From Paracoccus sp. DMF-8 (GTDB taxonomy: Bacteria; Pseudomonadota; Alphaproteobacteria; Rhodobacterales; Rhodobacteraceae), in assembly GCF_029309835.1 (NCBI RefSeq), contig NZ_JARJHL010000017.1, positions 372,001-436,000 on the forward strand: 64,000 nt of DNA. The letters run 5' to 3'. How positions within the stretch are numbered: the stretch's first letter is position 1; every line of letters starts with the position of its first letter. The notes beneath the pieces were generated by a model. That model had not been told where the DNA came from, ran no database searches, and worked only from the letters and a program-made list of their open reading frames with translations. This document shows positions 1 through 64,000 of this stretch, piece after piece. A program made the position numbers and the translations under genes.

Positions 1-1
1 C

Positions 2-124
2 GACCGCACTTCGGTCGATCACGGGACCGCTTTCGACATCGCGGGCAAGGGCATCGCCAACCACGGCAACATGAACGCCGCCATCGCCTATGCGCGCAAA
101 CTGGTCGCTGGCAAGCGCGCCTGA
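2..124 (+). CDS. PdxA-family dehydrogenase, C-terminal end (partial)
   Basis: Only the last 40 codons lie in the window; the frame is open from the left edge to a TGA. The peptide starts [17 protein letters not shown] and matches the conserved C-terminal segment of the PdxA family (4-hydroxythreonine-4-phosphate dehydrogenase and its catabolic paralogue PdxA2). A DUF1537 kinase and a Tct transporter lie close by. In other bacteria PdxA2 acts with a DUF1537 kinase on D-threonate or D-erythronate phosphates, so a catabolic PdxA2 role is more likely here than pyridoxal phosphate synthesis. That is an inference from context. It reads in the same direction as the alcohol dehydrogenase 89 bp downstream. 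Confidence 0.75.
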
Positions 125-213
125 CGCCCGGAACCACACCCAGACCCACGCCCCACCAAGGCGTCACCACCCGCCCATGCCGGGCATTATTCGCTATCAT
201 CGGGGAGGCTCGC

Positions 214-1323
214 ATGACCTTGGCTCGCAACATTACCCTGCATCTGCCCAAACGGCTTGAAATCGGCGCCGGCGCCGTCGCCATGGTCGGCGCATGGGCG
301 CCTGATGCAAAAAATGCTTTGGTGTTGACCACGCCCCATACCGTGGGTTTCGTCGAGCGGCTTGGCCTGACTGGCGCGATCACGATCTTTGACGACATTC
401 CGGGCGAGCCGGACATCGCCTGTTTCGACCGCGCCATGGCCGCCGCCCGCGCAGCCCGCCCCGATCTGGTCGTCGGACTGGGCGGTGGCTCGGTCATGGA
501 TCTGGCCAAGCTGGTCGCAGCGATGTGGGATGGCGACCAGACGCTGGCCGATGTCGCGGGACCGAACCGGGTCGCCGGGCGCAACACCCGGCTGGCGCAG
601 GTCGCCACCACCGCCGGCACGGGTTCCGAGGCCGGTATCCGCGCGCTGATCACCGATCCCGGCGTCGGCAACAAGATCGCGGTCGAAAGCCCGCATCTGC
701 TGGCCGATCTGGCGGTGCTGGATCCCGAACTGACATTCACCGTGCCGCCCGCCGTCACCGCCGCCACCGGCATCGACGCCATGGCGCATTGTGTCGAGGC
801 TTTCACGAACAGGAACGCCCATCCCGTCATCGACGGCTTTGCCCGCATGGGTATCGCGCTGGTCGGCCGCTATCTGGCCCGGGCGGTGCGCGACGGCGCG
901 GATACCGAGGCGCGCGAGGGGATGATGCTGGCCTCGTTCTACGGCGGCATCTGCCTTGGGCCGGTGAACACGGCGGCGGGACATGCGCTGTCCTATCCGC
1001 TTGGCACGCTGCTGCATCTGCCGCATGGGCTGGCCAATGCGATCATCTTTCCCCATGTGCTGGCCTTCAACGAAAGCGCGGTGCCGGAAAAAACCGCCGA
1101 GGTGGCGGCGGCGCTTGGCCTTTCGGGACAGAATCTGTTGCCCGCCGCGCATGGGTTCTGCACCGGTCTGGGCATCGAGATGCGCCTGTCGGCCCATGGC
1201 GCGACCGCAGACCAGCTTGCGCGCTTCGCCGGTGACGCCCACGCCATCCGCCGTCTGATGGACAACAACCCCCGCGACATGAGTGTGGACGATGTGCTGG
1301 CGATCTACCACGCCGCCTATTGA
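214..1323 (+). CDS. Iron-containing (type III) alcohol dehydrogenase
   Basis: A 369-residue protein of normal length for group III alcohol dehydrogenases. The N-terminal NAD-binding half has the GGGSVMDLAK segment and GTGSE. The C-terminal helical half carries the metal-site pattern DAMAHCVEAF, HALSYPLG and HGLANAI, supplying the Asp and His ligands. The start is supported by GGGGAGG about 8 bp upstream. It probably oxidises or reduces a short hydroxy-acid or aldehyde belonging to the sugar-acid route of the neighbouring kinase and PdxA genes. The substrate cannot be read from sequence. Maleylacetate reductase is a relative but the NAD-loop wording fits general Fe-ADH better. Confidence 0.8.
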   Translation: MTLARNITLHLPKRLEIGAGAVAMVGAWAPDAKNALVLTTPHTVGFVERLGLTGAITIFDDIPGEPDIACFDRAMAAARAARPDLVVGLGGGSVMDLAKLVAAMWDGDQTLADVAGPNRVAGRNTRLAQVATTAGTGSEAGIRALITDPGVGNKIAVESPHLLADLAVLDPELTFTVPPAVTAATGIDAMAHCVEAFTNRNAHPVIDGFARMGIALVGRYLARAVRDGADTEAREGMMLASFYGGICLGPVNTAAGHALSYPLGTLLHLPHGLANAIIFPHVLAFNESAVPEKTAEVAAALGLSGQNLLPAAHGFCTGLGIEMRLSAHGATADQLARFAGDAHAIRRLMDNNPRDMSVDDVLAIYHAAY

Positions 1324-1483
1324 GCGCGGCGGCCCCGGTCCGGTGCGCCCGGGCCGGGGCATCCGCTATCGCCGGTTCATGGCGGCCAGCAAATCGCTTT
1401 ACGCGGTCTATGTGAACACGCAGGGGTCTGACGACGCCAAGGAACAGAGGGGCCAAAGGTCCAAAGAGGCCAAACGACCAGAG

Positions 1484-1509
1484 GGGGCAGGGCCTGAACG
1501 CCCTGCCCC
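1484..1509 (+). terminator. Intrinsic terminator after the Fe-ADH gene
   Basis: A perfect 10-bp stem GGGGCAGGGC / GCCCTGCCCC with a 6-nt loop is followed by TTTG on the + strand. It lies 160 bp downstream of the alcohol dehydrogenase stop. The rest of 1324-1564 holds no gene. Confidence 0.75.
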
Positions 1510-1541
1510 TTTGCCATGCATGATGGATTGTCCGCACGAAT

Positions 1542-1561
1542 GGCCGGTCACGCGACCGGCC
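1542..1561 (-). terminator. Hairpin downstream of gntR
   Basis: Perfect 8-bp stem GGCCGGTC / GACCGGCC with a 4-nt loop, directly after the gntR stop on the minus strand. There is no strong T tract, so it may be a weak terminator or a 3' processing hairpin. Confidence 0.45.
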
Positions 1562-1564
1562 GGT

Positions 1565-2284
1565 TCAGGCCACCGCCGCGCCGGGGCGCTTGCGTTCGAA
1601 CAGCCGCTCACGCGAGCCGATCAGGTGCTGGTGCATCAGGCTTTGCGCCAGATCGCCCTTGCCGTCGCGGATCGCCTCATAGATACGGCTGTGTTCGTCA
1701 AACACCTTGGACAGGCCGCTGACCTCGCGCTTGACCGAGGCGCCGTGAAACCGCATCCCCACCGCGATATGATCCTTGAGCGCCTCCATCGCGGTGGCGA
1801 AATAGCTGTTTTCGCTGGCGCGGGCGATGGCAAGGTGGAACTGGAAATCCGCATCCTCGCGGTGCGACTGGCGGTTGGTGGCGTCGCGCATCAGTTCCAG
1901 CGCCTGTGCGATGGCCTCCAGCGTCGTGTCGTCATGGCGTTCGGCGGCGCAAGCGGCGGCGGCGGGTTCGACTGTCAGGCGGAATTCGTAGCAGTTCAGC
2001 AGATCGGCGACGTTTTCCAACTGCCCAAAGCCCAGCGGCTGCTTCAGCCCGACCGAGCGCACGAAGCTGCCCGCGCCGCGCCGGGAATAGATCAGCCCCT
2101 GATCGCGCAGCCGTTGCAGCGCCTCGCGCACGACAGGGCGCGAGACCTCGAATTCGGCGGCCAGTTCGTGTTCGGTCGGCAGGCGCTCATCGGCGGCAAA
2201 GGCGCCCGATTTGATCGACCGCAGGATACGGTCAAAGACGATATCGCCCAGACTCTTGCGCCCCGCCGGCCTGTCGCCCTTCAT
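1565..2284 (-). CDS. GntR/FadR-subfamily transcriptional regulator
   Basis: A 239-residue protein. The first 75 residues form the GntR winged helix, with LPTEHELAAEFEVSRPVVREAL and the wing GLIYSRRGAGSFV. The rest is an FCD-type all-helical ligand domain, with the conserved Asp/His pattern around residues 140-210. FadR-type proteins usually bind a small organic acid and repress their own catabolic operon. It is the last gene of the leftward tctC-tctB-tctA-kinase-gntR operon and its ATG overlaps the kinase stop by 4 bp. It is therefore the likely local repressor, responding to the transported acid or its phosphate. Confidence 0.85.
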   Translation of the reverse strand: MKGDRPAGRKSLGDIVFDRILRSIKSGAFAADERLPTEHELAAEFEVSRPVVREALQRLRDQGLIYSRRGAGSFVRSVGLKQPLGFGQLENVADLLNCYEFRLTVEPAAAACAAERHDDTTLEAIAQALELMRDATNRQSHREDADFQFHLAIARASENSYFATAMEALKDHIAVGMRFHGASVKREVSGLSKVFDEHSRIYEAIRDGKGDLAQSLMHQHLIGSRERLFERKRPGAAVA

Positions 2285-3303
2285 CGCTCAATCCCCCCGA
2301 TCATACCCGCCACCCGTAACAGACTGTCCCTGTTCCCGAATCCGCCGGATTTCGTCAGGATCGTCAAGCCATTCGTCACGGAAACCACCAGACCGGGCAG
2401 GCACTCGCCCCGGATTTCCAGCCAGCCGACGCCCCGACGCGCCAGCACCGCCTCGGCCGTGGCGCCGCCACACAGCAGCGCGGTGCCAAAGCCCGGCCGC
2501 AGCAGCGGCGCCAGCGCCGCGGCAAGGTTCTCGGCCACCTCTGCCCCGTCAAGCGCGTGGTCGCCCGGCAGGGCCTGAACCAGCAGGCGCGGGGCATCGG
2601 GCAGCGGCGGGACATGGCCATTCGGGGCACCGACGAAATGCGTGCCGGGATCGGCGCGCAACGCATCGGCCTGCGCCAGCGTGATCGGATCGCGCGAACC
2701 GATGCCGAACAGCGCGGCCGGCCCCGGAAGGGTCGCGACGGGCCGGGGCGGTCGGCCGGTCATCTGCGCCGCCAGCGCCTCGGCCAGACCACGCGCACCG
2801 ATCAGCAGCGCCCCTGTCGGCGCGGCCCGCAGCGCCTGCGCCATGTCCCCCGAGGTCAGCGTATCGGGTATCTCTGCGCGCATGGCGTGACGGCCCAGCC
2901 GGGCACGGATGTCGATGGGATGATCGACGCCAAAGCCCGCGACGCAGCCGCCGCGCACGACCCGGCCGAATTCCGGGATCGCGGGCAGCACCAGCGCCTG
3001 CCCGAAATCCAGCGCATCCAGCTCGGCCCCGATATTGCCCTTGAGGCGGGAATCGACCTTCTTGAAGATCCGCATCGGCGGCAGCGCCCGCAGGGTGCAG
3101 CGCATGGCCGCCGTGGCATCGGCGGGGGCGATTTCGCGGCTGGCGGTGGTCACGGCGATCACCTCGGGGGCCTGCGCCAGCGCGGCGCCCAGATGTCCGG
3201 GTCCCAGCGCCACCCGCACCCGCAACCCCCGCGCCGCGAACGGGGCCGCCGCATCCAGCGCGCCCGTCAGGTCGTCGGCGATGATGGCAAGGCCGGGCGT
3301 CAT
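2281..3303 (-). CDS. DUF1537 four-carbon acid sugar kinase
   Basis: A 340-residue protein with both halves of the DUF1537 family. The N-terminal sugar-binding domain begins IIADDLTGALDAA and contains KKVDSRLKGN near residue 85. The C-terminal nucleotide-binding part has GGATAEAVLARRGV and LTKSGGFGN. It is shorter than the roughly 420 residues usual for the family, mainly in the middle. Characterised members phosphorylate D-threonate, L-threonate, D-erythronate or related acids at the 4-hydroxyl. Its gene overlaps tctA upstream and gntR downstream by 4 bp each, so uptake, phosphorylation and regulation are translationally coupled. The nearby PdxA-type gene would supply the dehydrogenase for the phosphorylated acid. 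Confidence 0.85.
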   Translation of the reverse strand: MTPGLAIIADDLTGALDAAAPFAARGLRVRVALGPGHLGAALAQAPEVIAVTTASREIAPADATAAMRCTLRALPPMRIFKKVDSRLKGNIGAELDALDFGQALVLPAIPEFGRVVRGGCVAGFGVDHPIDIRARLGRHAMRAEIPDTLTSGDMAQALRAAPTGALLIGARGLAEALAAQMTGRPPRPVATLPGPAALFGIGSRDPITLAQADALRADPGTHFVGAPNGHVPPLPDAPRLLVQALPGDHALDGAEVAENLAAALAPLLRPGFGTALLCGGATAEAVLARRGVGWLEIRGECLPGLVVSVTNGLTILTKSGGFGNRDSLLRVAGMIGGIER

Positions 3304-4799
3304 TCCTCGAACGCGACCTCACGGGTCTTGCGCACCTTGGGCAGCAGCATCGCGACAAGGCACAGCACCGCCAGCCCCAGCAGCACCGCCGAAATCGGCC
3401 GCGTCACGAAGACCGATGGATCGCCGCGCCCGGTCAGCATCGCCCGGCGCAGGTTTTCTTCGAGCATGGGGCCAAGGACCAGCCCCAGCAGCAGGGGCGT
3501 CGGCTCGCAGCCCAGCTTCATGAACAGATAGCCCAAGATGCCGAAGCCGACCATCAGCATCACGTCAAAGGTGCTGTTGCTGACCGTATAGACGCCCACG
3601 CAGCACAGCGCGACGATCAGCGGGAACAGCATCCGGTAGGGCACCGACAGCAGTTTGACCCAGATGCCGATCAGCGGCAGGTTCAGCACCACCAGCATCA
3701 GGTTGCCGATCCACATGCTGGCGATCAACCCCCAGAACAGCGTCGGCTCGGTCGAGATGATATTCGGCCCCGGCGTGACCCCGTGCAGGATCAGCGCGCC
3801 GACCATCATCGCCATGGTGGCATTGGCCGGGATACCCAGCGTCAAAAGCGGGATGAAACTGGTCTGCGCCCCGGCGTTATTGGCCGATTCCGGCGCGGCC
3901 ACGCCTTCGATGGCGCCATTGCCGAACCGCTCGGGCGTTTTCGAGACGCGCTTTTCCAGCACATAGGCCGCGAAGGCGCCAATGGTCGCGCCGCCGCCCG
4001 GCAAGATGCCCAGCAGCGAACCGATGCCGGTGCCGCGCAGTACGGGCCGGGCGATGCGGCGAAAATCCTCGCGCGTCAGCATCAGCGAACCGACCCGGCC
4101 GACGGACGAGGCACGGGCGGATTCGTCTTCCAGATTCTGGCAGATCTCGGCCAGTCCGAACAGGCCCATGGCGATGGCCACGAACTCCATCCCGTCCAGC
4201 AGTTGCGGCTGACCAAAGGTCAGACGCGCGGCGCCGGTATACATGTCCTGCCCGACCAGCCCCAGCATGATGCCGATGACGATCATCGCCAGCGCCTTGA
4301 CCACCGAACCCGAGGCCATCGCGACAGAGGCGATCAGCCCCAGCACCATCAGCGAAAAATATTCCGCCGGGCCAAAGCGCAGCGCCACCCCGGCCAGCAG
4401 CGGCCCCATGGTGGCGATGATCAGCGTGGCGACCGATCCGGCAAAGAACGACCCCAGCGCCGCCGTTGCCAGCGCCTTGCCCGCCTGCCCCTGCCGCGCC
4501 ATCTTATAGCCGTCCAGCGCGGTGACGACCGAGGATGCCTCGCCCGGCAGGTTGATCAGGATCGCAGTGGTCGAACTGCCATATTGCGCGCCATAGAAGA
4601 TGCCGGCCAGCATGATCAGCGCCGTCACCGGGTCCAGCCCGAAGGTCAGCGGCAGCAGCATGGCAATGGTCGCGACCGGCCCAAGGCCCGGCAGCACGCC
4701 GATCAGCGTGCCGACCAGCGCGCCAAGAAAGCAGTAGAACAGGTTGGTCAGGCTGAGCGCGGTGGAAAAGCCCAGTCCCAGATCGGCGATCAGGCTCAT
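3300..4799 (-). CDS. tctA: Tripartite tricarboxylate transporter, large permease TctA
   Basis: A 499-residue, very hydrophobic protein with about 12 predicted membrane segments. It has the TctA signatures GLLVGTLIGVLPGLGP-like at residues 30-45 and the second copy GSLLGILPGGGATIGAF near residue 245. I start it at the ATG that overlaps the tctB stop by 4 bp (ATGA). Codons upstream in the same frame are only a shadow of tctB. The large subunit moves the solute delivered by TctC across the inner membrane with a sodium or proton gradient. The operon context suggests a four-carbon sugar acid as substrate rather than citrate. Confidence 0.9.
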   Translation of the reverse strand: MSLIADLGLGFSTALSLTNLFYCFLGALVGTLIGVLPGLGPVATIAMLLPLTFGLDPVTALIMLAGIFYGAQYGSSTTAILINLPGEASSVVTALDGYKMARQGQAGKALATAALGSFFAGSVATLIIATMGPLLAGVALRFGPAEYFSLMVLGLIASVAMASGSVVKALAMIVIGIMLGLVGQDMYTGAARLTFGQPQLLDGMEFVAIAMGLFGLAEICQNLEDESARASSVGRVGSLMLTREDFRRIARPVLRGTGIGSLLGILPGGGATIGAFAAYVLEKRVSKTPERFGNGAIEGVAAPESANNAGAQTSFIPLLTLGIPANATMAMMVGALILHGVTPGPNIISTEPTLFWGLIASMWIGNLMLVVLNLPLIGIWVKLLSVPYRMLFPLIVALCCVGVYTVSNSTFDVMLMVGFGILGYLFMKLGCEPTPLLLGLVLGPMLEENLRRAMLTGRGDPSVFVTRPISAVLLGLAVLCLVAMLLPKVRKTREVAFEE

Positions 4800-5281
4800 G
4801 CCGCACCTCCGGCTTGCAGCCAGCTTCCCAGCATCTGGAACGGCAGGCCAAGCGCCCAGGCAAAGATCAGCCAGGCGCCAAGGGCGGCCAGCGCCGCCAG
4901 CCCCAGGCCGGGCAGGATCCGGAACTGCCGGCTGGCGCTGGCCGAGATCAGCACCGCGCCGAACACCGCCAGCGGCATGCCCAGCGGACCAAGCCCCCAG
5001 GCAAAGAACACCGCGCCGCCGCAAACCACCAGCATCCGGCCCCATGCCAGCGGCGCGGTCGCATTCTCGGGCGTCAGGTTGCGCAGCCCGTCAAGCAGGG
5101 TCAGCAGGCCCAGCACCGCAAGGATGCCGGCCAGAACCGGCGGAAAGAACCCCGGCCCCATGCGCAGGGCGGTGCCGACCGGCAGGCCGCGCGCACCCCA
5201 TGCCACGATCCCCGCAATCAGCAGGAACAGCAGGCCGGACAGCACGTCCTTGTTGGTTAAGATCATTTGACGGCGCGACAT
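4796..5281 (-). CDS. tctB: Tripartite tricarboxylate transporter, small permease TctB
   Basis: A 161-residue protein with four predicted membrane helices, the usual size and architecture for TctB. It contains the early motif GARGLPVGTALRMGPGFFP, typical of the family just after helix one. It sits between tctC and tctA, overlapping tctA by 4 bp. The small subunit pairs with TctA in the inner membrane. Its own function beyond stabilising the permease is unclear for the family. Confidence 0.88.
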   Translation of the reverse strand: MSRRQMILTNKDVLSGLLFLLIAGIVAWGARGLPVGTALRMGPGFFPPVLAGILAVLGLLTLLDGLRNLTPENATAPLAWGRMLVVCGGAVFFAWGLGPLGMPLAVFGAVLISASASRQFRILPGLGLAALAALGAWLIFAWALGLPFQMLGSWLQAGGAA

Positions 5282-5321
5282 GGGGTCCTCTGTCCGGCGG
5301 GCGCAAGAACCCGCTTCTGCA

Positions 5322-5358
5322 ATGAAAAAGACCGGCGCCGGTCAGGGACCGGCACCGG
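5322..5358 (-). terminator. Intrinsic terminator/attenuator between tctC and tctB
   Basis: On the minus strand an 11-bp GC stem (CCGGTGCCGGT pairing with ACCGGCGCCGG, one G-U) with a 5-nt loop is followed by CTTTTTCATT. This is a strong intrinsic terminator placed inside the operon, directly after the binding-protein gene. It would let tctC be made in excess over the membrane subunits. Confidence 0.75.
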
Positions 5359-5374
5359 CAGCAGGAACGCGTGA

Positions 5375-6346
5375 TTACTTGTTCATGCCATACATGCCGA
5401 GATCGCGGATGATCTCTTCGGCCATCTGGCTGTCCTTGCGCGCCATTTCCTCATAGGCGGCGCCGTCGCGGGTATCGACGGTTTCGCCCATATCCTGCAT
5501 TCTCGCGACGAAATCCGGATCCTGCACCGCCGCCGAAAGTGCGGCGACCAGGGTGCTGCGCACATCTTCGGGCAGGCCCTTGGGCGCGATCACGCCTTTC
5601 CAGGACGACCAGGTGAAATCGATGCCCTTTTCCGTGGCGGTGGGCACGTCGGGCAGATCGGCGATGCGTTCGGCCTCCATCACGAACAGCGGGGTGACGG
5701 CACCGGATTCGATATGTGGCCGCGCCTCGGCGGGGGTGGCGGTGACGGCGTCGATATGGCCACCGGCGCAGGCGGTCAGCGCCTCGGACGCGCCGCCGAA
5801 GGGCACATGTTCATAGCTGGTGTCCGATGCGCGGCCAAAGGCCTCGATGGACAGGTGATTGGCACCGCCCGCGCCCGAATTGCCGATCAGCACCGTGCCG
5901 GGATTGGCCCCGGCATGGTCCAGAAACGCGTCGAAGGTCTGGAAGGGCGCATCCTTGCAGGCCAGCACGACCCACAGGTTGCGTGCGATCAACTGCAGGA
6001 AATCGGTATCGTCGATGGCATAGGTCGTGGCACCGTAATGCGGCAAAAGCGTGATCGGCCCCTGCGCGCCGGTGCCCAGAGTGTAGCCGTCAGGCCGGGC
6101 CGAAAGACTTTGCCCGGTGCCGATCGAGCCACCGCCGCCCGGCACGTTGCGCACCACGACCGTCGCACCGGCAAGCTGCTTTTGCAGCGCCTCAGCCAGA
6201 ACGCGCATCGACAGATCGGTGCCGCCGCCGGCCGCATAGGGCACGATGATCTCGATGGGTTGCGCAGGGTAGTCTGCGGCCTGCGCCGATGCGGCAAAGG
6301 CAATCGTGGCCGCAACCGCGGCAACCGTGCTGGTCAGCTTGTTCAT
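5375..6346 (-). CDS. tctC: Tripartite tricarboxylate transporter, substrate-binding protein TctC
   Basis: A 323-residue periplasmic binding protein. It starts with a clear Sec signal peptide (MNKLTSTVAAVAATIAFAAS, cleavage after AQA). The Bug/TctC fold follows, with the family phrases YPAQPIEIIVPYAAGGGTD and VVRNVPGGGGSIGT. I chose the ATG at 6346 because GGAGG lies 8 bp upstream and the signal peptide starts there; upstream codons in frame are not protein-like. It captures the acid in the periplasm and hands it to TctAB. As first gene of the operon it is probably transcribed from the AT-rich region just upstream. Confidence 0.9.
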   Translation of the reverse strand: MNKLTSTVAAVAATIAFAASAQAADYPAQPIEIIVPYAAGGGTDLSMRVLAEALQKQLAGATVVVRNVPGGGGSIGTGQSLSARPDGYTLGTGAQGPITLLPHYGATTYAIDDTDFLQLIARNLWVVLACKDAPFQTFDAFLDHAGANPGTVLIGNSGAGGANHLSIEAFGRASDTSYEHVPFGGASEALTACAGGHIDAVTATPAEARPHIESGAVTPLFVMEAERIADLPDVPTATEKGIDFTWSSWKGVIAPKGLPEDVRSTLVAALSAAVQDPDFVARMQDMGETVDTRDGAAYEEMARKDSQMAEEIIRDLGMYGMNK

Positions 6347-6867
6347 GTGAAACCTCCGAAGAGCCCGGCCCTCCCGCCAGACATCGACGGCAGCATGCAT
6401 CAGCCCGCAGCATGTTGTCAATAATTTATTGATATCGGATGTTTGTTCTTGTCATTTCAATTTCAACTTGTTGATATATTTTGATTATTTAAAAAGACCT
6501 CACGCCAATTCACAACATAACGCCTTTACAACAAATGGATTCCCGTATCGAATCCGGCTGACAATCTGGCCTGATACGTCGCCAATGGCCATGGTGCGCA
6601 GGGGGGCAAGCCCGAACACAGACGCGGACCAAGGCCGGGGACCTGCCACGCCATGATGCTGATCTGGCTTGAACCGACGTCGGCAGAGGGGACGACCTGC
6701 ATACGACTGAGGCCGGGCAAAACGATCTCGCCCCCTGGATGGCGCAAGCTGCGCACAAGCCGTTGCCTCTTCTCGACACGGCCTGACGACAGGCCGCACC
6801 GACCGAAACCTGCGATGGAAGACTTCAGAGTTGACCGGCAACATGCAGATGCCACATCATTCCTCTA
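6347..6867. other. Non-coding region: AT-rich promoter zone and unassigned DNA
   Basis: The part nearest tctC (about 6415-6510) is strikingly AT-rich, with TTGATAT-like stretches, and probably contains the leftward tct promoter. From about 6530 to the IS5 end the DNA returns to high GC. It has open frames on both strands but none with a recognisable family, good start or credible codon pattern. It may be the edge of a gene interrupted by the insertion sequence; I could not identify one. Confidence 0.5.
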
Positions 6868-7708
6868 GGGTCTGGACTCATTGAGTTTCAAAGCCAGTAG
6901 ATGACGAGGGCAGCAAGTGCGATTGCTGACAAGAATACCTTGGGGCAACGGTCGTACCGGGTCGCCACACGCCTCCAATCCTTGAGCCTGCCGAACATGA
7001 TCTCGATCCGGTTGCGCCGTTTGTACCGGCGCTTGTCGTACTTGACGGTTTTCTTCCGCTGCTTCCGGCCTGGGATGCAGGCGCGTATCCCTTTGTCTTT
7101 CAACGCTTCTCTGAACCAGTCGGCGTCATAGCCGCGATCCCCGAGCAGCCAATCGACATCCGGCAGGCTGCTCAGCAATGCCCGCGCGCCGATGTAATCG
7201 CTGACCTGTCCGGCAGTGACGAACAGGTTGAGGGGGCGCCCCTGGCTGTCGCAGATGGCGTGCAACTTGGTGTTCATGCCGCCCTTGGTGCGACCAATCA
7301 GGCGCCCACGCCCCCTTTTTCACGCCCATGCTGGTCGCGGTGCGGTGGGCCTTCAGGTAAGTGGCGTCGATCATCACGGTCTTCTCTTCGCCGTGCCCGG
7401 CCGCCAGACCCGCCATCATTTGGGCAAAGATGCCCTTGTCGCTCCACCGCTTCCAACGGTTGTATAGTGTCTTGTGCGGGCCATAGGCTGCCGGGGCATC
7501 GCGCCACCGTAAGCCATTGCGATTGATGAAGATAATCCCGCTTAACACGCGTCGATCATCGACGCGAGGCTTGCCGTGGGACTTGGGGAAGAAAGGCTCA
7601 AGACGCGCCATCTGCGCGTCCGTCAACCAAAAAAGATCAGACATGGTCACCGCTCGCTTTTCGAACCGTGAATCACGCCGCCAGTCGGAAATCAATGGGT
7701 CCTGAGCC
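6868..7708 (-). mobile_element. IS5-family insertion sequence, copy 1 (841 bp)
   Basis: The ends are imperfect terminal inverted repeats: GGGTCTGGACTCATTGA at the left and the complement of GGCTCAGGACCCATTGA at the right (14 of 17 match). Both ends touch a TA dinucleotide, consistent with the 2-bp target duplication of the IS427-type IS5 group. The transposase is on the minus strand. Its encoded proteins are identical to those of the second copy at 32559-33399, which lies in the opposite orientation. Identity implies recent movement of one or both. Confidence 0.92.
6888..7644 (-). CDS. IS5-family transposase (orfA/orfB, frameshifted pair)
   Basis: Two overlapping frames make one DDE transposase. 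OrfA starts at 7644 (MSDLFWLTDAQMARLEPFFP) and carries the first Asp in VMIDATYLKAHRTA. The second frame, ending at 6888, reads KRGRGRLIGRTKGGMNTK and carries GDRGYDADWFRE (second Asp) and RRNRIEIMFGRLKDWRR (Glu). The switch lies at an A5G5 run near 7320, the usual type of programmed slip site in this group. The second IS copy has exactly the same arrangement, so this is the native organisation, not a mutation. Confidence 0.88.
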
Positions 7709-7768
7709 TAATATACCCGCAAATCACAGCAATGACAGTTTTACACGACAGGACAAAGGGGACATGAC

Positions 7769-8379
7769 ATGACCACAAAATACCTTGCCATCCCCTTGCT
7801 AATTGCGACACTGACATCCTGCACAAAGCAATATGAAACTGATATCACAAACGATGAGATCACATTCATCCGCCGTTATACAAATCGGAAGCGCCAGAGC
7901 GATTGACTTTCAAATCATGCGGATCGACGGAATGGGGTGCGCTTCACAAGAATTACTTTACATCGCAATATGGAAGCGATGCAGAGATAACCTGCACACA
8001 ACATCTGCCAGATGAAAGCACATTGGTTCGCGTCGGCACCGAGTCTTATTGCATGAAAAATTACTGCGATACACTCCAGATCGACAAGCAATACTCCATG
8101 GGAAGAACAACCGGCATCAAACTGCCAAAAACGCGCGGGGATTTCGTTGCCATAGCATCGAGTCAAAACATATGCCGCCAGGCGGTGAACGATTGCACGG
8201 CCATTCCTCTTTGCGAAATGGAGAAAAGAGTCATCAGCAAAAATCCGAGCTCCATCGTGTTCAGCCCTGCAAACGGAACGGAATGGAACTATACGATAGA
8301 CACCGACCGCGGGACAATAAACACAACCATTTCCGTTATCGGCACCTCAGGCCTTGGTTTAAGCGCAATAGAAAGCTAA
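7769..8379 (+). pseudogene. Small lipoprotein-like gene with a frameshift
   Basis: An ATG at 7769 with AAAGGGG 8 bp upstream opens a lipoprotein signal (MTTKYLAIPLLIATLTSC, lipobox ending at Cys18). This frame stops at 7906 after 45 codons. A second frame, open from 7858, continues to 8379 with a Cys-rich soluble sequence (CTQ, YCMKNYC, CRQAVNDCTAIPLC). Joining the two near 7860-7900 would give a secreted lipoprotein of about 200 residues. I do not recognise the family. The DNA is noticeably AT-richer than its neighbours, which suggests transfer. Two separate short genes are a weaker alternative. Confidence 0.5.
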
Positions 8380-8507
8380 AGACGCAGCATATCACCCAAA
8401 ATATACGGCGCGAACCCAGATGATTGCATAGTTTACAAACCCAAGGCGGCAGACTGTTTTCCAATTCGACAATCCAGATCAACCCGCCCGAGCATCCGGA
8501 ATTCGCG

Positions 8508-9302
8508 TCAAAACCCGGGCGCTGCGTTCAGGAAATCGCCAAGGGCGGCATTGAATTCCGGGGCCGATTCCAGATTGACGATATGGCGGCCCGGCAGGCT
8601 GATATGGCGGCCGTCCTGCACGCCATCGGCGATGGCTTGCAGATCGTCGGGCGGGCAGACCGGATCGTCATCGCCGGAAATGGCCAGCAGCGGGTTGGCG
8701 ATCCGGTGCAACTGGTCGCGCAGATCCGCCCCGGCCAGCGCGGCGCAGCAGCCGATATAGCCGTCAGTGGCGGTCGCGGCAAAGCTTGTCAGAACCTCTT
8801 GCACAGGCTCAGGCCGGGCGACGCGGAAATCACCCGTGAACCAGCGTTCCGCCGTGGCGGGGACAAGCGCGCCAAGCCCGTTCGCCTGCACATCGGCGAC
8901 GCGGCTGTTCCAGCTGTCGGCCGTGCCGATCCGGGCCGCCGTGGCGCAAACCGCGACACGTCCAAGCCGCGCGCCGGCATGGATCGCCAGCCATTGCCCG
9001 GTCAGCCCGCCGATGGACAATCCGCAGAAATGGCTGCGCTCGATCTGCAGCGCATCCCATAGGGCGATCACATCGCCGCCCAGATCGGCCATGCTGTAAG
9101 GCGGCGTCGGGGTGCCGGACTCCCCATGTCCGCGACGATCATAGCGCAGGATGCGAAAATCGCCGGACAGGCCCGCGACCTGCGCGTCCCACATATGCAG
9201 GTCGGTGCCCAGAGAGTTGCAGAAGGTCAGCCATGGCTTGCCCCGCGCATCGCCGTCGATGCGATAGTTCAGGCGGTGGCTGGGCAGGTCCAAATAGGGC
9301 AT
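8508..9302 (-). CDS. pcaD: 3-oxoadipate enol-lactonase PcaD
   Basis: A 264-residue alpha/beta hydrolase. It has the oxyanion and strand features FCNSLGTDLHMWD and RYDRRGHGES, the nucleophile elbow GLSIGG (Ser96) and a C-terminal LPGRHIVNLE supplying the catalytic His. The wording matches beta-ketoadipate enol-lactone hydrolases closely. The enzyme converts 3-oxoadipate enol-lactone, the CatC product, to beta-ketoadipate in the cytosol. I place the start at 9302, with AAAGG just upstream; a Met five codons earlier at 9317 is possible. It is the last gene of the leftward cat-ben operon. Confidence 0.9.
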   Translation of the reverse strand: MPYLDLPSHRLNYRIDGDARGKPWLTFCNSLGTDLHMWDAQVAGLSGDFRILRYDRRGHGESGTPTPPYSMADLGGDVIALWDALQIERSHFCGLSIGGLTGQWLAIHAGARLGRVAVCATAARIGTADSWNSRVADVQANGLGALVPATAERWFTGDFRVARPEPVQEVLTSFAATATDGYIGCCAALAGADLRDQLHRIANPLLAISGDDDPVCPPDDLQAIADGVQDGRHISLPGRHIVNLESAPEFNAALGDFLNAAPGF

Positions 9303-9364
9303 CGTTCGGCCTTTCATGCAGATGCGGCGCGCAACCGGAGCCGCGCGCCCTGTTGCTGTGATTT

Positions 9365-10696
9365 TCAGGCGGTGGCAAGCCGCGTCGTGTCGCGGGCCCG
9401 CCCGTTGGCAAGCGCAAAGACCAGCATGGCAAGCGCCGAGACCACCGCCGGGATGGCGAAGATCAGGAAGTTCTGCGCCAGCGGCAATTCCCGCGCCAGC
9501 AGCACCCCGCCAAAGGTCGGCCCGACGATGGCGCCGATCCGCCCCACGCCCGAGGCCCAGCCAAGCCCCGCCCCGCGCACTGACAGATTGTAAAGCTGCG
9601 CCACGCTGGCATAAAGCAGGATCTGGGTGCCGATGGTCGTGGCTCCGGCGATAAAGACCAGCCCGAACAGCAGGCCCGGCGCAGGATTATAGCCGATCAG
9701 CGCAATGGACGCCGCCGCCGCCGCGAAAAAGCCGACCACGACCTTGGGCAGGCCGAAACGGTCGCCCATCCAGCCCCCGGCGATCGCCCCGGCCATGCCG
9801 CCGAAATTCAGTGAGAACAGCGACAGCAGGCTGGCGCGTTCGGCGTAACCGGCCTCTTGCAGCACCTTGGGCAGCCAGGAGGACAGCAGATAGACCAGGA
9901 GCAGGCAGCAGAAGAAGGACAGCCACAGCATCAGCGTGCGCAGGGCGCGATTGTGGCGGAACAGTTCCGCGACGGAGGCCGAGGCGCCCTTGGTTTCGCT
10001 GAAGACCAGCTGGTCGTCGGCGGACAGCGGCGTTGCCGGGCTGATCCTGGCAAAGATACGCCGCGCCTCGTCCTGCCGGCCCTGACGGATCAGAAAGCCC
10101 AGCGATTCCGGCAGTTTCCACAGGATCAGCGGCAGCAGCAGCAGCGGCACGGCGGCGATGAAGAACATCGGTTTCCAGCCGAAACTGGGGATCAGGCCGA
10201 TGCCCAGACCCGCCGCGACCATGCCGCCGATCGAATAGCCCGAAAACATCAGCGCGACCATCGTGCCGCGCAGCCGTTTCGGCGCATATTCATTCATCAG
10301 CGCCACCGCATTGGGCATCAGCCCGCCGCAACCCAGACCCGCGATGAAACGGAAAATCTTGAACTGTTCGGGCGAATTGGAAAAGCCGGTCAGAACGGTG
10401 GCCGAGGTGAACAGCACGAAGCTGATCGCCACGCCTTTCTTGCGCCCGATCCTGTCGGCCATCGGCCCAAGGATCAGCGCCCCGAACATCATCCCGAACA
10501 GCGCCCAGGCCTGCAACGCGCCCGCCTGCGGCTTGGTCAAGCCCCATTCCGCGATCAGCGTGGGCAGCACCGTGCCCGCCACGAACACGTCATAGCCATC
10601 GACGATCAGCAGCGCGCCGCAAAGTGCGACCACCATCCACTGAAAGCGGCCGAAAGGGCCTTGGTCTATCGTTTCGCTTACATCTATGTTTCGCAT
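9365..10696 (-). CDS. benK: MFS aromatic acid:H+ symporter (BenK/PcaK type)
   Basis: A 443-residue transporter with 12 predicted membrane segments. The loop 2-3 signature is GPMADRIGRKKG, and the AAHS-family features DGYDVFVAGTVLPTL in helix one and LGCGGLMPNAVALMNEY in helix four are present. AAHS members import benzoate, 4-hydroxybenzoate or muconate with protons. Its place inside the ben operon, between benD and pcaD, favours benzoate. GGAGG lies 6 bp before the ATG. The gene symbol is assigned by context; substrate specificity is not proven by sequence. Confidence 0.82.
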   Translation of the reverse strand: MRNIDVSETIDQGPFGRFQWMVVALCGALLIVDGYDVFVAGTVLPTLIAEWGLTKPQAGALQAWALFGMMFGALILGPMADRIGRKKGVAISFVLFTSATVLTGFSNSPEQFKIFRFIAGLGCGGLMPNAVALMNEYAPKRLRGTMVALMFSGYSIGGMVAAGLGIGLIPSFGWKPMFFIAAVPLLLLPLILWKLPESLGFLIRQGRQDEARRIFARISPATPLSADDQLVFSETKGASASVAELFRHNRALRTLMLWLSFFCCLLLVYLLSSWLPKVLQEAGYAERASLLSLFSLNFGGMAGAIAGGWMGDRFGLPKVVVGFFAAAAASIALIGYNPAPGLLFGLVFIAGATTIGTQILLYASVAQLYNLSVRGAGLGWASGVGRIGAIVGPTFGGVLLARELPLAQNFLIFAIPAVVSALAMLVFALANGRARDTTRLATA

Positions 10697-10733
10697 GTCG
10701 TTCCTCCCTTGTTTTCGCTTGAAAGCCCGGCCA

Positions 10734-10811
10734 GCCGATGTCGCCTCCCGCCACGCTTAGCCTGTGTCGCCTCCGGCGGTGCTTAACCCGTGTCGCCTCC
10801 GGCGACGGGCA
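10734..10811 (-). repeat. Three 26-bp tandem copies of the benD 3' end
   Basis: The stretch coding for the last residues of BenD (VAGGDTG and stop) is present three times with a period of 26 bp. The shared core GTCGCCTCC (+ strand) lies at 10740, 10766 and 10792. The copies differ by a few bases, and two retain a stop codon. The first copy met by the ribosome terminates benD; the others lie in the gap before the transporter gene. Confidence 0.8.
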
Positions 10812-11568
10812 GGACCGATCCGGTGATGTAGGATGCCTCGTCCGAGGCCAGAAACAGGATCGGTGCGGCCTGTTCGCTGATGGTGCCATAGCGGTGCATC
10901 GGCGCGGATTGCGTGACCTGTTCGACGACCTCGGCCATCCATGCCTGTTCCGCCGCGCTGTCGCCTTCGGCATTGCGGGGGACGCGGCGGGGCGGTGCCT
11001 CGGTGCCGCCGGGGGCGGTGGCGACGACGCGGATATTCTGGCCGGCCATCTCCATCGCCAGCGATTGCGTGATCGCGTTCACGCCGCCCTTGGCCGCCGA
11101 ATAGGGCACGCGATAGATGCCGCGCGTGGCATTGGACGAGACGTTGACGATGGTGCCGCCGCCCCGCGCCAGCAGATGCGGCAGGACCGCCCGGCAGCAA
11201 TAAAGCGTCGGCATCAGCGAGCGCCGGATTTCGGCGTCGATCTGGGCCGGCTCGAACTCGGCAAAGGGGCGCATACGGATCGCACCGCCCACATTGTTGA
11301 TGAGAATGTCGATCCCGCCAAAGACCTCTGCCGCATGGCGCATGGCGGCATCCGCGCCGTCCCATGTTTCCAGATCGGCGGTGAAGGCGGCGGCATTCGT
11401 GCCTGCCTTGGCGGCCACCTCGACCACGAAATCGGCGCGGTCCACAAACAGCACGCGGCCGCCTTCGGCGGTGGCGCGCAGGGCGACCTCGCGGCCGATG
11501 CCCTGCGCGGCGCCGGTCACGACCAGCACCTTGCCCGCGAAACGCCCGGTGAATACCGCGCCGCTCAT
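10783..11568 (-). CDS. benD: Benzoate cis-diol (dihydroxycyclohexadiene carboxylate) dehydrogenase BenD
   Basis: A 261-residue short-chain dehydrogenase. The cofactor loop is TGAAQGIGR, the NNVGGAI segment follows strand four, and the catalytic YSAAK tetrad piece lies near residue 155. BenD oxidises and decarboxylates the benzoate cis-diol to catechol using NAD+. The ATG at 11568 overlaps the benC stop by 4 bp, which fixes the start; frames upstream are shadows of benC. It follows benABC in the standard order. Confidence 0.92.
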   Translation of the reverse strand: MSGAVFTGRFAGKVLVVTGAAQGIGREVALRATAEGGRVLFVDRADFVVEVAAKAGTNAAAFTADLETWDGADAAMRHAAEVFGGIDILINNVGGAIRMRPFAEFEPAQIDAEIRRSLMPTLYCCRAVLPHLLARGGGTIVNVSSNATRGIYRVPYSAAKGGVNAITQSLAMEMAGQNIRVVATAPGGTEAPPRRVPRNAEGDSAAEQAWMAEVVEQVTQSAPMHRYGTISEQAAPILFLASDEASYITGSVLPVAGGDTG

Positions 11569-12593
11569 GCGCTGGCCTTCAAGGGCGCGTTGGGCGTGAA
11601 CTTCTCGTAATGGAAGCTGGCGGCCTGGATCTTCTGGTCGTCCAGATAGTGACGCACGGCATCGACCATCGGCGGCGGGCCGCACAGATAGACATCGACC
11701 TCGCCCGCCGCCAGCATCTCGTCCGGCATATGCTGCGTGACCCAGCCCTTGCGCGGGTGATCCAGATCGGGATCGGCCACCACGGTTGCAAAGCTGAAAT
11801 TCGGCAGACGTTCGGTATAGGCGGCAACGTCATCGACCAGCACCAGATCCAGATCCCGGGTCACGCCATAGATCAGGTGGATCTGGCGCTGCGATCCCTC
11901 GCGCGCCAAAACCTCCAGCATCGACAGGAAGGGCGCAAGCCCGGTCCCGCCCGCCAGAAACAGCAGAGGACCGTCGCCACCGCGCAAGTAAAAGCTGCCC
12001 ATCGGCCCGGTCAGGTCCAGCCGGTCGCCGGGTTTCGCGCCGGCCAGCCAATTCCCCATCAGCCCGCCGTCGATCTTCTTGATCAGAAAGCCAAGCGCCG
12101 TTTCCCCCGGCGCGGTGCTGAAGGAATAGGAACGGTGATCGCCGCTGCCCGGCACGTCGATATTGACATATTGTCCGGGCAGGAAGGCGGGGGCGGCCTC
12201 GCCCTCACCCACCGCCAGTTCCAGCACCGCCGCCGCATCGTTATGTGGGGCGATCCGGGTCACGGTGGCCGCGAATTTCTGCTGGCCGGTCTTGCAGGAC
12301 GCCGCCGTCACCGGGACCGAGATGACGCAATCCGAGGACGGCACCATCTGGCAGGTCAGGACAAGGCCGCTTTCGGCCTCGTCCTCGGTCAGGGCGTCCT
12401 CGATATAATCGTCGCCCATGTCATAGCTGCCGCTTTCGGCGCGGCATTTGCAGGTGCCGCAAACGCCGTCCGAACAATCCATCGGCAGGTTGATCTTGTT
12501 GCGGAATGCCGCATCAAGAACCTTTTCACCCGGCTTGCAATCGACGAAGCGCGTGACCCCGTCCTCAAAATTCAGTGCAATTCTGTAGCACAT
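11565..12593 (-). CDS. benC: Benzoate 1,2-dioxygenase electron transfer component BenC
   Basis: A 342-residue fused reductase. Residues 1-100 form a plant-type [2Fe-2S] ferredoxin with CSDGVCGTCKCRA and a final Cys in LTCQM. An FAD-binding domain (HRSYSFSTAP) and an NAD-binding domain (GGTGLAPFLSMLE, CGPPPMVDAV) follow. It passes electrons from NADH to the BenAB oxygenase. AAGGAGGAA lies about 7 bp before the ATG. Length and domain order match BenC from benzoate degraders. All four cluster cysteines are present. Confidence 0.93.
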   Translation of the reverse strand: MCYRIALNFEDGVTRFVDCKPGEKVLDAAFRNKINLPMDCSDGVCGTCKCRAESGSYDMGDDYIEDALTEDEAESGLVLTCQMVPSSDCVISVPVTAASCKTGQQKFAATVTRIAPHNDAAAVLELAVGEGEAAPAFLPGQYVNIDVPGSGDHRSYSFSTAPGETALGFLIKKIDGGLMGNWLAGAKPGDRLDLTGPMGSFYLRGGDGPLLFLAGGTGLAPFLSMLEVLAREGSQRQIHLIYGVTRDLDLVLVDDVAAYTERLPNFSFATVVADPDLDHPRKGWVTQHMPDEMLAAGEVDVYLCGPPPMVDAVRHYLDDQKIQAASFHYEKFTPNAPLKASA

Positions 12594-12632
12594 GGTCGCT
12601 TCCTCCTTGCGGTTGTGCTGGGTCCGGCGACC

Positions 12633-13142
12633 TCAGACGTGATAGACGTCGATGACCTGCCGGATGTAATCGTTCTTCAGGACGATCTTTTTCGCCGCGA
12701 TCAGCAGGCCGTCATCCGTCCGGCGCAGGGTCACGAACATGGTGCCGAAAAACTGGTCCGTCGTCTGATAACGATGGTTCAGCGTGTGGAAGTTGTAGCG
12801 GACATCCACCTCGGCCCCGCGATCCTCGACCACCTCGACATTCTGGACGGCGTGGCTGGTGCGGGGTTCGGGCGTCGATGCGCCCGAACGTTCGGTCTTG
12901 ATGCGGAAAACGCGATCCTCCAGCCCGCTGCGGTCGGGGTAATAGATCAGCGAGATTTCCGATTGCGGATCCTCGGTGGTGGTATCGTTATCGTCCCATG
13001 CGGGCATCCAGTAGCTGGCATCCGGCGCATAGCAGGTCAGCCATTCATCCCATTCCCGGTCATCCAGCAGACGCGCCTCGCGATACAGAAAGGCGCAGAT
13101 GGCGGCGTAATCCAGTCCGGTGACGTTGTGATCAAGGCTCAT
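12633..13142 (-). CDS. benB: Benzoate 1,2-dioxygenase small (beta) subunit BenB
   Basis: A 169-residue protein of the ring-hydroxylating dioxygenase beta-subunit family (cystatin-like fold). Family segments visible are [30 protein letters not shown] and the C-terminal [19 protein letters not shown]. It forms the alpha3beta3 oxygenase with BenA and has no cofactor of its own. Its ATG overlaps the benA stop by 4 bp. A 39-bp gap with a strong ribosome site separates it from benC. Confidence 0.92.
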
Positions 13143-14491
13143 GCTGCTTCTCCCTTCTTTTCGGCGGCCAGCGCCTCGCGCATCGTCCTGGCCCAGAATT
13201 CGTGCTGCACGACGAACAGGCCCTCATCCTCGCTGCGTTCGCCCGACAGGATCGGGTTCAGCCCCATGCGGCGGGCGTTGTCGTCCGGTCCCTCGATCCA
13301 CAAGGGCGCGCCGCGTGACATGTCGTTCCACAGGGGCGCGGCATAGGCGGTCTGGCAGGCGCGGAATTCTTCCAGATCGTCCGAGGTGCCCATGCCGGAT
13401 ACGTTAAAGAAATCTTCGTATTGGCGGATGCGATGGGCGCGGTCCTCGGCGCTTTCGCCCTTGGGGGCAAAGCAGAAGATGGTAATCTCGGTCCGGCCCA
13501 CATCCAGCGGGCGGATGACGCGGATCTGGGTGCTGAACTGGTCCATCAGGAACACGTTCGGATAGATGCCCAGATTGCGGGTCTGGTTGACGATGAAACC
13601 CGCCTTTTCCTCGCCCAACCGGGTGACAAGGTCGTCGCGCCGGTTCCAGATCGGGCGCACCTCGGGGTTTTTCGTATTGGTCCACAGCAGGATATGGCCG
13701 TTCTCGAAGCCATAGACGCCGGCGACCGATTTCGACCAGCTATTGGCATCAACCGCCTTGGTGCCGGTCTCGGCGCGGCGTTCCATGGTCGTGGCATAGT
13801 TCCAGTGAACGGAACTGACGTGATAGCCGTCGCAGCCGTTTTCCATCTGCAACTTCCAGTTGCCGTCATAGATATAGCTGGAATTGCCGCGCAGAACCTC
13901 CAGCCCCTCGGGGGCCTGATCGACGATCTGGTCGATGATGAGTTTGGCCTCGCCCAGAAACTCCTCCAGGGGCGCGACATCGGCGTTCAGGCTGCCGAAC
14001 AGAAAGCCGCGATAGCTTTCGAACCGGGCCACGCGGGTCAGGTCATGCGAGCCGTCGGTGTTGAACTGGTCGGGATATTGCGTGGTTTTTGCGTCCTTGA
14101 CCTTCAGCAGCTTGCCGGTGTTGGAAAAGGTCCAGCCGTGGAACGGGCAGGTAAAGCTGCCCTTGTTGCCCTGTTTGCGGCGGCACAGCATCGCGCCTTT
14201 ATGGGCACAGGCGTTGATGACGGCATTCAGCGCGCCGGTCTTGTCGCGGGTGATGACGATCGGCTGGCGGCCGATCCAGGTCGTGTAATAATCGTTGACA
14301 TTCGGGATCTGGCTTTCATGCGCCAGATAGACCCAGTTGCCTTCAAAGATATGCTTCATTTCCAGCGCAAACAGGTCTTCGTTGGTGAAGATGTCGCGGC
14401 GGCAGCGGAACAGCCCGGCCTCTTTGTCGTCCTGCACGGCGACGTCCAGAAGCTGTTCCAGATCGCGGGTCTTTTCGATGATCGCGGACAT
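13139..14491 (-). CDS. benA: Benzoate 1,2-dioxygenase large (alpha) subunit BenA
   Basis: A 450-residue Rieske oxygenase alpha subunit. The Rieske [2Fe-2S] ligands are C95-x-H97 (CAHKG) and C115-x2-H118 (CPFHGW). The mononuclear iron site is in [13 protein letters not shown] (His224 and His229), with the third acidic ligand in the C-terminal half. The enzyme adds both atoms of O2 to carbons 1 and 2 of benzoate. GGGGAGGAG lies 6 bp before the ATG. It is the first ben gene, downstream of catA in the same direction. Confidence 0.94.
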
Positions 14492-14563
14492 AAGTCTCCT
14501 CCCCAGGGGATGCGCGTCTTGCGGACAGGCCCCTGCCAGATGTCAGTGATGAAGGGATCGGGT

Positions 14564-14591
14564 CGGGCGGCGGTCTTGTCGGCGCCGCCCG
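14564..14591 (-). terminator. Hairpin between catA and benA
   Basis: A 9-bp stem CGGGCGGCG / CGCCGCCCG with a 10-nt loop lies just after the catA stop on the minus strand. There is no T tract, so it probably stabilises or attenuates the catBCA message ahead of benABCD rather than stopping all transcription. Confidence 0.45.
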
Positions 14592-14601
14592 GAAACACGG
14601 A

Positions 14602-15543
14602 TCAGGCGGCGGCGCGGCGGCGCTGTTCGTTGACCTGATTGTCGACGCCATCGACCAGCGCGGTCAGGTGGATGTCCCATTCGATTTCGGCAAAGGGACC
14701 GTTGAGGTTATTGGCGTGGATACTTGCCTCGTCATCGCGTTCGATCACGGAAGGCACCAGCCCCTCGCGGGTCGCATAGGCGAAATCGTCGTCGATCAGC
14801 GGATCGCCCTCGATATTGATCTGGGTGGTCAGCTTGCGGTGGCCATCGGCGCTGATGAAGAAATGGATATGCGCCGGGCGCTGGCCATGGCGGCCAAGGG
14901 CCGTCAGCAGCTTTTCGGTCGGGCTGCCGGGCGGCACGCCATAGCCGCTGGGCAGGATGCTCTGGAACTTATAGCGGCCGTTTTCATCCGTGATGATGGT
15001 GCGGCGCATGTTGAAATCGGATTGCAGGCCGGTCGGGTCGAAATGCGAATAGAAACCGCGGGTGTCGCAATGCCAGACCTCGACCTGCGCGCCGGGCAGC
15101 GGCTTGCCATCCGCGTCATGGACGATGCCATGCATGATCAGCGTCTGGCCATCGGTATCGCGGCCATCGTCCAGCCGGGCAAAGCCCTGTGCGACCGGCG
15201 CGCCCTCGACATAAAGCGGGCCTTCGATGGTGCGCGGCGTCGGGTTGTCGATGCCCAGTGCCGCGTCGATGGCGTCCAGCCGTTCGTCGATGAAGTGATC
15301 GACGCCCAGACCCGGCGAGATCAGCCCGGCCTGACCGGCAGCGCCAAGGTCGTTCAGCCATGCCACCCCGGTCCAGTATTCGTCGGGGGTGATGTTCAGG
15401 TCGTCGATTGCCTTGAACAGGTCCGACATCAGGCGATGGATGATTTCCTTCATGCGCGGATCGCCATCGGCGCTGTTCAGGCCGCTGAGTTCCTTCAGGA
15501 ACGCCTGCACATCGGGTCGGTCGAAAATCTTGACACTCGTCAT
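14602..15543 (-). CDS. catA: Catechol 1,2-dioxygenase CatA
   Basis: A 313-residue intradiol dioxygenase. The N-terminal helical dimer-linker domain (about residues 1-95) is followed by the beta-sandwich catalytic domain. The non-haem Fe(III) ligands are visible: Tyr165 (GFYSHFDPT), Tyr201 (LPSGYGVP), His225 and His227 (RPAHIHFF). It cleaves catechol to cis,cis-muconate with O2. AGGAGGAG precedes the ATG by 7 bp, which sets the start at 15543. It lies third in the catBCA order and 110 bp upstream of benA. Confidence 0.94.
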   Translation of the reverse strand: MTSVKIFDRPDVQAFLKELSGLNSADGDPRMKEIIHRLMSDLFKAIDDLNITPDEYWTGVAWLNDLGAAGQAGLISPGLGVDHFIDERLDAIDAALGIDNPTPRTIEGPLYVEGAPVAQGFARLDDGRDTDGQTLIMHGIVHDADGKPLPGAQVEVWHCDTRGFYSHFDPTGLQSDFNMRRTIITDENGRYKFQSILPSGYGVPPGSPTEKLLTALGRHGQRPAHIHFFISADGHRKLTTQINIEGDPLIDDDFAYATREGLVPSVIERDDEASIHANNLNGPFAEIEWDIHLTALVDGVDNQVNEQRRRAAA

Positions 15544-15607
15544 AGTCTCTCCTCCTGGATCTGCTTGGAAACTGGGTCGGGGCGGCGCCTGCGCCCCGTG
15601 GGTATGG

Positions 15608-15898
15608 TCAGCTGTCATCCTCTCTGATCGCGGATGGATGACGCAGAAGCGGCGTGACCTTGATGTCCATGAAAGGAAACAGGGGCAGGCCCGACAGGAT
15701 TTCATGCAGTTCGGCATTGTCGCGAACGTCGAAGATGCTGACATTCGAATATTGCCCGGCGATCCGCCAGATATGGCGCCACTTGCCGCTGCGTTGCAGA
15801 TCCTGCGAATAGGCTTTCTCGCGGGCGACGATCTCGGCCTTTTCCTCGGCGGGCAGGTCGCGCGGGATATTCACATCCATGGTCACATGGTAAAGCAT
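15608..15898 (-). CDS. catC: Muconolactone delta-isomerase CatC
   Basis: A 96-residue protein, the family's usual size. It begins MLYHVTMDVNIPRDLP and contains the conserved core GKWRHIWRIAGQYSNVSIFDV and LPLFPFMDIKVTPLLRHPSA. It shifts the double bond of muconolactone to give 3-oxoadipate enol-lactone and acts as a decameric cytosolic enzyme. The start at 15898 is 2 bp after the catB stop, indicating tight coupling. Upstream in-frame codons are a catB shadow. Confidence 0.93.
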   Translation of the reverse strand: MLYHVTMDVNIPRDLPAEEKAEIVAREKAYSQDLQRSGKWRHIWRIAGQYSNVSIFDVRDNAELHEILSGLPLFPFMDIKVTPLLRHPSAIREDDS

Positions 15899-15900
15899 GG

Positions 15901-17088
15901 TCACACCTTTCCGGGCAGGCTTATGGTCTTGCGGATTCCGTCGCGGGCGAAAAAGGCCACGCGGTCCTCGTCCAGCGTCACGCCAAGGCCCGGCCCATCC
16001 GGGACGGCCAGGGAAAATTCGCTGTAATCCAGCGGCTTGGACAGGATTTCCTCGGTCAAGAGCAGCGGGCCGAACAGTTCGGTGCCCCATTGCAGATTGG
16101 CGAAGGTGGCAAAGGCATGGGCCGAAATCACCGTGCCGACCGCGCCCTCCAGCATGGTGCCGCCGTAAAGGCCGATCCCCGCCGCATCGGCAATCGCCGC
16201 GACGCGCAGCGCGTTATAGGCGCCGCCGCTTTGTTCCAGCTTGACGGCAAAGACATCGGCGCCATGGACCCGCGCCAGTTCAAAGGCGCTTTCAGGACCG
16301 GTCAGGGATTCATCGGCCATCAGCGCCACCGGGAAACGACGCACCAGCCGCGACAGGGCCGAGGTCTGCGCCACCGGCTGTTCGACCAGTTCGCAGCCCG
16401 CATCGGCCAGCGCGGCCATGCCATAGGCGGCCTCGGTTTCCGACCATGCCATGTTGACATCGACCCGCACCGCAGCGCGGTCGCCAAGCGCGGATTTGAT
16501 CGCGGCGACATGGGCGATATCGTCGCTGACCCGGCGCGCACCGATCTTCAGCTTGAAAATATTGTGCCGGCGCAGGTCCAGCATCTGTTCGGCCTCGGCA
16601 ACGTCGCGGGCGGTGTCGCCCGAGGCCAGCGTCCACGCCACCGGCAGCCGGTCGCGCCGGCGACCGCCCAGAAGCTCGCTGACCGGCAGGCCAAGCCGCT
16701 TGCCATGGGCATCCAGCAGCGCCGTTTCCACCGCCGATTTGGCAAAGCGGTTATCCTTGACCATCTTGCCGATGCGCGCCATCAGCGCCTGCACCCGCGT
16801 CGCATCCTGACCGATCATCACCGGCGCAAACCAGGTGTCGATATTGGTCTTCATGCTTTCGGGGCTTTCGCCGCCATAGGCGAGGCCGCCGATGGTCGTG
16901 CCCTCACCGATGCCGACAATCCCGTCGCTGCAATGGACGCGGACAAGCATCAGGACCTGCCCGTTCATCGTCGCGACCGACAGTTTATGCGGCCGGATCG
17001 TGGGCAGATCGAGGATCACGGTTTCCACCCGCGAGATGACGGGCCGGATATCCGAAGAGGGGGCGAAAGGGGCGAATGACTGGTTCAT
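15901..17088 (-). CDS. catB: Muconate cycloisomerase CatB
   Basis: A 395-residue enolase-superfamily enzyme. The barrel carries the KLKIG lysine pair, the metal ligands in VDVNMAW (Asp), LVEQPV (Glu) and MADES (Asp), and the opposite lysine in AVKLEQSGG. This pattern identifies the muconate-lactonising subgroup. It converts cis,cis-muconate to muconolactone. It is the promoter-proximal gene of the catBCA-benABCD operon and is divergent from catR, the usual layout for CatR activation by muconate. Confidence 0.93.
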   Translation of the reverse strand: MNQSFAPFAPSSDIRPVISRVETVILDLPTIRPHKLSVATMNGQVLMLVRVHCSDGIVGIGEGTTIGGLAYGGESPESMKTNIDTWFAPVMIGQDATRVQALMARIGKMVKDNRFAKSAVETALLDAHGKRLGLPVSELLGGRRRDRLPVAWTLASGDTARDVAEAEQMLDLRRHNIFKLKIGARRVSDDIAHVAAIKSALGDRAAVRVDVNMAWSETEAAYGMAALADAGCELVEQPVAQTSALSRLVRRFPVALMADESLTGPESAFELARVHGADVFAVKLEQSGGAYNALRVAAIADAAGIGLYGGTMLEGAVGTVISAHAFATFANLQWGTELFGPLLLTEEILSKPLDYSEFSLAVPDGPGLGVTLDEDRVAFFARDGIRKTISLPGKV

Positions 17089-17145
17089 GACACCAAGTTG
17101 CGTCAGGCACCCTTTTCCTGTCCAACACCGTTTCGGTTTACAACC

Positions 17146-17160
17146 ATACCCTGAGGATAT
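17146..17160. promoter_or_regulatory. Candidate CatR binding site in the catR-catB gap
   Basis: The 165-bp divergent gap contains ATAC-N7-ATAT, one base from the ATAC-N7-GTAT recognition pattern known for CatR/BenM-type LysR regulators. It has the outer T-N11-A symmetry of LysR boxes. It lies 58 bp upstream of catB and 94 bp upstream of catR, a position suited to activating catB and autoregulating catR. Confidence 0.5.
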
Positions 17161-17253
17161 TATACAAAAGAAAAAGCGGCGTTTCAGCCAGTTGCCGCGC
17201 CGCAGAATACCCAGAACAACCTTTTATTTTGGTCTTGCAAGCCGGGAATCGGG

Positions 17254-18217
17254 ATGGATTTGCGACAGTTGCGCTATTTCACCGCCGTCGCGCGCGAGCG
17301 GAACTTTACCCGCGCGGCAGAGGTCCTGAACATCGCACAGCCGCCGCTGAGCCGCCAGATCCAGTTGCTGGAGGAGGAGTTGGGCGTCACCCTGATCCAG
17401 CGCAAGACCCGCCCGATCAGGCTGACCGATGCGGGGCGGCTGTTCTATGAACAGGCGTTGCAGGTGCTGGGGCGCGTCGATCAGATGAAAGAGGCGACCC
17501 GCCGCGTCGGGCTGAACCGCAACCCGGTGCTGTCCATCGGCTTTGTCGCCTCGACCCTTTACGGCGGCCTGCCGGTGCTGGTGCGCAAGCTGCGCCGGCA
17601 TCTGCCCGATCTGGATATCCAACTGCTGGAAATGCTGTCGATCCAGCAGATCCCCGCGCTGAAAGAGGGGCGGATAGATATCGGCTTCGGCCGCCCTGAA
17701 ACACCGCGACCCGAATGTCGCCAGCACGGTCCTGCGCGAGGAAAGGCTGGTGGCCGCGCTGCCGCTGGACACGCCGCTGGCGCGCGATACGGGGCCGCTG
17801 CCGCTGGCGGCGCTGGCCGGGCAAAAGCTGATCGTCTATCCAAAGGAACCGCGCCCCAGCTATGCCGACCAGGTCCTGAACCTGATGCAGGACGAAAACG
17901 TGCGCCCGGCCGACGTGCTGGAGGTGCGCGAGATCCAGACGGCTCTGGGGCTGGTCGCGGCGGATTCGGGGATCTGCATCATCCCGTCATCGGCCCGCCA
18001 GATGCGTTCGGATGTCAGCTATCGGGTGATCGACAGCCCGCGTGCGATTTCGCCGGTCATCCTCAATCACCGCGCGGGCGATGCGTCGGGCCATCTTGAT
18101 CTGGTCAAGCAGTTGATCCGCGACATCTATGCCGAAAACCCGGTCTGGCTGGAGGCGAACAACCTGCGCAGCCCATCGGCGGGCGGCAAGACCCCTCGGG
18201 GTGATGATCGTCCCTGA
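17254..18217 (+). pseudogene. catR: catR, LysR-family activator, single-base frameshift
   Basis: The first frame encodes a normal LysR N terminus (MDLRQLRYFTAVARERNFTRAAEVLNIAQPPLSR) and the start of the effector domain, up to IDIGFGR. The conserved protein then continues one frame over as LKHRDPNVASTVLREERL and runs on to 18217, ending in a normal CatR-like C terminus. Removing one C from the CCC at 17694-17696 restores a continuous protein of about 320 residues. The gene is divergent from catB, as expected for the muconate-responsive activator. If the extra base is real, the truncated product keeps the DNA-binding domain but loses most of the effector domain. Confidence 0.85.
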
Positions 18218-18295
18218 AGATATGAGGTCAACTCAAGCAAGACGGCCGCCTTTCCCCGGCCTGCCCTGCCGCATGGACTGAAGCGGCGGAGATCC

Positions 18296-19054
18296 TCAGC
18301 GCAGCACCCTGCGCAGCCCGTCCTGCACCTTCAGAAGCGGCGCGAGATACAGGGAAACCAGATCGTCCGCGCTGGCCTGCACAACCGCCACGCCGGTATT
18401 CAATGCCGCGACCACTTTCCCATGGGCGTTAAGGATCGGCACGGCGATAGAGCGCAATCCCAGTTCGATCTCCTGATCGATGACGGCGTAGCCATCGGCC
18501 CAGGCGCGCTGGACACGTTCCATGATTTCCTCTGGCGAGGTCAGGCTGTGCGCGGTGCGCGGCGTCAGGTCCGATCCTTCAACGATCGCGCGTGCCGCAG
18601 GGTCCGACATCGCCGCCAGCAGCACGCGCCCCATCGAGGTGCAATGCGCGGGAAGGCGAGAGCCGGGCATCAGGCCAATCGACATGACCCTGCGCTGTGC
18701 CGCACGCGCAAGGTAAACGATTTCGGCGCCGTCGAGGATCGAAACCGAACTGGACTGCCCGATCTGTTCGGACAGCTGATCCAGCCAAGGCTGCACCAGT
18801 TGCGCCAGCGGCATCGCGGCCAGCGCCCCCATGCCCAACCGCAGCACGCGCGGCGTCAGGGTAAAGAATTTGCCGTCATATTCGGCATATCCCAGATGAT
18901 GCAGCGTCAGCAGGCAGCGCCGCGCGGTCGCCCGGTCCAGTCCGGTGGCTTCGGACACGTCCGAAATCGACAGGCGCGGCTTTTCGGCGCGAAAAGCCTC
19001 GATGACCGCGAGCCCCTTGCCCAACGAGGCGATGAAATCGGTTTTGTTCACCAT
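18296..19054 (-). CDS. IclR-family regulator of the beta-ketoadipate genes (PcaR/PcaU type)
   Basis: A 252-residue IclR protein. The winged helix at residues 1-75 contains ISDVSEATGLDRATARRCLLTLHHLGY. The effector domain has SSVSILDGAEIVYLARAA and PAHCTSMGRVLLA, typical of the PcaR/PcaU/PobR group, which sense beta-ketoadipate or protocatechuate. It is divergent from pcaIJF with a 110-bp gap, so it most likely activates pcaIJF. I use the ATG at 19054; a GTG two codons earlier is possible. Confidence 0.85.
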   Translation of the reverse strand: MVNKTDFIASLGKGLAVIEAFRAEKPRLSISDVSEATGLDRATARRCLLTLHHLGYAEYDGKFFTLTPRVLRLGMGALAAMPLAQLVQPWLDQLSEQIGQSSSVSILDGAEIVYLARAAQRRVMSIGLMPGSRLPAHCTSMGRVLLAAMSDPAARAIVEGSDLTPRTAHSLTSPEEIMERVQRAWADGYAVIDQEIELGLRSIAVPILNAHGKVVAALNTGVAVVQASADDLVSLYLAPLLKVQDGLRRVLR

Positions 19055-19077
19055 GCGCACGATATTTTACGTTAGTT

Positions 19078-19103
19078 GAACAAATATCAATATGCGAACG
19101 AAA
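19078..19103. promoter_or_regulatory. Candidate IclR operator between the regulator and pcaI
   Basis: Two direct copies of GAAC(A/G)AAA start 18 bp apart (19078 and 19096) in an AT-rich 110-bp divergent promoter region. IclR-type activators of pca genes commonly bind repeats in this position. The assignment rests on position and repetition only. Confidence 0.35.
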
Positions 19104-19164
19104 ACTCTGGCTTCGAATCTGACCTGCGGGCATGACCCGCTCAGAAATCGTAGCGGAGGAGTTC

Positions 19165-19899
19165 ATGGACAAACGCATCCCCACATTGGCGCAGGCCGTG
19201 GCCGACATACCCGACGGCGCCACGGTGATGATCGGCGGCTTTGGCGGCTCGGGCGCGCCGATTGAACTGATCCATGCGCTGATCGACCGTTATCTGGCCA
19301 CCGGCAGCCCCAAAAACCTGACCGTCATCAACAACAATGCCGGCAACGGCCATGTCGGCATTGCCGCGATGATCGAACAGGGCATGGTCCGCAAGATGAT
19401 CTGTTCCTTTCCCCGTTCGGCGGATCCCAAGGTCTTTACCGACAGATATCTCGCTGGCGAAATCGAACTGGAACTGGTTCCGCAGGGCACGCTGGCCGAA
19501 CGCATCCGGGCGGGCGGCGCGGGCATTCCGGCCTTTTACACCCCGACGAGCTACGGCACCGACTTGGCCAAGGGCAAGCCGGTCGCGGAATTCGACGGCC
19601 GCAGCTATGTTCAGGAACGCTGGCTGAAGGCCGATGTGGCGCTGATCAAGGCTGAACTGGGCGACCACCACGGCAACCTGACCTATCGCATGGCGGCGCG
19701 GAACTTTTCGCCCCTGATGGCCACCGCTGCGGCCAAGACGGTGGCCCAGGTCAGCCGGGCGGTCGAACCGGGCGATATCGACCCCGAATCCGTGATCACA
19801 CCGGGCATCTTTATCGGCGGCATCGTCGAAGTTTCCGATCCCGCACAGGAAGAAGACCTGAATCGCGCCAACGCATATTACCCGAAGGTGACGGCATGA
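19165..19899 (+). CDS. pcaI: 3-oxoadipate CoA-transferase alpha subunit PcaI
   Basis: A 244-residue class I CoA-transferase alpha subunit. It has the GGFGGSGAPIELI loop near residue 25 and the family block NNNAGNGHVGIAAMIEQGMVRKMICSFPRS. It works with PcaJ to move CoA from succinyl-CoA to beta-ketoadipate. I chose the ATG at 19165 because GCGGAGGA ends 5 bp upstream; the longer form from 19132 lacks a ribosome site. It overlaps pcaJ by 4 bp. Confidence 0.93.
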   Translation: MDKRIPTLAQAVADIPDGATVMIGGFGGSGAPIELIHALIDRYLATGSPKNLTVINNNAGNGHVGIAAMIEQGMVRKMICSFPRSADPKVFTDRYLAGEIELELVPQGTLAERIRAGGAGIPAFYTPTSYGTDLAKGKPVAEFDGRSYVQERWLKADVALIKAELGDHHGNLTYRMAARNFSPLMATAAAKTVAQVSRAVEPGDIDPESVITPGIFIGGIVEVSDPAQEEDLNRANAYYPKVTA

Positions 19900-20567
19900 C
19901 CGATAAGCTGACCAACGCCCAGATCGCCTGGCGCGCCGCCCAGGACATCGCCGATGGCGCCTATGTGAACCTCGGCATCGGCTTCCCCGAGATGGTTGCC
20001 CGCTTTCAGCCGCCGGGGCGGCAGGCCATTTTCCACACCGAAAACGGCATCCTCGGCTTTGGCGAGGCCCCGGAACCCGGGGCCGAGGATTGGGACCTGA
20101 TCAACGCCGGAAAAAAGGCGGTGACGCTGAAACCCGGCACGGCCTTTTTCCATCACGCCGACAGCTTCGCCATGGTGCGCGGCGGGCATCTGGACGTGGC
20201 GATCCTTGGCGCCTATCAGGTGGCGCAGAACGGCGACCTTGCGAACTGGTCCACCGGCCCCAAGGGCGTGCCCGCCGTGGGCGGCGCGATGGATCTGGTG
20301 CATGGCGCGAAACGTGTGGCCGTCATCACCGATCACGTCACCAAGGACGGCAAGCCCAAGCTGCTGGCCGCCTGCACCCTGCCGCTGACCGGCGTTGGCT
20401 GCGTGACCCGCGTCTATACCTCGCTCGCCGTGGTGGACATTCAGGACGGCCGCTTCGTGCTGCGCGAGAAGCTGCCCGCCATTTCCCTTGACAATCTGCA
20501 AGCCGTGACCGGCGCAGAACTGCATCTGGACGGTGCGGTTGGCGATCTGGTCGTGCCGGAGCTGTGA
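19896..20567 (+). CDS. pcaJ: 3-oxoadipate CoA-transferase beta subunit PcaJ
   Basis: A 223-residue beta subunit with GIGFPEMVARF and the catalytic-glutamate block HTENGILGFGEAP (ENG motif near residue 48). The C-terminal LPLTGVGCVTRVYTSLAVVD is also conserved. The Glu forms the CoA thioester during transfer. Start and stop are fixed by the ATGA overlap with pcaI and by the pcaF ATG that follows 1 bp after the stop. Confidence 0.93.
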   Translation: MTDKLTNAQIAWRAAQDIADGAYVNLGIGFPEMVARFQPPGRQAIFHTENGILGFGEAPEPGAEDWDLINAGKKAVTLKPGTAFFHHADSFAMVRGGHLDVAILGAYQVAQNGDLANWSTGPKGVPAVGGAMDLVHGAKRVAVITDHVTKDGKPKLLAACTLPLTGVGCVTRVYTSLAVVDIQDGRFVLREKLPAISLDNLQAVTGAELHLDGAVGDLVVPEL

Positions 20568-20568
20568 C

Positions 20569-21768
20569 ATGACCGAAGTTTTCATCTGCGACTATATCCG
20601 CACGCCCATCGGCCGTTTCGGCGGGGCGCTGTCATCCGTCCGTGCCGACGATCTGGGCGCCATCCCGCTGCGGGCGCTGATGGCGCGTCATGCCGGGCTG
20701 GACTGGCAGGCGGTGGATGAGGTGGTCTATGGCTGCGCCAATCAGGCGGGCGAGGATAACCGCAACGTCGCCCGCATGTCCCTGCTGCTGGCGGGCCTGC
20801 CGGTCGAGGTGCCCGGCACCACCGTCAACCGGCTGTGCGGTTCGGGCATGGACGCGGTGCTGATCGCCGCGCGCCAGATCGCTGCGGGCGAGGCCGGGCT
20901 GGTCATCGCGGGTGGGGTGGAAAGCATGAGCCGCGCGCCCTTCGTGCTGCCCAAGGCGGAAAGCGCCTTTTCCCGCGCGGCGGAAATCCACGACACCACC
21001 ATCGGCTGGCGTTTCGTGAACCCGGCGATGGATGCGGCCTATGGCACGGATTCCATGCCGCAGACCGGCCAGAATGTCGCCGACGATTACGGCATCTCGC
21101 GTGATGCGCAGGACGCGATGGCGCTGGCCTCACAAGCCAAGGCCGCGGCGGCGATTGCGAACGGGCGGCTGGCGCGAGAGATCACGCCGGTTTCCGTGCC
21201 GCAGCGCAAGGGCGATCCGGTCGTGGTGGATACCGACGAACATCCCCGCGCCACCACGCCCGAGGCGCTGGCCAAGCTGCGCCCGCTATTCGCGAATGGT
21301 TCGGTCACGGCGGGCAATGCCTCGGGCGTGAATGACGGGGCGGCGGCGCTGATCCTTGCCTCCGAGGCGGCGGCGAAGCAGCACGGGCTGACCCCCATCG
21401 CCCGCGTGCTGGGCGGAGCGACGGCGGGCGTGCCGCCGCGCATCATGGGCATCGGCCCGGCTCCGGCTTCGCAGAAACTGCTGGCCCGGCTTGGCCTGAC
21501 CCCGGCCGATTTCGACGTGATCGAGCTGAATGAGGCTTTCGCGGCCCAAGGCATCGCCACCCTGCGCCAGCTGGGCATCGCCGATGACGACCCGCGCGTG
21601 AACCCGAACGGCGGGGCGATTGCACTGGGCCATCCGCTTGGCATGTCGGGCGCGCGGATCACCGGCACGGCGGCGCTGGAACTGGCGCTGAATGGCGGGC
21701 GGCGCTCGCTGTCCACGATGTGCATCGGCGTCGGCCAAGGCATAGCCATCGCGCTGGAACGGGTCTGA
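20569..21768 (+). CDS. pcaF: 3-oxoadipyl-CoA thiolase PcaF
   Basis: A 399-residue thiolase. The nucleophile Cys is in VNRLCGSGMDAV (near residue 90), the catalytic His in GGAIALGHPLGMSGAR and the second Cys in STMCIGVGQGIA. It cleaves beta-ketoadipyl-CoA to succinyl-CoA and acetyl-CoA, the last step of the pathway. The start at 20569 is 1 bp after the pcaJ stop; codons upstream in frame belong to pcaJ. Confidence 0.93.
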   Translation: MTEVFICDYIRTPIGRFGGALSSVRADDLGAIPLRALMARHAGLDWQAVDEVVYGCANQAGEDNRNVARMSLLLAGLPVEVPGTTVNRLCGSGMDAVLIAARQIAAGEAGLVIAGGVESMSRAPFVLPKAESAFSRAAEIHDTTIGWRFVNPAMDAAYGTDSMPQTGQNVADDYGISRDAQDAMALASQAKAAAAIANGRLAREITPVSVPQRKGDPVVVDTDEHPRATTPEALAKLRPLFANGSVTAGNASGVNDGAAALILASEAAAKQHGLTPIARVLGGATAGVPPRIMGIGPAPASQKLLARLGLTPADFDVIELNEAFAAQGIATLRQLGIADDDPRVNPNGGAIALGHPLGMSGARITGTAALELALNGGRRSLSTMCIGVGQGIAIALERV

Positions 21769-22086
21769 CAAGGATATCGTGGCGGCGTGCCCCTGATGGG
21801 GGCACGCTATTCCGGCGATGACATGAAGGTTACGGCAGCCGTCGGACGGCGTCCATTCCAGCACCCGTAGGTCAGGAAAACAGCCGGGGGATATGCCAAA
21901 CCTGTCTGGCGCATTCCGGTCACGCCGATGCGACCCAGACATGAACGCCACGGGCAAAGGATGTGCATTCCTTCCCGCCGCACGAACCGTTCCAACGGAC
22001 GCAGGACGGCCCTGCCCCGGGCCGCCATGACCTGAACCGCCCTGCCCCGGGCCATCCGAAAGAATGGCCCGGGCCGACATCGACGA
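21769..22086. other. Intergenic region with short direct repeats
   Basis: No gene is seen. A 15-bp direct repeat GCCCTGCCCCGGGCC occurs at 22009 and 22039. Its second copy forms the left arm of the terminator hairpin at 22046-22073. Confidence 0.6.
22046..22073. terminator. Bidirectional terminator between pcaF and the TonB receptor remnant
   Basis: A perfect 10-bp stem CCCGGGCCAT / ATGGCCCGGG with an 8-nt loop sits between two convergent genes. The receptor stop is 14 bp to the right. T tracts are weak on both strands. Confidence 0.6.
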
Positions 22087-23460
22087 TCAGAACGTCTTGT
22101 TCAGCGAAAGGTAGAAGGCCCGACCCGCTTCATTGAAGGTATTGGCGCCCTGTCCGGTGCGGAACAACTGCTTGTTGAAGATATTGTTGACCCCTGCCGA
22201 GAGTTCCGCCTGATCCGTCACATCCCAGTTCATGCCCAGATTCACCAGGGCATAGGATGGGCGTTCGTCCAGGTCGGTTTGCTCGACGCCGGTATGCACC
22301 GCCACCTTCGCCGCCTTGATCCTGCCGTAATGCGTGGCGGAAACGGTAAAGGTCAGGTCGTCGCGCGCATACCAGTCAAGCGAGGCGTTGATCGTATGGT
22401 CCGGCACCAGACTCAGCGCGTTGCCGGTCCGCTTGTCGCGGGATTCGATCATCTTGGTGAGGTTGAGGGCATATTCGCCATCTCCGAATTCGGTCGAGAA
22501 ATTGCCCTCGATGCCTTCGATGACCGCCTCCGGCGTATTTTCCCATTGCAGGATCGCGCCACCGCCAGGCCGGTCGCCGCGATCACTGAAACCCGGAGCA
22601 ATGCGGTTCTTGTAGTCATTGTGGAACCAGGTCAGGCTGGCGTCGATCCCGTTGACACCACGATACGCGACGCCGATTTCCTTGTTGAAGCTGGTTTCGG
22701 CCTCAAGGTCCGGATTGCCCCGGATCTCGCAAGGCGTCTCAACCCCCGGAGGGCAGCCCATGCCCATCGTGCTGTAGACATAGTTCGGGTTCAAGTTGCG
22801 GGTGTTACGGGTATTTTCCCACTGGATATAGCTGTGGGACTCGCCAAAGCTGTATTCACCGCGATGCGTCGCCGACAGGGTGCGGCGCAACATGCGGTTG
22901 GTTTCCAGACCGATCAGGTTTTCGTCATTCACATCGGCCTGCACGTCCCCACCTGCGGGATCCCCCGCGTACCGGTTGCCCTGACGCGAGAAGTTGAACT
23001 CGAAATCAAGCTCATGTCCCTCGATGGGCAGCCAGGTCAGAAGCAGGCCGAGATCCTTGTTCACAACGCCTTCACGCCCGGCATACGGGGTTTCCAGCCC
23101 TGCTTCGGCGGCTGCGTCCGCGTTCAGCTCGGTGCTGTCGGGATCGGATTTGTTGTAATTGCCAAAGACCCGGAAACTCCAGTTCTCGCCCATCGGACCG
23201 GCCAGCATGAAATTGGTCCGGACGCTTCCGCCTTCAAGGTCGCTGTCGGGCATGTTTGCATGCAATCCGACCGAGCCGGTGAAAATCTCGGGCCGCTTGG
23301 TGACGATATTCACGACACCGCCGGCAGCACCCGCGCCATAGCGCGCCGCCGCCGGGCCGCGCAGCACCTCGATACGTTCGATCAGTCCGGCGGGTACCCA
23401 GTTCAGATCGCCGCGCGTGTCGCGTTCGGCCTGCCGCCCCATGCGGATCGAGTTGCGCGA
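22087..23460 (-). pseudogene. TonB-dependent siderophore receptor (FepA/PfeA type), truncated
   Basis: The frame encodes the late plug and barrel of a ferric-enterobactin-type receptor. Recognisable parts are SRNSIRMGRQAERDTRGDL, ERIEVLRGPAAARYG and GGVVNI, and the protein ends in a normal C-terminal Phe after AFYLSLNK. The signal peptide, TonB box and first part of the plug are absent: homology starts abruptly at about 23460. The barrel is also short. ENTRNTRNLN runs directly into NPNYVYSTMGMGCPPG, which in intact receptors lies well over 100 residues further on, so an in-frame internal deletion is likely. The product cannot be exported or function. It is head-to-head with the equally truncated response regulator. 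Confidence 0.85.
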
Positions 23461-23465
23461 CATGC

Positions 23466-24049
23466 TGGACACCGCCGTCATCCATCTGGCCGTCATAGAC
23501 ATCATGATGCCGGGCGAAAGCGGGCTGAGCCTGTGCCGCGACCTGACGCGGGAACGTCGCACCCCCGTAATCCTGCTGACCGCCCGTGCCGAGGAAACCG
23601 ATCGCATCGACGGGCTGGAACTTGGCGCCGACGACTATGTCACCAAGCCATTCAATCCCCGTGAACTGGTCGCCCGGATTCGCGCGGTGCTGCGCCGGGT
23701 GCCGGCCAGCCAGCCCCAGCCCGGCACGGCCTGCAGGCGCTTTGGCGAATTTGTCCATGATCCGCTGCGGGAACGGCTGATGACCGATCAGGGGCATGAA
23801 ATCGAGCTGACCACCGGCGAAAACAGGTTGCTGGGCGCCCTGCTGGATCATCCGGGAAAGACGCTGTCGCGGATGCGGCTGCTGGACCTGATCCACGGGC
23901 GCGAGGCACGCGCCTATGATCGCGCCGTGGACAACACGATCAGCCGTCTGCGGCGCAAGCTTGGCGACGACAGGCGGAGATCGCGCCTGATTGTCACGGA
24001 ATGGGGCGGCGGCTACCGCATCGCGGTCCCCGTCGAGCAACTGCGATGA
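23466..24049 (+). pseudogene. OmpR-family response regulator lacking its receiver N terminus
   Basis: Recognisable sequence starts at AVIHLAVIDIMMPGESGLSLCRDL, which includes the phosphoacceptor Asp. It continues through LLTARAEETDRIDGLELGADDYVTKPF to a complete winged-helix output domain ending GGGYRIAVPVEQLR. The first roughly 50 residues of the receiver (beta-1, the acidic pair, helix 1) are missing. Codons back to 23417 in frame derive from the receptor's opposite strand. The gene overlaps the kinase by 4 bp. An intact version would have controlled the divergent receptor. As it stands the receiver cannot fold normally. Confidence 0.8.
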
Positions 24050-25410
24050 GCCGTTTGCGCCACCTTGCCCCTTCGGGTCTGGCAGCCCGTTTCTCGCTGC
24101 TGCTGATTGTCGCGCTGGTCGGGGTCAATGCGATCGCGGCCTTTCTTCTGGCCCGGGAAGGATCGGGCTTTGATCAGGCCGTGCGCATCCAGCGCGACAT
24201 GGGGCGGCTGGTGGCGCTGGTCACGGCGCTGGAGGAGGTCGATTCCGCCACGGGTGAGACGATTCTGGCGCAAAGCAACACCGGCTATACACGTTTCTTC
24301 GTGGCCCCCGACCCCGTCAGCCCGGCGGGTGTCCCGTCTTTGCCCGGTATCGAGCAGGAGGTCCGTATTGCCCTGCCCGGACATGCGGTCCATGCCTTCG
24401 ATGGCGGACATGATGCATCGGTATCGGACCAGCCCATGCTGCTGCTTCTGTCGGTGCAACTGGGCGCCGGCGTGCATGCGGGGCATTGGCTGAATTCGCT
24501 GCTTTATCCGCTTCCGCCAACGCGGGCATGGCCCCGCAAGATCCCTTTCTTCATCCCGTTGGCGGCCTCGCTGCTGGGAACACTGGTCGTCGGGCTGATC
24601 TTCACCCGCCGCATGACCGCGCCCTTGCAGGAACTTTCCCGCGCCGCATGGGCGGCAGGCAATGGCGACCGCAGCGCCCGCGTCACCGAAACAGGCGCGC
24701 GCGAGTTGCGCGAGGCGGCGGCGGCCTTCAACGACATGCAGCAGCGCATCGCCAATTTCGATGCCGAGCGGATGCGCCTTGTCGCGGCCATCGGACATGA
24801 CCTGCGCACGCCCATCACCGGCCTGCGCATCCGCGCCGAGATGCTGGAAAACGAAGACATCCGGGAACCCTTCATCCGCACGCTGGACGATATGGCGGTG
24901 ATCGCCGAAGATCTGCTGCAATACGGGCGTGGGGGTCAGGACGGCGAAGCGCCGGTTGCGACCGATCTGGTGGCGCTGCTGGGCCAGCTTTGCCATGATC
25001 GCGGTGCCGCTTCTGAAACGCGCGGGCGGATTGCCCTGCGCTTGCGGCCGGTGGCGATCAGCCGTGCCCTTGGCAATCTGATCGACAACGCGGTCCGCTA
25101 TGGCGCGACGGCCGTGGTCCGGGTCAGGCAATCCGGGCAGCAGGTCGCGGTGGTGATCGAGGATGACGGGCCGGGAATCGCGCCGCACCTTCTGGAGCAC
25201 GTCTTCGAGCCGTTTTTCCGCGGCGAGGACAGCCGCAATCTGGATACCGGCGGGGCGGGGCTTGGGCTGGCCATCGCCCGGCAGATCATCTCCGAACATG
25301 GCGGCAGCATAACCCTGAGCAACCGGGCGACCGGTGGCCTGCGGGCAGAGGTCAGGCTGCCGGACTGCCAGACCCGGACCAATGGCACAAACAGCAGGAG
25401 CAACGCATGA
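24046..25410 (+). CDS. Sensor histidine kinase
   Basis: A 454-residue membrane kinase. Membrane helices lie near residues 13-35 and 166-188 and flank a periplasmic region of about 130 residues. A HAMP-like linker follows (FTRRMTAPLQELSRAAW). The H box is GHDLRTPITGLR (His near 251), N box NLIDNAVRYG, D box EDDGPGI and G box GAGLGLAIA. The ATG overlaps the response regulator stop by 4 bp, which fixes the start. The kinase looks intact, but its partner has lost the receiver N terminus. It is therefore probably an orphan remnant of a siderophore-responsive two-component system. Confidence 0.88.
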   Translation: MSRLRHLAPSGLAARFSLLLIVALVGVNAIAAFLLAREGSGFDQAVRIQRDMGRLVALVTALEEVDSATGETILAQSNTGYTRFFVAPDPVSPAGVPSLPGIEQEVRIALPGHAVHAFDGGHDASVSDQPMLLLLSVQLGAGVHAGHWLNSLLYPLPPTRAWPRKIPFFIPLAASLLGTLVVGLIFTRRMTAPLQELSRAAWAAGNGDRSARVTETGARELREAAAAFNDMQQRIANFDAERMRLVAAIGHDLRTPITGLRIRAEMLENEDIREPFIRTLDDMAVIAEDLLQYGRGGQDGEAPVATDLVALLGQLCHDRGAASETRGRIALRLRPVAISRALGNLIDNAVRYGATAVVRVRQSGQQVAVVIEDDGPGIAPHLLEHVFEPFFRGEDSRNLDTGGAGLGLAIARQIISEHGGSITLSNRATGGLRAEVRLPDCQTRTNGTNSRSNA

Positions 25411-25986
25411 CCCGCGACGCAAGACAGGACTATATCAGCGGGATCGCCTATCCTGCCTTCTTTCACCGCGAACAGTCGCCGGTCTGGACCGCCTCGGTCG
25501 CGGCTGCCCTTGGCCGCGCCGCGCCGGATCCCGCCCGCGCGCGCTGCTGCGGCGCGCGAACTGGCGGCTGCTGCCCGCCGCACCGGCACCCGGCGGGCTG
25601 GTTTTCCAGGCCCGGATCGGCCCGGTCGATGGCGACGCCCGCATCTTCGGCCCGCTGCTGGCGCGGCTGCGCGAAGGCCCGGCCAGCTTTGCCGGGCTGG
25701 AGACGATCCAGCCCTTTACCGGCCGCGCCCCGGCCTGCTCAACCAGTCCTTGCAGACGCTGCTGTGGTCGGGCGCGGCGCATCCGGTCGTGCCGGTCGGC
25801 GATCCGGCGCCCTCGGCGCGGCTGAACCGGCATCTGCTGGCCGGGCGGGCGCAGGGTCAGGCGGTTCCGGCGCTGGCCTGCCCGGCACTGGGGTCCGGGC
25901 TGGCCTTTGGCGCCGGGGATCTGGACGCACTGGCCACAGGCCGCGCCGGGCGCGACCTGCGTCATCTGACCGCGCTGAAGGGATGA
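25407..25986 (+). pseudogene. Methyltransferase with regulatory domain, decayed remnant
   Basis: Three frames in succession give pieces of one protein. The first (from the ATG at 25407, overlapping the kinase stop) reads DYISGIAYPAFFHREQSPVW, like the N terminus of SAM-dependent methyltransferases carrying a methyltransferase regulatory domain. The second reads LLRRANWRLLPAAPAPGGLVF. The third reads LLNQSLQTLLWSGAAHPV and continues to the stop at 25986. The SAM-binding domain that should lie between the first and second parts is gone. I infer a large internal deletion plus two frameshifts. The family call is tentative. Confidence 0.55.
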
Positions 25987-26076
25987 ACAGGCGCCCGATC
26001 ACGGCATGATGATCGCCTTCAGCGGACAGATCCGTGGCAGAATAAAGCCTGCCGCCACGCAACAGGGAGACAGCCG

Positions 26077-26964
26077 ATGACCAGACTGACCGCAAGGGAT
26101 TTTCCGCAGGAACTGCTGGAGCTTTACGATTTCTATGCCCATGGCCGCATCACCAAGCGCGAATTCCTGGACCGCGCGGGCAAGTTCGCGGTGGGCGGGC
26201 TGACAGCGACGGCGCTGCTGGGGATGCTGCGCCCGGATTATGCGCTGGCCCAGCAGATCGCCTTTACCGACCCCGATATCGTCGCGGAATATGTCACCTA
26301 CCCCTCGCCCAACGGACATGAGGAGGTGCGCGGCTATCTGGTGCGGCCCTCGGGCGCAAGCGGCCCGGTGCCGGGCGTGGTCGTGGTCCACGAAAACCGT
26401 GGCCTGAACCCTTATATCGAGGATGTCGCCCGCCGCGTCGCCAAGGCGGGTTTCGTGGCGCTGGCACCCGACGGGCTGACATCGCAGGGCGGCTATCCCG
26501 GCAATGACGACCGGGGCCGCGAATTGCAGCAGCAGGTCGATCCGGCGCGGCTGATGAACGATTTCTTTGCCGCCATCGAATGGCTTCTGGCCAGCGACCT
26601 GACCACCGACAAGATCGGCATCACCGGCTTTTGCTATGGTGGCGGGGTGTCGAACGCGGCCACCGTGGCCTATCCCGAACTTGCCGCGGCAGTGCCCTTT
26701 TATGGCCGGCAGGCCCCGGTCGAGGACGTGCCCAGCATCAGCGCCCCGCTGCTGCTGCAATTCGCCGAGCATGACGAGAACGTCAATGCAGGCTGGCCCG
26801 CCTATGAGGCGGCGCTAAAGGAACACGGCAAGACCTATGAGGCGCATGTCTATCCCGGCACCAATCACGGTTTCCACAACGATTCCACCCCGCGCTATGA
26901 CAGGGAAGCGGCGGAACTGGCCTGGCAACGGACCATCGACTGGTTCAACCGCTGGCTGATCTGA
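26077..26964 (+). CDS. Dienelactone hydrolase family protein (YghX-like)
   Basis: A 295-residue alpha/beta hydrolase. A roughly 60-residue N-terminal extension with the hydrophobic stretch AVGGLTATALLGMLRP looks like a Tat-less anchor or signal-like segment. The hydrolase domain has VVVVHENRGLNPYIEDVARR with the DLH Glu, the nucleophile elbow GFCYGGG (Cys) and NHGFHNDST with the catalytic His. The presence of Cys rather than Ser supports the carboxymethylenebutenolidase family. It could hydrolyse dienelactone-like lactones. No chlorocatechol genes accompany it, so a role in aromatic breakdown is unproven. It stands alone between a pseudogene and the ureohydrolase. Confidence 0.82.
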   Translation: MTRLTARDFPQELLELYDFYAHGRITKREFLDRAGKFAVGGLTATALLGMLRPDYALAQQIAFTDPDIVAEYVTYPSPNGHEEVRGYLVRPSGASGPVPGVVVVHENRGLNPYIEDVARRVAKAGFVALAPDGLTSQGGYPGNDDRGRELQQQVDPARLMNDFFAAIEWLLASDLTTDKIGITGFCYGGGVSNAATVAYPELAAAVPFYGRQAPVEDVPSISAPLLLQFAEHDENVNAGWPAYEAALKEHGKTYEAHVYPGTNHGFHNDSTPRYDREAAELAWQRTIDWFNRWLI

Positions 26965-27118
26965 TCGTCGGTGACAGGGATGGCCTGAACGCGCAAGGCA
27001 AAGAGGCAGCCGCCCGGCGATCCGCCGCCACTATGGCAGACGGATCACCGCGCAATATCAAGGCGTTCAGGGTTGTTTTCAGCCCGCTACACAGCGACCT
27101 GCCACGGGCTTGCCCCGC

Positions 27119-28090
27119 CTATTTCTGCCCCCGCGCATGAAAGACAAAGCCGAGGAAGTTCAGCAGCACCTGCGCCGCCAGGATCGCGGTCGAGCCGGTC
27201 TGGTCGTAATCCGGCGCCACCTCGACCAGGTCGATGCCCACCACCTCGTGCCGGCGTGCCAGCGCCTGCAACATCTCCAGCACCTCGTAATAGAGGAACC
27301 CGCCATGCGAGGGCGTCCCCGTCCCCGGCGCGATCGAGGGGCAGAAGCCGTCGATGTCCAGCGTCACATAGACCCGGGCGCCCTCGGGGATGCGATCGAT
27401 CACCCCCTGCGGACCCAGTGCCCGCATCTGCCGCACCGACAGGATGTCCGAACCCATGGCGCGCGCCGCGTCATAGCCGTCCTTTGCCGTCGAACTGACA
27501 TTGCGGATGCCGACCTGCGTCAGCCCGGTCACATAGGGCTTTTCCGCCGCCCGGCGCAGCGGGCTGCCATGGCCGGTGCGGACGCCGTGGCGTTCGTCCA
27601 CGAAATCCAGATGCGCATCGATCTGCAGGACGTGGATGTCGCCCCGGCCCTCGAACGCCTCGATGCAGGGGATGTTGACCGAATGGTCGCCCCCGATCAC
27701 CACCGGAAAGGCCCCGGCATCCAGGATCGCCTGCACGCCCGCGCGGATATTGGCGTGGCTTTTCGCGGTGTCGGTGTGGACGATGTCGGCATCGCCGATA
27801 TCGACGATGCGCACGTCGCCGCCCAGATAGGTGCAGTCGTCCTCGTGATCATAGGCCCCGGCATGGCCGAAGCTGAACAGGGTCGAGGCCTCGCGCACCG
27901 CGCGCGGCCCGAAGCGGGCACCGGCGCGGAACTGGGTGCCGAAGTCGAAGGGCGCGCCCAGCACGGCGACATCGGCCTCGATCCGCGACCAGTCCGCGAC
28001 ATAGGGCCGCTTGCCGAAGGTCGAGATCCCGACAAAGGGCAGGTTCAGCCGGCCGGTCTCATAGCCGTGCGAGGAAGAAGTGTCGGACAT
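27119..28090 (-). CDS. Agmatinase/guanidino-acid ureohydrolase
   Basis: A 323-residue arginase-superfamily protein. The binuclear Mn ligands are in VVIGGDHSVN (His), LQIDAHLDFVDE (Asp, His, Asp) and TLDIDGFCPSIAPGTGTP (two Asp). The family hydrolyses a guanidino group to urea plus an amine. Agmatine, guanidinobutyrate and guanidinopropionate are all possible substrates. It lies 22 bp downstream of dctM in the same direction, so it is probably co-transcribed with a TRAP transporter. That suggests an acidic guanidino compound, since TRAP systems usually carry carboxylates. Confidence 0.85.
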   Translation of the reverse strand: MSDTSSSHGYETGRLNLPFVGISTFGKRPYVADWSRIEADVAVLGAPFDFGTQFRAGARFGPRAVREASTLFSFGHAGAYDHEDDCTYLGGDVRIVDIGDADIVHTDTAKSHANIRAGVQAILDAGAFPVVIGGDHSVNIPCIEAFEGRGDIHVLQIDAHLDFVDERHGVRTGHGSPLRRAAEKPYVTGLTQVGIRNVSSTAKDGYDAARAMGSDILSVRQMRALGPQGVIDRIPEGARVYVTLDIDGFCPSIAPGTGTPSHGGFLYYEVLEMLQALARRHEVVGIDLVEVAPDYDQTGSTAILAAQVLLNFLGFVFHARGQK

Positions 28091-28112
28091 GGTTCAGGTT
28101 CCTTGGTAAGGA

Positions 28113-29393
28113 TCAGCGAAAAGCAAGGTCGCGCAATCCCAGTGCGATCGAGGGAAAGACGCAAAGCAGCACGGCGACCACCAGCAGGATGGCAAGAAAC
28201 GGCGGCACGCCGCGCACGACCTCGATGAAGGGTCGGCGAAAGACGGCGACGGCGGTGAACAGGTTGCAGCCAAAGGGCGGGGTCGCGGCGCCGATGGCGA
28301 CCTGAAGCGTGACCAGCACGCCGACCAGCACCGGGTCCAGCCCCGCAGCAGCCGCCAGAGGCGCAAGAATGGGGACGAGGATCAGCATGACCACCAGCAG
28401 ATCGACGAACATGCAGCCGATGAAGAATGCGATGTTGATGACCAGCAGGGTCTTGACCGCCCCCGCGCCTTCCAGCCCGACCGCCGCCAGCAGGGTCTGC
28501 GGCACCTGCGCGTAAGAGATGGTCCATGAAAACGCGCTGCCTGTGGCGATCAGGATGAACACCACCGAGGTCATCACCCCCGTCGACAGCGCCACGTCCC
28601 ACAAATCGCGCAGCCCGATGGAACGGAAGACGACCAGTTCAAGGATCGCCGCGTAAAGCACGCAGACCGAGGCCGCCTCGGTCGGGCTGAAGATCCCGCC
28701 ATAGATGCCGCCGACCACCAGCACCGGAAAGCCCAGTGGCCACAGCGCGCGGCGCATCGCGGTAAAGCGTTCGCCCCAGTTCGCGCGCGGCTCGACCGGG
28801 ATGCCCTGCCGGCGGGCGACGATCCAGCACCAGATCGAGAACAGCAGGACGACCAGCAGGCCCGGCCCGATCCCGGCGATGAACAGTTCGGAAATCGAGG
28901 TGCCCGACAGCACGCCATAGACGATCATCCCGATCGAGGGCGGGATCAGATAGGCAAGGTCCGCCGCGTTCACGATCAGCCCGATGGTGAAATCGTCGCG
29001 ATAGCCCGCGCGCAGCATCCGGGGCCGCATCGCGCCGCCGACCGCCACCACCGTCGCCTGGGTCGAGCCGCAGACCGCGCCGAACAGCGCGCAGGCCGAG
29101 GTGACCGAAATCGCAAGCCCGCCGCGCAGGTGCCCCATGAAGCGCATCACCAGATCGACCAGCCGGTCCGCCGAATGGCCGCGCGTGATGATGTCGGCCG
29201 CCAGAATGAACATCGGCACCGCGACCAGCGCCGAGGGCTTTACGCCGCCGATCATCTGCTGGACGATCTGCCCCATCCCCAAATTCGGGAAATAGATCAC
29301 GAAGGCCAGCACCGTCGCCGCCAGCAGCGGCATCATCATCGGATAGCCCGCGATCAGCAGCAGGCACATCACGCTCATCATCATCAAGGTCAT
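28113..29393 (-). CDS. dctM: TRAP transporter large permease DctM
   Basis: A 426-residue integral membrane protein with about 12 segments and the TRAP large-subunit phrases MGHLRGGLAISVTSACALFGAVCGST, IPPSIGMIVYG and GGIFSPTEAASVCVLYA. The ATG at 29393 overlaps the dctQ stop by 4 bp. Longer forms in the same frame are shadows of dctQ. It uses the sodium gradient to import the solute bound by the DctP-type protein encoded upstream. Confidence 0.9.
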   Translation of the reverse strand: MTLMMMSVMCLLLIAGYPMMMPLLAATVLAFVIYFPNLGMGQIVQQMIGGVKPSALVAVPMFILAADIITRGHSADRLVDLVMRFMGHLRGGLAISVTSACALFGAVCGSTQATVVAVGGAMRPRMLRAGYRDDFTIGLIVNAADLAYLIPPSIGMIVYGVLSGTSISELFIAGIGPGLLVVLLFSIWCWIVARRQGIPVEPRANWGERFTAMRRALWPLGFPVLVVGGIYGGIFSPTEAASVCVLYAAILELVVFRSIGLRDLWDVALSTGVMTSVVFILIATGSAFSWTISYAQVPQTLLAAVGLEGAGAVKTLLVINIAFFIGCMFVDLLVVMLILVPILAPLAAAAGLDPVLVGVLVTLQVAIGAATPPFGCNLFTAVAVFRRPFIEVVRGVPPFLAILLVVAVLLCVFPSIALGLRDLAFR

Positions 29394-30007
29394 GGCGCGG
29401 GCCTTCCGTCGGCATGGGATGCGGAGTGCTGGGCCTCCAGCAGGGCGGCAAGCTCGGGGTCCTCGTAATCGTCGGTTTCGGAAAACGAGATCCAGACGCC
29501 TTCGCGGCGGGTCAGGTTGGCCCAGACGGCCAGCAGGTATTGCAGCCCGGTCAGCGCCAGCCCGACGACCACCGCGACATAGGTCCACCACAGCGGGATC
29601 TGCATCGCGGGCGTCAGGCGCCCGCGCGCCGCGACCTTGGCGACATATTCCCAGGCATGCCAGGCCAGCAGCAGCATGGCCAGGGCCGTGGTCAGCGAGA
29701 TCGCGGCCATCAGCCAGCGCCGGGGCCGTTCGGGCAGCATGTCGTAAAGCGCCGACATGCGGATATGCCGGCCCTTGCGCTTGACATATCCCAGCCCCAC
29801 GAAGGTCACGGTCACCATCAGGATCTCGTTCAGCTCTTCCGAGAAATAGATGCTTTGCGAAAAGACATAGCGGCCCAGCACGTTGGCGATGGTGTTCAGC
29901 GCCATGACAAGGATCGCGAGGCCGGTGATGGTGGCCTCGATCCCAGCGATTCCATCGTCCAGCCTGCGCAGGACGCCTGCGCCCGGATTGCGGGGATGCG
30001 CGTTCAT
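29390..30007 (-). CDS. dctQ: TRAP transporter small permease DctQ
   Basis: A 205-residue protein with four membrane segments and the DctQ motifs VLGRYVFSQSIYFSEELNEILMV and GLGYVKRKGRHIRMS. It has an acidic C-terminal tail (SETDDYEDPELAALLEAQ) longer than usual. It complexes with DctM. The order dctP-dctQ-dctM is standard. Confidence 0.9.
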   Translation of the reverse strand: MNAHPRNPGAGVLRRLDDGIAGIEATITGLAILVMALNTIANVLGRYVFSQSIYFSEELNEILMVTVTFVGLGYVKRKGRHIRMSALYDMLPERPRRWLMAAISLTTALAMLLLAWHAWEYVAKVAARGRLTPAMQIPLWWTYVAVVVGLALTGLQYLLAVWANLTRREGVWISFSETDDYEDPELAALLEAQHSASHADGRPAP

Positions 30008-30032
30008 CGGCTTCTCCGGTGAGGTGGGTTTG

Positions 30033-30051
30033 CCCGGCGCGGGGCGCCGGG
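30033..30051 (-). terminator. Hairpin between dctP and dctQ
   Basis: A 7-bp stem CCCGGCG / CGCCGGG with a 5-nt loop lies in the 52-bp gap after the binding-protein gene. As in the tct operon, it probably raises binding-protein output relative to the permeases by protecting or ending part of the message. Confidence 0.45.
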
Positions 30052-30059
30052 AAAGGCGA

Positions 30060-31067
30060 TTACTCGCCCAGTTCGGATTTCAGCGACTGCAGCAGTTCGG
30101 CACCCTTGGCGCCGACGATCCCGGCCACGGCCTCGTCGGTGGCCTTGGCGCGTTCGCGGAAGGCTGCGCGCTCGTCCTCGGACAGTTCGATCATCGTGAT
30201 CCCCGGCTTGGCCGCCTTGATCTGGTCCAGCCGCTCGGCGTTGAATTTCTCGACCACCGGGGTAATGAAGCCGTTCATCTCGGCGAAGGTCTGATCCAGA
30301 AGCTGCTGGCGTTCGGGCGGCAGGGTCTGGAACCAGTCATCACTGGCCATCACCGCCGTCAGCAACTGCTGTTCGCCGGCCCAGATCATGTAATCGGTGA
30401 CCTCGTAGAATTTCATTTCCTGGATGGCGGGGACCGGGTTCACCTGGCCATCGACCTGGCCCAGTTGCAATGCGCCATAGACCTCGCCGAAGGGGATCGG
30501 GGTCGGGCTGGCGCCCAGATCCTCGTAAGCCCTCAGCAGCATGGGCGAAACCATGACCCGCATCTTGAAATTCGCCATGTCCTCGGGCGTGCGGATTTCC
30601 TTGCGCGTGGTCCAGACCTGCTCGCCCTCGCTGTAAAGCGCGCCCAGCTTCAGGCCCTTGGCCACGAATGTCTCGGCCAGCGCGCCGTGGACCGTCGGGC
30701 TTTCGGCCAGAAAACGGTTCACCTCGGCCACGTCAGAGGGCAGCAGATAGGTCGAAAGAAACACACGGCTTTCGGGCACGATGGTCCCCAGGTTCCCGAT
30801 CGAAAGGTTCGAAAGCTGGATCACCCCGTCCGCGGTCTGCTCGGCCACCTCGGTCGGCGTCCCCAGCGAGCCCAGCGGATAGATCGTGACGGTAACCTCG
30901 CCCCCGGTGGCGGTTTCGATGCGCTTTTTGAAGTCCTGCGCATAGCTGTCCATGATCGAGCCGGGGATTTCCTCGATCGCGAATTTCCATTCCTCGGCCA
31001 GCGCGGCGCCACCCATCAGGGCGGCAAGGGCCGTGGCAAGCGCCAGTTTCGCGGCAAATCTGGTCAT
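30060..31067 (-). CDS. dctP: TRAP transporter substrate-binding protein DctP
   Basis: A 335-residue periplasmic binding protein. The signal peptide is MTRFAAKLALATALAALMGG with cleavage after ALA. The DctP fold has IPGSIMDSYAQDFKKRIETATGG, the signature NFKMRVMVSPMLLRAYEDLGA with the ligand Arg, and GALQLGQVDGQVNP. This family binds carboxylate-containing solutes. It is the first gene of the dctP-dctQ-dctM-ureohydrolase operon, divergent from a LysR regulator. Confidence 0.9.
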   Translation of the reverse strand: MTRFAAKLALATALAALMGGAALAEEWKFAIEEIPGSIMDSYAQDFKKRIETATGGEVTVTIYPLGSLGTPTEVAEQTADGVIQLSNLSIGNLGTIVPESRVFLSTYLLPSDVAEVNRFLAESPTVHGALAETFVAKGLKLGALYSEGEQVWTTRKEIRTPEDMANFKMRVMVSPMLLRAYEDLGASPTPIPFGEVYGALQLGQVDGQVNPVPAIQEMKFYEVTDYMIWAGEQQLLTAVMASDDWFQTLPPERQQLLDQTFAEMNGFITPVVEKFNAERLDQIKAAKPGITMIELSEDERAAFRERAKATDEAVAGIVGAKGAELLQSLKSELGE

Positions 31068-31130
31068 GTTCGACTTCCCTGTTTTGATGCCGCGATCTCG
31101 ATCGCCACGGCTGAAGAGAACTATGAGGCG

Positions 31131-31155
31131 CTGAAATTTTCGTTAAACTGAAATT
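31131..31155. promoter_or_regulatory. Repeat in the dctP-lysR divergent promoter
   Basis: CTGAAATT occurs at 31131 and 31148, 17 bp apart, in the AT-rich 123-bp gap. It may be part of the binding site of the divergent LysR protein. This is suggestive only. Confidence 0.3.
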
Positions 31156-31190
31156 ATGCGATCTTTACTTTCGGTTCAGCGAAGCAAGCC

Positions 31191-32090
31191 ATGCGGATCA
31201 GCGACTATACCCTGCGCAACCTGCGCACCTTCTGCGCCATGGTCGAACATGGCGGCCCCAGCGGCGCGCAGGCCGTGCTGGGGGCCAGCCTTTCGGCGAT
31301 CTCGACCCATCTGAAGGATCTTGAACTCAGCCTCGGCTTCACGCTCTGCCAGCGCGGCCGGGGCGGCTTTGCCCTGACCGACAAGGGCGAGGCCGTCTAT
31401 CGCGAGGCCAAGCGGATGCTGGGCGGGATCGAGCAATGCGAGGCCAATCTGGGCACGCTGCGCAAGGTCCGGACCGGCCATCTGCGCATCGGCATCGTGG
31501 ACAGCGAGGCCGACAATCCCGACCTGCCCATCCATCGCGCCATCCGCCGCTTTTTCGGGCGCGAACACGAGGTGCGGCTGACCCCGGAAATCGGCACGAC
31601 GCAGGCGCTGAGCAAGGCTTTGCAGACCGGCGAGGTCCATGTCGCCATCGGCCCCTTTCCGAACCGTCAGCCGAATGTCGAATACACCCCGGTCTATACC
31701 GAGGAACACGCGCTTTACTGCGGTCGCCTGCATCCGCTTTATGCCCGCGCCGAAGGCGCCGTGACGCTGGAGGAGCTTTCCCTTTGTCCGATCACCGCGC
31801 GCCCCTATCTTCAGCGCGCCGAACTCGCGGCCCTGCACGATCCGAATGTCGCGGCCTCGGTGTCGAACATGGAGGCGCAGGCGATCCTGATCCGAAGCGG
31901 CCGCTTCCTGGGTTTTCTGCCGCTGCATTTCGCCAATAGCTGGGTCCGGCGCGGTGAAATGCGTCAGATTACGGGGTTGGGGCTGGAATGGCTGTCCCAA
32001 TTCCATATCGCCCTGCGCATCCAGCCGGAACCGCTGGAGATCGCAAGGCTCTTCGCCACCGATCTGGCAGAGGAACTCGCGCGCGCCTGA
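31191..32090 (+). CDS. LysR-family transcriptional regulator
   Basis: A 299-residue LysR protein. The N-terminal helix-turn-helix is LRNLRTFCAMVEHGGPSGAQAVLGASLSAISTHLKDLE, with an atypical Gly-rich start to the recognition region. The effector domain begins at about residue 90 (TGHLRIGIVDSEADNPDLPI). It is divergent from dctP and probably controls the TRAP-ureohydrolase operon in response to the transported compound. Confidence 0.85.
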   Translation: MRISDYTLRNLRTFCAMVEHGGPSGAQAVLGASLSAISTHLKDLELSLGFTLCQRGRGGFALTDKGEAVYREAKRMLGGIEQCEANLGTLRKVRTGHLRIGIVDSEADNPDLPIHRAIRRFFGREHEVRLTPEIGTTQALSKALQTGEVHVAIGPFPNRQPNVEYTPVYTEEHALYCGRLHPLYARAEGAVTLEELSLCPITARPYLQRAELAALHDPNVAASVSNMEAQAILIRSGRFLGFLPLHFANSWVRRGEMRQITGLGLEWLSQFHIALRIQPEPLEIARLFATDLAEELARA

Positions 32091-32109
32091 TTGCTGGTGA
32101 TCCGCCCTG

Positions 32110-32156
32110 TCCGGTGGGCGCCGTGCTGGGGAAGATCACTGCCAGCGGCAAATACT
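32110..32156 (+). pseudogene. Fragment of phage head decoration protein D
   Basis: About 16 codons read PVGAVLGKITASGKY, matching the decoration protein encoded at 58007-58387 (PVGAVLGKITASGKF). The DNA differs at many third positions, so it comes from a different phage or an old copy. It has no start or stop of its own and runs into a WYL-domain remnant. Confidence 0.65.
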
Positions 32157-32540
32157 GGGTCCAATTGCGCTGCTGTTCGGCGAGGGGCGGCAATATCTGC
32201 TGGTGTAGAGTGAATATCAGGATGACCTGCGGCTTTTTGCCGTGACGGAATTCAAGGAATCAGACCGGAGCCGGATATTCATACCCGCCCCGAGGATTTC
32301 GATTTGCAGGATTGGCTGGCGGACAGCTTCGGCATCTGGCGCGAGGTACCTTTCGACGTCGAATGGCGGTTTCTGCCGGAAGTGGCGGATGAGGCCGCGA
32401 CATATCAATTCCATCCCCGGCAGAAGGTGGAGAGACTGAAAGACGGGTCGCTGATGGTGCGTTTCCGGGCTGGTGGACGGCGGGAGATGGACTGGTATCT
32501 GTATCGGTGGGGGGATAAGGTGGAGGTGAGGAACCCGTAG
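32157..32540 (+). pseudogene. WYL-domain (YafY-like) regulator remnant
   Basis: The first frame gives PIALLFGEGRQYLLV, a TAG, then SEYQDDLRLFAVTEFKESDRS, typical of the middle of WYL regulators. A frame change near 32280 leads to DWLADSFGIWREVPFDVEW, continuing to the normal C terminus GGRREMDWYLYRWGDKVEV at 32540. The N-terminal HTH is missing. One stop and at least one indel make it non-functional. Confidence 0.65.
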
Positions 32541-32558
32541 CCGTATTTACCCTTATTA

Positions 32559-33399
32559 GGCTCAGGACCCATTGATTTCCGACTGGCGGCGTGATTCACG
32601 GTTCGAAAAGCGAGCGGTGACCATGTCTGATCTTTTTTGGTTGACGGACGCGCAGATGGCGCGTCTTGAGCCTTTCTTCCCCAAGTCCCACGGCAAGCCT
32701 CGCGTCGATGATCGACGCGTGTTAAGCGGGATTATCTTCATCAATCGCAATGGCTTACGGTGGCGCGATGCCCCGGCAGCCTATGGCCCGCACAAGACAC
32801 TATACAACCGTTGGAAGCGGTGGAGCGACAAGGGCATCTTTGCCCAAATGATGGCGGGTCTGGCGGCCGGGCACGGCGAAGAGAAGACCGTGATGATCGA
32901 CGCCACTTACCTGAAGGCCCACCGCACCGCGACCAGCATGGGCGTGAAAAAGGGGGCGTGGGCGCCTGATTGGTCGCACCAAGGGCGGCATGAACACCAA
33001 GTTGCACGCCATCTGCGACAGCCAGGGGCGCCCCCTCAACCTGTTCGTCACTGCCGGACAGGTCAGCGATTACATCGGCGCGCGGGCATTGCTGAGCAGC
33101 CTGCCGGATGTCGATTGGCTGCTCGGGGATCGCGGCTATGACGCCGACTGGTTCAGAGAAGCGTTGAAAGACAAAGGGATACGCGCCTGCATCCCAGGCC
33201 GGAAGCAGCGGAAGAAAACCGTCAAGTACGACAAGCGCCGGTACAAACGGCGCAACCGGATCGAGATCATGTTCGGCAGGCTCAAGGATTGGAGGCGTGT
33301 GGCGACCCGGTACGACCGTTGCCCCAAGGTATTCTTGTCAGCAATCGCACTTGCTGCCCTCGTCATCTACTGGCTTTGAAACTCAATGAGTCCAGACCC
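32559..33399 (+). mobile_element. IS5-family insertion sequence, copy 2 (841 bp)
   Basis: Same length, ends and proteins as the copy at 6868-7708, but on the opposite strand. It is flanked by TA on both sides (32557-32558 and 33400-33401). It separates the WYL remnant from the integrase region. Together the two copies bracket 24.85 kb in inverted orientation. Confidence 0.92.
32623..33379 (+). CDS. IS5-family transposase (orfA/orfB), copy 2
   Basis: OrfA begins at 32623 (MSDLFWLTDAQ). Its DDE catalytic part is completed in the +1 frame, which is open from 32948 and ends at 33379. The switch is at the A5G5 run at 32947-32956. Catalytic residues are in VMIDATYL, LLGDRGYDAD and RRNRIEIMFGRLKDWRR. 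The protein is identical to that of copy 1. Confidence 0.88.
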
Positions 33400-33427
33400 T
33401 AGACGGTACTGGCCGATGGACGCGGCA

Positions 33428-33667
33428 TCAAGCCTTCAGCATCTCCGACTGCAACCTATGGCAGAGCGCAGAGGTCGGGTCTCTCAGGTGTTTAGCATCC
33501 AGCATGGCAGGGCCGGTCTCGGGATCACGAGCGATGCATGCCGATGATCGGGCGGCGATTAAATCGTCGGCGCAGGCGTCGGTATTGGCCCGCCGGTTCG
33601 CCTCCCCTGCGTGGTCGGCCAGTTCGCCCAGCTCTTTGTTTTTCCTGACCGGAACGCCCCTCCCCAC
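33428..33667 (-). CDS. Possible small hypothetical protein
   Basis: A 79-codon frame opening with GTG. Apart from RKNKELGELADHAGEANRRA near its N terminus, nothing is recognisable. There is no clear ribosome site. It may be a remnant or a chance frame in the 370-bp gap between the IS and the integrase. Low confidence. Confidence 0.22.
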   Translation of the reverse strand: MGRGVPVRKNKELGELADHAGEANRRANTDACADDLIAARSSACIARDPETGPAMLDAKHLRDPTSALCHRLQSEMLKA

Positions 33668-33669
33668 CC

Positions 33670-33699
33670 CAGTTCCACCTTCCGCCTGTATTCCGGTCC
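33670..33699. repeat. 30-bp direct repeat, left copy
   Basis: Begins CAGTTCCACCTTCCGCCTGT. It matches 29 of 30 bases with 36176-36205. It lies 70 bp upstream of the integrase gene. The pair bounds the integrase and the protein gene after it. Confidence 0.75.
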
Positions 33700-33768
33700 C
33701 CGCCTTGTGGTCCGACTTGATAGTGGCGCGGGTTTACGCCTGTGTCGTCGGGCAAGGAGGCGGGATGG

Positions 33769-35040
33769 ATGGTCAAACGACTGAAACTGAATGAGAAAAC
33801 CCTGCGCGAGGCGGAGCCAAAGCCCGGCGTCAGCTATCAGATCTTCGACACGGAAGTGATTGGCTTTGCCGCGCGGGTTCAGGCCTCTGGTGCGCGGACC
33901 TTCACCATCGACTACCGGCATGCCGGGCGGCAGCGGCGGATGACCATCGGGCGGTGGCCAGAGTGGAGCGTCACTGCCGCGCGGGAACGCGCCAAGGAAC
34001 TGCGCCGCGCCATCGACGAAGGGCAGGACCCTCTGTCGGCGCGGGATGAATGGCGCGGGGCCCCGCGTGTCACAGACATGATCGACCGGTACATCGCAGA
34101 GCATCTGCCGAAACTTGCCAAGACCAACGCGGGCGACCAGATTTCGATGCTGAAGAAGATGGTCGAACCGGCCTGGGGCAACCGGCTGGTGACGGAGATC
34201 ACCAAGTCCGACGTCGCGAAGTTCCTCGATTTCGTGGCCGAGGGGCGCCCCCGCCCCTGCAAGGCAAAGCCCAACAACAGGGCCCGCAAGTTGCAGGGTC
34301 ACAAGCCCACCCCGATCCGCGCCAACCGGATGGGCGAGGTGCTGCGCAAGATGTTCACGCTGGCGGTGGAATGGGAATGGCGGACGGACAACCCCGCGCA
34401 GGGATTCCATCGGCGCATTGAGCATGCCCGCGAGCGGTTCCTGTCGCCCGAGGAACTCACCCGGCTGGCGGTCGTGCTTGATGCAGCCGAGGATCAGCGT
34501 GCCGCGGCGATCATCCGCATCTGCATGTTGACCGGTGCCCGAGTGGGCGAGGTGCGCACGGCACGGTTCGAGCAGTTCAACCTCGACTATGCCATCTGGT
34601 CGAAACCAGCCTCGACCACCAAGCAGCGCAAGATCCACCGCGTGCCGATCTCGCAGGATGTGGCGGCCATCGTGCGGCTGCGCCAGCAGGCGGTGCCGAG
34701 CGGCAATCCGTGGCTGTTCCCCGGCGACACGGTCGGCCAGCCCGTACGGGAAATCCGGCGCTTCTGGGCCAAGGTGCAGAAGGACGCCGGGCTGACCGAC
34801 GTCCGCATCCACGATTTGCGACACACCTTCGCCTCGCTTCTGGTCAGCGGCGGCGCGTCGCTGGAAATGATCGGCAAGCTCTTGGGCCACAGCCAGATGC
34901 AGACCACCCAGCGCTATGCGCACCTGATGGATTCCCCCCTGCGGGCGGGCGTCGACACGGTGGCCAGCCTCCTGCGCCCACGGCCGCGCCTTGTGCATGA
35001 CGCGGCGCAGGACGGGGCTGAGCTGCCGAAATCGGCCTGA
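33769..35040 (+). CDS. int: Tyrosine integrase (DUF4102/P4-like)
   Basis: A 423-residue phage/island integrase. The N-terminal DUF4102 arm domain is seen at KPGVSYQIFDTEVIGFAARV and RRMTIGRWPEWSVTAAR. The core-binding domain lies near residues 105-205. The catalytic domain holds Arg (MLTGARVGEVRTA), Lys (TTKQRKIHRVP), HDLRHTFAS (His and Arg) and LGHSQMQTTQRYAHL (His and Tyr), so the active site is complete. AAGGAGG lies 9 bp before the ATG at 33769; the codons before it in frame lack a start signal. It is probably the integrase of the element extending to about 59 kb. Confidence 0.92.
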   Translation: MVKRLKLNEKTLREAEPKPGVSYQIFDTEVIGFAARVQASGARTFTIDYRHAGRQRRMTIGRWPEWSVTAARERAKELRRAIDEGQDPLSARDEWRGAPRVTDMIDRYIAEHLPKLAKTNAGDQISMLKKMVEPAWGNRLVTEITKSDVAKFLDFVAEGRPRPCKAKPNNRARKLQGHKPTPIRANRMGEVLRKMFTLAVEWEWRTDNPAQGFHRRIEHARERFLSPEELTRLAVVLDAAEDQRAAAIIRICMLTGARVGEVRTARFEQFNLDYAIWSKPASTTKQRKIHRVPISQDVAAIVRLRQQAVPSGNPWLFPGDTVGQPVREIRRFWAKVQKDAGLTDVRIHDLRHTFASLLVSGGASLEMIGKLLGHSQMQTTQRYAHLMDSPLRAGVDTVASLLRPRPRLVHDAAQDGAELPKSA

Positions 35041-35043
35041 CTC

Positions 35044-35646
35044 TCACACGGTTTCTTCGCCGCGCAGCTTGCGCCAGAGCGAGGTCAGCCGCTTGCGGAT
35101 GGTGCTTTCATCCGGCACCTCGCCCGACTTCGAATTCTGGACGAACCAGTCTTGAACCAGTGCAATCAGCGCGGTCTGGGTGTCGGGCACGCCTCTTTCG
35201 AACAGGAATACGGTCAGCCACGCGTACATGGAATCCCAATCGTACCGCGGGCTGGCACCGACGGTGGAGGCCGGGCGCCGCAGCAGATCGCGTTCCTCCT
35301 CGAACTGCTGCAGGGATCCCGCCGACAAGAGAAGGTCGGACGACCGGATCAGCACGCCGTCGGGAGGGTCCGTCACTTTGAGCCAGGTCTTGGATCCGGG
35401 CGGCATCACGCGCCGCAGCCTCGCCTGTTCGTCGCTCGGGCCGATCCGTCTGAACATCGGCATCAGTTCGGCAATCGGAACCTCGACCAGACCGGCGACG
35501 GTCTCATCGCCGCAACTCACTGGCGGAATGCCTGCCAAAACCTGAAGGTGTCCCGCCGCGGCCCAGCCTGCGACGTCGGCCGGGGGACAGCCCCAGCGCA
35601 CGGCAATTTCGTAGATGGAATAGAAGGCGACGGGCGGCAAAGGCAT
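35044..35646 (-). CDS. Hypothetical protein of integrative elements
   Basis: A 200-residue protein, convergent with the integrase (3-bp gap). It starts MPLPPVAFYSIYEIAVRWGC. The segment YEIAVRWGCPPADVAGWAAAGHLQV looks like a short HTH of the excisionase kind, and the C-terminal half has DESTIRKRLTSLWRKLRG. AGGAG 8 bp before the ATG at 35646 supports this start over longer ones. I recognise no named family. Such proteins recur beside integrases in Rhodobacteraceae prophages, so a role in excision or regulation is possible. Confidence 0.6.
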   Translation of the reverse strand: MPLPPVAFYSIYEIAVRWGCPPADVAGWAAAGHLQVLAGIPPVSCGDETVAGLVEVPIAELMPMFRRIGPSDEQARLRRVMPPGSKTWLKVTDPPDGVLIRSSDLLLSAGSLQQFEEERDLLRRPASTVGASPRYDWDSMYAWLTVFLFERGVPDTQTALIALVQDWFVQNSKSGEVPDESTIRKRLTSLWRKLRGEETV

Positions 35647-36268
35647 GAACGAACTCCTCTCAGACATACGGCATCCTTCGGCCAGGGCCATCGGAGTGCG
35701 GGTTACAAAAACCCGCCGTGCGAAGCACGCGGGTGGACTGGCTGCAGCCCACGTCGTCGAGGAAAACTGCCTGTAATTGGGCACTCCACCCCAAGTGGGG
35801 CGGGACCTGGCTTCGGTTGCCTTGTCGATTCTTATGTTCTGCTCAACCACGAATCTACGCATCCGGAAGGCGAGCGATCAACCAGAATCCTACGCTGGCG
35901 CGACGGAACAAAAAAAGAACTTGTGGATATCGTCCAGAACCCCTGGAACCCGACCGGAACGGTCCATTCCGGCAATTCCGGTCGCTGCGAAACCGGCGAA
36001 ACCGCCTCAGCGCCGCCCAATCAGCCCCAAGCTGACGAAGCGATGGCGACGAAGTGCAGATTGTCGCCAAGAACCGGCGCTTGGAATGCGCTGCGAGGGC
36101 TGCGGCAACGCCTGTCGCGTCGCGCGCTATCCGCTGAGAGTCCAATAAAACAAGGGGTGGAGTTGGGAGGTAGCGGCCAGTTCCACCTTCCGCCTGTCTT
36201 CCGGTCCTCGCGCTCTGCTTCGCTGAAACCGCCCCCGGCAGAGGGGCGCGAGGCGAACGGAGCAGCCC
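35647..36268. other. Intergenic region upstream of the early phage genes
   Basis: About 620 bp without a convincing gene. It contains an imperfect hairpin near 35713-35734 (CCCGCCGTGC/GCACGCGGG), an AT-rich patch near 35905-35930, and the second copy of the 30-bp repeat. Divergent promoters for the minus-strand gene and the early rightward operon are expected here. Confidence 0.5.
36176..36205. repeat. 30-bp direct repeat, right copy
   Basis: Differs from 33670-33699 at one base (C for A at position 21). It lies 63 bp upstream of the HTH gene at 36269. Confidence 0.75.
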
Positions 36269-36517
36269 ATGAAGGACATGCAAAACGACCCGGTGGAGGA
36301 GGTCCCTGACCTCCTAGCCGACTGGATCAGCCGCGAGCAGCTGGCCCGCGCACTGGATTTGACCACAGACACTTTGTCGCGGTGGGAGGCCCGCCGTCAG
36401 GGTCCGCCCTGCACACGCATAGGTCGTAAGACCTTCTATCGCCGCGCATCCATTCAGGAGTGGATCAGGGCGCAGGAACAGGCCCACCCGGTGCGCAAGA
36501 CGCGGGGGCGGTCATGA
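36269..36517 (+). CDS. Helix-turn-helix (excisionase-type) DNA-binding protein
   Basis: An 82-residue protein with a MerR-like/HTH_17 fold. WISREQLARALDLTTDTLSRWEARRQGPPCTRIGRKTFYRRASIQEWI shows the turn, the wing with GPP..RIGRK and the final Trp helix. Such proteins act as excisionases or small phage regulators. It is the first gene of a rightward early operon that runs to 38730. Confidence 0.75.
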   Translation: MKDMQNDPVEEVPDLLADWISREQLARALDLTTDTLSRWEARRQGPPCTRIGRKTFYRRASIQEWIRAQEQAHPVRKTRGRS

Positions 36518-36753
36518 CGATCCACCCCCGCAATTCCGCCTAGCCCGCCGACCGCGTGGCCGAGGCCCGCGCCGTCATCGCCGATGTCGCGCATCACAGC
36601 GATCTTCTCATCCGGCTCGCCTGCAATGTGCTCGTCCAGCATGGCGAGACGTCGGCTGAGCGAACGGAGGCGCAACGCCTGCTTGTGGTCGTTGACGCGC
36701 GGCGACCGGTGCGGCGCGCCCAACGCGAAGATCAGGGGAGGGCCGCGCGATGA
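36514..36753 (+). pseudogene. Small phage protein with an in-frame stop near its start
   Basis: An ATG at 36514, overlapping the previous stop, reads MTIHPRNSA and then TAG at 36541. The same frame continues openly as DRVAEARAVIADVAHHSDLLIRLACNVL to 36753. Either the stop is a nonsense mutation of a roughly 79-residue protein, or translation begins at the GTG at 36556. No family is recognised. The coupling to both neighbours suggests the longer form is ancestral. Confidence 0.5.
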
Positions 36754-37145
36754 TGCGCCGTGGCACGCCCGAGGCCGATCTTCAGCGCGCCGTCGTGCAG
36801 GCGCTGCGCATCGCCCTGCCCCGCACGGCCATCATCCATCACTGCGCCAACGAGGTGACCGAGGCCGGGCCCCGCGGGTCCAAGCGCCAAGCGATCCTCG
36901 TCGGCATGGGCGTCCATGCCGGGTTCGCCGATCTGATGGTGATCTGCGACGGCCGTGTCCTGTTCCTCGAACTGAAGGCGCCGAAAGGGCGCCTGCGGCC
37001 GGAACAGGAGGCATTCCGTGATGCCGTTCTGGCGCAAGGGTTCGGCTGGGCGCTGGTGCGCAGTCTCGACGATGCGCTGGGCGCGCTGGCCGATCACGGG
37101 TTCACCACGCGCATCGCCCCTGCCCCGCGGAGGCCCGCGCCATGA
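36750..37145 (+). CDS. VRR-NUC domain nuclease
   Basis: A 131-residue protein of the small stand-alone VRR-NUC (PD-(D/E)XK) class found in phages. The core is GMGVHAGFADLMVICDGRVLFLELKAPKGRL, with the active Asp and E-x-K. A Gln-rich C-terminal segment follows (RPEQEAFRDAVLAQGFGWALVRS). It is likely a structure-specific nuclease for phage recombination or replication. Its start overlaps the preceding frame and its stop overlaps the next gene by 4 bp. Confidence 0.85.
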   Translation: MMRRGTPEADLQRAVVQALRIALPRTAIIHHCANEVTEAGPRGSKRQAILVGMGVHAGFADLMVICDGRVLFLELKAPKGRLRPEQEAFRDAVLAQGFGWALVRSLDDALGALADHGFTTRIAPAPRRPAP

Positions 37146-38056
37146 GTCATGAGGCCACCAACTGGGCCATCAAGCAGCGCAGGCTGAAGCCGACGACCAA
37201 GATCGTGCTCTGGCATCTGTGCGACCGGTTCAACCCGGATTACGGCTGCTTTCCTTCGCAGGACCGGCTGGCGCATGACTGCGAGATCAGCCGGTCCACA
37301 CTGAACGATCACCTTGGCCAGCTCGAGGCGGTGGGCCTGTTGCGGCGCGTGCCGAGGCTCGATCCCGTGACCAAGCGTCAGCTGCCGACCCGCTACATCC
37401 CGGGGTTCGAGCCGGGCTTCACACCTGTGGCTGTAGCTCCGTGTCCGGAAATCGGACACGGGGATGGCACGAGGCCCGTGTCCGATTTTCCGGCCGACCC
37501 GTGTCCGGAAAATGCCGAAAGCCGTGTCCGGATTTCGGACACTAACTCTGTAAGGGAATCTCTAAGTAAACCAGTAAAGGAGGAGGAGGGCGCGCAGGCG
37601 CGCGGGGCGATCTCCGATGAGGTTTTCGGGAAGCTGCTGGCAGCGCTGGGCCTCGACCCCGTCGCCCTACCCAGCTGGTGGCAAGGCTGGCCGCCTCGGC
37701 TGCACGTCCAGCGCTGGCGGGACGAGCTGGGGCTGACCGAGGCGGAGATCATCGCCGCAGCCGAGGCCTCCCGCGAGGAGCATCCCGAACCGCCCGATGG
37801 GCCGAAGGCGCTGGACCGCGCCATGCAACGGGCGGCAGGGCGCAAGGTCGAGGATGCCGGGCGGAAACGGCGCAAGCCCAAGACGCCCTCCGCCCCGGCC
37901 GCCAAGCCGATCACAGACCTGCCCGCCTTCTATGCCGATCTGATCAACTCCGACCGATACCTGCCGGTCAGCGCGATCAGCAACACGATGCGCGATGCCA
38001 TGCTGGCACGTGGGTTGGTGACGGCCGAACGCATGCGCGAGCGAGGTGTTCGATGA
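37142..38056 (+). CDS. Helix-turn-helix replication-initiator-like phage protein
   Basis: A 304-residue protein. Residues 1-85 form a winged helix (IKQRRLKPTTKIVLWHLCDRFN, CFPSQDRLAHDCEISRSTLNDHLGQLEAVGLL) like those of phage replication proteins. A low-complexity middle (PCPEIGHGD, PVSDFPADPCPEN) is encoded by repeated GTGTCCG units. The C-terminal third is charged and helical. In lambdoid phages the origin lies inside the initiator gene, and the repeats here fit that design. The function is inferred, not proven. Confidence 0.6.
   Translation: MSHEATNWAIKQRRLKPTTKIVLWHLCDRFNPDYGCFPSQDRLAHDCEISRSTLNDHLGQLEAVGLLRRVPRLDPVTKRQLPTRYIPGFEPGFTPVAVAPCPEIGHGDGTRPVSDFPADPCPENAESRVRISDTNSVRESLSKPVKEEEGAQARGAISDEVFGKLLAALGLDPVALPSWWQGWPPRLHVQRWRDELGLTEAEIIAAAEASREEHPEPPDGPKALDRAMQRAAGRKVEDAGRKRRKPKTPSAPAAKPITDLPAFYADLINSDRYLPVSAISNTMRDAMLARGLVTAERMRERGVR
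37441..37542. repeat. Iteron-like GTGTCCG array (candidate replication origin or operator)
   Basis: Within 102 bp GTGTCCG occurs at 37441, 37478, 37501 and 37524. The first and last are each followed 5 bp later by the inverted CGGACAC, making two near-identical 19-bp palindromes (spacers GAAAT and GATTT). The array lies inside the HTH protein gene. Confidence 0.7.
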
Positions 38057-38730
38057 CACTGCAACGACCGATCGGCCGTGCGGGCAGTCGAGCCATTCAA
38101 CGTGCGTTGGGCGTGCAGGCGGCGCTGGAATGGGCGTTCCGGATCGAACAGGCGCAGCTGGAACTGCCGCTGCCCGCGGACATCACCGAGGAAGGCTTCG
38201 GCTTCGGCCTGGAATACGTCCTGCTCCAGCGCGCCGTGCTGGGCTGCAAGATCGATGGTGGCCAGCACAAGATCGGCGGCTACACCCACGAGGACGCTGA
38301 GGTCATCGCCGCCACTGTCGCCGGGATCCCCGACAGCCTCGGCGGCAAGCGCATGGCGATCCGCGTCGCCGAACTGGCCCGCGCCGGGCTGACGCCCGAC
38401 TGGATGCCCGGCGCCGTGCCGCGCTGCGTGCCCAGCATCGTGAAGCAGAACCAGCATGGCACGCATGCGGGCGCCATCGTCGTAGGCACGGAGCGCATCC
38501 GGGTTCGTGGTTCGGGCGCCCGTGCCACATGGAAGACCATCGACATCCTGGCCTGTCCGGTCACCTTCTCCCCCCACCCGCAGCAGATCAGGGCCGCCCG
38601 GCGTGGCTATGGCGACTGGTGGCAGGCGCTGAGCTGGGTTCGGGACGGGCTGATTGCGGGCGGGATGTTGCGGGAGGTTGAGGTGACAGGGGCGATGCCG
38701 AAGCCGCGGCCGTGGGAGGGGAGCCGGTGA
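38053..38730 (+). CDS. Conserved phage hypothetical protein
   Basis: A 225-residue protein starting with an ATG that overlaps the preceding stop by 4 bp. It begins MTLQRPIGRAGSRAIQRALG. It has a short acidic helical part, then KIDGGQHKIGGYTHEDAEVIAA and a basic C-terminal half (FSPHPQQIRAARRGYGDWWQAL). I do not recognise the family. Position at the end of the phage early operon suggests a replication or regulation accessory. Confidence 0.55.
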   Translation: MTLQRPIGRAGSRAIQRALGVQAALEWAFRIEQAQLELPLPADITEEGFGFGLEYVLLQRAVLGCKIDGGQHKIGGYTHEDAEVIAATVAGIPDSLGGKRMAIRVAELARAGLTPDWMPGAVPRCVPSIVKQNQHGTHAGAIVVGTERIRVRGSGARATWKTIDILACPVTFSPHPQQIRAARRGYGDWWQALSWVRDGLIAGGMLREVEVTGAMPKPRPWEGSR

Positions 38731-38786
38731 CATGTCAGACGGACCGTCATATCGCAGCTCCGGACTGTCCGACCCACGCTCGGACA

Positions 38787-39290
38787 TCATGCCCATTCAG
38801 ACCCTACCGGGCCGCTTCTCCGGTGTTTGGGCGCCCCAATATCCGCCTCTCCGACTTCAAGCTCTCGACCATCACCATGAAGCCATCCCGAAACGACGTC
38901 CCGGACGGCTGCAACACCAGCCTCGGTTCGCAAGGCGCATTCCCAGATTGTCGCAACCCTCCAACCGGCCAGCAACAAAGCCGATCGAACTGCCCCGTCC
39001 CGCATTGCATTCGCGATGAACTTCGATGCCCAGAACTCCGGGCGTGTTGCCGGAGTGCTTGCGTAACGGCAGCCCGGGTGTCGGTGCCAGAAGCACCCGT
39101 GCACGAAAATGACGGCCTTGTATTTCGGCAGCACAAGATCCGGATTGCCGGGTATGCCTTTCGCATGGAGGCGGTAGCGGAAGCCCAGCGCGTGCAGGGA
39201 CCGCCGGAGCACCAGTTCCGGCTTCGTATCCTTTGCGCGGATGCCAGCCATCATCCGGGAACGGGTCTGGCTGTCGACGATGTCGGTCAT
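38787..39290 (-). CDS. vsr: Very short patch repair endonuclease Vsr
   Basis: A 167-residue Vsr protein. It begins MTDIVDSQTRSRMMAGIRAKDTKPE and has the core LHAKGIPGNPDLVLPKYKAVIFVHGCFWHRHPGC with the catalytic Asp and His. Zinc-site Cys and His are also present. Vsr nicks T:G mismatches that arise from deamination of 5-methylcytosine made by a partner methyltransferase. It is divergent from the dcm gene, with AGGAGG 4 bp before the ATG. The pairing indicates that the methylase modifies cytosine C5. Confidence 0.92.
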   Translation of the reverse strand: MTDIVDSQTRSRMMAGIRAKDTKPELVLRRSLHALGFRYRLHAKGIPGNPDLVLPKYKAVIFVHGCFWHRHPGCRYASTPATRPEFWASKFIANAMRDGAVRSALLLAGWRVATIWECALRTEAGVAAVRDVVSGWLHGDGRELEVGEADIGAPKHRRSGPVGSEWA

Positions 39291-39357
39291 TTGCCTCCTG
39301 GCCTCGGCCGATGGACCTGGTATACAGCCAGTGATCCGAATTCGAGAGGTCTCTGAT

Positions 39358-40911
39358 TTGCCAGCCACTTTCGGCATTGTCGATCTGTTTGCAGGTCCAG
39401 GCGGCCTTGGAGAGGGATTCGCCTCGCTTGATGTTGGCGGGCAGCACCCATTCCACATCGGAATTTCGGTAGAGAAAGAGGCATCGGCACATCGGACGCT
39501 GCGGCTGCGCGCCTTTCTGCGTGACCATGTTTCGCGACACGACGCCCTTCCGGAAGCCTTCGTGAAGTTCCATGCCGGTGTGACGGACGAACCGGACTGG
39601 TCAGAGGTAGACGCCGCAGCATGGACAGAGGCGACCACAGAAGCTCGCTGTCTTGAGCTTGGCAGTGATGCAGCCGCAACAGCCATCGATGAGGCTATCG
39701 GTCGGCTGCGACAGAGCTTCGACGACACGATCCTGATCGGCGGTCCACCCTGTCAGGCCTATTCGCTGGTCGGGCGGGCCCGTTCGCGCGGCAAGACGGA
39801 CTACGTCCCAGAGGAAGACCACCGGCATTACCTTTTCCGCGAATACATCCGGGTGCTGAAAGAACTTCGCCCGGCCGCTTTCGTCATGGAAAACGTCAAG
39901 GGCATGCTGTCCTCGACCGTCGAAAGCCGACTGGTCTTCGAGATGCTGATGGAAGACCTGGCTTCCCTGGGCACGGGTCACGGCCATCACTACGAGCTTC
40001 GGGCGATCCGCCTTGCAGACGGTATGGCCACCCTGCAAGAGGCGGCACAGCCATCCGACTTCATCGTGCGTGCCGAACAATTCGGTGTTCCGCAGCGCCG
40101 CCATCGCGTCATCATCGTCGGCATCAGGTCGGATTTGGCAACCCGAGCATCCGGCGCAAGCATCGCGGTGTCGTGCACTACCCGCACGGTCGATGAGACC
40201 ATCGGCAACATGCCGCCTCTGCGCAGCGGCATCAGCCGCGCGTCAGACACCGCCGAGGCATGGAAAAAGGAGGTCGCAGGGTTCGCCAAACTGCTCGCGA
40301 AGATCTTCAAGGGCGAGCCGGATGGCGCCCTGCGGCCCGAGTTTCTTGATGTCGTGGAACTCCTGAAGCTCGGCGCCGAAACCCGACGCTCCTCCGCCAT
40401 GCTTCACGCAGGCTATGGAACATCGAATGACGATCTGATGCGCTGGCTGGAGCGTCCCGGCTTGCGCGCGCTGACCCAGCACGAAACCGGGGGTCACATG
40501 GCCTCGGACCTCGGCCGCTACCTGTTTGCCGCAGTCTTCGGCAAGGTGCGTGGTTACAGCCCGAAGGCGGCCGACTTCCCGCTAGCCCTAAGCCCGGATC
40601 ACCGTAACTGGCACAGCGGTGTCTTCAACGACCGCTTTCGCGTCCAGCTTGCACACGAGCCTTCGACGACGGTTACCAGCCACATCTCGAAGGACGGGCA
40701 CTATTTCATCCACCCGGACCCGCTGCAATGCCGCAGCCTGACGGTGCGCGAGGCGGCGCGGCTGCAGACCTTCCCGGACGACTATCTCTTCCTCGGCAAC
40801 CGGACACAGCAGTATGTCCAGGTCGGAAATGCGGTCCCACCATTCCTGGCAAGACAGATTGCAGCGCTAGTCCATGCATCCCTGACAAAACCGGACACCC
40901 TCAACCTCTGA
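39358..40911 (+). CDS. DNA (cytosine-5) methyltransferase
   Basis: A protein of about 517 residues. Motif I is DLFAGPGGLGEGF, motif IV GGPPCQAYS with the catalytic Cys, motif VI MENVKGML, motif VIII QRRHRVIIVGI, motif IX RSLTVREAARLQTFPDDY and motif X VGNAVPP. The target-recognition region lies between VIII and IX. I choose the TTG at 39358, with GAGAGGT 8 bp upstream. A GTG at 39331 is possible; there is no ATG close to motif I. It would protect host DNA while the following genes act on unmodified DNA. Confidence 0.92.
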   Translation: MPATFGIVDLFAGPGGLGEGFASLDVGGQHPFHIGISVEKEASAHRTLRLRAFLRDHVSRHDALPEAFVKFHAGVTDEPDWSEVDAAAWTEATTEARCLELGSDAAATAIDEAIGRLRQSFDDTILIGGPPCQAYSLVGRARSRGKTDYVPEEDHRHYLFREYIRVLKELRPAAFVMENVKGMLSSTVESRLVFEMLMEDLASLGTGHGHHYELRAIRLADGMATLQEAAQPSDFIVRAEQFGVPQRRHRVIIVGIRSDLATRASGASIAVSCTTRTVDETIGNMPPLRSGISRASDTAEAWKKEVAGFAKLLAKIFKGEPDGALRPEFLDVVELLKLGAETRRSSAMLHAGYGTSNDDLMRWLERPGLRALTQHETGGHMASDLGRYLFAAVFGKVRGYSPKAADFPLALSPDHRNWHSGVFNDRFRVQLAHEPSTTVTSHISKDGHYFIHPDPLQCRSLTVREAARLQTFPDDYLFLGNRTQQYVQVGNAVPPFLARQIAALVHASLTKPDTLNL

Positions 40912-40984
40912 GGCACTTCGCGCACCTTGTAACGACGATCCGTTCGCGCAAGAGTAGATCGTGATCGTACTGCCAAGGGTTCGC

Positions 40985-42478
40985 ATGCAGGAAATTGTTG
41001 TTTCAAGACGGGCAGATGCCACTCCTCACGCCGCGGCATTGATCGAGGGTCTGAGGGATATCGGCTATTCTCTCGAAACGGCCATTTCAGACATCATCGA
41101 CAATTCCATCACCGCGGGCGCCCATCGGATCGAGATCGTCACAGAAACCTATTCGGACGAACCCTACATCGCGATCATCGACGATGGCCTGGGCATGACC
41201 GAAGACGAACTTGTCGCAGCAATGCGACCCGGCAGCAGGAACCCGCTGGCCACGCGTGATGAACCGGACCTCGGTCGGTTCGGCCTCGGCCTCAAGAGCG
41301 CCAGCTTCTCCCAGTGCCGTCGGCTCACGGTCGTGTCCCGGCGTTACGGGCAAACCAGCGCAGCAATCTGGGATCTTGATGATGTTGCCGAACGGAACGA
41401 ATGGGCGGTTCAATTGCCCGATCAATTCGATCTCATCCCGGGCATCGAGAAGCTGGGGCAGCATGGCACGCTTGTGCTCTGGCAGAAACTTGACCGCCTG
41501 ACTGGCGGTTATTCCCACAATGCAGCCAAGCGCGCCGAGGTCATCAACCAGAGGATCGCGGAAACAGAGCGCCACCTGCGCCTCGTGTTTCATCGGTTCA
41601 TGGAGGATGCCAAGCCGCTGCGCATTCTCCTAAACGGGCGACTGCTTCGCCCACTTGATCCGTTTGCCCGAAAGAACCCCGCGACCATTTCAGACCCGGA
41701 AGAAAAGCTGACCCTGATCAGGGGAGATGTAGAGATCCAGAGCTTCACGCTTCCCCATCATAAGCAGATGGGAAAGACGGAATGGGAGGATATAGGCGGG
41801 CCGGAGGGTCACCTGAAATCGCAGGGCTTCTACCTCTATCGCGGCAAGCGCCTGATCCTGCACGGCACATGGTTTGGTCTGTGCCGCCAATCGGAACTGA
41901 CCAAGCTGTCCCGGGTCAGGATCGACATTCCCAACAGCATGGACGCCGACTGGAAGATCGACGTCAAGAAATCCTCAGCACAACTGCCGCCAGTCGTGCG
42001 CGATCGCCTGAGAAAGGTCATCGAGCGCATCCTCGCCGGTTCAAAGCGCACCTACAGCAAGCGGGGACAGAAGCTCGTCGATCATGAACGGCTGCCCATG
42101 TGGCATCGGATTCAGGCAGATGGGCAGATACGCTACCGCCCGAACATCGAACACCCGGCGTTTGCCGATTTCGCCGAAAGCCTGCCCCCGGACCTTCGGC
42201 GCGGCTTCTTCAACTGCATTGCTCTGGTCGGGGCGTCATTGCCCATCGAAACGTTGCACGCAGACATGGCAGGCACGGCCGAACAGATCGTTACGGATCG
42301 GGTGGACGAAGACGCGCTTGCCCAAGCCGTGCAGGCAACCCTCTCCGTCCTTCTGGGCGCGCGCAAGGACATCAAAGAAATCAAGGCACTGATGAAGGAC
42401 GTCGATCCGTTCAGATCGGCCTGGGAAGATACGGAACGCATCATCGCGGCGACGATCGAGACGAAGGAAGACAAGTGA
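40985..42478 (+). CDS. GHKL ATPase, MORC/MutL-like, of a restriction-type system
   Basis: A 497-residue protein with an N-terminal Bergerat ATP-binding fold. The N box is AISDIIDNSITA, the G1 box IIDDGLGM (near residue 66) and the G2 box GRFGLGLKSASF. An S5-like transducer domain and a helical C-terminal part follow. It is not MutL proper, because it lacks the MutL C-terminal domain. MutL/MORC-like ATPases beside Z1, REase and AIPR genes were described by Iyer, Abhiman and Aravind (2008) as predicted restriction components. The ATG at 40985 has AAGGG 5 bp upstream. The stop overlaps the Z1 start. Confidence 0.85.
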   Translation: MQEIVVSRRADATPHAAALIEGLRDIGYSLETAISDIIDNSITAGAHRIEIVTETYSDEPYIAIIDDGLGMTEDELVAAMRPGSRNPLATRDEPDLGRFGLGLKSASFSQCRRLTVVSRRYGQTSAAIWDLDDVAERNEWAVQLPDQFDLIPGIEKLGQHGTLVLWQKLDRLTGGYSHNAAKRAEVINQRIAETERHLRLVFHRFMEDAKPLRILLNGRLLRPLDPFARKNPATISDPEEKLTLIRGDVEIQSFTLPHHKQMGKTEWEDIGGPEGHLKSQGFYLYRGKRLILHGTWFGLCRQSELTKLSRVRIDIPNSMDADWKIDVKKSSAQLPPVVRDRLRKVIERILAGSKRTYSKRGQKLVDHERLPMWHRIQADGQIRYRPNIEHPAFADFAESLPPDLRRGFFNCIALVGASLPIETLHADMAGTAEQIVTDRVDEDALAQAVQATLSVLLGARKDIKEIKALMKDVDPFRSAWEDTERIIAATIETKEDK

Positions 42479-45219
42479 AGCAGATCCTGAGCAGCCTCGA
42501 GGGCATGACGTCCATGTACATGGCGTCGCAGCCCGGCCCCCACACAGCCCAGTCGATCCGGGAGATCATCGCCCAACTGCGTGTCATGCCGATGTTCGCG
42601 GGCCAGGTCGAAGATGGTGACGCAGAGGAACTCGCACGCCTGATCGAGGAGAAATACGGGATCAGCATGGGCTTCGGCGCCATCGTCGATGCCGAGGACT
42701 TCCGCCCTCGGCTGCATGACGCCCGGATCAACGGCGAGATCGGGGATTTCTACTGGGGCAGGTATCGCAAGCTCCTGAACCTGAAGGGACTGCCGAAGTC
42801 AGTGATCGACGCGACGGACGAGGTTACGGATCGGGTGCTGGATCGTCTGGGCGATCCGCGCAACCTGAGCCCATGGAGCCGCCGCGGCATGGTCGTGGGC
42901 CATGTGCAAAGCGGCAAGACCGCCAACTACACCGGGCTCATCTGCAAGGCGGCGGATGCGGGCTATCGCCTGATCGTCGTGATCGCGGGCATCCACAACA
43001 ACCTGCGGAACCAGACGCAGGCGCGGATCGACGAGGGCTTCATCGGCCGGGATACCGGGCGACTAGCCCATGCCAACAGGGCGCAACGCCAGAAGATCAT
43101 CGGTGTCGGTCGGTTTGGTGACAGCCAGTTCCCCGTCTCCCTGACCAACACGATCAAGGACTTCAACAAGGACACGGCTACCTCGAACACCAGCCAGATC
43201 GGGCAATACAACGTGCCCGTCGTGCTGGTGATCAAGAAGAACTCCAGCACGCTGAAGAACCTGCTGGAATGGCTGGAGGAACACTCTGCAACCGGGGCTA
43301 CCAAGATGGTCAGCCAGCCCATGCTGCTGATCGATGACGAGGCCGACAATGCCTCGATCAACACGGCCTACGCACGCGACGAGGTTACCCGGATCAATGG
43401 GCAGCTCCGGCAGCTGCTGTCGATGTTCCACCGCAGCTGCTATGTCGGATACACGGCGACGCCGTTTGCCAACATCTTCATCGACCCGGACACCGATGAT
43501 GATGCCCTTAAGCAGGACCTGTTCCCGCGGCACTTCATCATCGGCCTCGACGCGCCGTCGAACTACTTCGGTGCGCAGAAGGTGTTTCTCGATGCCCGTG
43601 AACGGCATGTCCGTTTGATCGACGACAACGAGGACATCCTTCCAATGAAGCACAAGATCGACCATCCGGTCGACGTGCTGCCGGAAAGCCTCATCCGTGC
43701 CGTGCGCGCATTTGTCGTCGCGCGGGCGATCCGGAACGCCCGGGGCCAGCAGGGGACCCATGCCTCGATGCTGATCAACGCCTCGCGCTTTACGGATGTT
43801 CAGGGGCGGTTGCGGTCCCGGGTAGCCGATGTGGTCGACAGGATACGGGCCGCCGTCGCAGTCGATGGGGCCAAGGGCCATGCTGCGCTTCGCAGCCTGG
43901 AGATTGCCGCCCTGCATGCGGTCTGGGAGTCCGAGTTCACCGAGGCCGAGGGCGCGGACTGGCCCGCCGTCCAGGCCCGTTTGCACGAGGTTCTGGTTGC
44001 CGCGCGTGTTGTCGAGGTCAACGCGTCAAAGCGGTCGCAGCCGCTCGACTATGACCAAGGTGGGGAACATGGCGTGACGGTGATTGCCGTCGGGGGCTTC
44101 TCCCTCTCGCGCGGCCTGACGCTGGAAGGACTGACAATCAGCTACTTCCTGCGGAACTCCATGATGTATGACACCCTGATGCAAATGGGCCGGTGGTTCG
44201 GTTACCGGCCGGGCTACGAGGATCTGTGCCGGATCTGGATCCCTGCCGATGGCGTTGGCTGGTATGCCCATATCCACGAGGCGATGGACGACCTGCAGAC
44301 CCAGCTGAAGCGCATGGAACTTGCCAAGGCGACGCCCGAGCAGTTCGGCCTCGCCGTCCGCAGTCACCCGGAATCGCTGATCGTGACGGCGAGGAACAAG
44401 ATGGGAACGGGGAAGGAATTCCCCATGAAGGTCAGCCTTGAAGAGAAACTGGTCGAAACGACACGCATCGTTGCCGAGGAGGGCCTGATGCGGCGCAACT
44501 TTGCGGCAGGCGAGGCACTGCTGCAGGACTTGGTTTCAGATGGCCTTGCGTTCGAGAAGCGAAGCCGGGGTCACCTGGTGAAGGGCGTGGCCGTCGGGCG
44601 GATCGACGCTTTCCTGCGGACCTTCCGTACGGATCCGGCGAATGTGCCAGCCGATCTTCTGACGGACCCCTGGCTGATCCGCGACTACATCGCCGCCCGG
44701 GCCGACAGCGAATTGCGGCTGTGGGACGTATTTATTGCCAGTTCGACCGGAAAGGAGTTCGATCCGGTCGCCTTCGGGCATCTGGATCTCGTGCCATACG
44801 GGCGGTCGGTCGACCCTCGCGACTTCGCAAAGGGCGTTCTGACGATCAGCGGCACAAGCCGCCGAGTCGGTTCGGCCGAGGATGAACGCGAAGGGCTGAC
44901 GGACGAACAGATCGCGGCGGCCGAGGACGCCTTCAGGCGCGACCGTCCCGAAGCAAAACCGAAGTCCTCCATAAACCCCAGTTACTACAGGTCGGTAGAG
45001 GGACGACGACCGCTGTTGATCTTGCGGCTCGTGCGGCCGAAGGTCGAAGATGCCGATGGCAAGACCGTCTACGGGAAGGACATCCTTGCCTGGGGTCTTT
45101 CCTTCCCGTCCAGCAAGATCGCAGGCGGCACGGTGGAATACATCGTCAACACCATCCGCATGCGCGAGATGTTCGGCGATGAAGAGATCGAGGAGGAGGC
45201 GCGCGGTGATACCGACTGA
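42475..45219 (+). CDS. Z1-domain superfamily II helicase-like protein
   Basis: A 914-residue protein. The Walker A-type loop is GHVQSGKTANYTG (near 142), the DEAD-type Walker B LLIDDEADNAS (near 286) and motif III YVGYTATPFANIF (near 325). The Z1 domain follows, with YFLRNSMMYDTLMQMGRWFGYRPGYEDLCRIW as the helicase C-terminal equivalent. I start at the GTG overlapping the ATPase stop (GTGA), with GAAGGA upstream; an ATG ten codons later is an alternative. It probably translocates on or remodels DNA for the nuclease encoded next. The unusually short overlaps throughout indicate a single operon. Confidence 0.88.
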   Translation: MKQILSSLEGMTSMYMASQPGPHTAQSIREIIAQLRVMPMFAGQVEDGDAEELARLIEEKYGISMGFGAIVDAEDFRPRLHDARINGEIGDFYWGRYRKLLNLKGLPKSVIDATDEVTDRVLDRLGDPRNLSPWSRRGMVVGHVQSGKTANYTGLICKAADAGYRLIVVIAGIHNNLRNQTQARIDEGFIGRDTGRLAHANRAQRQKIIGVGRFGDSQFPVSLTNTIKDFNKDTATSNTSQIGQYNVPVVLVIKKNSSTLKNLLEWLEEHSATGATKMVSQPMLLIDDEADNASINTAYARDEVTRINGQLRQLLSMFHRSCYVGYTATPFANIFIDPDTDDDALKQDLFPRHFIIGLDAPSNYFGAQKVFLDARERHVRLIDDNEDILPMKHKIDHPVDVLPESLIRAVRAFVVARAIRNARGQQGTHASMLINASRFTDVQGRLRSRVADVVDRIRAAVAVDGAKGHAALRSLEIAALHAVWESEFTEAEGADWPAVQARLHEVLVAARVVEVNASKRSQPLDYDQGGEHGVTVIAVGGFSLSRGLTLEGLTISYFLRNSMMYDTLMQMGRWFGYRPGYEDLCRIWIPADGVGWYAHIHEAMDDLQTQLKRMELAKATPEQFGLAVRSHPESLIVTARNKMGTGKEFPMKVSLEEKLVETTRIVAEEGLMRRNFAAGEALLQDLVSDGLAFEKRSRGHLVKGVAVGRIDAFLRTFRTDPANVPADLLTDPWLIRDYIAARADSELRLWDVFIASSTGKEFDPVAFGHLDLVPYGRSVDPRDFAKGVLTISGTSRRVGSAEDEREGLTDEQIAAAEDAFRRDRPEAKPKSSINPSYYRSVEGRRPLLILRLVRPKVEDADGKTVYGKDILAWGLSFPSSKIAGGTVEYIVNTIRMREMFGDEEIEEEARGDTD

Positions 45220-46180
45220 CACGCCATGGTCCGGCCTCGAGGCCGGAAAGGTGGACACGCGCCGGGTTTCGGCATCGGCACGGTGGAACTGGTTCTGGGC
45301 AGTGATGCCGCGGGCGGATGTGGCCCTTGTCCTGCAATTGTCCAACCTGCCGAAACCCGCCCCAGACCTGCCAAAGCTGCGTAACCTCGAAATCCGGTTC
45401 CAGACGCTGCCGCGTGGTCCGATCCTCTACATCCGGCTCAAGGACAGCGCCCAGCTTGAATTGTTCGAGACCCTGTGCCGCGATGTGATCGCGGCAGGCG
45501 AGCTTGCAGAGGCCGAGCCCGAAGCCTTGGAGCGCGCCATCGGCCGCACCTTCCGCTGGCACTATCTGCTACGCGGCGGAAAGCTCGAGGTCTTGTCGGA
45601 GGAAGCCCAGAAGGGCCTGATCGGCGAGATCGAAGTGTTGAAGCTGCTGATTGCCACGCTCGGCGCCAAACCGGCGTTGACCGCATGGACGGGCCCTTCC
45701 GGCGCACCAAAGGATTTCGAACTGAAGGCCGACTGCATCGAGGTCAAGGCGCGGCGCGGGGCTTCGCAGCCCTTCGTGAAGATCGCGAACGAATTCCAGC
45801 TGGCCGACGTGCCGGACCGTCGCCTCTGGCTGGCCGTGCTGGCCGTCGACAAGGTGCAGCCGCCGCACGGCCTGACGCTGACCGAATATGTCTCGGAAGT
45901 CACCGAGCTTCTTGAACGGACCGAACCTTCGGCCATCATGGACTGGGATCTGCACCTGGCTGACGCCGGATTTGACATCCTGCACGACTATTCGGCCTGG
46001 CGCTGGATCGTGTCGTCCCCCGACTTTCATGCCGTGACCAAGGATTTTCCGCGGATTGCTGCGCCCGTGCCGCTTGGACTGTCCGCGGTTTCCTACGCCC
46101 TCGCCCTTTCTGCCTGCACGCCATTCCGGACGGAGTGGGGCGCAGTGCAGGAAAAGCTGAACGAAGCAGACCAGACATGA
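45206..46180 (+). CDS. PD-(D/E)XK motif protein (DUF4420)
   Basis: A 324-residue protein. The nuclease core is in the middle: GLIGEIEVLKLLI gives the helix Glu, and PKDFELKADCIEVKARRG gives the D-x(n)-E-x-K active site (residues about 171-183). A GTG at 45206, inside the end of the Z1 gene and 7 bp after AGGAGGAGG, is the best start. The overlap with AIPR at its 3' end is 4 bp. It is the probable DNA-cutting subunit of the locus. Confidence 0.85.
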   Translation: MIPTDTPWSGLEAGKVDTRRVSASARWNWFWAVMPRADVALVLQLSNLPKPAPDLPKLRNLEIRFQTLPRGPILYIRLKDSAQLELFETLCRDVIAAGELAEAEPEALERAIGRTFRWHYLLRGGKLEVLSEEAQKGLIGEIEVLKLLIATLGAKPALTAWTGPSGAPKDFELKADCIEVKARRGASQPFVKIANEFQLADVPDRRLWLAVLAVDKVQPPHGLTLTEYVSEVTELLERTEPSAIMDWDLHLADAGFDILHDYSAWRWIVSSPDFHAVTKDFPRIAAPVPLGLSAVSYALALSACTPFRTEWGAVQEKLNEADQT

Positions 46181-48246
46181 GCGAACTCGACGAGTATCAT
46201 CAGAACCTGATTGCCGATATCCGCCGCGAAGCGGATGCCAGCGGCGTTTTCCCTGTGGAAGCCTTCTTTGACCGGATGACCGAGCGCCTGACCGAGGCCG
46301 GTGAACTGGAAGTCGCAGACCGCGCCTATTACCAGAGCGGTGAAGGCGGCCAGAGACTGCGGATTGACGGATATGCAGGTGACCCGCGCGACGGCGAAGG
46401 TGTTCTGGGGCTGATCGTCTGCGACTTTGCCGACAGCGACGCTGTCCAGACCTTTGGCAAGGGGGATGTGCCCCCGATCCTGAACCCACTGATCCGCTTT
46501 CTGAAGAAAGCAAAGACCGAGGAATTCCGCGACTCGCTGAACGAGGCCAACCCCGCTTTTCAGGTCTCGGACCTCATCATCACTACGTGGTCGCAGGTCA
46601 CGAAGGTCAAGTTGATCCTTATTTCCAACCGGCAGTACATCGGCCGCGACGATACGGTGAAACTGGCGGAAATCGGCGAGGTGCCGATTACGTGGTCGGT
46701 CTGGGATCTGGCACGCTTCGAGCGGTTCGACCGCTCGGGACAGGCCCGTGAGGACATGGTCATCGACTTTGCCAAGGATTTCCGGGGCACCCCTTCCGGC
46801 ACTCCAAGCGTCGCAATCGGGCGCGGCTCTTGAAAGCTACCTCCTTATCGTGCCGGGGGAGCAGTTGGCCGCGATCTATGACAAGTGGGGCGCACGCCTT
46901 CTCGAGGCCAACGTCCGGTCTTTCCTTCAGGCAAGGGCCAAGACCAACAAGGGCATCCAGAAGACCATCAAGGACGAACCTGAACTCTTCTTCCCCTACA
47001 ACAACGGGCTGTCGGCCACCGCCGATGCCGTTTCGTGCGTGCGGACAGATGACGGGTTGGGTGTAGCCTCGATCAGCAACCTGCAGATCGTCAACGGCGC
47101 CCAGACAACCGGGTCGATCCACGCCGGGCTGAAGTCGGCAAAGGAACAGCTCCCGCAAGTGTTCGTGCAGATGAAACTGACCGTCGTTCCTCCCGACAGG
47201 TCCGAGGACATCGTGCCGAAGATTTCGGAATACGCGAACACCCAGAACAAAGTGAACGCTGCCGATTTCTTCTCGAACCATCCCTTCCACATCCGGATGG
47301 AACAGTTCTCGCGCAGCGTCCTCTTCCCGGCGCGTGCTGGCGAGCGTCACGATACCAAGTGGTTCTACGAGCGTTCGCGCGGGCAGTTCATCAATGCCCG
47401 CGCCAAGCTGACACCAGCCCAGCTGAAGAAGTTCGATCTGGAGTTCCCGAAAACACAGCTCTTCAGCAAGACCGATCTCGCCAAGTTCGAGTTTTCGGCA
47501 GTCGGCCAGCCGCACATCGTTTCGCGAGGGGCCCAGAAGAACTTCGCGGAATTCGCCAAGGACATCGGCGAAGCATGGTCCAAGAGCGACGCCCGGTATG
47601 ACGAGCTCTGGTACAAGCGTCTGATCTCGAAGGCGATCGTGTTTCGATGGCTCGAGGCCGAGGTTCCGAAGCAGCCTTGGTACGAAGGTGGCTATCGCGC
47701 CAACATCGTTACCTACGCCATGGCCAAGGTGTTCCACGATGCAAATGGAGAGAAGCAGGTCCTCGACCTTGACGCAATCTGGCGGCGGCAGTCTGTTCCA
47801 GATGCCCTCCAGCGCGCGCTGCTTCTGGCGGCCGCAGAGGCACACGACGTCATCACTCACCCTCCCGCAGGTGTCCGCAACATGTCGGAATGGGCGAAGC
47901 AGCAGGCCTGCTGGAACGGGATGAAGGGCCGAACGTTGAACTACGACGATGACTTCGACACCTGCCTGACTCTCTGGAGACTTCGCGCGGCAAGGAAAAA
48001 GACGAAAAGAAGAGGACGAAAGAAGACGAAGGGATTTTGGCACAGACAACAGTTGTCAATCTGGGCGCAGCCTTCTGGAAGGATGTGCTCACTTGGGGAC
48101 AAGCGCGGAAGAAGTTGGACCCAAAGGAACAACAGATTATTGGCGTGTGCGCATCGATGCCGCGCCTTACACCTTCACCCGATCAATCACGGCTCGCGCT
48201 GACCGTATTGGGACGCATAAAAGATCAGGGTTTCGGAGAAGGATAG
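46177..48246 (+). pseudogene. AIPR-family protein gene, two single-base frameshifts
   Basis: The N-terminal part (MSELDEYHQNLIADIRREAD) runs in one frame to about 46790. The AIPR domain then continues in the next frame: GAALESYLLIVPGEQLAAIYDKWGARLLEANVRSFLQ, FFPYNNGLSATADA, ISNLQIVNGAQTTGSI. Near 47970 the protein returns to the first frame for its C terminus (AQTTVVNLGAAFWKDVLTWG, ending at 48246). One extra C in the CCCC at 46790-46793 and one missing base near 47968 explain both. Repaired, it is about 689 residues. AIPR proteins are linked to abortive phage infection. It is the last gene of the operon. Confidence 0.85.
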
Positions 48247-48624
48247 CGCTCTGCAGGCGGGCCCCCTCCTCTGGTTCCTCCTCGGCGCTGAACGTATGCG
48301 GGGGGGCGCAGCGCGGCGGTTCGCTAGCGTGAGGCGTTTTCACCGGGGAAGCCAGGCGGAAGCCACCTTGTGCGCTGACGCCGGAATTCGTGAGTCAGAT
48401 CAGCGACTTGCGGAATCACGATCTGGCCGGGGTGGATTCCCAGCGGGAAGCCAGGGAAGCCACCTTCGGGGAAGCCAGGTGGCCGGAAGCCACCGCCGAA
48501 AGCCAATTCGTTAGAAGCCGTTGAATCCGCTTCACTTTTTGGGCTGACAGATGTGCCCCCATTGACCTACCCCTTGATCATCGAAGAATTGCGCCTGGAG
48601 GAACCCCTCTCGGGCGCTTTTCAT
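48247..48624. other. Region between the defence locus and IS66, with short repeats
   Basis: No gene is seen. Six copies of GGAAGCCA (48347, 48358, 48446, 48455, 48470, 48485) occur with short variable spacers. The last bases before the IS (CTTTTCAT) are its target duplication. Confidence 0.6.
48347..48492. repeat. Degenerate GGAAGCCA repeats
   Basis: Six direct copies of GGAAGCCA, mostly followed by GG or CC, in two clusters (2 and 4 copies). This gives alternating GGGAAGCCAGG and GGAAGCCACC units. Function unknown. Confidence 0.6.
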
Positions 48625-48644
48625 GTAACCGTCCGGTCTGACCG

Positions 48645-50144
48645 CTATCCGTTCCATCGCCATGGCAACAGGTCGTCGACCTTGGTGATCTTGTAGTCCG
48701 GGATGCGGGCGAGGGTATCGGCGAGCCAGGCGTTTGGATCGACGGCGTTGAGCTTGGCCGTCTCGATCAGGGTGTAGGCGATTGCGGCGGCCTTGCCGCC
48801 TGCTTCCGAGCCGACGAAGAGGTAATTCTTCCGCCCGAGGGCGATGGCGCGCATGCCGCGTTCGGCGGTGTTGTTGTCCAACTCTAGGATGCCGTGGTCG
48901 AGGTAGGGGCGCAAGCGTTCCATCCGCGCCAGGGCATAGCGGATGGCGGCCGCGAGCGGGGATTTGCCCGAGATTTTGGTCAGTTGCATGGCCAGCCATC
49001 GTTCCAGATCGTCGAAGACCGGGGCAGCATGGGCCTTTCGCAGTTCGGCACGGCGGTCTGGCAGAGCGCCTCTGGCCTCCTTCTCGACGACGTAGAGTTG
49101 CGCGATCCGGCCGATGGCCTCTTCGGCGATGGGGGAGCCTTGCGAGCGGTGAATGTCTACGAACTTGCGCCGCACATGCGCCATGCAGGCGACCTCGCGG
49201 ATGGCACCGGAACGGTAGAGGTCCTCGAACCCGGCATAGCCGTCGGCGTGCATCCAGCCGCGGAACCGGGCGAGATGGTCCTTGGGGTGTTGGCCTTTGC
49301 GGTCGCCCGAGAAGCGATACCAGGCGGCCGGGGGCGCATCGCCGCCCGGCGGGCGCTCATCACGGGCATAGGTCCAGAGCCGGGCGGTCTGGGTCTTGCC
49401 GGTGCCGGGAGCGAGCATGCTGACGGGCGTGTCATCGGCGAAGATCGCCTCGGCCGACAGGACATGGCGGCCGATGGCATCGGCCAGCGGTTCCAGCAGG
49501 GCGGTGCTCTTGCCAACCCAGTCGGCCAGGGTCGAGCGGTTGAGGTCGAGCCCCTCACGGTCGAAGATCTGGCTCTGGCGATAGAGGGGCAGATGGTCGG
49601 CATATTTGCTGACCAGCACATGAGCGAGCAAGCCCGGCCCCGGACGGCCGCGCTCGATGGGGCGCGAGGGCAGCGCGGCCTGGACGAAGCGTTCACAGCA
49701 GGCACAGGTCAGGCGAGGCCGCACGATCCGGTTCACGATGAACCGCCCCGGCACATATTCCAGCTCCTCCGTCACATCCTCGCCGATCCGGCGCAGACGC
49801 CCGCCGCACTCGGCACAGGCATCGGCGCCGGGTGTCAATTCCACTTCCATGCGCGGGATGTGATCCGGGATCGGGCGGCGCTTGGGTTTGTCCTTCTCCT
49901 CGATGTCGGGCAGCTTCATGCGCGCCGTCATCGCGGCGGCGGCGATCTCGCTGGTCTCGAGCGCCAATCGCAGCTGCTCGGCGGCCTCGGACGACGCCCC
50001 GAACCGGTGCGCCCGGTGCCCGGCCAACTGGTGCCGGAGCTTCTCGATCAGGATCGCCTGCGCCCTCACCTCGGCCAGAAGCCGCGCGGTGAAACTGCGC
50101 AGCTCCTCGGGGTCATCCGGCAAGGTCAAGGTCTGACTGAGCAT
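48645..50144 (-). CDS. tnpC: IS66 transposase TnpC
   Basis: A 499-residue IS66 transposase. It has an N-terminal leucine-rich coiled segment (LRSFTARLLAEVRAQAILIEKLRHQL), a zinc-finger region (CAECGGRLRR, CACCERF) and the DDE catalytic domain with IFADDTPVSM, MHADGYAGFE and LDNNTAERGMR. Length and domains are complete. It moves the element together with TnpA and TnpB. Confidence 0.93.
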   Translation of the reverse strand: MLSQTLTLPDDPEELRSFTARLLAEVRAQAILIEKLRHQLAGHRAHRFGASSEAAEQLRLALETSEIAAAAMTARMKLPDIEEKDKPKRRPIPDHIPRMEVELTPGADACAECGGRLRRIGEDVTEELEYVPGRFIVNRIVRPRLTCACCERFVQAALPSRPIERGRPGPGLLAHVLVSKYADHLPLYRQSQIFDREGLDLNRSTLADWVGKSTALLEPLADAIGRHVLSAEAIFADDTPVSMLAPGTGKTQTARLWTYARDERPPGGDAPPAAWYRFSGDRKGQHPKDHLARFRGWMHADGYAGFEDLYRSGAIREVACMAHVRRKFVDIHRSQGSPIAEEAIGRIAQLYVVEKEARGALPDRRAELRKAHAAPVFDDLERWLAMQLTKISGKSPLAAAIRYALARMERLRPYLDHGILELDNNTAERGMRAIALGRKNYLFVGSEAGGKAAAIAYTLIETAKLNAVDPNAWLADTLARIPDYKITKVDDLLPWRWNG

Positions 50145-50203
50145 GCCGGGAGTTTATCTTATTGGATTTCTTGTGGGAATCCTCTCCTCTCCGGAGCGGC
50201 GGA

Positions 50204-50551
50204 TTATCCCGCAGCCAATGGCCGCCATGTCCGCTGTGGTGCCCGCCAGTCGATCCCCTCCAGCAGCATCGACAGTTGCGCGGGCGTCAGCGCCACCTTG
50301 CCTTCCTTGGCCGAGGGCCAGACGAACCGGCCTCTCTCCAGCCGCTTCATGAACAGGCAGGCCCCTTGCCCGTCCCACCAGATGATCTTCACGAGGTCAC
50401 CCCGGCGGCCGCGGAAGACGAACAGATGCCCGGTAAACGGGTCCTGCTTCAGCACCGCCTCGGCCTGCGCCGCCAAGGCCGCAAAGCCCCTGCGCATGTC
50501 GGTCACCCCGGCCGCCAACCAGACCCGCGTGCTGACCGGGACCGGGATCAC
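50204..50551 (-). CDS. tnpB: IS66 accessory protein TnpB
   Basis: A 115-residue IS66 Orf2 protein. [20 protein letters not shown] and [22 protein letters not shown] are the signature segments. It overlaps tnpA by 4 bp. It is required with TnpA for transposition in studied IS66 members. Confidence 0.92.
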
Positions 50552-50940
50552 GCCGAAAGCCCCCGGATCAGCCGCACCAGCGCCTCGGGATCATAGCTGC
50601 CACTGATCCGCATCCGATGCCCGCCCGCCAGTTCGATCTCGATGTGGTTGTCGGCGGCGGGCGCTGCCACTGGTGCCTTCACCTCCGCGACAATCTCCAC
50701 CGGCAGAAAGCGCGCCCTCCGACGACGATGCCATCGAAGCCGGGTCCGGCGCATAGCGCGGATCGCGCCGCCATTTGAAGATCAGGTTCGCATTCACCGA
50801 ATAGCGCAGCGCCACCAGGCCACCGACACGCCCCGCGCAGCCGTCTGCATGCAGATCGACCGCTTCTCGTCATCCGTCCAGAGCCGCCTCGTTCGTCGCG
50901 CCACATCCGCACCTTGGTGTCCACCATCGTTAGTGGACAC
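50548..50940 (-). pseudogene. tnpA: IS66 tnpA, two frameshifts
   Basis: Starting at a GTG at 50940, the frame reads STNDGGHQGADVARRTRRLW, then DDEKRSICMQTAARGVSVA, typical of IS66 TnpA. It then shifts to ALRYSVNANLIFKWRRDPRYAPDP and shifts again to FLPVEIVAEVK and [21 protein letters not shown] at the end. Each break fits one missing base (near 50823 and 50717). The HTH is therefore split, and the element may be immobile unless helped in trans. Confidence 0.8.
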
Positions 50941-51028
50941 TATCCCGCACCAGCATCACGCGGCAGAGCGGTCAGACCGGACGGTTACCTTTTCGTTTCC
51001 CCTCCCCCACATCGCGAGCCCCATCCCA

Positions 51029-52291
51029 TGGACCTCGTCTTCGCGCCGAGCCAGGTTGAGTCTTGGCCGATTGCCCGGCTGCGCCCGTATGCCCGCAATG
51101 CCAAGATGCATGGCGACGACCAGGTGGCGAAGATCGCCGCCAGCATGGCCAAGTTCGGCTGGACCGTGCCCTGCATGGTGGCCGGCGACGGCGAGCTGAT
51201 CGCGGGCCATGGCCGGGTGCTGGCGGCCACCATGCTCGGGCTGACCGAGGTGCCGGTGATCCGGCTCAGTCATCTGGACGAGGCGGAACGCCGGGCCTAC
51301 CGGATCGCCGACAACAAGCTGACGGAACTGGGCGAATGGGACGAGGCCATGCTCCGCGACGAGATCGCAGGGCTGCTGGCCGAGGATTTCGACCTGACAC
51401 TCCTTGGCATCAGCGACGATGACCTCGACGCGCTGCTGCGGGATCCGGAGGCGCTGGGCGGCGATGGTCCGGTCGAGGGCGAGGACGATGTTCCGGAAAT
51501 GCCGGTCACGCCGGTGTCGCTGCCGGGCGATCTCTGGCAACTGGGCGCGCACCGGCTTATCTGCGGCGACAGCACTGCGGCCGATGTGGTCGGGCGGCTG
51601 CTGGGCGATGTGCGCCCCCAACTGATGGTCACCGACCCGCCCTATGGCGTGGAGTACGATCCCTCCCGGCGCAACGCCGCGGGCGCAGCCAAGACCAAGC
51701 GCACCGGCCAGGTGCTGAACGACGACCGGGCAGACTGGCGCGAGGCATGGGCGCTGTTCCCCGGCGACGTCGCCTATGTCTGGCACGGCGCGCTGCATGC
51801 CGGGACGGTGGCAGACAGCCACGGCGGCCGCGGGTTTCGCCATCCGGTCGCAGATCATCTGGGCGAAGGACCGGCTGGTCCTCAGCCGCGGCGACTATCA
51901 CTGGCAGCACGAACCCTGCTGGTATGCTGTGCGCGCCAAGGGAAAGGGTCACTGGGCCGGGGACCGCAAGCAGACCACGCTGTGGCAGATCGCCAACCGG
52001 GATCAGGATGCCGACACGGTCCACGGCACCCAGAAGCCGGTCGAGTGCATGCGCCGTCCGATCCTCAACAACTCGAGCCCGGGCGAGGCGGTCTATGAGC
52101 CTTTCATGGGATCGGGCACAACACTGATCGCGGCCGAAACCACCGGGCGGGTGTGCTTCGGCGTGGAACTGAACCCGGCCTATGTCGATGTCGCCATCGA
52201 GCGCTGGCAATCCTTCACGGGTCACGAGGCGGTGCTGGCGGAGACCGGCGAGACTTACGCCGCCCTCAAGTCCAGGAGACTGGCGGCATGA
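51029..52291 (+). pseudogene. ParB-domain DNA methyltransferase (phage), frameshifted
   Basis: The N-terminal ParB/Srx-like domain (SWPIARLRPYARNAKMHGDD, GELIAGHGRVLAATMLGL) covers about residues 1-90. The beta-class amino-methyltransferase part has TDPPYGVEYD (motif IV) first and EPFMGSGTTLIAAE (motif I) later. Reading shifts near 51820: the first frame decays after ALHAGTVADS, and the next resumes AAGFAIRSQIIWAKDRLV. One extra base explains it. Repaired length is about 420 residues. Such genes stand just before the terminase in many Rhodobacteraceae prophages. Confidence 0.82.
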
Positions 52292-52791
52292 ACTGCACCC
52301 TTGCCCTCCGGCACGCCGCAACCAGCCATGACGAAGTCGCCGCCCTTGCCAGCGCGGTGACCGAGTTCCAGGAGAAGATCTGCGACGCGAAGGGCTATCC
52401 CCGGATCAATGCGTTGCAACAGGATTTGCAGGCGACGCGCCAGCGCCTGGCCGTGCTGTTCGGCGAACGCCATGGCTGGCACCTGTCCAAGTCCGCCTTC
52501 TCGCCCTCGGTGCTGGCGCGGGGCGGATTGTTCAACGGGCGCGGCTATCACGTCGATCCCTGGCCGCGCGAGCTTGTCGACCACGGGTATTTCTACCGCA
52601 GGGACCGGAAGGCCGCCGCGGTGGCCGCGCATCTCTACGGTACTTTCGATGCCGCGAAGCGTCAGGACACCGAGGCCACGGCTGCGCTTCACGGGCTTCG
52701 CGTCACCTGGCCCGAGGATTTCCCGAGCTGGTATCTCCCCGGCCGAACCACGCTGATAGTCTGCACACCGCTGGCTGGACCTACGTCATGA
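52288..52791 (+). CDS. Phage hypothetical protein
   Basis: A 167-residue protein. The ATG overlaps the methyltransferase stop by 4 bp and the stop overlaps the terminase start. It contains FQEKICDAKGYPRINALQQDL near the N terminus and RNGRGYHVDPWPRELVDHGYF-like aromatic segments in the middle. No family is recognised. Position between methyltransferase and terminase suggests a packaging-region accessory. Confidence 0.55.
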   Translation: MNCTLALRHAATSHDEVAALASAVTEFQEKICDAKGYPRINALQQDLQATRQRLAVLFGERHGWHLSKSAFSPSVLARGGLFNGRGYHVDPWPRELVDHGYFYRRDRKAAAVAAHLYGTFDAAKRQDTEATAALHGLRVTWPEDFPSWYLPGRTTLIVCTPLAGPTS

Positions 52792-54935
52792 TCATGCCAC
52801 CCGGCCGGATCGAACTCTGGCCCCTGGCCCGTCTCCGGCCTTACGCCCGCAACGCCAAGACCCACGATGCCGACCAGGTGGCGAAGATCGCCGCCAGCAT
52901 GGCCGAGTTCGGCTGGACCGTGCCCTGCCTCGTCGCCGCGGATGGGGAGTTGATCGCGGGCCATGGTCGCGTCCTCGCCGCGGCCCAGCTGGGTCTGGCC
53001 GAGGCGCCGGTGATCGTGCTGGGTCATCTGACAGACCCGAACCTGACGGTGTCGGAATGGGCGGATCAGCATCGCTGGCTGTCGTCGCGCGGCGCGGCCG
53101 AGCCGGGGCGGTATCGCACCGCCCGTGCACCCTACCTGCGCGAGATCATGGATGCGCTCTCGCCGGGCCACCCGGCCCAGCGCATCACCTTCATGAAGGC
53201 TGCACAGGTGGGGGCCACCGAAGCGGGCAACAACTGGATCGGCTTCGTCATCCATCACGCGCCGGGGCCGATGCTGGCAGTGCTGCCGAGCCTGGAACTG
53301 GCGAAGCGCACCTCGCGCGGCCGTCTTGATCCCTTGATCGCGGACAGCCCGGCGCTGCGCGAGCGGGTGAACCCGGCCCGGTCGCGGGATGCCGGGAATT
53401 CGATGCTGTCAAAGGAATTCCCCGGCGGCATCCTGGTGCTGACCGGCGCGAATTCGGCCACCGGCCTGCGGTCGATGCCCGCGCGCTACGTCTTCCTCGA
53501 CGAGGTCGACGCCTATCCGGCCTCGGCCGACGAGGAAGGCGATCCGGTCACGCTGGCGGAAGCCCGAACGACCACCTTCTCGCACCGGCGCAAGGTGTTC
53601 ATGGTCTCGACGCCCACGATCCGGGGACTCAGCCGGATCGAACGGGAATTCGAGGCATCGGACCAAAGGCGCTACTTCGTGCCCTGTCCGCATTGCGGGA
53701 CGATGCAGCGGCTGCAGTTCGACCGGCTGCGCTGGGCGAAGGGGAAGCCGGAAACGGCGGCCTACCATTGCGAGGGTTGCGAGAGGCCCATCGCCGAGCA
53801 CCACAAGACCGAGATGCTGGCCCGCGGGGAGTGGCGGGCGACGGCGGTTTCCAGGGATCCGAAGGCCATCGGCTTCCACCTCTCGGCGCTCTATTCGCCG
53901 CTCGGCTGGAAAAGCTGGTCCGACGTTGCGCGGGAATGGCTGGCGGCCCAGGGGTCGGACGAGACGCTGCGCGTCGCGCGCAACACACTTCTGGGCGAGA
54001 CATGGGTCGAAAGCGGCGACGCGCCGGAATGGCAACGGCTGGCGGATCGGCGGGAGGTGTGGAAGCCGGGCACCGTGCCTATGGCGGGGCTGTTCCTGAC
54101 CGCGGGTGCCGACGTCCAGAGAGACCGCATCGAGGTCGACATCTGGGCGTGGGGCCGGGGTCTCGAGTCCTGGCTTGTCGATCACATCGTCATTCCGGGC
54201 GGGCCTGACGCCCCAGAAGCCTGGGACAAGCTGACCGCCTTGCTCGGGCGCAGTTGGCAGCATGCCAACGGCGCCTTCATGACCCCGGCGCGGCTTGGCA
54301 TCGACACCGGCTACGAGGCCGCGGCGGTCTATGCCTGGTCGCGCAAGGTCGGGTTCGAGCAAGTGGCACCCCTGAAGGGCCTCGAGGGGTTCAACCGGTC
54401 GGCACCCGTCTCGGGCCCGACCTTCGTCGATGCCACCATTGGCGGCAAACGGCTGCGGCGCGGCGCGCGGCTCTGGTCTGTGGCGACCGCGACGTTCAAG
54501 GCGGAGACCTACCGGTTCCTGCGAATCGAACGGCCCTCGGACGAGGCGCGCGGCTCGGGCGCCCTCGATGCCCCCGGCACGATCCACCTTCCCGGCTGGG
54601 CCGACACCGAATGGCTGAAACAGCTGGTGGCCGAACAGCTGGTCACCATCCGCAACAAGCGCGGCTATGCCCACCAGGAATGGCAAAAGATGCGCGAGCG
54701 GAACGAGGCGCTGGACTGCCGGGTCTACGCCCGCGCCGCCGCATGGATCCTCGGCGCCGACCGATGGGACGAGGCCACGTGGCGGCGGCTGGAAGCGCAC
54801 GCTGGCGTGGAAACGCGCCTGCCCACGGCCGTCGCGGCCGAAACCACAGAAGACCCGGCCCAGCCCAAGGCCGGAACCCTGACCACGCCACGCCGGAAAC
54901 GGCGGGCCTACACCCCGAACTTCATGAGGGACTGA
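52788..54935 (+). CDS. Phage terminase large subunit (GpA) fused to a ParB-like N terminus
   Basis: A 715-residue protein. From about residue 84 it is a GpA-type terminase: Walker A-like FMKAAQVGATEAGNNW (near 137), Walker B YVFLDEVDAYP (near 234), zinc-ribbon CPHCG...CEGC (300-330) and RNase H-type nuclease start TAGADVQRDRIEVD (near 439). Residues 1-83 are instead a ParB-like half domain (IELWPLARLRPYARNAKTHD, GELIAGHGRVLAAAQLGL), closely similar to the gene at 51029. The junction is in GHLTDPNLTVSEWAD. An in-frame deletion between a second ParB-methyltransferase and terL is the simplest origin. The terminase core looks intact. Confidence 0.88.
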   Translation: MIMPPGRIELWPLARLRPYARNAKTHDADQVAKIAASMAEFGWTVPCLVAADGELIAGHGRVLAAAQLGLAEAPVIVLGHLTDPNLTVSEWADQHRWLSSRGAAEPGRYRTARAPYLREIMDALSPGHPAQRITFMKAAQVGATEAGNNWIGFVIHHAPGPMLAVLPSLELAKRTSRGRLDPLIADSPALRERVNPARSRDAGNSMLSKEFPGGILVLTGANSATGLRSMPARYVFLDEVDAYPASADEEGDPVTLAEARTTTFSHRRKVFMVSTPTIRGLSRIEREFEASDQRRYFVPCPHCGTMQRLQFDRLRWAKGKPETAAYHCEGCERPIAEHHKTEMLARGEWRATAVSRDPKAIGFHLSALYSPLGWKSWSDVAREWLAAQGSDETLRVARNTLLGETWVESGDAPEWQRLADRREVWKPGTVPMAGLFLTAGADVQRDRIEVDIWAWGRGLESWLVDHIVIPGGPDAPEAWDKLTALLGRSWQHANGAFMTPARLGIDTGYEAAAVYAWSRKVGFEQVAPLKGLEGFNRSAPVSGPTFVDATIGGKRLRRGARLWSVATATFKAETYRFLRIERPSDEARGSGALDAPGTIHLPGWADTEWLKQLVAEQLVTIRNKRGYAHQEWQKMRERNEALDCRVYARAAAWILGADRWDEATWRRLEAHAGVETRLPTAVAAETTEDPAQPKAGTLTTPRRKRRAYTPNFMRD

Positions 54936-55147
54936 TGGACCTGGAACGCATGCAGGCCCTGCTCACGGCACTGCAGGAAGCCCGCTTCGCCGGGCTGCGG
55001 AGCGTCAGCTACGACGGCAAGACCGTGACCTATGGCTCGGACGCCGAACTGGCGGCGGCAATTCGCGATCTGGAGGGGCGGATCGCTAAGGCTTCTGCCG
55101 CGCCGCGCCGTCGACGCTGGGGCACGGTCGCGACGAAGGGTCTGTGA
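54935..55147 (+). CDS. gpW-like head-tail joining protein
   Basis: A 70-residue protein of the gpW family: a small helical protein (MDLERMQALLTALQEARFAG) with a beta hairpin (VSYDGKTVTYGSDAEL) and a second helix (AAAIRDLEGRIAKA). In lambda gpW joins head and tail. The start shares an A with the terminase stop (TGATG). The portal follows 3 bp later. Confidence 0.82.
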   Translation: MDLERMQALLTALQEARFAGLRSVSYDGKTVTYGSDAELAAAIRDLEGRIAKASAAPRRRRWGTVATKGL

Positions 55148-55150
55148 ACG

Positions 55151-56656
55151 ATGGTCCTCGACGCCTTCCGCGCACGGCTCGGGTCCATCATCGGCGGGTT
55201 CGACGCCGCGCAGTCCCATCGGCGCATGCGCGGGTTCCGTGCCACGCGGGCGCATGTGAACACGCTGATCGCCGCTTCCGGTGAAACCATCACCGCCCGG
55301 GCGCGCTGGCTGGTACGCAACAACGGCTATGCCGCGAATGCGGTCGACGCCTTTGCAAACCACGTCGTCGGTGACGGCATCAAGCCCTCGTCGAAGATCT
55401 CCGATGCGGCCCGGAAGGAAGAGTTGCAGAAACTCTGGCTCGCCTGGACGGACGAGGCGGATGCCGAGGGTCTGACAGACTTCTTCGGCTTGCAGCGCCG
55501 GGCCGCGCGGGAGGTGTTCCTGGCGGGCGAGGTGTTCCTGCGCATCCGGACGCGGCGACCGGAGGACGGGCTGACCGTGCCGATGCAGCTGCAGATGCTG
55601 CCCTCGGAAATGCTGCCACAGGACATGACCCGCGCGCTGCCCGGCGCGGGATTGATCCGGCAGGGCATCGAATTCGACGGGATCGGACGACGTGTGGCTT
55701 ACCACTTCCTGCGCCGCCATCCGGGGGACATGACAGACCCGGGGTTGGCGGGCGAGACGGTGCGCGTGCCCGCGTCCGAGGTGATCCACATCCTCGACCC
55801 GGTCGAGGCGGGCCAGCTGCGGGGCGTCTCGCGCTTCGCGGCAGCCGTGGTGAAGCTCTTCACCCTCGATCTCTACGACGACGCGGAACTCGAGCGGAAG
55901 AAGACCGCCGCGATGTTCGCGATGCTCATCACGTCGCCAGCCCCGGAAACCGCCCTCGATCCGGCCGAGGACGATCTGGAGGTGGAACCCGGCCAAGTGG
56001 TACGGCTCGATCCCGGAGAGGATGTCACGACGCCATCCACCCCGGACTCGGGGTCCACCTACGAACCCTTCCAGTACCGCACCCTCCTGCAAATCGGAGC
56101 GGCGCTGGGCGTGCCCTATGGGTATCTGACTGGCGACACCGCCAAGGGCAACTTCTCGAACACGCGGATCGCGCTGGTGGATTTCCGCCGCCGCATCTCG
56201 GCCTTCCAGCATTCGGTGATGGTCTATCAGCTCTGCCGCGCCGTCTGGACGCGCTGGATGGACATGGCCGTGCTGGCCGGGGCCATCGATCTGCCGGGCT
56301 ATACGACGGAGCGGCGGCAATACCTCGCCTGCGACTGGCTCCCCACGAAATGGGACTGGATCGATCCGGCAAAGGATGCCGCGGCCGAGATCCTGCAGAT
56401 CGAGGCGGGTCTGAAGTCCCGCACGCAAGCCATCGCCGAACGCGGCTACGACGCCGAGCAGGTCGACCGCGAAATCGCTGCGGAACGCAAGCGCGAGGCG
56501 GACCTCGGGCTCGACTTCCGGCGGCCGGGTTCTCCGGCGCAGGCGGCCGGTGGCAGTAGCGCGGATCAGGGCGGCGAAACGGACCCTGACAAGCAGGACC
56601 AGCGAGAGAATGACGAGGGTGAGGACCGGGAAACCCGGCCCGCGGAGGACGAATGA
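55151..56656 (+). CDS. Phage portal protein, lambda family
   Basis: A 501-residue portal (lambda gpB type) with GFRATRAHVNTLIAASGETITARARWLVRNNGYAANAVDAF near the start and the family segment PASEVIHILDPVEAGQLRGVSRFAAAV. IGAALGVPYGYLTGDTAKGNFSNTR lies in the last third. It forms the ring through which DNA enters the capsid. The acidic, low-complexity C terminus (DKQDQRENDEGEDRETRPAE) overlaps the protease start by 4 bp. Confidence 0.9.
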   Translation: MVLDAFRARLGSIIGGFDAAQSHRRMRGFRATRAHVNTLIAASGETITARARWLVRNNGYAANAVDAFANHVVGDGIKPSSKISDAARKEELQKLWLAWTDEADAEGLTDFFGLQRRAAREVFLAGEVFLRIRTRRPEDGLTVPMQLQMLPSEMLPQDMTRALPGAGLIRQGIEFDGIGRRVAYHFLRRHPGDMTDPGLAGETVRVPASEVIHILDPVEAGQLRGVSRFAAAVVKLFTLDLYDDAELERKKTAAMFAMLITSPAPETALDPAEDDLEVEPGQVVRLDPGEDVTTPSTPDSGSTYEPFQYRTLLQIGAALGVPYGYLTGDTAKGNFSNTRIALVDFRRRISAFQHSVMVYQLCRAVWTRWMDMAVLAGAIDLPGYTTERRQYLACDWLPTKWDWIDPAKDAAAEILQIEAGLKSRTQAIAERGYDAEQVDREIAAERKREADLGLDFRRPGSPAQAAGGSSADQGGETDPDKQDQRENDEGEDRETRPAEDE

Positions 56657-57953
56657 TGCACCACACCCAGATCGCCCAGCGCGTGTTCAACACGCCCTTG
56701 ATGGTCGATCCCGCCACGGCGTTGGCCTTCCTGACCGGGCTTGGTCCTCGGATCGCAGGACGGGAGATCAGTGTCGATGGTCTGGAGGTCACGGCCGAGG
56801 ACCAAGCCAGCGCCACCGTTCCCGCCCGCGCCTCGCTCTTTGGCGACGACCTGACCGCCCGACAGACGCGAAACGGCGGCCAGCCCTTCGCTGTGGTGGA
56901 CGGGATCGCCGTCATCGAAATCGCTGGCACGTTGGTGCATCGCGGGGCGTGGATCGGGCAATCCTCCGGCCTGACCTCCTACGAGGGAATTGCAGCGCAG
57001 CTGCAGGCGGCCGTCACCGATCCCGTCATCCGCGGCATCGCGCTCGACATCGACAGCTTCGGTGGCGAGGTGGCCGGGGCCTTTGACCTCGCCGACCGCA
57101 TCCGCGCGGCGCGTCAGGTCAAGCCCGTGCAGGCCTTCGTCGCCGACCACGCCCTCTCGGCCGCCTATGCGCTGGCGTCCCAGGTCGACCGGATCATCCT
57201 GCCCCGCACCGGCGCTGTCGGCAGCATCGGCGTCGTGGCCATGCACAGCGACATGAGCGGGGCGCTGGACCAGAAAGGCATCGCCGTCACGCTTATCCAT
57301 GCAGGCGCGCGCAAGGTCGATGCCAACCTGTATCAGCCGCTTCCCGAGGCCGTCCGCGCCCGGATCGCGGGCGAGTTGGAAGACCTCCGCCAGCTCTTCG
57401 CCGAAACCGTCGCCGAAGGGCGCGGACGGCGCCTCGACACCCTTCAGGCGCTAAGCACCGAGGCCGCTGTCTTCCGCGGTGAGGCGGCCGTCTTCGCCGG
57501 TCTTGCCGACGAGGTGGCCGATCCCGTCACCGCCTTCCGCGCTTTCGCCGCCGCACCCCGCGGCACAACAACCCCAAAAGGAAAGGGCCCGATGATGACC
57601 ACCGCTCCCGAAGATCATGCGCAGCCTGCTGCCACCACCCCGCCGGAACCGGCCCTGCCCGCGGCAATCGCGCTGCCACAAACCACGGCGACCGCGATGT
57701 CGCCCGAAGCGATCCGCGCGGAGGCGGCGGAGGTTGCACAGGTCTGCGCACAGGCCGCGCGCCTCGGCATCCAGATTGATGCTGCCGATGCTGTGGCCAA
57801 GGGCGTGAAGCCGGAAGCGCTGCGCGCCAAGGTGCTGGCCGATCTCGCGGCCCGCAGCGATGCCGCGGCACATCGTCAACCGCCCCGGCGGCGGGCGCGA
57901 AGGAAAGCCCCATCGTCGCGGCCGCGAAGAAATCGGCCGCTGCCTCGCGCTGA
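56653..57953 (+). pseudogene. S49 (SppA/gpC-like) prohead protease, frameshifted near its C terminus
   Basis: Residues 1-300 are a complete S49 capsid protease: DGIAVIEIAGTLVHRGAW, LDIDSFGGEVAGAFDLADRI, the Ser in ADHALSAAYALAS, and TGAVGSIGVVAMH. An Ala/Pro-rich scaffold-like tail begins near 57592. The open frame runs on to 58224, but beyond about 57870 it gives Arg/Pro-rich nonsense. A one-base shift gives TAPAAGAKESPIVAAAKKSA and a stop at 57953, the expected end. The catalytic domain is intact, so the protease could still work. The tail is altered. Confidence 0.72.
57578..57953 (+). promoter_or_regulatory. Internal ribosome site and nested scaffold start in the protease gene
   Basis: AAAGGAAAGGG at 57577-57587 lies 5 bp before an in-frame ATG at 57592 (MMTTAPEDHAQPAATTPPEP). 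This would produce the Ala/Pro-rich C-terminal part alone, like lambda Nu3 made from inside gene C. The frameshift near 57870 also affects this product. Confidence 0.55.
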
Positions 57954-58006
57954 CAATTCTGCCCGCGCTGGGCGCCCCATCCCCAACATCCTCGGAGACT
58001 CGAACC

Positions 58007-58387
58007 ATGCCCGTCCTGACGGAACCGCCCAGCATGGGCGATGTCCTCAAATACGAGGTCAACCCGAACTACACCCGCGAGGTGGTGACGCTGCTCGCGG
58101 GCATGCCCTATCCCGTCGGCGCGGTCCTCGGGAAAATCACGGCCAGCGGCAAGTTTACCCTGTCGCCCGCGACCGGAGCCGACGGCTCGCAGGTCGCCAC
58201 GGCCGTCCTGCTCTATGCCGTTGACGCGACGCTGGCCGATGCCATCGGCATCGTGCTGGTCCGCGGCCCCGCCATCGTCTCGCGCGCCGCCCTCGCCTAC
58301 GGCGCCACCGTCGATGACGGCACCAAGATCGCCGCCAAGATCACCCAGCTGGCCGCCGTCGGCATCATCGCCCGTGACGGCGTCTGA
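58007..58387 (+). CDS. Head decoration protein D
   Basis: A 126-residue protein of the lambda gpD family. It starts MPVLTEPPSMGDVLKYEVNP and has PVGAVLGKITASGKF and IVSRAALAYGATVDDG. It trimerises on the capsid surface and stabilises packaged heads. GGAG lies 10 bp before the ATG. A related fragment lies at 32110. Confidence 0.88.
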   Translation: MPVLTEPPSMGDVLKYEVNPNYTREVVTLLAGMPYPVGAVLGKITASGKFTLSPATGADGSQVATAVLLYAVDATLADAIGIVLVRGPAIVSRAALAYGATVDDGTKIAAKITQLAAVGIIARDGV

Positions 58388-58413
58388 TCCCCCTTATCCC
58401 CCGGAGCATCCCC

Positions 58414-59055
58414 ATGACCCTCGTCCGCAATCCCTTCGACGCTGGCGGCTATTCGCTGGCCGAGATGACGCAGGCCATCAACATCCTGCCCAACCTCTAC
58501 ACGCGCCTCGCCCAGATCGGCCTCTTTCGCTTCGAAGGGGTCAGCCAACGGTCCGTCATCATCGAACAATACGAGGGCGTCCTCAGCCTGCTGCCCTCGG
58601 TCCCGCTCGGCGGCCCGGCCACAGTCGGCACCCGGGAAGGCCGGTCCATGCGGTCCTTCGCCCTGCCGTGGATCCCGCATGACGACGTGGTCCTGCCCGC
58701 CGACATCCAGGGGCAGCCAGCGCTGGGCGGCGCTTTCGATGCGGCCGATCCTCTGGTCGAGGTGATGAACCGCAAGCTGCTCCTCATGCGGCGCAAACAT
58801 GCCCAGACCCGCGAATACATGGAGATGAACGCGCTCCGCGGCATCGTGAGGGACGGGGCCGGGACGACACTCTACAACTACTTTACCGAATTCGGCCTGA
58901 CGCAGATCTCGGTCGACTTCGTCCTCGGCACGGCTGGCACCAACGTGCAGGGCAAGGTCCGCGAGGTGCTGCGCGCCATCGAGGACAACCTCTTGGGCGA
59001 GGCGATGACCTCGGTCCATGCGCTGGTCAGGCGCGGGCGTGCCGGTAAGGACTGA
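58414..59055 (+). CDS. Major capsid protein E, C-terminally truncated
   Basis: A 213-residue product with a normal gpE N terminus: MTLVRNPFDAGGYSLAEMTQ, RSFALPWIPHDDVVLPADIQG and GTTLYNYFTEFGLTQISVDF. Family members are about 330-350 residues. Here homology ends at about LGEAMTSVHALV and is followed by RRGRAGKD and a stop. The downstream head-tail genes are absent and the arsenic operon begins 100 bp later. The prophage is cut here, and the capsid cannot assemble. Confidence 0.85.
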   Translation: MTLVRNPFDAGGYSLAEMTQAINILPNLYTRLAQIGLFRFEGVSQRSVIIEQYEGVLSLLPSVPLGGPATVGTREGRSMRSFALPWIPHDDVVLPADIQGQPALGGAFDAADPLVEVMNRKLLLMRRKHAQTREYMEMNALRGIVRDGAGTTLYNYFTEFGLTQISVDFVLGTAGTNVQGKVREVLRAIEDNLLGEAMTSVHALVRRGRAGKD

Positions 59056-59117
59056 ACGATAGGCAAAGGGCTGCAGCATCGCTTTTCTCAGCCTTGTTCT
59101 CTCGTAGCGAAAGTTAT

Positions 59118-59133
59118 ATCGTCTATCGACGAT
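59118..59133. promoter_or_regulatory. ArsR operator
   Basis: A perfect inverted repeat ATCGTC-TATC-GACGAT in an AT-rich stretch 24 bp upstream of arsR. Its position and symmetry fit an ArsR/SmtB operator overlapping the arsR promoter. Confidence 0.65.
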
Positions 59134-59156
59134 TAACGAAAAGTTTGGAATCACAC

Positions 59157-59477
59157 GTGCCGCAGAGCGATCATCTTGCAGATCTGGCCAAGGCGCTGGC
59201 GCATCCCGCGCGCATTCGCATCCTTCGGCTTTTGCTGGCCACCCCCGGCTGCATCGGCGGTGACATCGTGGATGCTGTCGGGCTTGCGCAGTCCACGGTG
59301 TCCGAGCACCTGCGCATCCTCAAGGTGGCGGGGATCATCTCGGGCGAGATCGACGGCCCGCGCGTCTGCTATGCGTTGAACCCCGCTTCACTGGCTCCCC
59401 TCGCTGAGTTCATCGCCAGCCTGACACCGCCCCCCGGCGATGCCTGCTGCGTCCCCACCCGGAAGGAAACCCCATGA
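59157..59477 (+). CDS. arsR: ArsR-family arsenic-responsive repressor
   Basis: A 106-residue winged-helix repressor: [21 protein letters not shown], then the recognition helix [20 protein letters not shown] and wing [14 protein letters not shown]-terminal CC pair (DACCVPT) probably binds As(III), with Cys in ATPGCIGG. I use the GTG at 59157, downstream of the operator; a TTG at 59094 would read through the operator. It overlaps acr3 by 4 bp. Confidence 0.88.
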
Positions 59478-60487
59478 GCCTGTTCGAACGCTGGCCGACC
59501 CTGTGGGTCGCCCTCTGCATCCTTGCGGGTCTGGTGCTGGGCAACCTTGCGCCGGCCCTGTTCGGTGTGCTGGCCGGGCTGGAGTATGCCTCGGTCAATC
59601 TTGTCGTGGCGGTGCTGATCTGGGCGATGGTCTATCCGATGATGATCGCCATCGACTTCGGCTCGCTCAAGGATGTCGGGCGTCGGCCGAAGGGGCTGAT
59701 CATCACGCTGGTGATCAACTGGCTGATCAAACCGTTCACGATGGCGGCGCTTGGGGTTCTGTTCTTCAACCACCTCTTCGCCGGACTGATCGACCCGACG
59801 AAAGCGCCCGAATACATCGCAGGGCTGATCCTGCTAGGCGCCGCGCCCTGCACTGCGATGGTGTTCGTCTGGTCGCAACTGACGAAGGGTGATCCGAACT
59901 ACACGCTGGTGCAGGTCAGCGTGAACGATTTGGTCATGGTGGTGGGCTTTGCGCCGATCGTCGCCTTCCTGCTGGGTGTAACGGATATCAGCGTGCCGTG
60001 GGAAACGCTGATCCTGTCGGTGGTCCTCTACATCGTCATTCCGCTGATCGCCGGGGCGCTGACGCGGCGCGCCCTGATCGCGCGGGGGCAATCGGTTGAG
60101 GCCTTCACGGCCCGGATCAAGCCTGCCTCGGTCCTCGGCCTGCTTCTGACCGTGATCCTGCTGTTCGGCTTTCAGGGGCAGATCATCATCGCCCAACCCC
60201 TGCTGATCGCTCTGATCGCGGTGCCGATCATCATCCAGTCCTACGGCATTTTCGCGCTTGGCTATGCTCGGGCCTATGCGTGGAGGCTGCCGCACAAGGT
60301 GGCCGCCCCCTGCGCGCTGATCGGCACGTCGAACTTTTTCGAACTGGCGGTCGCGGTCGCCATCGGGCTTTTCGGCCTCAACTCGGGCGCGGCGCTCGCG
60401 ACGGTGGTCGGTGTGCTGGTCGAAGTGCCGGTGATGCTGTCGCTGGTCGCCTTCGCCAACCGCACCCGTGAAAGGTTCCCGACATGA
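59474..60487 (+). CDS. acr3: Arsenite efflux permease Acr3 (ArsB)
   Basis: A 337-residue protein with 10 predicted membrane helices and the Acr3 features [38 protein letters not shown] (the essential helix-4 Cys) and a glutamate-bearing helix ([14 protein letters not shown]). It exports arsenite across the inner membrane. Coupling to arsR and arsC is by 4-bp overlaps. ArsA nearby may energise it. Confidence 0.93.
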
Positions 60488-60912
60488 GCTTTCCCGTCGT
60501 TATCCACCACAACCCGGGCTGCGGCACCTCGCGCAATGTCCTCGGGATCATCCGCACCGCCGGATACGAGCCGGTCGTGATCGACTACCTGACCGAAGGC
60601 TGGACCCGCCCGCAGCTTTTGGCGCTGTTCGCGGCCGCCGGGATCACCCTGCGCGAGGCGCTGCGTGTGGCCCGCACGCCTGCCGAGGAACTGGGACTGA
60701 CCGCCGAGAGCGTGACAGACGATCAGCTGCTGGACGCGATGGTCGCGCATCCCGTTCTGGTGAACCGCCCCATCGTCTGCACGCCCAAGGGGGTGCGCCT
60801 GTGCCGCCCGTCCGAGGTGGTGCTGGACCTGCTGGATCGCCTGCCCCCCGGCCCGCTGGCCAAGGAGGACGGGCAGCTGATCATCGACCATGAGGGAAAC
60901 CGTCTTGTCTGA
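60484..60912 (+). CDS. arsC: Arsenate reductase (glutaredoxin-dependent) ArsC
   Basis: A 142-residue ArsC of the glutaredoxin-coupled class. The active-site loop is [11 protein letters not shown] (Cys13), and the family segment [17 protein letters not shown] carries the arsenate-binding Arg residues. It reduces As(V) to As(III) for export by Acr3. Its start overlaps acr3 by 4 bp and its end overlaps arsH. Confidence 0.93.
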
Positions 60913-61624
60913 TACTCCCAACATCGACGATGTCCTCTTCCCCGGCATCGACTGCGACAGGCTGTTCGGCGGCACTGCCTGTGTGCATCCGCCGCGCATC
61001 CTGATCCTCTACGGCTCTCTCCGCAGCCGCAGCTTTCGCGGCTTGCGGCCGAGGAAGCCGCCTCGCATCCCGACGGCGGCCTCGGGGCCGAGGTCCGGGT
61101 CTTCAACCCTTCCGGCCTGCCGCTGGTCGATGACGGCGTGGATGCAAGCCACCCCAAGGTGCGTGAACTGCGCGACCTGAGTGGCTTGGTGCGAGGGAAT
61201 GGTCTGGTCCAGCCCCGAACGGCACGGCGCCATGACCGGCCTGATGAAGACGCAGATCGACTGGATCCCGCTTTCCGATGGCGCGGTGCGCCCGACGCAG
61301 GGCAAGACGCTGGCCGTCATGCAGGTCTCGGGCGGATCGCAAAGCTTCAACGCGGTCAACCAGATGCGCGTTCTTGGCCGCTGGATGCGGCTGCTGACGA
61401 TCCCGAACCAGTCCTCCATCCCCAAGGCGTTCCAGGAGTTCGACGAGGCCGGGCGGATGCGCCCCTCGCCGCTTTATGATCGGATCGTCGATGTGATGGA
61501 GGAATTGGTCAAGTTCACCCTGCTGACCCGTGACCGGGCGGAATACCTCGTGGACCGCTATTCCGAACGCAAGGAAAGTGCCGAGGCACTGATGAAGCGC
61601 GTGAACCTTTCAGCCGCGACCTGA
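60890..61624 (+). pseudogene. arsH: arsH, NADPH-dependent FMN reductase, two frameshifts
   Basis: The ATG at 60890 starts [20 protein letters not shown], and RILILYGSLRSRSF is the flavin loop. Near 61035 one base is missing: the conserved protein continues in another frame as RLAAEEAASHPDGGLGAEVRVFNPSGLPL. Near 61183 one extra base returns it to a third reading, [19 protein letters not shown], which runs to 61624. Repaired length is about 245, normal for ArsH, which oxidises organoarsenicals. As written, the product is truncated after the flavin loop. Confidence 0.85.
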
Positions 61625-61671
61625 GGCGCATCGATGCTTTCAACGTCGCCTGCCAGATCATCTGACGGAGT

Positions 61672-63414
61672 TCAGGTCAGTGAAAGAAGCGCTGGCACCC
61701 CCACCGGCGGTTCGGCCAGGAAGGGGACCAGATACATCCGCCGCGCCAGCCCATTCCTGATCCGCGCGATCTGGGCAGCCTCGCCCATGATCCGGCGCTG
61801 AAGCAGAGGATCGGTCGTCCCCGTTCGCGCCAGCGACCGGTTCACGACCCATCCCCACGGCTCGATCCTAGCCCGCCGCAAGTCGTCCTGCAGACTTGCG
61901 GCCTCGGATACCGGCGTCGTCTCAGGCAGCGCGACGAGGATGACCTTGGTGTAATCGGGGTCCTGGAGGCGCATCAGCGGCGTCACGATCCGCCCCTGCA
62001 CCGTTCCCATGTCCTGCGTCATCTGCCGGTGATAGGCGCCCGTCGCATCCAGAAGCAGCAGGGTATGCCCCGTTGGTGCGGTATCCATGACAACAAAGGC
62101 CCCGCGCGCCTCGGCCACGATGCGCGAGAAGGCGTGGAACACCGCCACCTCCTCGGTGCAGGGCGAGGCGAGGTCTTCCCGCATCAGCGCGCGGTCAGCT
62201 TCGTCCTGATCGCGGCCCTTGGTGGCCAGAACCTTCTCGACATAGCGTGCTGTCTCGACCACGGGGTCGATCCGATCCACAGTCAGGCCGTCAAGGTTGC
62301 CGTCGACCACAAGCGACACATGCGCCGCTGGATCGGTCGTCGTCGAATGGACCTTGTGGCCCCGTTTCACCAGACCCACCGCCACGGCAGCAGCGACGGT
62401 CGTCTTGCCGACGCCGCCCTTGCCCATCACCATGATCAGGCCCCGCCCCGGCTGCGCCAGTTCGTCAACCATCGCATCGAGACCTGCGCCGTCGATCCCC
62501 GCAGGCACCACCGCCGCCGCCACTGGCCGCTCGTCTTGGAAGAGCGCACGCAGGGCGGGCAGGCCCACCATGTCGAAAGACCGGAGCGGCACCTCGTCTC
62601 GTGGCAGCGCAGCAAGGTTTGCGGGCAGCGCCGCGATCACCGCCGCATGATCGCGGGCAAGTCCTTCTGCTACCGCATCGCCCTGACCGGAGGCATGGAA
62701 TACACCGTTGATGACAAGCCTCTGGTTGCCCAGACCCAGTGCCCGCAGTTCGTCCGATGTTCGCGCCGCTTCGCGGACCGCACCGCGATCGGCCCGGGTG
62801 ACCAGAACGATCGACGTCTGCCCCGGATCAGACAGCGTCGCCAGCGCCGCCTTGAAGCGTTCCTCCTGCATCTTCAGCCCGGAATGAGGTCCAAGGCAGG
62901 ACGCCCCGCGATCATTGCCTTTAAGGAAACCCGTCCATGCCCGCGGCAGGCTCAGCAGGCGCAGTGTATGCCCCGTAGGTGCCGTGTCGAAGATGACATG
63001 GTCGAACCCCTCCACGTCGCCCGCCAGGAGGCCGACGAATTCGTCGAAAGCCGCGATCTCGATGGTGCAGGCACCCGAGAGTTGTTCGCGCACCGTGGCG
63101 CGGTCCTCATCCGTTGCCTCGGGCCCCATCTGGTCCAAGACGCGGATCCGGTAATCCTCGGCCGCCTTGTCAGGGTCAATGTTCATGGCGAACAAGCCCG
63201 GCGCATCCGGGACGGGCTTTGGCTGATCCGACAGAGCCACTCCGAGCATCTCATCCGGGTTCGAGGCCGGGTCCGTGCTGACCAGCATTACCCGCCGCCC
63301 AGCATCCGCGAGGGACAGCGCCACCGCGCAACTCAGAGAAGTCTTCCCCACCCCGCCTTTGCCAGTGAAGAAAAGGTAGCGGGTGGGATCCTGGAACGGT
63401 TCGGCTTGCGGCAA
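61672..63414 (-). CDS. arsA: Arsenite-transporting ATPase ArsA
   Basis: A 580-residue protein, normal for ArsA, made of two homologous halves. Each has a P-loop GKGGVGKT (residues 18-25 and about 330) and the DTAPTGHTL signature. Metal-site Cys lie in SGACTIEIAAFDEF and SPCTEEVAVFHAF. The start is a TTG at 63414, supported by AGGAG 7 bp upstream; the first ATG would remove the first P-loop. It is convergent with arsH and not in the arsRBC operon. No arsD was seen. It probably energises arsenite export with Acr3. Confidence 0.9.
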   Translation of the reverse strand: MPQAEPFQDPTRYLFFTGKGGVGKTSLSCAVALSLADAGRRVMLVSTDPASNPDEMLGVALSDQPKPVPDAPGLFAMNIDPDKAAEDYRIRVLDQMGPEATDEDRATVREQLSGACTIEIAAFDEFVGLLAGDVEGFDHVIFDTAPTGHTLRLLSLPRAWTGFLKGNDRGASCLGPHSGLKMQEERFKAALATLSDPGQTSIVLVTRADRGAVREAARTSDELRALGLGNQRLVINGVFHASGQGDAVAEGLARDHAAVIAALPANLAALPRDEVPLRSFDMVGLPALRALFQDERPVAAAVVPAGIDGAGLDAMVDELAQPGRGLIMVMGKGGVGKTTVAAAVAVGLVKRGHKVHSTTTDPAAHVSLVVDGNLDGLTVDRIDPVVETARYVEKVLATKGRDQDEADRALMREDLASPCTEEVAVFHAFSRIVAEARGAFVVMDTAPTGHTLLLLDATGAYHRQMTQDMGTVQGRIVTPLMRLQDPDYTKVILVALPETTPVSEAASLQDDLRRARIEPWGWVVNRSLARTGTTDPLLQRRIMGEAAQIARIRNGLARRMYLVPFLAEPPVGVPALLSLT

Positions 63415-63494
63415 TTGGATCTCCTGAAAACCGGATTATTCTACATCGATTGGGCTCATGCGGACGATGACCTGCATCAAGACCGACCGCAACC

Positions 63495-63514
63495 GGACTG
63501 TCACTCGACAGTCC
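63495..63514. promoter_or_regulatory. Perfect inverted repeat upstream of arsA
   Basis: GGACTGTC-ACTC-GACAGTCC, an 8-bp arm hairpin 80 bp upstream of the arsA start. It lies between arsA and the toxin gene, so it could be an operator for arsA or a terminator of the toxin gene. It differs from the ArsR operator. The rest of 63415-63593 shows no gene. Confidence 0.4.
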
Positions 63515-63593
63515 TCAGCGGCTAAGGCAGGGCATTGACGGTCTCGGTCGGAGCAACTCCTTCCAATATGTCGTTGGTCATTTCGCAGGCCGA

Positions 63594-63899
63594 TTAGGGC
63601 GATGTTCGCTTTTGCGGACTACGCTCCCTGTCGCGAATGACCCAATCCGCGTCGCCATAGGTAACGGCGTAGATCAGCACCTCGGCGGCATCGTCATCCA
63701 CCATAAAGCCGATGACGGCTTTTCGCCCGGCCGGGATGGCACGCAGTCCGGGGACAATTTCGGTTCGGAGACTTCCCTTGTGCGGCGTGTCCCCCTGGGT
63801 AGCGATGGCGGTCTCAATCTCGGTCATCTTCCGCGCCGCGAAATCCGTCCCGGCATAATCGAGGATCCATCGTGCGATGGCGTCGAGATCACGCGCCAC
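63594..63899 (-). CDS. RelE/ParE-family toxin
   Basis: A 101-codon frame. RDLDAIARWILDYAGTDFAARKM is the N-terminal helix pair of ParE/RelE toxins, and PGLRAIPAGRKAVIGFMVDDDAAEVLIYAVTYGD is the beta-sheet core. The only start is a GTG at 63899. In-frame codons upstream (IRSFHPLV) also fit the family and run back to a TGA at 63926, so the true start may be lost or noncanonical. No antitoxin is recognisable in the last 75 bases of the window. It may lie outside or have been deleted. Confidence 0.62.
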   Translation of the reverse strand: MARDLDAIARWILDYAGTDFAARKMTEIETAIATQGDTPHKGSLRTEIVPGLRAIPAGRKAVIGFMVDDDAAEVLIYAVTYGDADWVIRDRERSPQKRTSP

Positions 63900-64000
63900 G
63901 AGAGGGTGGAACGAGCGGATGCATCAGATGGACCGGTTTCGGGAGGATCTTCCGAAGTGACGGATGGCTCCGACGACGATTATCCGCACCGTCGATGGGG

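What the first reader, a model, noticed from the sequence alone, without database searches (positions are those of the whole stretch)
38787..48246. Prophage-borne Vsr / Dcm / MORC-like ATPase / Z1 / PD-(D/E)XK / AIPR defence locus
Six genes form a divergent vsr plus a tightly overlapping operon dcm, GHKL ATPase, Z1 helicase-like, DUF4420 nuclease, AIPR. Methyltransferase and Vsr imply cytosine-C5 self-marking. The ATPase, helicase-like and nuclease would recognise and cut unmodified DNA, and AIPR suggests an abortive arm. Iyer, Abhiman and Aravind (2008) predicted MutL/MORC-like ATPases in such restriction loci. As far as I know the mechanism of the full set is not settled. The locus lies between the phage early genes and the packaging genes, so the phage may have carried it against rivals.
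Basis: partly seen in the sequence, partly recalled or inferred. Interest (0 to 1): 0.85.

Follow-up and report, generated by a model that had tools for sequence, protein, structure and literature searches.

The report
Phage-borne defence locus with swappable modules
A remnant virus in a bacterial genome carries a known kind of anti-virus gene set, and relatives show that its DNA-marking gene pair and its attack genes are separate parts that get swapped, sometimes for a quite different defence system.

Summary
In detail: 38787-48246 carries Vsr, Dcm, a MORC-type GHKL ATPase, a Z1 SF2 helicase, a DUF4420 PD-(D/E)XK nuclease and AIPR, inside a partial prophage. AIPR here is broken by two frame changes; the 82 relatives in which AIPR was extracted have one open frame. 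The gene set is already described: Iyer 2008's third MORC operon type and Miller 2022's putative "type II" system, related to mzaABCDE. It is a new member, below NCBIfam's MZA cut-offs. What seems new is modularity. (1) A ~90%-identical Vsr-Dcm pair sits in the same prophage slot before three effector modules: this one, a divergent MZA-like one (L171) and a DISARM-like one (L160); seams agree within 13 bp left and 1 bp right. On a Dcm tree, five DISARM-like rows need five separate changes; one relative pairs with SspFGH-like genes. (2) Z1 carries a ~220-residue cassette exchanged independently of Dcm. Best reading: a 5mC-licensed restriction system built from an interchangeable marking module and interchangeable effectors. 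The slot is a defence hotspot. Nothing was tested at the bench.

The parts
38787..39290 (-). vsr, 167 aa, T:G mismatch endonuclease; divergent from dcm, 40 bp between the start codons
   Evidence: Pfam Vsr; TIGR00632 above cut-off; solved Vsr structure 1cw0 E 1e-30; start chosen at ATG
39331..40911 (+). dcm, 526 aa, cytosine-C5 methyltransferase, best PADLOC match DrmMII (DISARM)
   Evidence: Pfam DNA_methylase; PADLOC DrmMII E 7e-81; TIGR00675 above cut-off
40961..42478 (+). MORC-type GHKL ATPase (MzaB-like); conserved part begins at about ATG 40985
   Evidence: Pfam HATPase_c_3; MzaB E 4e-82; motif GFYLYRGKRLI fits Iyer's MORC motif GhXhhpXXRhl
41018..41031 (.). left seam: homology to L171 ends at 41018 and to L160 at 41031, inside the first 11-16 codons (counted from ATG 40985) of the MzaB-like gene, which remain there as a possible scar
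42505..45219 (+). Z1 protein, 904 aa, SF2 helicase/translocase plus Z1 domain plus C-domain (MzaC-like)
   Evidence: Pfam Z1 E 1e-78; MzaC; SF2 fold over residues 59-617; motifs GHVQSGKT, DDEAD, DTLMQMGRWFG
44437..45108 (+). exchangeable cassette of the Z1 protein (about aa 645-868)
   Evidence: sharp identity drop between otherwise similar operons; incongruent trees
45305..46180 (+). DUF4420 PD-(D/E)XK nuclease (MzaD-like), 291 aa
   Evidence: Pfam DUF4420 E 8e-74; D137, E146, K148 conserved in at least 97% of 85 rows
46177..48246 (+). AIPR (MzaE-like), broken by two frame changes (near 46790 and near 48037)
   Evidence: one open frame in the 82 relatives in which it was extracted
48261..48262 (.). 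right seam, 15 bp after the AIPR stop: homology to L171 and L160 resumes
48625..50988 (-). IS66 element inserted between the defence operon and the phage ParB-methyltransferase gene
   Evidence: TnpC and TnpB above cut-offs; inverted ends and an 8-bp target copy, 7 of 8 alike
38053..38730 (+). left anchor gene of the prophage hotspot
   Evidence: 48 IMG/VR loci; 37 of 101 genomes of the genus, own included
51028..52288 (+). right anchor: phage ParB-N6/N4 methyltransferase gene, split by one frame change here
   Evidence: Pfam N6_N4_Mtase in the L160 homologue

Best explanation
A prophage-borne, methylation-licensed restriction system of the MORC-Z1 kind (MZA-like; Miller type II), made of two separable modules. 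Marking module: Dcm puts 5-methylcytosine on its motif and Vsr repairs the T:G mismatches that arise when 5mC deaminates. Effector module: the Z1 protein is an ATP-driven SF2 translocase, the MORC-type GHKL protein an ATP-gated DNA clamp or loop-former, DUF4420 the nuclease, and AIPR an accessory DNA-acting subunit. Effectors act on DNA that lacks the mark. Because near-identical Vsr-Dcm pairs serve unrelated effectors, the effectors probably read the mark on DNA rather than touch the methylase. The exchangeable cassette in Z1 faces something outside the operon (a phage feature or an inhibitor), not the Dcm motif. The copy in the window has a broken AIPR gene and may now be only partly active, while its marking pair looks intact. 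SHOWN: families, conservation, modular swaps, cassette exchange, broken AIPR in the assembly. INFERRED: every biochemical step and the licensing by 5mC.
For: Profiles. Order and strand kept in 82 of 82 loci that hold the four effector genes. In the 60 of these that also hold Dcm and Vsr, Dcm is upstream and co-directional in 30, downstream and convergent in 29 (25 counted by the script plus L063-L065 and L084, which overlap the AIPR end by a few bases), downstream co-directional in 1 (L019). Residues typical of the active sites (motif names recalled) are conserved in DUF4420, GHKL, Vsr and Dcm. Module swap at shared seams. Sister Dcm pairs with different effectors share DNA over Vsr-Dcm: L241/L240 and L235/L227 there only; L237/L233 there and over 0.9 kb about 10.6 kb further on; in L009/L173 8.4 kb of shared DNA ends 43 bp before the end of the dcm match. 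Dcm tree of 49 chosen rows: the five DISARM rows need five changes, five forced by well-supported branches. Dcm aa 300-488 (taken as the recognition region from recalled C5-methylase layout) 87-96% identical across these six pairs. Precedents, read as passages: DrmAB ATPase is lowered by 5mC DNA (PMC9142583); the Z1-domain ATPase of CglI needs unmethylated cognate DNA and its R protein (PMC4267653). Cassette. Prophage defence hotspot.
Against: No methylation, restriction or plating data exist for this locus or, in what I read, for the Miller type II systems. The effectors might not depend on 5mC: 22 of 82 complete effector loci show no Dcm plus Vsr in the held stretch (some are cut by contig ends), and in some others (such as L063-L065 and L069) Dcm and Vsr lie at opposite ends of the operon. 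The target motif is unknown, and the Serratia DISARM methylases in PMC9142583 have other motifs than the one I recall for DrmMII. The window's AIPR is broken, so the system may be dead here. PADLOC matches name families, not tested function. The role of the cassette is a guess; four AIPR windows have uncorrected p below 0.05 for correlation with cassette identity (401-450 p 0.002, 301-350 p 0.010, among 57 windows of six proteins), although no AIPR site separates the two cassette classes, so a partner inside the operon is not excluded.
Confidence: 0.7

Rival explanations
1. The Vsr-Dcm pair is an autonomous mobile gene pair (an orphan methylase used as anti-restriction or for addiction) that often lands beside defence genes; the effector module works without it, recognising phage DNA structure or a phage protein.
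For: DNA homology between some loci covers Vsr-Dcm and nothing else (L241/L240, L235/L227); 22 of the 82 complete effector loci show no Dcm plus Vsr within the held stretch, though some are cut by contig ends; Dcm and Vsr are not always adjacent (L063-L065, L069); the cassette varies without Dcm.
Against: 60 of 82 complete loci hold both genes in the stretch, with Dcm in two recurrent orientations; the swap inside the prophage kept the pair and replaced only the effectors; DISARM, which often carries such a cytosine methylase, is one of the swapped-in modules.
Confidence: 0.22
2. The Z1 cassette is the sequence-reading domain of restriction and the Dcm region at aa 301-350 changes with it (ordinary specificity switching).
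For: Both regions are among the most variable ones.
Against: No Dcm window correlates with the cassette after correction for overall identity (10 windows, all r at or below 0.00, 21 loci); L022/L001 and L005/L015 keep 90% and 83% Dcm identity at aa 320-400 while the cassettes are 52% and 51%.
Confidence: 0.1
3. The locus is a decaying, non-functional remnant in this genome (compatible with the main reading of its kind).
For: Two frame changes in AIPR, one in the neighbouring phage methylase gene, a roughly 4-kb deletion fusing a ParB-like N-terminus to TerL relative to L001, L007 and L011, an IS66 insertion, and no tail genes recognised.
Against: Vsr, Dcm, GHKL, Z1 and DUF4420 are open with conserved motifs; assembly errors could explain the frame changes.
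Confidence: 0.4

Closest known systems
Putative defence system 'type II' of Miller, Stern and Burstein 2022 (PMC9523054; section 11 read)
   Same: Z1 protein, PD-(D/E)XK protein (its domain printed there as DUF4220), cytosine methylase and AIPR, associated with a MORC protein; about 20% identity to mzaBCDE
   Different: That section does not name Vsr (DNA repair endonucleases are mentioned for type I), the prophage slot, Vsr-Dcm/effector swaps or the Z1 cassette; figures and supplements not seen
MORC restriction-modification operons, third type (Iyer, Abhiman and Aravind 2008, PMC2292703; section 3, parts 1-2 of 3 read)
   Same: MORC motif GhXhhpXXRhl, SFII helicase with DThhQXuRhFG, E-D-ExK nuclease, cytosine methylase and Vsr; AIPR named in the Fig. 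2 legend
   Different: They predict operon types; swapping with DISARM or cassette exchange is not mentioned in the parts read
mzaABCDE / MZA (Gao et al. 2020; paper not held, known here from NCBIfam/PADLOC names and from PMC9523054)
   Same: Homologues of MzaB, C, D and E in that order
   Different: Scores far below NCBIfam equivalog cut-offs (327/850, 526/1500, 92/420, and 282 plus 42 in two pieces against 1050 bits); Dcm and Vsr stand beside the module; no MzaA (a sigma factor, per PMC9523054) seen
DISARM
   Same: Dcm's best PADLOC model is DrmMII; a DISARM-like module sits behind a 91% identical Dcm in L160
   Different: No DrmA or DrmB among the window's locus proteins
CglI/NgoAVII (PMC4267653, passages)
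   Same: SF2-Z1-C ATPase with a cytosine methylase and a separate nuclease
   Different: Nuclease is PLD plus B3-like; three-gene system, so no MORC protein or AIPR
Prophage antiviral hotspots (Rousset 2022, PMC9122126, passages)
   Same: Variable defence cargo between two conserved phage genes
   Different: Another phage family and slot; cargo here spans up to 9.9 kb against about 1-5 kb there

Membership tests
Miller 2022 putative defence system type II | Z1 protein, PD-(D/E)XK nuclease and cytosine methylase together | tested here: met
Miller 2022 putative defence system type II | AIPR gene | tested here: met
   broken in the window, open in the 82 relatives in which it was extracted
Miller 2022 putative defence system type II | association with a MORC family protein | tested here: met
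   HATPase_c_3 and the MORC motif in the sequence
Iyer 2008 third MORC operon type | helicase motif DThhQXuRhFG | tested here: met
   DTLMQMGRWFG, invariant in the 62 sequences aligned
Iyer 2008 third MORC operon type | RE-fold nuclease with E-D-ExK | tested here: met
   E108, D137, E146 and K148 of DUF4420 conserved in at least 97% of 85 rows; that E108 is the motif's first E is inferred
mzaABCDE (NCBIfam equivalogs) | scores above the curated cut-offs of MzaB-E | tested here: not met
   (MzaE was scored on the two pieces of the broken gene)
mzaABCDE (NCBIfam equivalogs) | MzaA, a sigma factor | tested here: inconclusive
   No MzaA among the PADLOC hits shown for seven locus ORFs (only the best 25 of 56 shown for Dcm); neighbouring genes were not scanned with PADLOC
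DISARM | DrmA and DrmB | tested here: not met
   none among the seven locus ORFs scanned; present in L160
Functional restriction-modification system | DNA methylation at a motif and restriction of unmethylated DNA | not testable with these tools
   needs EM-seq and plating
Abortive infection system | cell death or dormancy on infection, dependent on AIPR | not testable with these tools
   only the family name points there

The most novel reading that the evidence does not exclude
Bacterial immunity uses a portable, effector-agnostic self-mark: a 2-kb Vsr-Dcm cassette that licenses structurally unrelated killing machines (MORC-Z1, DISARM, SspFGH-like). Phages and hosts can therefore change the whole effector at fixed seams without re-marking the genome, while a second, finer exchange of a Z1 cassette retunes what the MORC-Z1 machine recognises.
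Probability: 0.43. Interest if true: 0.78.

Novelty: new member of a known kind. Interest (0 to 1): 0.6.

Why it matters
If the swaps mean what they seem to, one methylation mark serves several unrelated defence machines. That would explain how a genome can acquire a new defence without first having to protect itself, and it puts MZA-like systems and DISARM under one rule (repression by 5mC). It gives ready natural experiments: closely related prophages that share the mark but not the effector. The Z1 cassette names a specific ~220-residue stretch to test as the sensor or the inhibitor-escape surface of a system whose mechanism is unknown.

Tried and rejected
Considered and rejected: (1) AIPR frame changes as programmed frameshifting: the 82 relatives in which AIPR was extracted have one open frame of at least 680 aa. 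(2) An indel-ridden assembly as the cause of the genome's low completeness: rpoB gave 0 matches in it and rang in 14 of 14 control genomes (over the cut-off in 10), so sequence is absent; this does not exclude local errors. (3) Z1 cassette as fast drift: within-class dN/dS is 0.06-0.25 against 0.01-0.08 in the core (13 chosen pairs), and some pairs with cores 95-97% alike have cassettes at 42-60%. (4) Cassette paired with Dcm specificity: no support. (5) Cassette fold: no significant Pfam or PDB sequence match; the structure search was filled by the helicase part, so the cassette fold is untested. (6) Site-specific recombination at the seams: no direct or inverted repeat of 10 or more bases was printed for stretches of about 200-240 bases at both seams in the window, L160, L171 and L001. 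(7) PF05118 was uninformative: no control rang. (8) Nine paper searches listed no paper whose title or abstract start reports Vsr-Dcm/effector swapping or the Z1 cassette; most listed papers were not opened, only open papers are held, and Gao 2020 and Xu 2012 were not held.

Dropped or limited rows: the genome scan kept the best 80 of 126 loci. Duplicates: L081, L094, L163 and L223 are L001; L091, L159 and L162 are L082; L161 is L022; L228 is L005; L234 is L030; L171 is L134; L172 and L230 share sequence (contig names; shared 400-mers). Structure alignments used 62 of 87 Z1 and 54 of 83 AIPR rows. The correlation test used 21 of 24 chosen loci; the window (AIPR broken), L003 (no Vsr) and L006 (Vsr cut) fell out. 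The Dcm tree used 49 rows that I chose, among them both L172 and L230 with identical Dcm, and left out other distant-group rows. Of 41 Dcm places listed, flanks were fetched for the 20 (other than the window) with at least 71% identity over most of Dcm. In one search, L164, L166-L169, L226, L231, L238 and L242 end within 2 kb of dcm and L236 about 3.4 kb after it; L165 (one ORF scanned, no hit), L170, L178 and L189 matched none of the effector queries and stay unassigned. Only 17 of the 26 slot stretches were scanned.
Full report
WHAT IS THERE. Profiles confirm each family: Vsr (38787-39290, -), DNA_methylase (39331-40911), HATPase_c_3 (40961-42478), Z1 (42505-45219), DUF4420 (45305-46180) and AIPR_N plus AIPR (46177-48246). 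PADLOC names the last four MzaB, MzaC, MzaD and MzaE, and gives DrmMII, the DISARM cytosine methylase, as the best match to Dcm. NCBIfam agrees on MzaB-E, but with scores far below its equivalog cut-offs. AIPR is not one gene here: its reading frame changes near 46790 and near 48037.

SETTING. The locus sits in a partial prophage: integrase 33742-35040, replication O-like 37142-38056, terminase-portal-protease 52788-58224. Signs of decay: the neighbouring phage ParB-methyltransferase gene has a frame change and, relative to L001, L007 and L011, about 4 kb is missing so that a ParB-like N-terminus is fused to TerL. An IS66 element with inverted ends and an 8-bp target copy (7 of 8 alike) lies at 48625-50988. 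An Acr3-like transporter and ArsA follow the head genes; the ORFs in between were only partly scanned. The genome is 4.05 Mb in 18 contigs and 84.5% complete; rpoB gave no match. The genus is probably Paracoccus: G103, given as same genus, has a contig of the same length as, and identical stretches with, the Paracoccus marinaquae contig of L022.

KNOWN KIND. Iyer, Abhiman and Aravind 2008 described MORC operons of a third type with an SFII helicase bearing DThhQXuRhFG and an E-D-ExK nuclease, often with cytosine methylases and Vsr. The window has all of these: DTLMQMGRWFG in Z1, GFYLYRGKRLI for the MORC motif, and E108/D137/E146-x-K148 in DUF4420. Miller et al. 2022 report Z1 + PD-(D/E)XK + cytosine methylase + AIPR with an associated MORC protein as a putative system, type II, distantly like mzaABCDE, which they call validated. 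The locus is therefore a member of a described kind.

CONSERVATION. A genome scan with Z1 kept 80 of 126 loci and IMG/VR gave 6. Of 87 loci (window included), 82 have GHKL-Z1-DUF4420-AIPR on one strand in one order; the other 5 are cut by contig ends; 60 of the 82 also hold Dcm and Vsr in the stretch. Dcm is upstream and co-directional in 30, downstream and convergent in 29, and downstream co-directional in 1 (the script put 4 of the 29 under 'other' because they overlap the AIPR end). Vsr is not always next to Dcm: in L063-L065 and L069 they lie at opposite ends. AIPR is one open frame of 680 aa or more in the 82 relatives in which it was extracted. Among 41 relatives' genomes, own included, 10 have a Z1 match at E 0.001.

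FIRST NEW OBSERVATION: THE EFFECTOR MODULE IS SWAPPED BEHIND A NEAR-CONSTANT VSR-DCM PAIR. In the same prophage slot, L171 (IMG/VR; same contig as L134) has Vsr 96% and Dcm 90% identical to the window, but its GHKL, Z1, DUF4420 and AIPR are only 29-41% identical. DNA homology to the window ends at 41018 (L171) and 41031 (L160), inside the first codons of the MzaB-like gene, and resumes at 48261 and 48262, 15 bp after the AIPR stop. The remaining MzaB start codons look like a scar, which suggests that the window-type module came first. No repeats were found at the seams.

Wider: Dcm matches at E 1e-60 or better occur in 39 of 394 sampled genomes of the family, and 31 loci were found in IMG/VR. 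I fetched flanks for 20 of the genome places. Beside Dcm of 70% identity or more I found window-type modules, two further divergent MZA-like types, one module of the '55%' type (L241), DISARM-like modules (L160, L173, L176, L233, L240), an SspF-SspG-SspH-like set (L239), PDC-M33A (L227), and an MzaC-like plus M33A-like set (L225); L165, L170, L178 and L189 stay unassigned. On a Dcm tree of 49 chosen rows the five DISARM rows need five changes, five forced by well-supported branches, most simply five acquisitions. All eight effector labels need 14 changes, where 7 is the least possible and the shuffled mean is 24, so effector type is also partly inherited with Dcm. In sister pairs L241/L240 and L235/L227 DNA homology covers Vsr-Dcm only; in L237/L233 it covers Vsr-Dcm and 0.9 kb about 10.6 kb further on; in L009/L173 8.4 kb of shared DNA ends 43 bp before the end of the dcm match. 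Dcm aa 300-488 stays 87-96% identical in these and the two window pairs.

SECOND NEW OBSERVATION: A CASSETTE IN Z1. Between operons that are otherwise mostly 80-100% identical in DNA (L005/L015, L007/L011, L022/L001) one stretch of Z1, about aa 645-868, falls to 45-70%, with conserved ends. L005/L015 also differ in the first 450 bp of AIPR (66-72%), and L007/L011 and L022/L001 have dips to 76-78% elsewhere. Of 63 Z1 pairs with cores 95% or more identical, 21 have cassettes below 60% (84 sequences; near-copies are among them). The same happens in the distant subfamily (L028/L029, L033/L036, L034/L055, L031, L035), and L031/L083 share a cassette (93%) more alike than their cores (85%). Core and cassette reject each other's trees (28 sequences; AU p 1e-72 and 5e-4). 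Within a class the cassette is under purifying selection (13 pairs). Cassette identity is nearly independent of core identity (r 0.18, 21 loci) and tracks no window of Dcm, Vsr, GHKL or DUF4420; four AIPR windows and some core Z1 windows correlate at uncorrected p below 0.05, but no site in Dcm, GHKL, DUF4420 or AIPR separates the two cassette classes at the threshold used (12 and 16 loci; one weak Vsr site does). The cassette matches no Pfam or PDB sequence significantly.

STRUCTURE. The Z1 model (mean pLDDT 75, pTM 0.56) matches SF2 helicases over residues 59-617 (best Z 14.4, Mfd). The AIPR model (L001; pLDDT 84, pTM 0.47) matches PD-(D/E)XK proteins over residues 1-190 (AF1548 Z 8.7; FokI Z 7.8) and ParB-N over 215-363 (Z 6.5), weakly SspE (Z about 4); Foldseek alone gave nothing at E 0.001. 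The usual catalytic lysine is not seen: D83 is invariant in 54 of 54 and position 85 is variable. These are leads, not proofs.

HOTSPOT. The gene left of vsr (38053-38730) occurs in 48 IMG/VR loci and 37 of 101 genomes of the genus. Between it and the ParB-methyltransferase gene other prophages carry other cargo, gap 0.4-9.9 kb where both anchors are in the stretch. Of 26 slot stretches listed I scanned one or more large proteins from 17 (20 proteins, E up to 1e-10): 5 type I R-M-like (L108 weak), 5 type III R-M, 1 Argonaute, 1 CBASS-type cyclase, 1 type IIG-like (weak), 1 SNF2 helicase set with MORC and AIPR, 1 divergent MZA-like and 2 without a match (L116). In some of these only the left anchor is in the stretch.

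MECHANISM (inferred). Dcm marks host and prophage DNA and Vsr limits the mutagenic cost. The Z1 translocase and the MORC ATPase patrol or loop DNA, DUF4420 cuts, AIPR assists. Unmarked DNA triggers them. Precedents: DrmAB ATPase falls on 5mC DNA (passages); the CglI Z1-domain ATPase fires on unmethylated cognate DNA together with its nuclease (passages). The swaps fit effectors that read the mark on DNA. The cassette would then read something else: a phage feature or an anti-restriction protein.

LIMITS. No experiment was possible. The mark's motif is unknown; I recall, but did not test, that one DISARM DrmMII methylates CCWGG and that E. coli Vsr acts at the deaminated form of that site; the Serratia DISARM methylases in PMC9142583 have other motifs. 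The window copy may be inactive because AIPR is broken, unless the frame changes are assembly errors. Earlier reports were looked for only in the open papers held, by listings. On rechecking I lowered two odds slightly (main reading 0.72 to 0.70, novel case 0.45 to 0.43) and raised the orphan-pair rival from 0.20 to 0.22, because Dcm and Vsr are not always adjacent and one sister pair shares more than Vsr-Dcm.

Noticed in passing
window 51028-52288 and 52788-53036: The phage ParB-methyltransferase gene is split by a frame change, and a second ParB-like N-terminus is fused to the terminase gene where L001, L007 and L011 have about 4 kb more.
   Followed up: partly
window 6864-7713 and 32554-33403: Two 850-bp inverted copies, 100% complementary, of an IS4/5-family element flank 24.8 kb of host DNA that includes a TonB receptor and a dienelactone hydrolase gene.
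   Followed up: partly
window 59474-63414: Arsenic genes (Acr3-like transporter, ArsA) begin about 1.2 kb after the phage head protease; no tail genes were recognised in between, but those ORFs were only partly scanned.
   Followed up: no
L239 5704-15373: SspF-SspG-SspH-like genes, normally partners of phosphorothioation (recalled; title of PMC8092258), stand convergent to and about 20 bp from a Dcm-Vsr pair.
   Followed up: partly
L116 10890-19514: In the same prophage slot: another cytosine methylase, Vsr, a MORC-type ATPase, an HNH protein, an SNF2 helicase and a convergent AIPR (49% to L001), a further mix of the same parts.
   Followed up: partly
L012 and L017, Z1 residues 1-50: A second variable end of Z1: the N-terminus is only 38% identical to the window while the next 150 residues are 74-98%.
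   Followed up: no
G000:C17:445716-446357: A second copy of the left anchor gene (91%) lies 9.7 kb beyond the window, so a second prophage of the family may be near.
   Followed up: no
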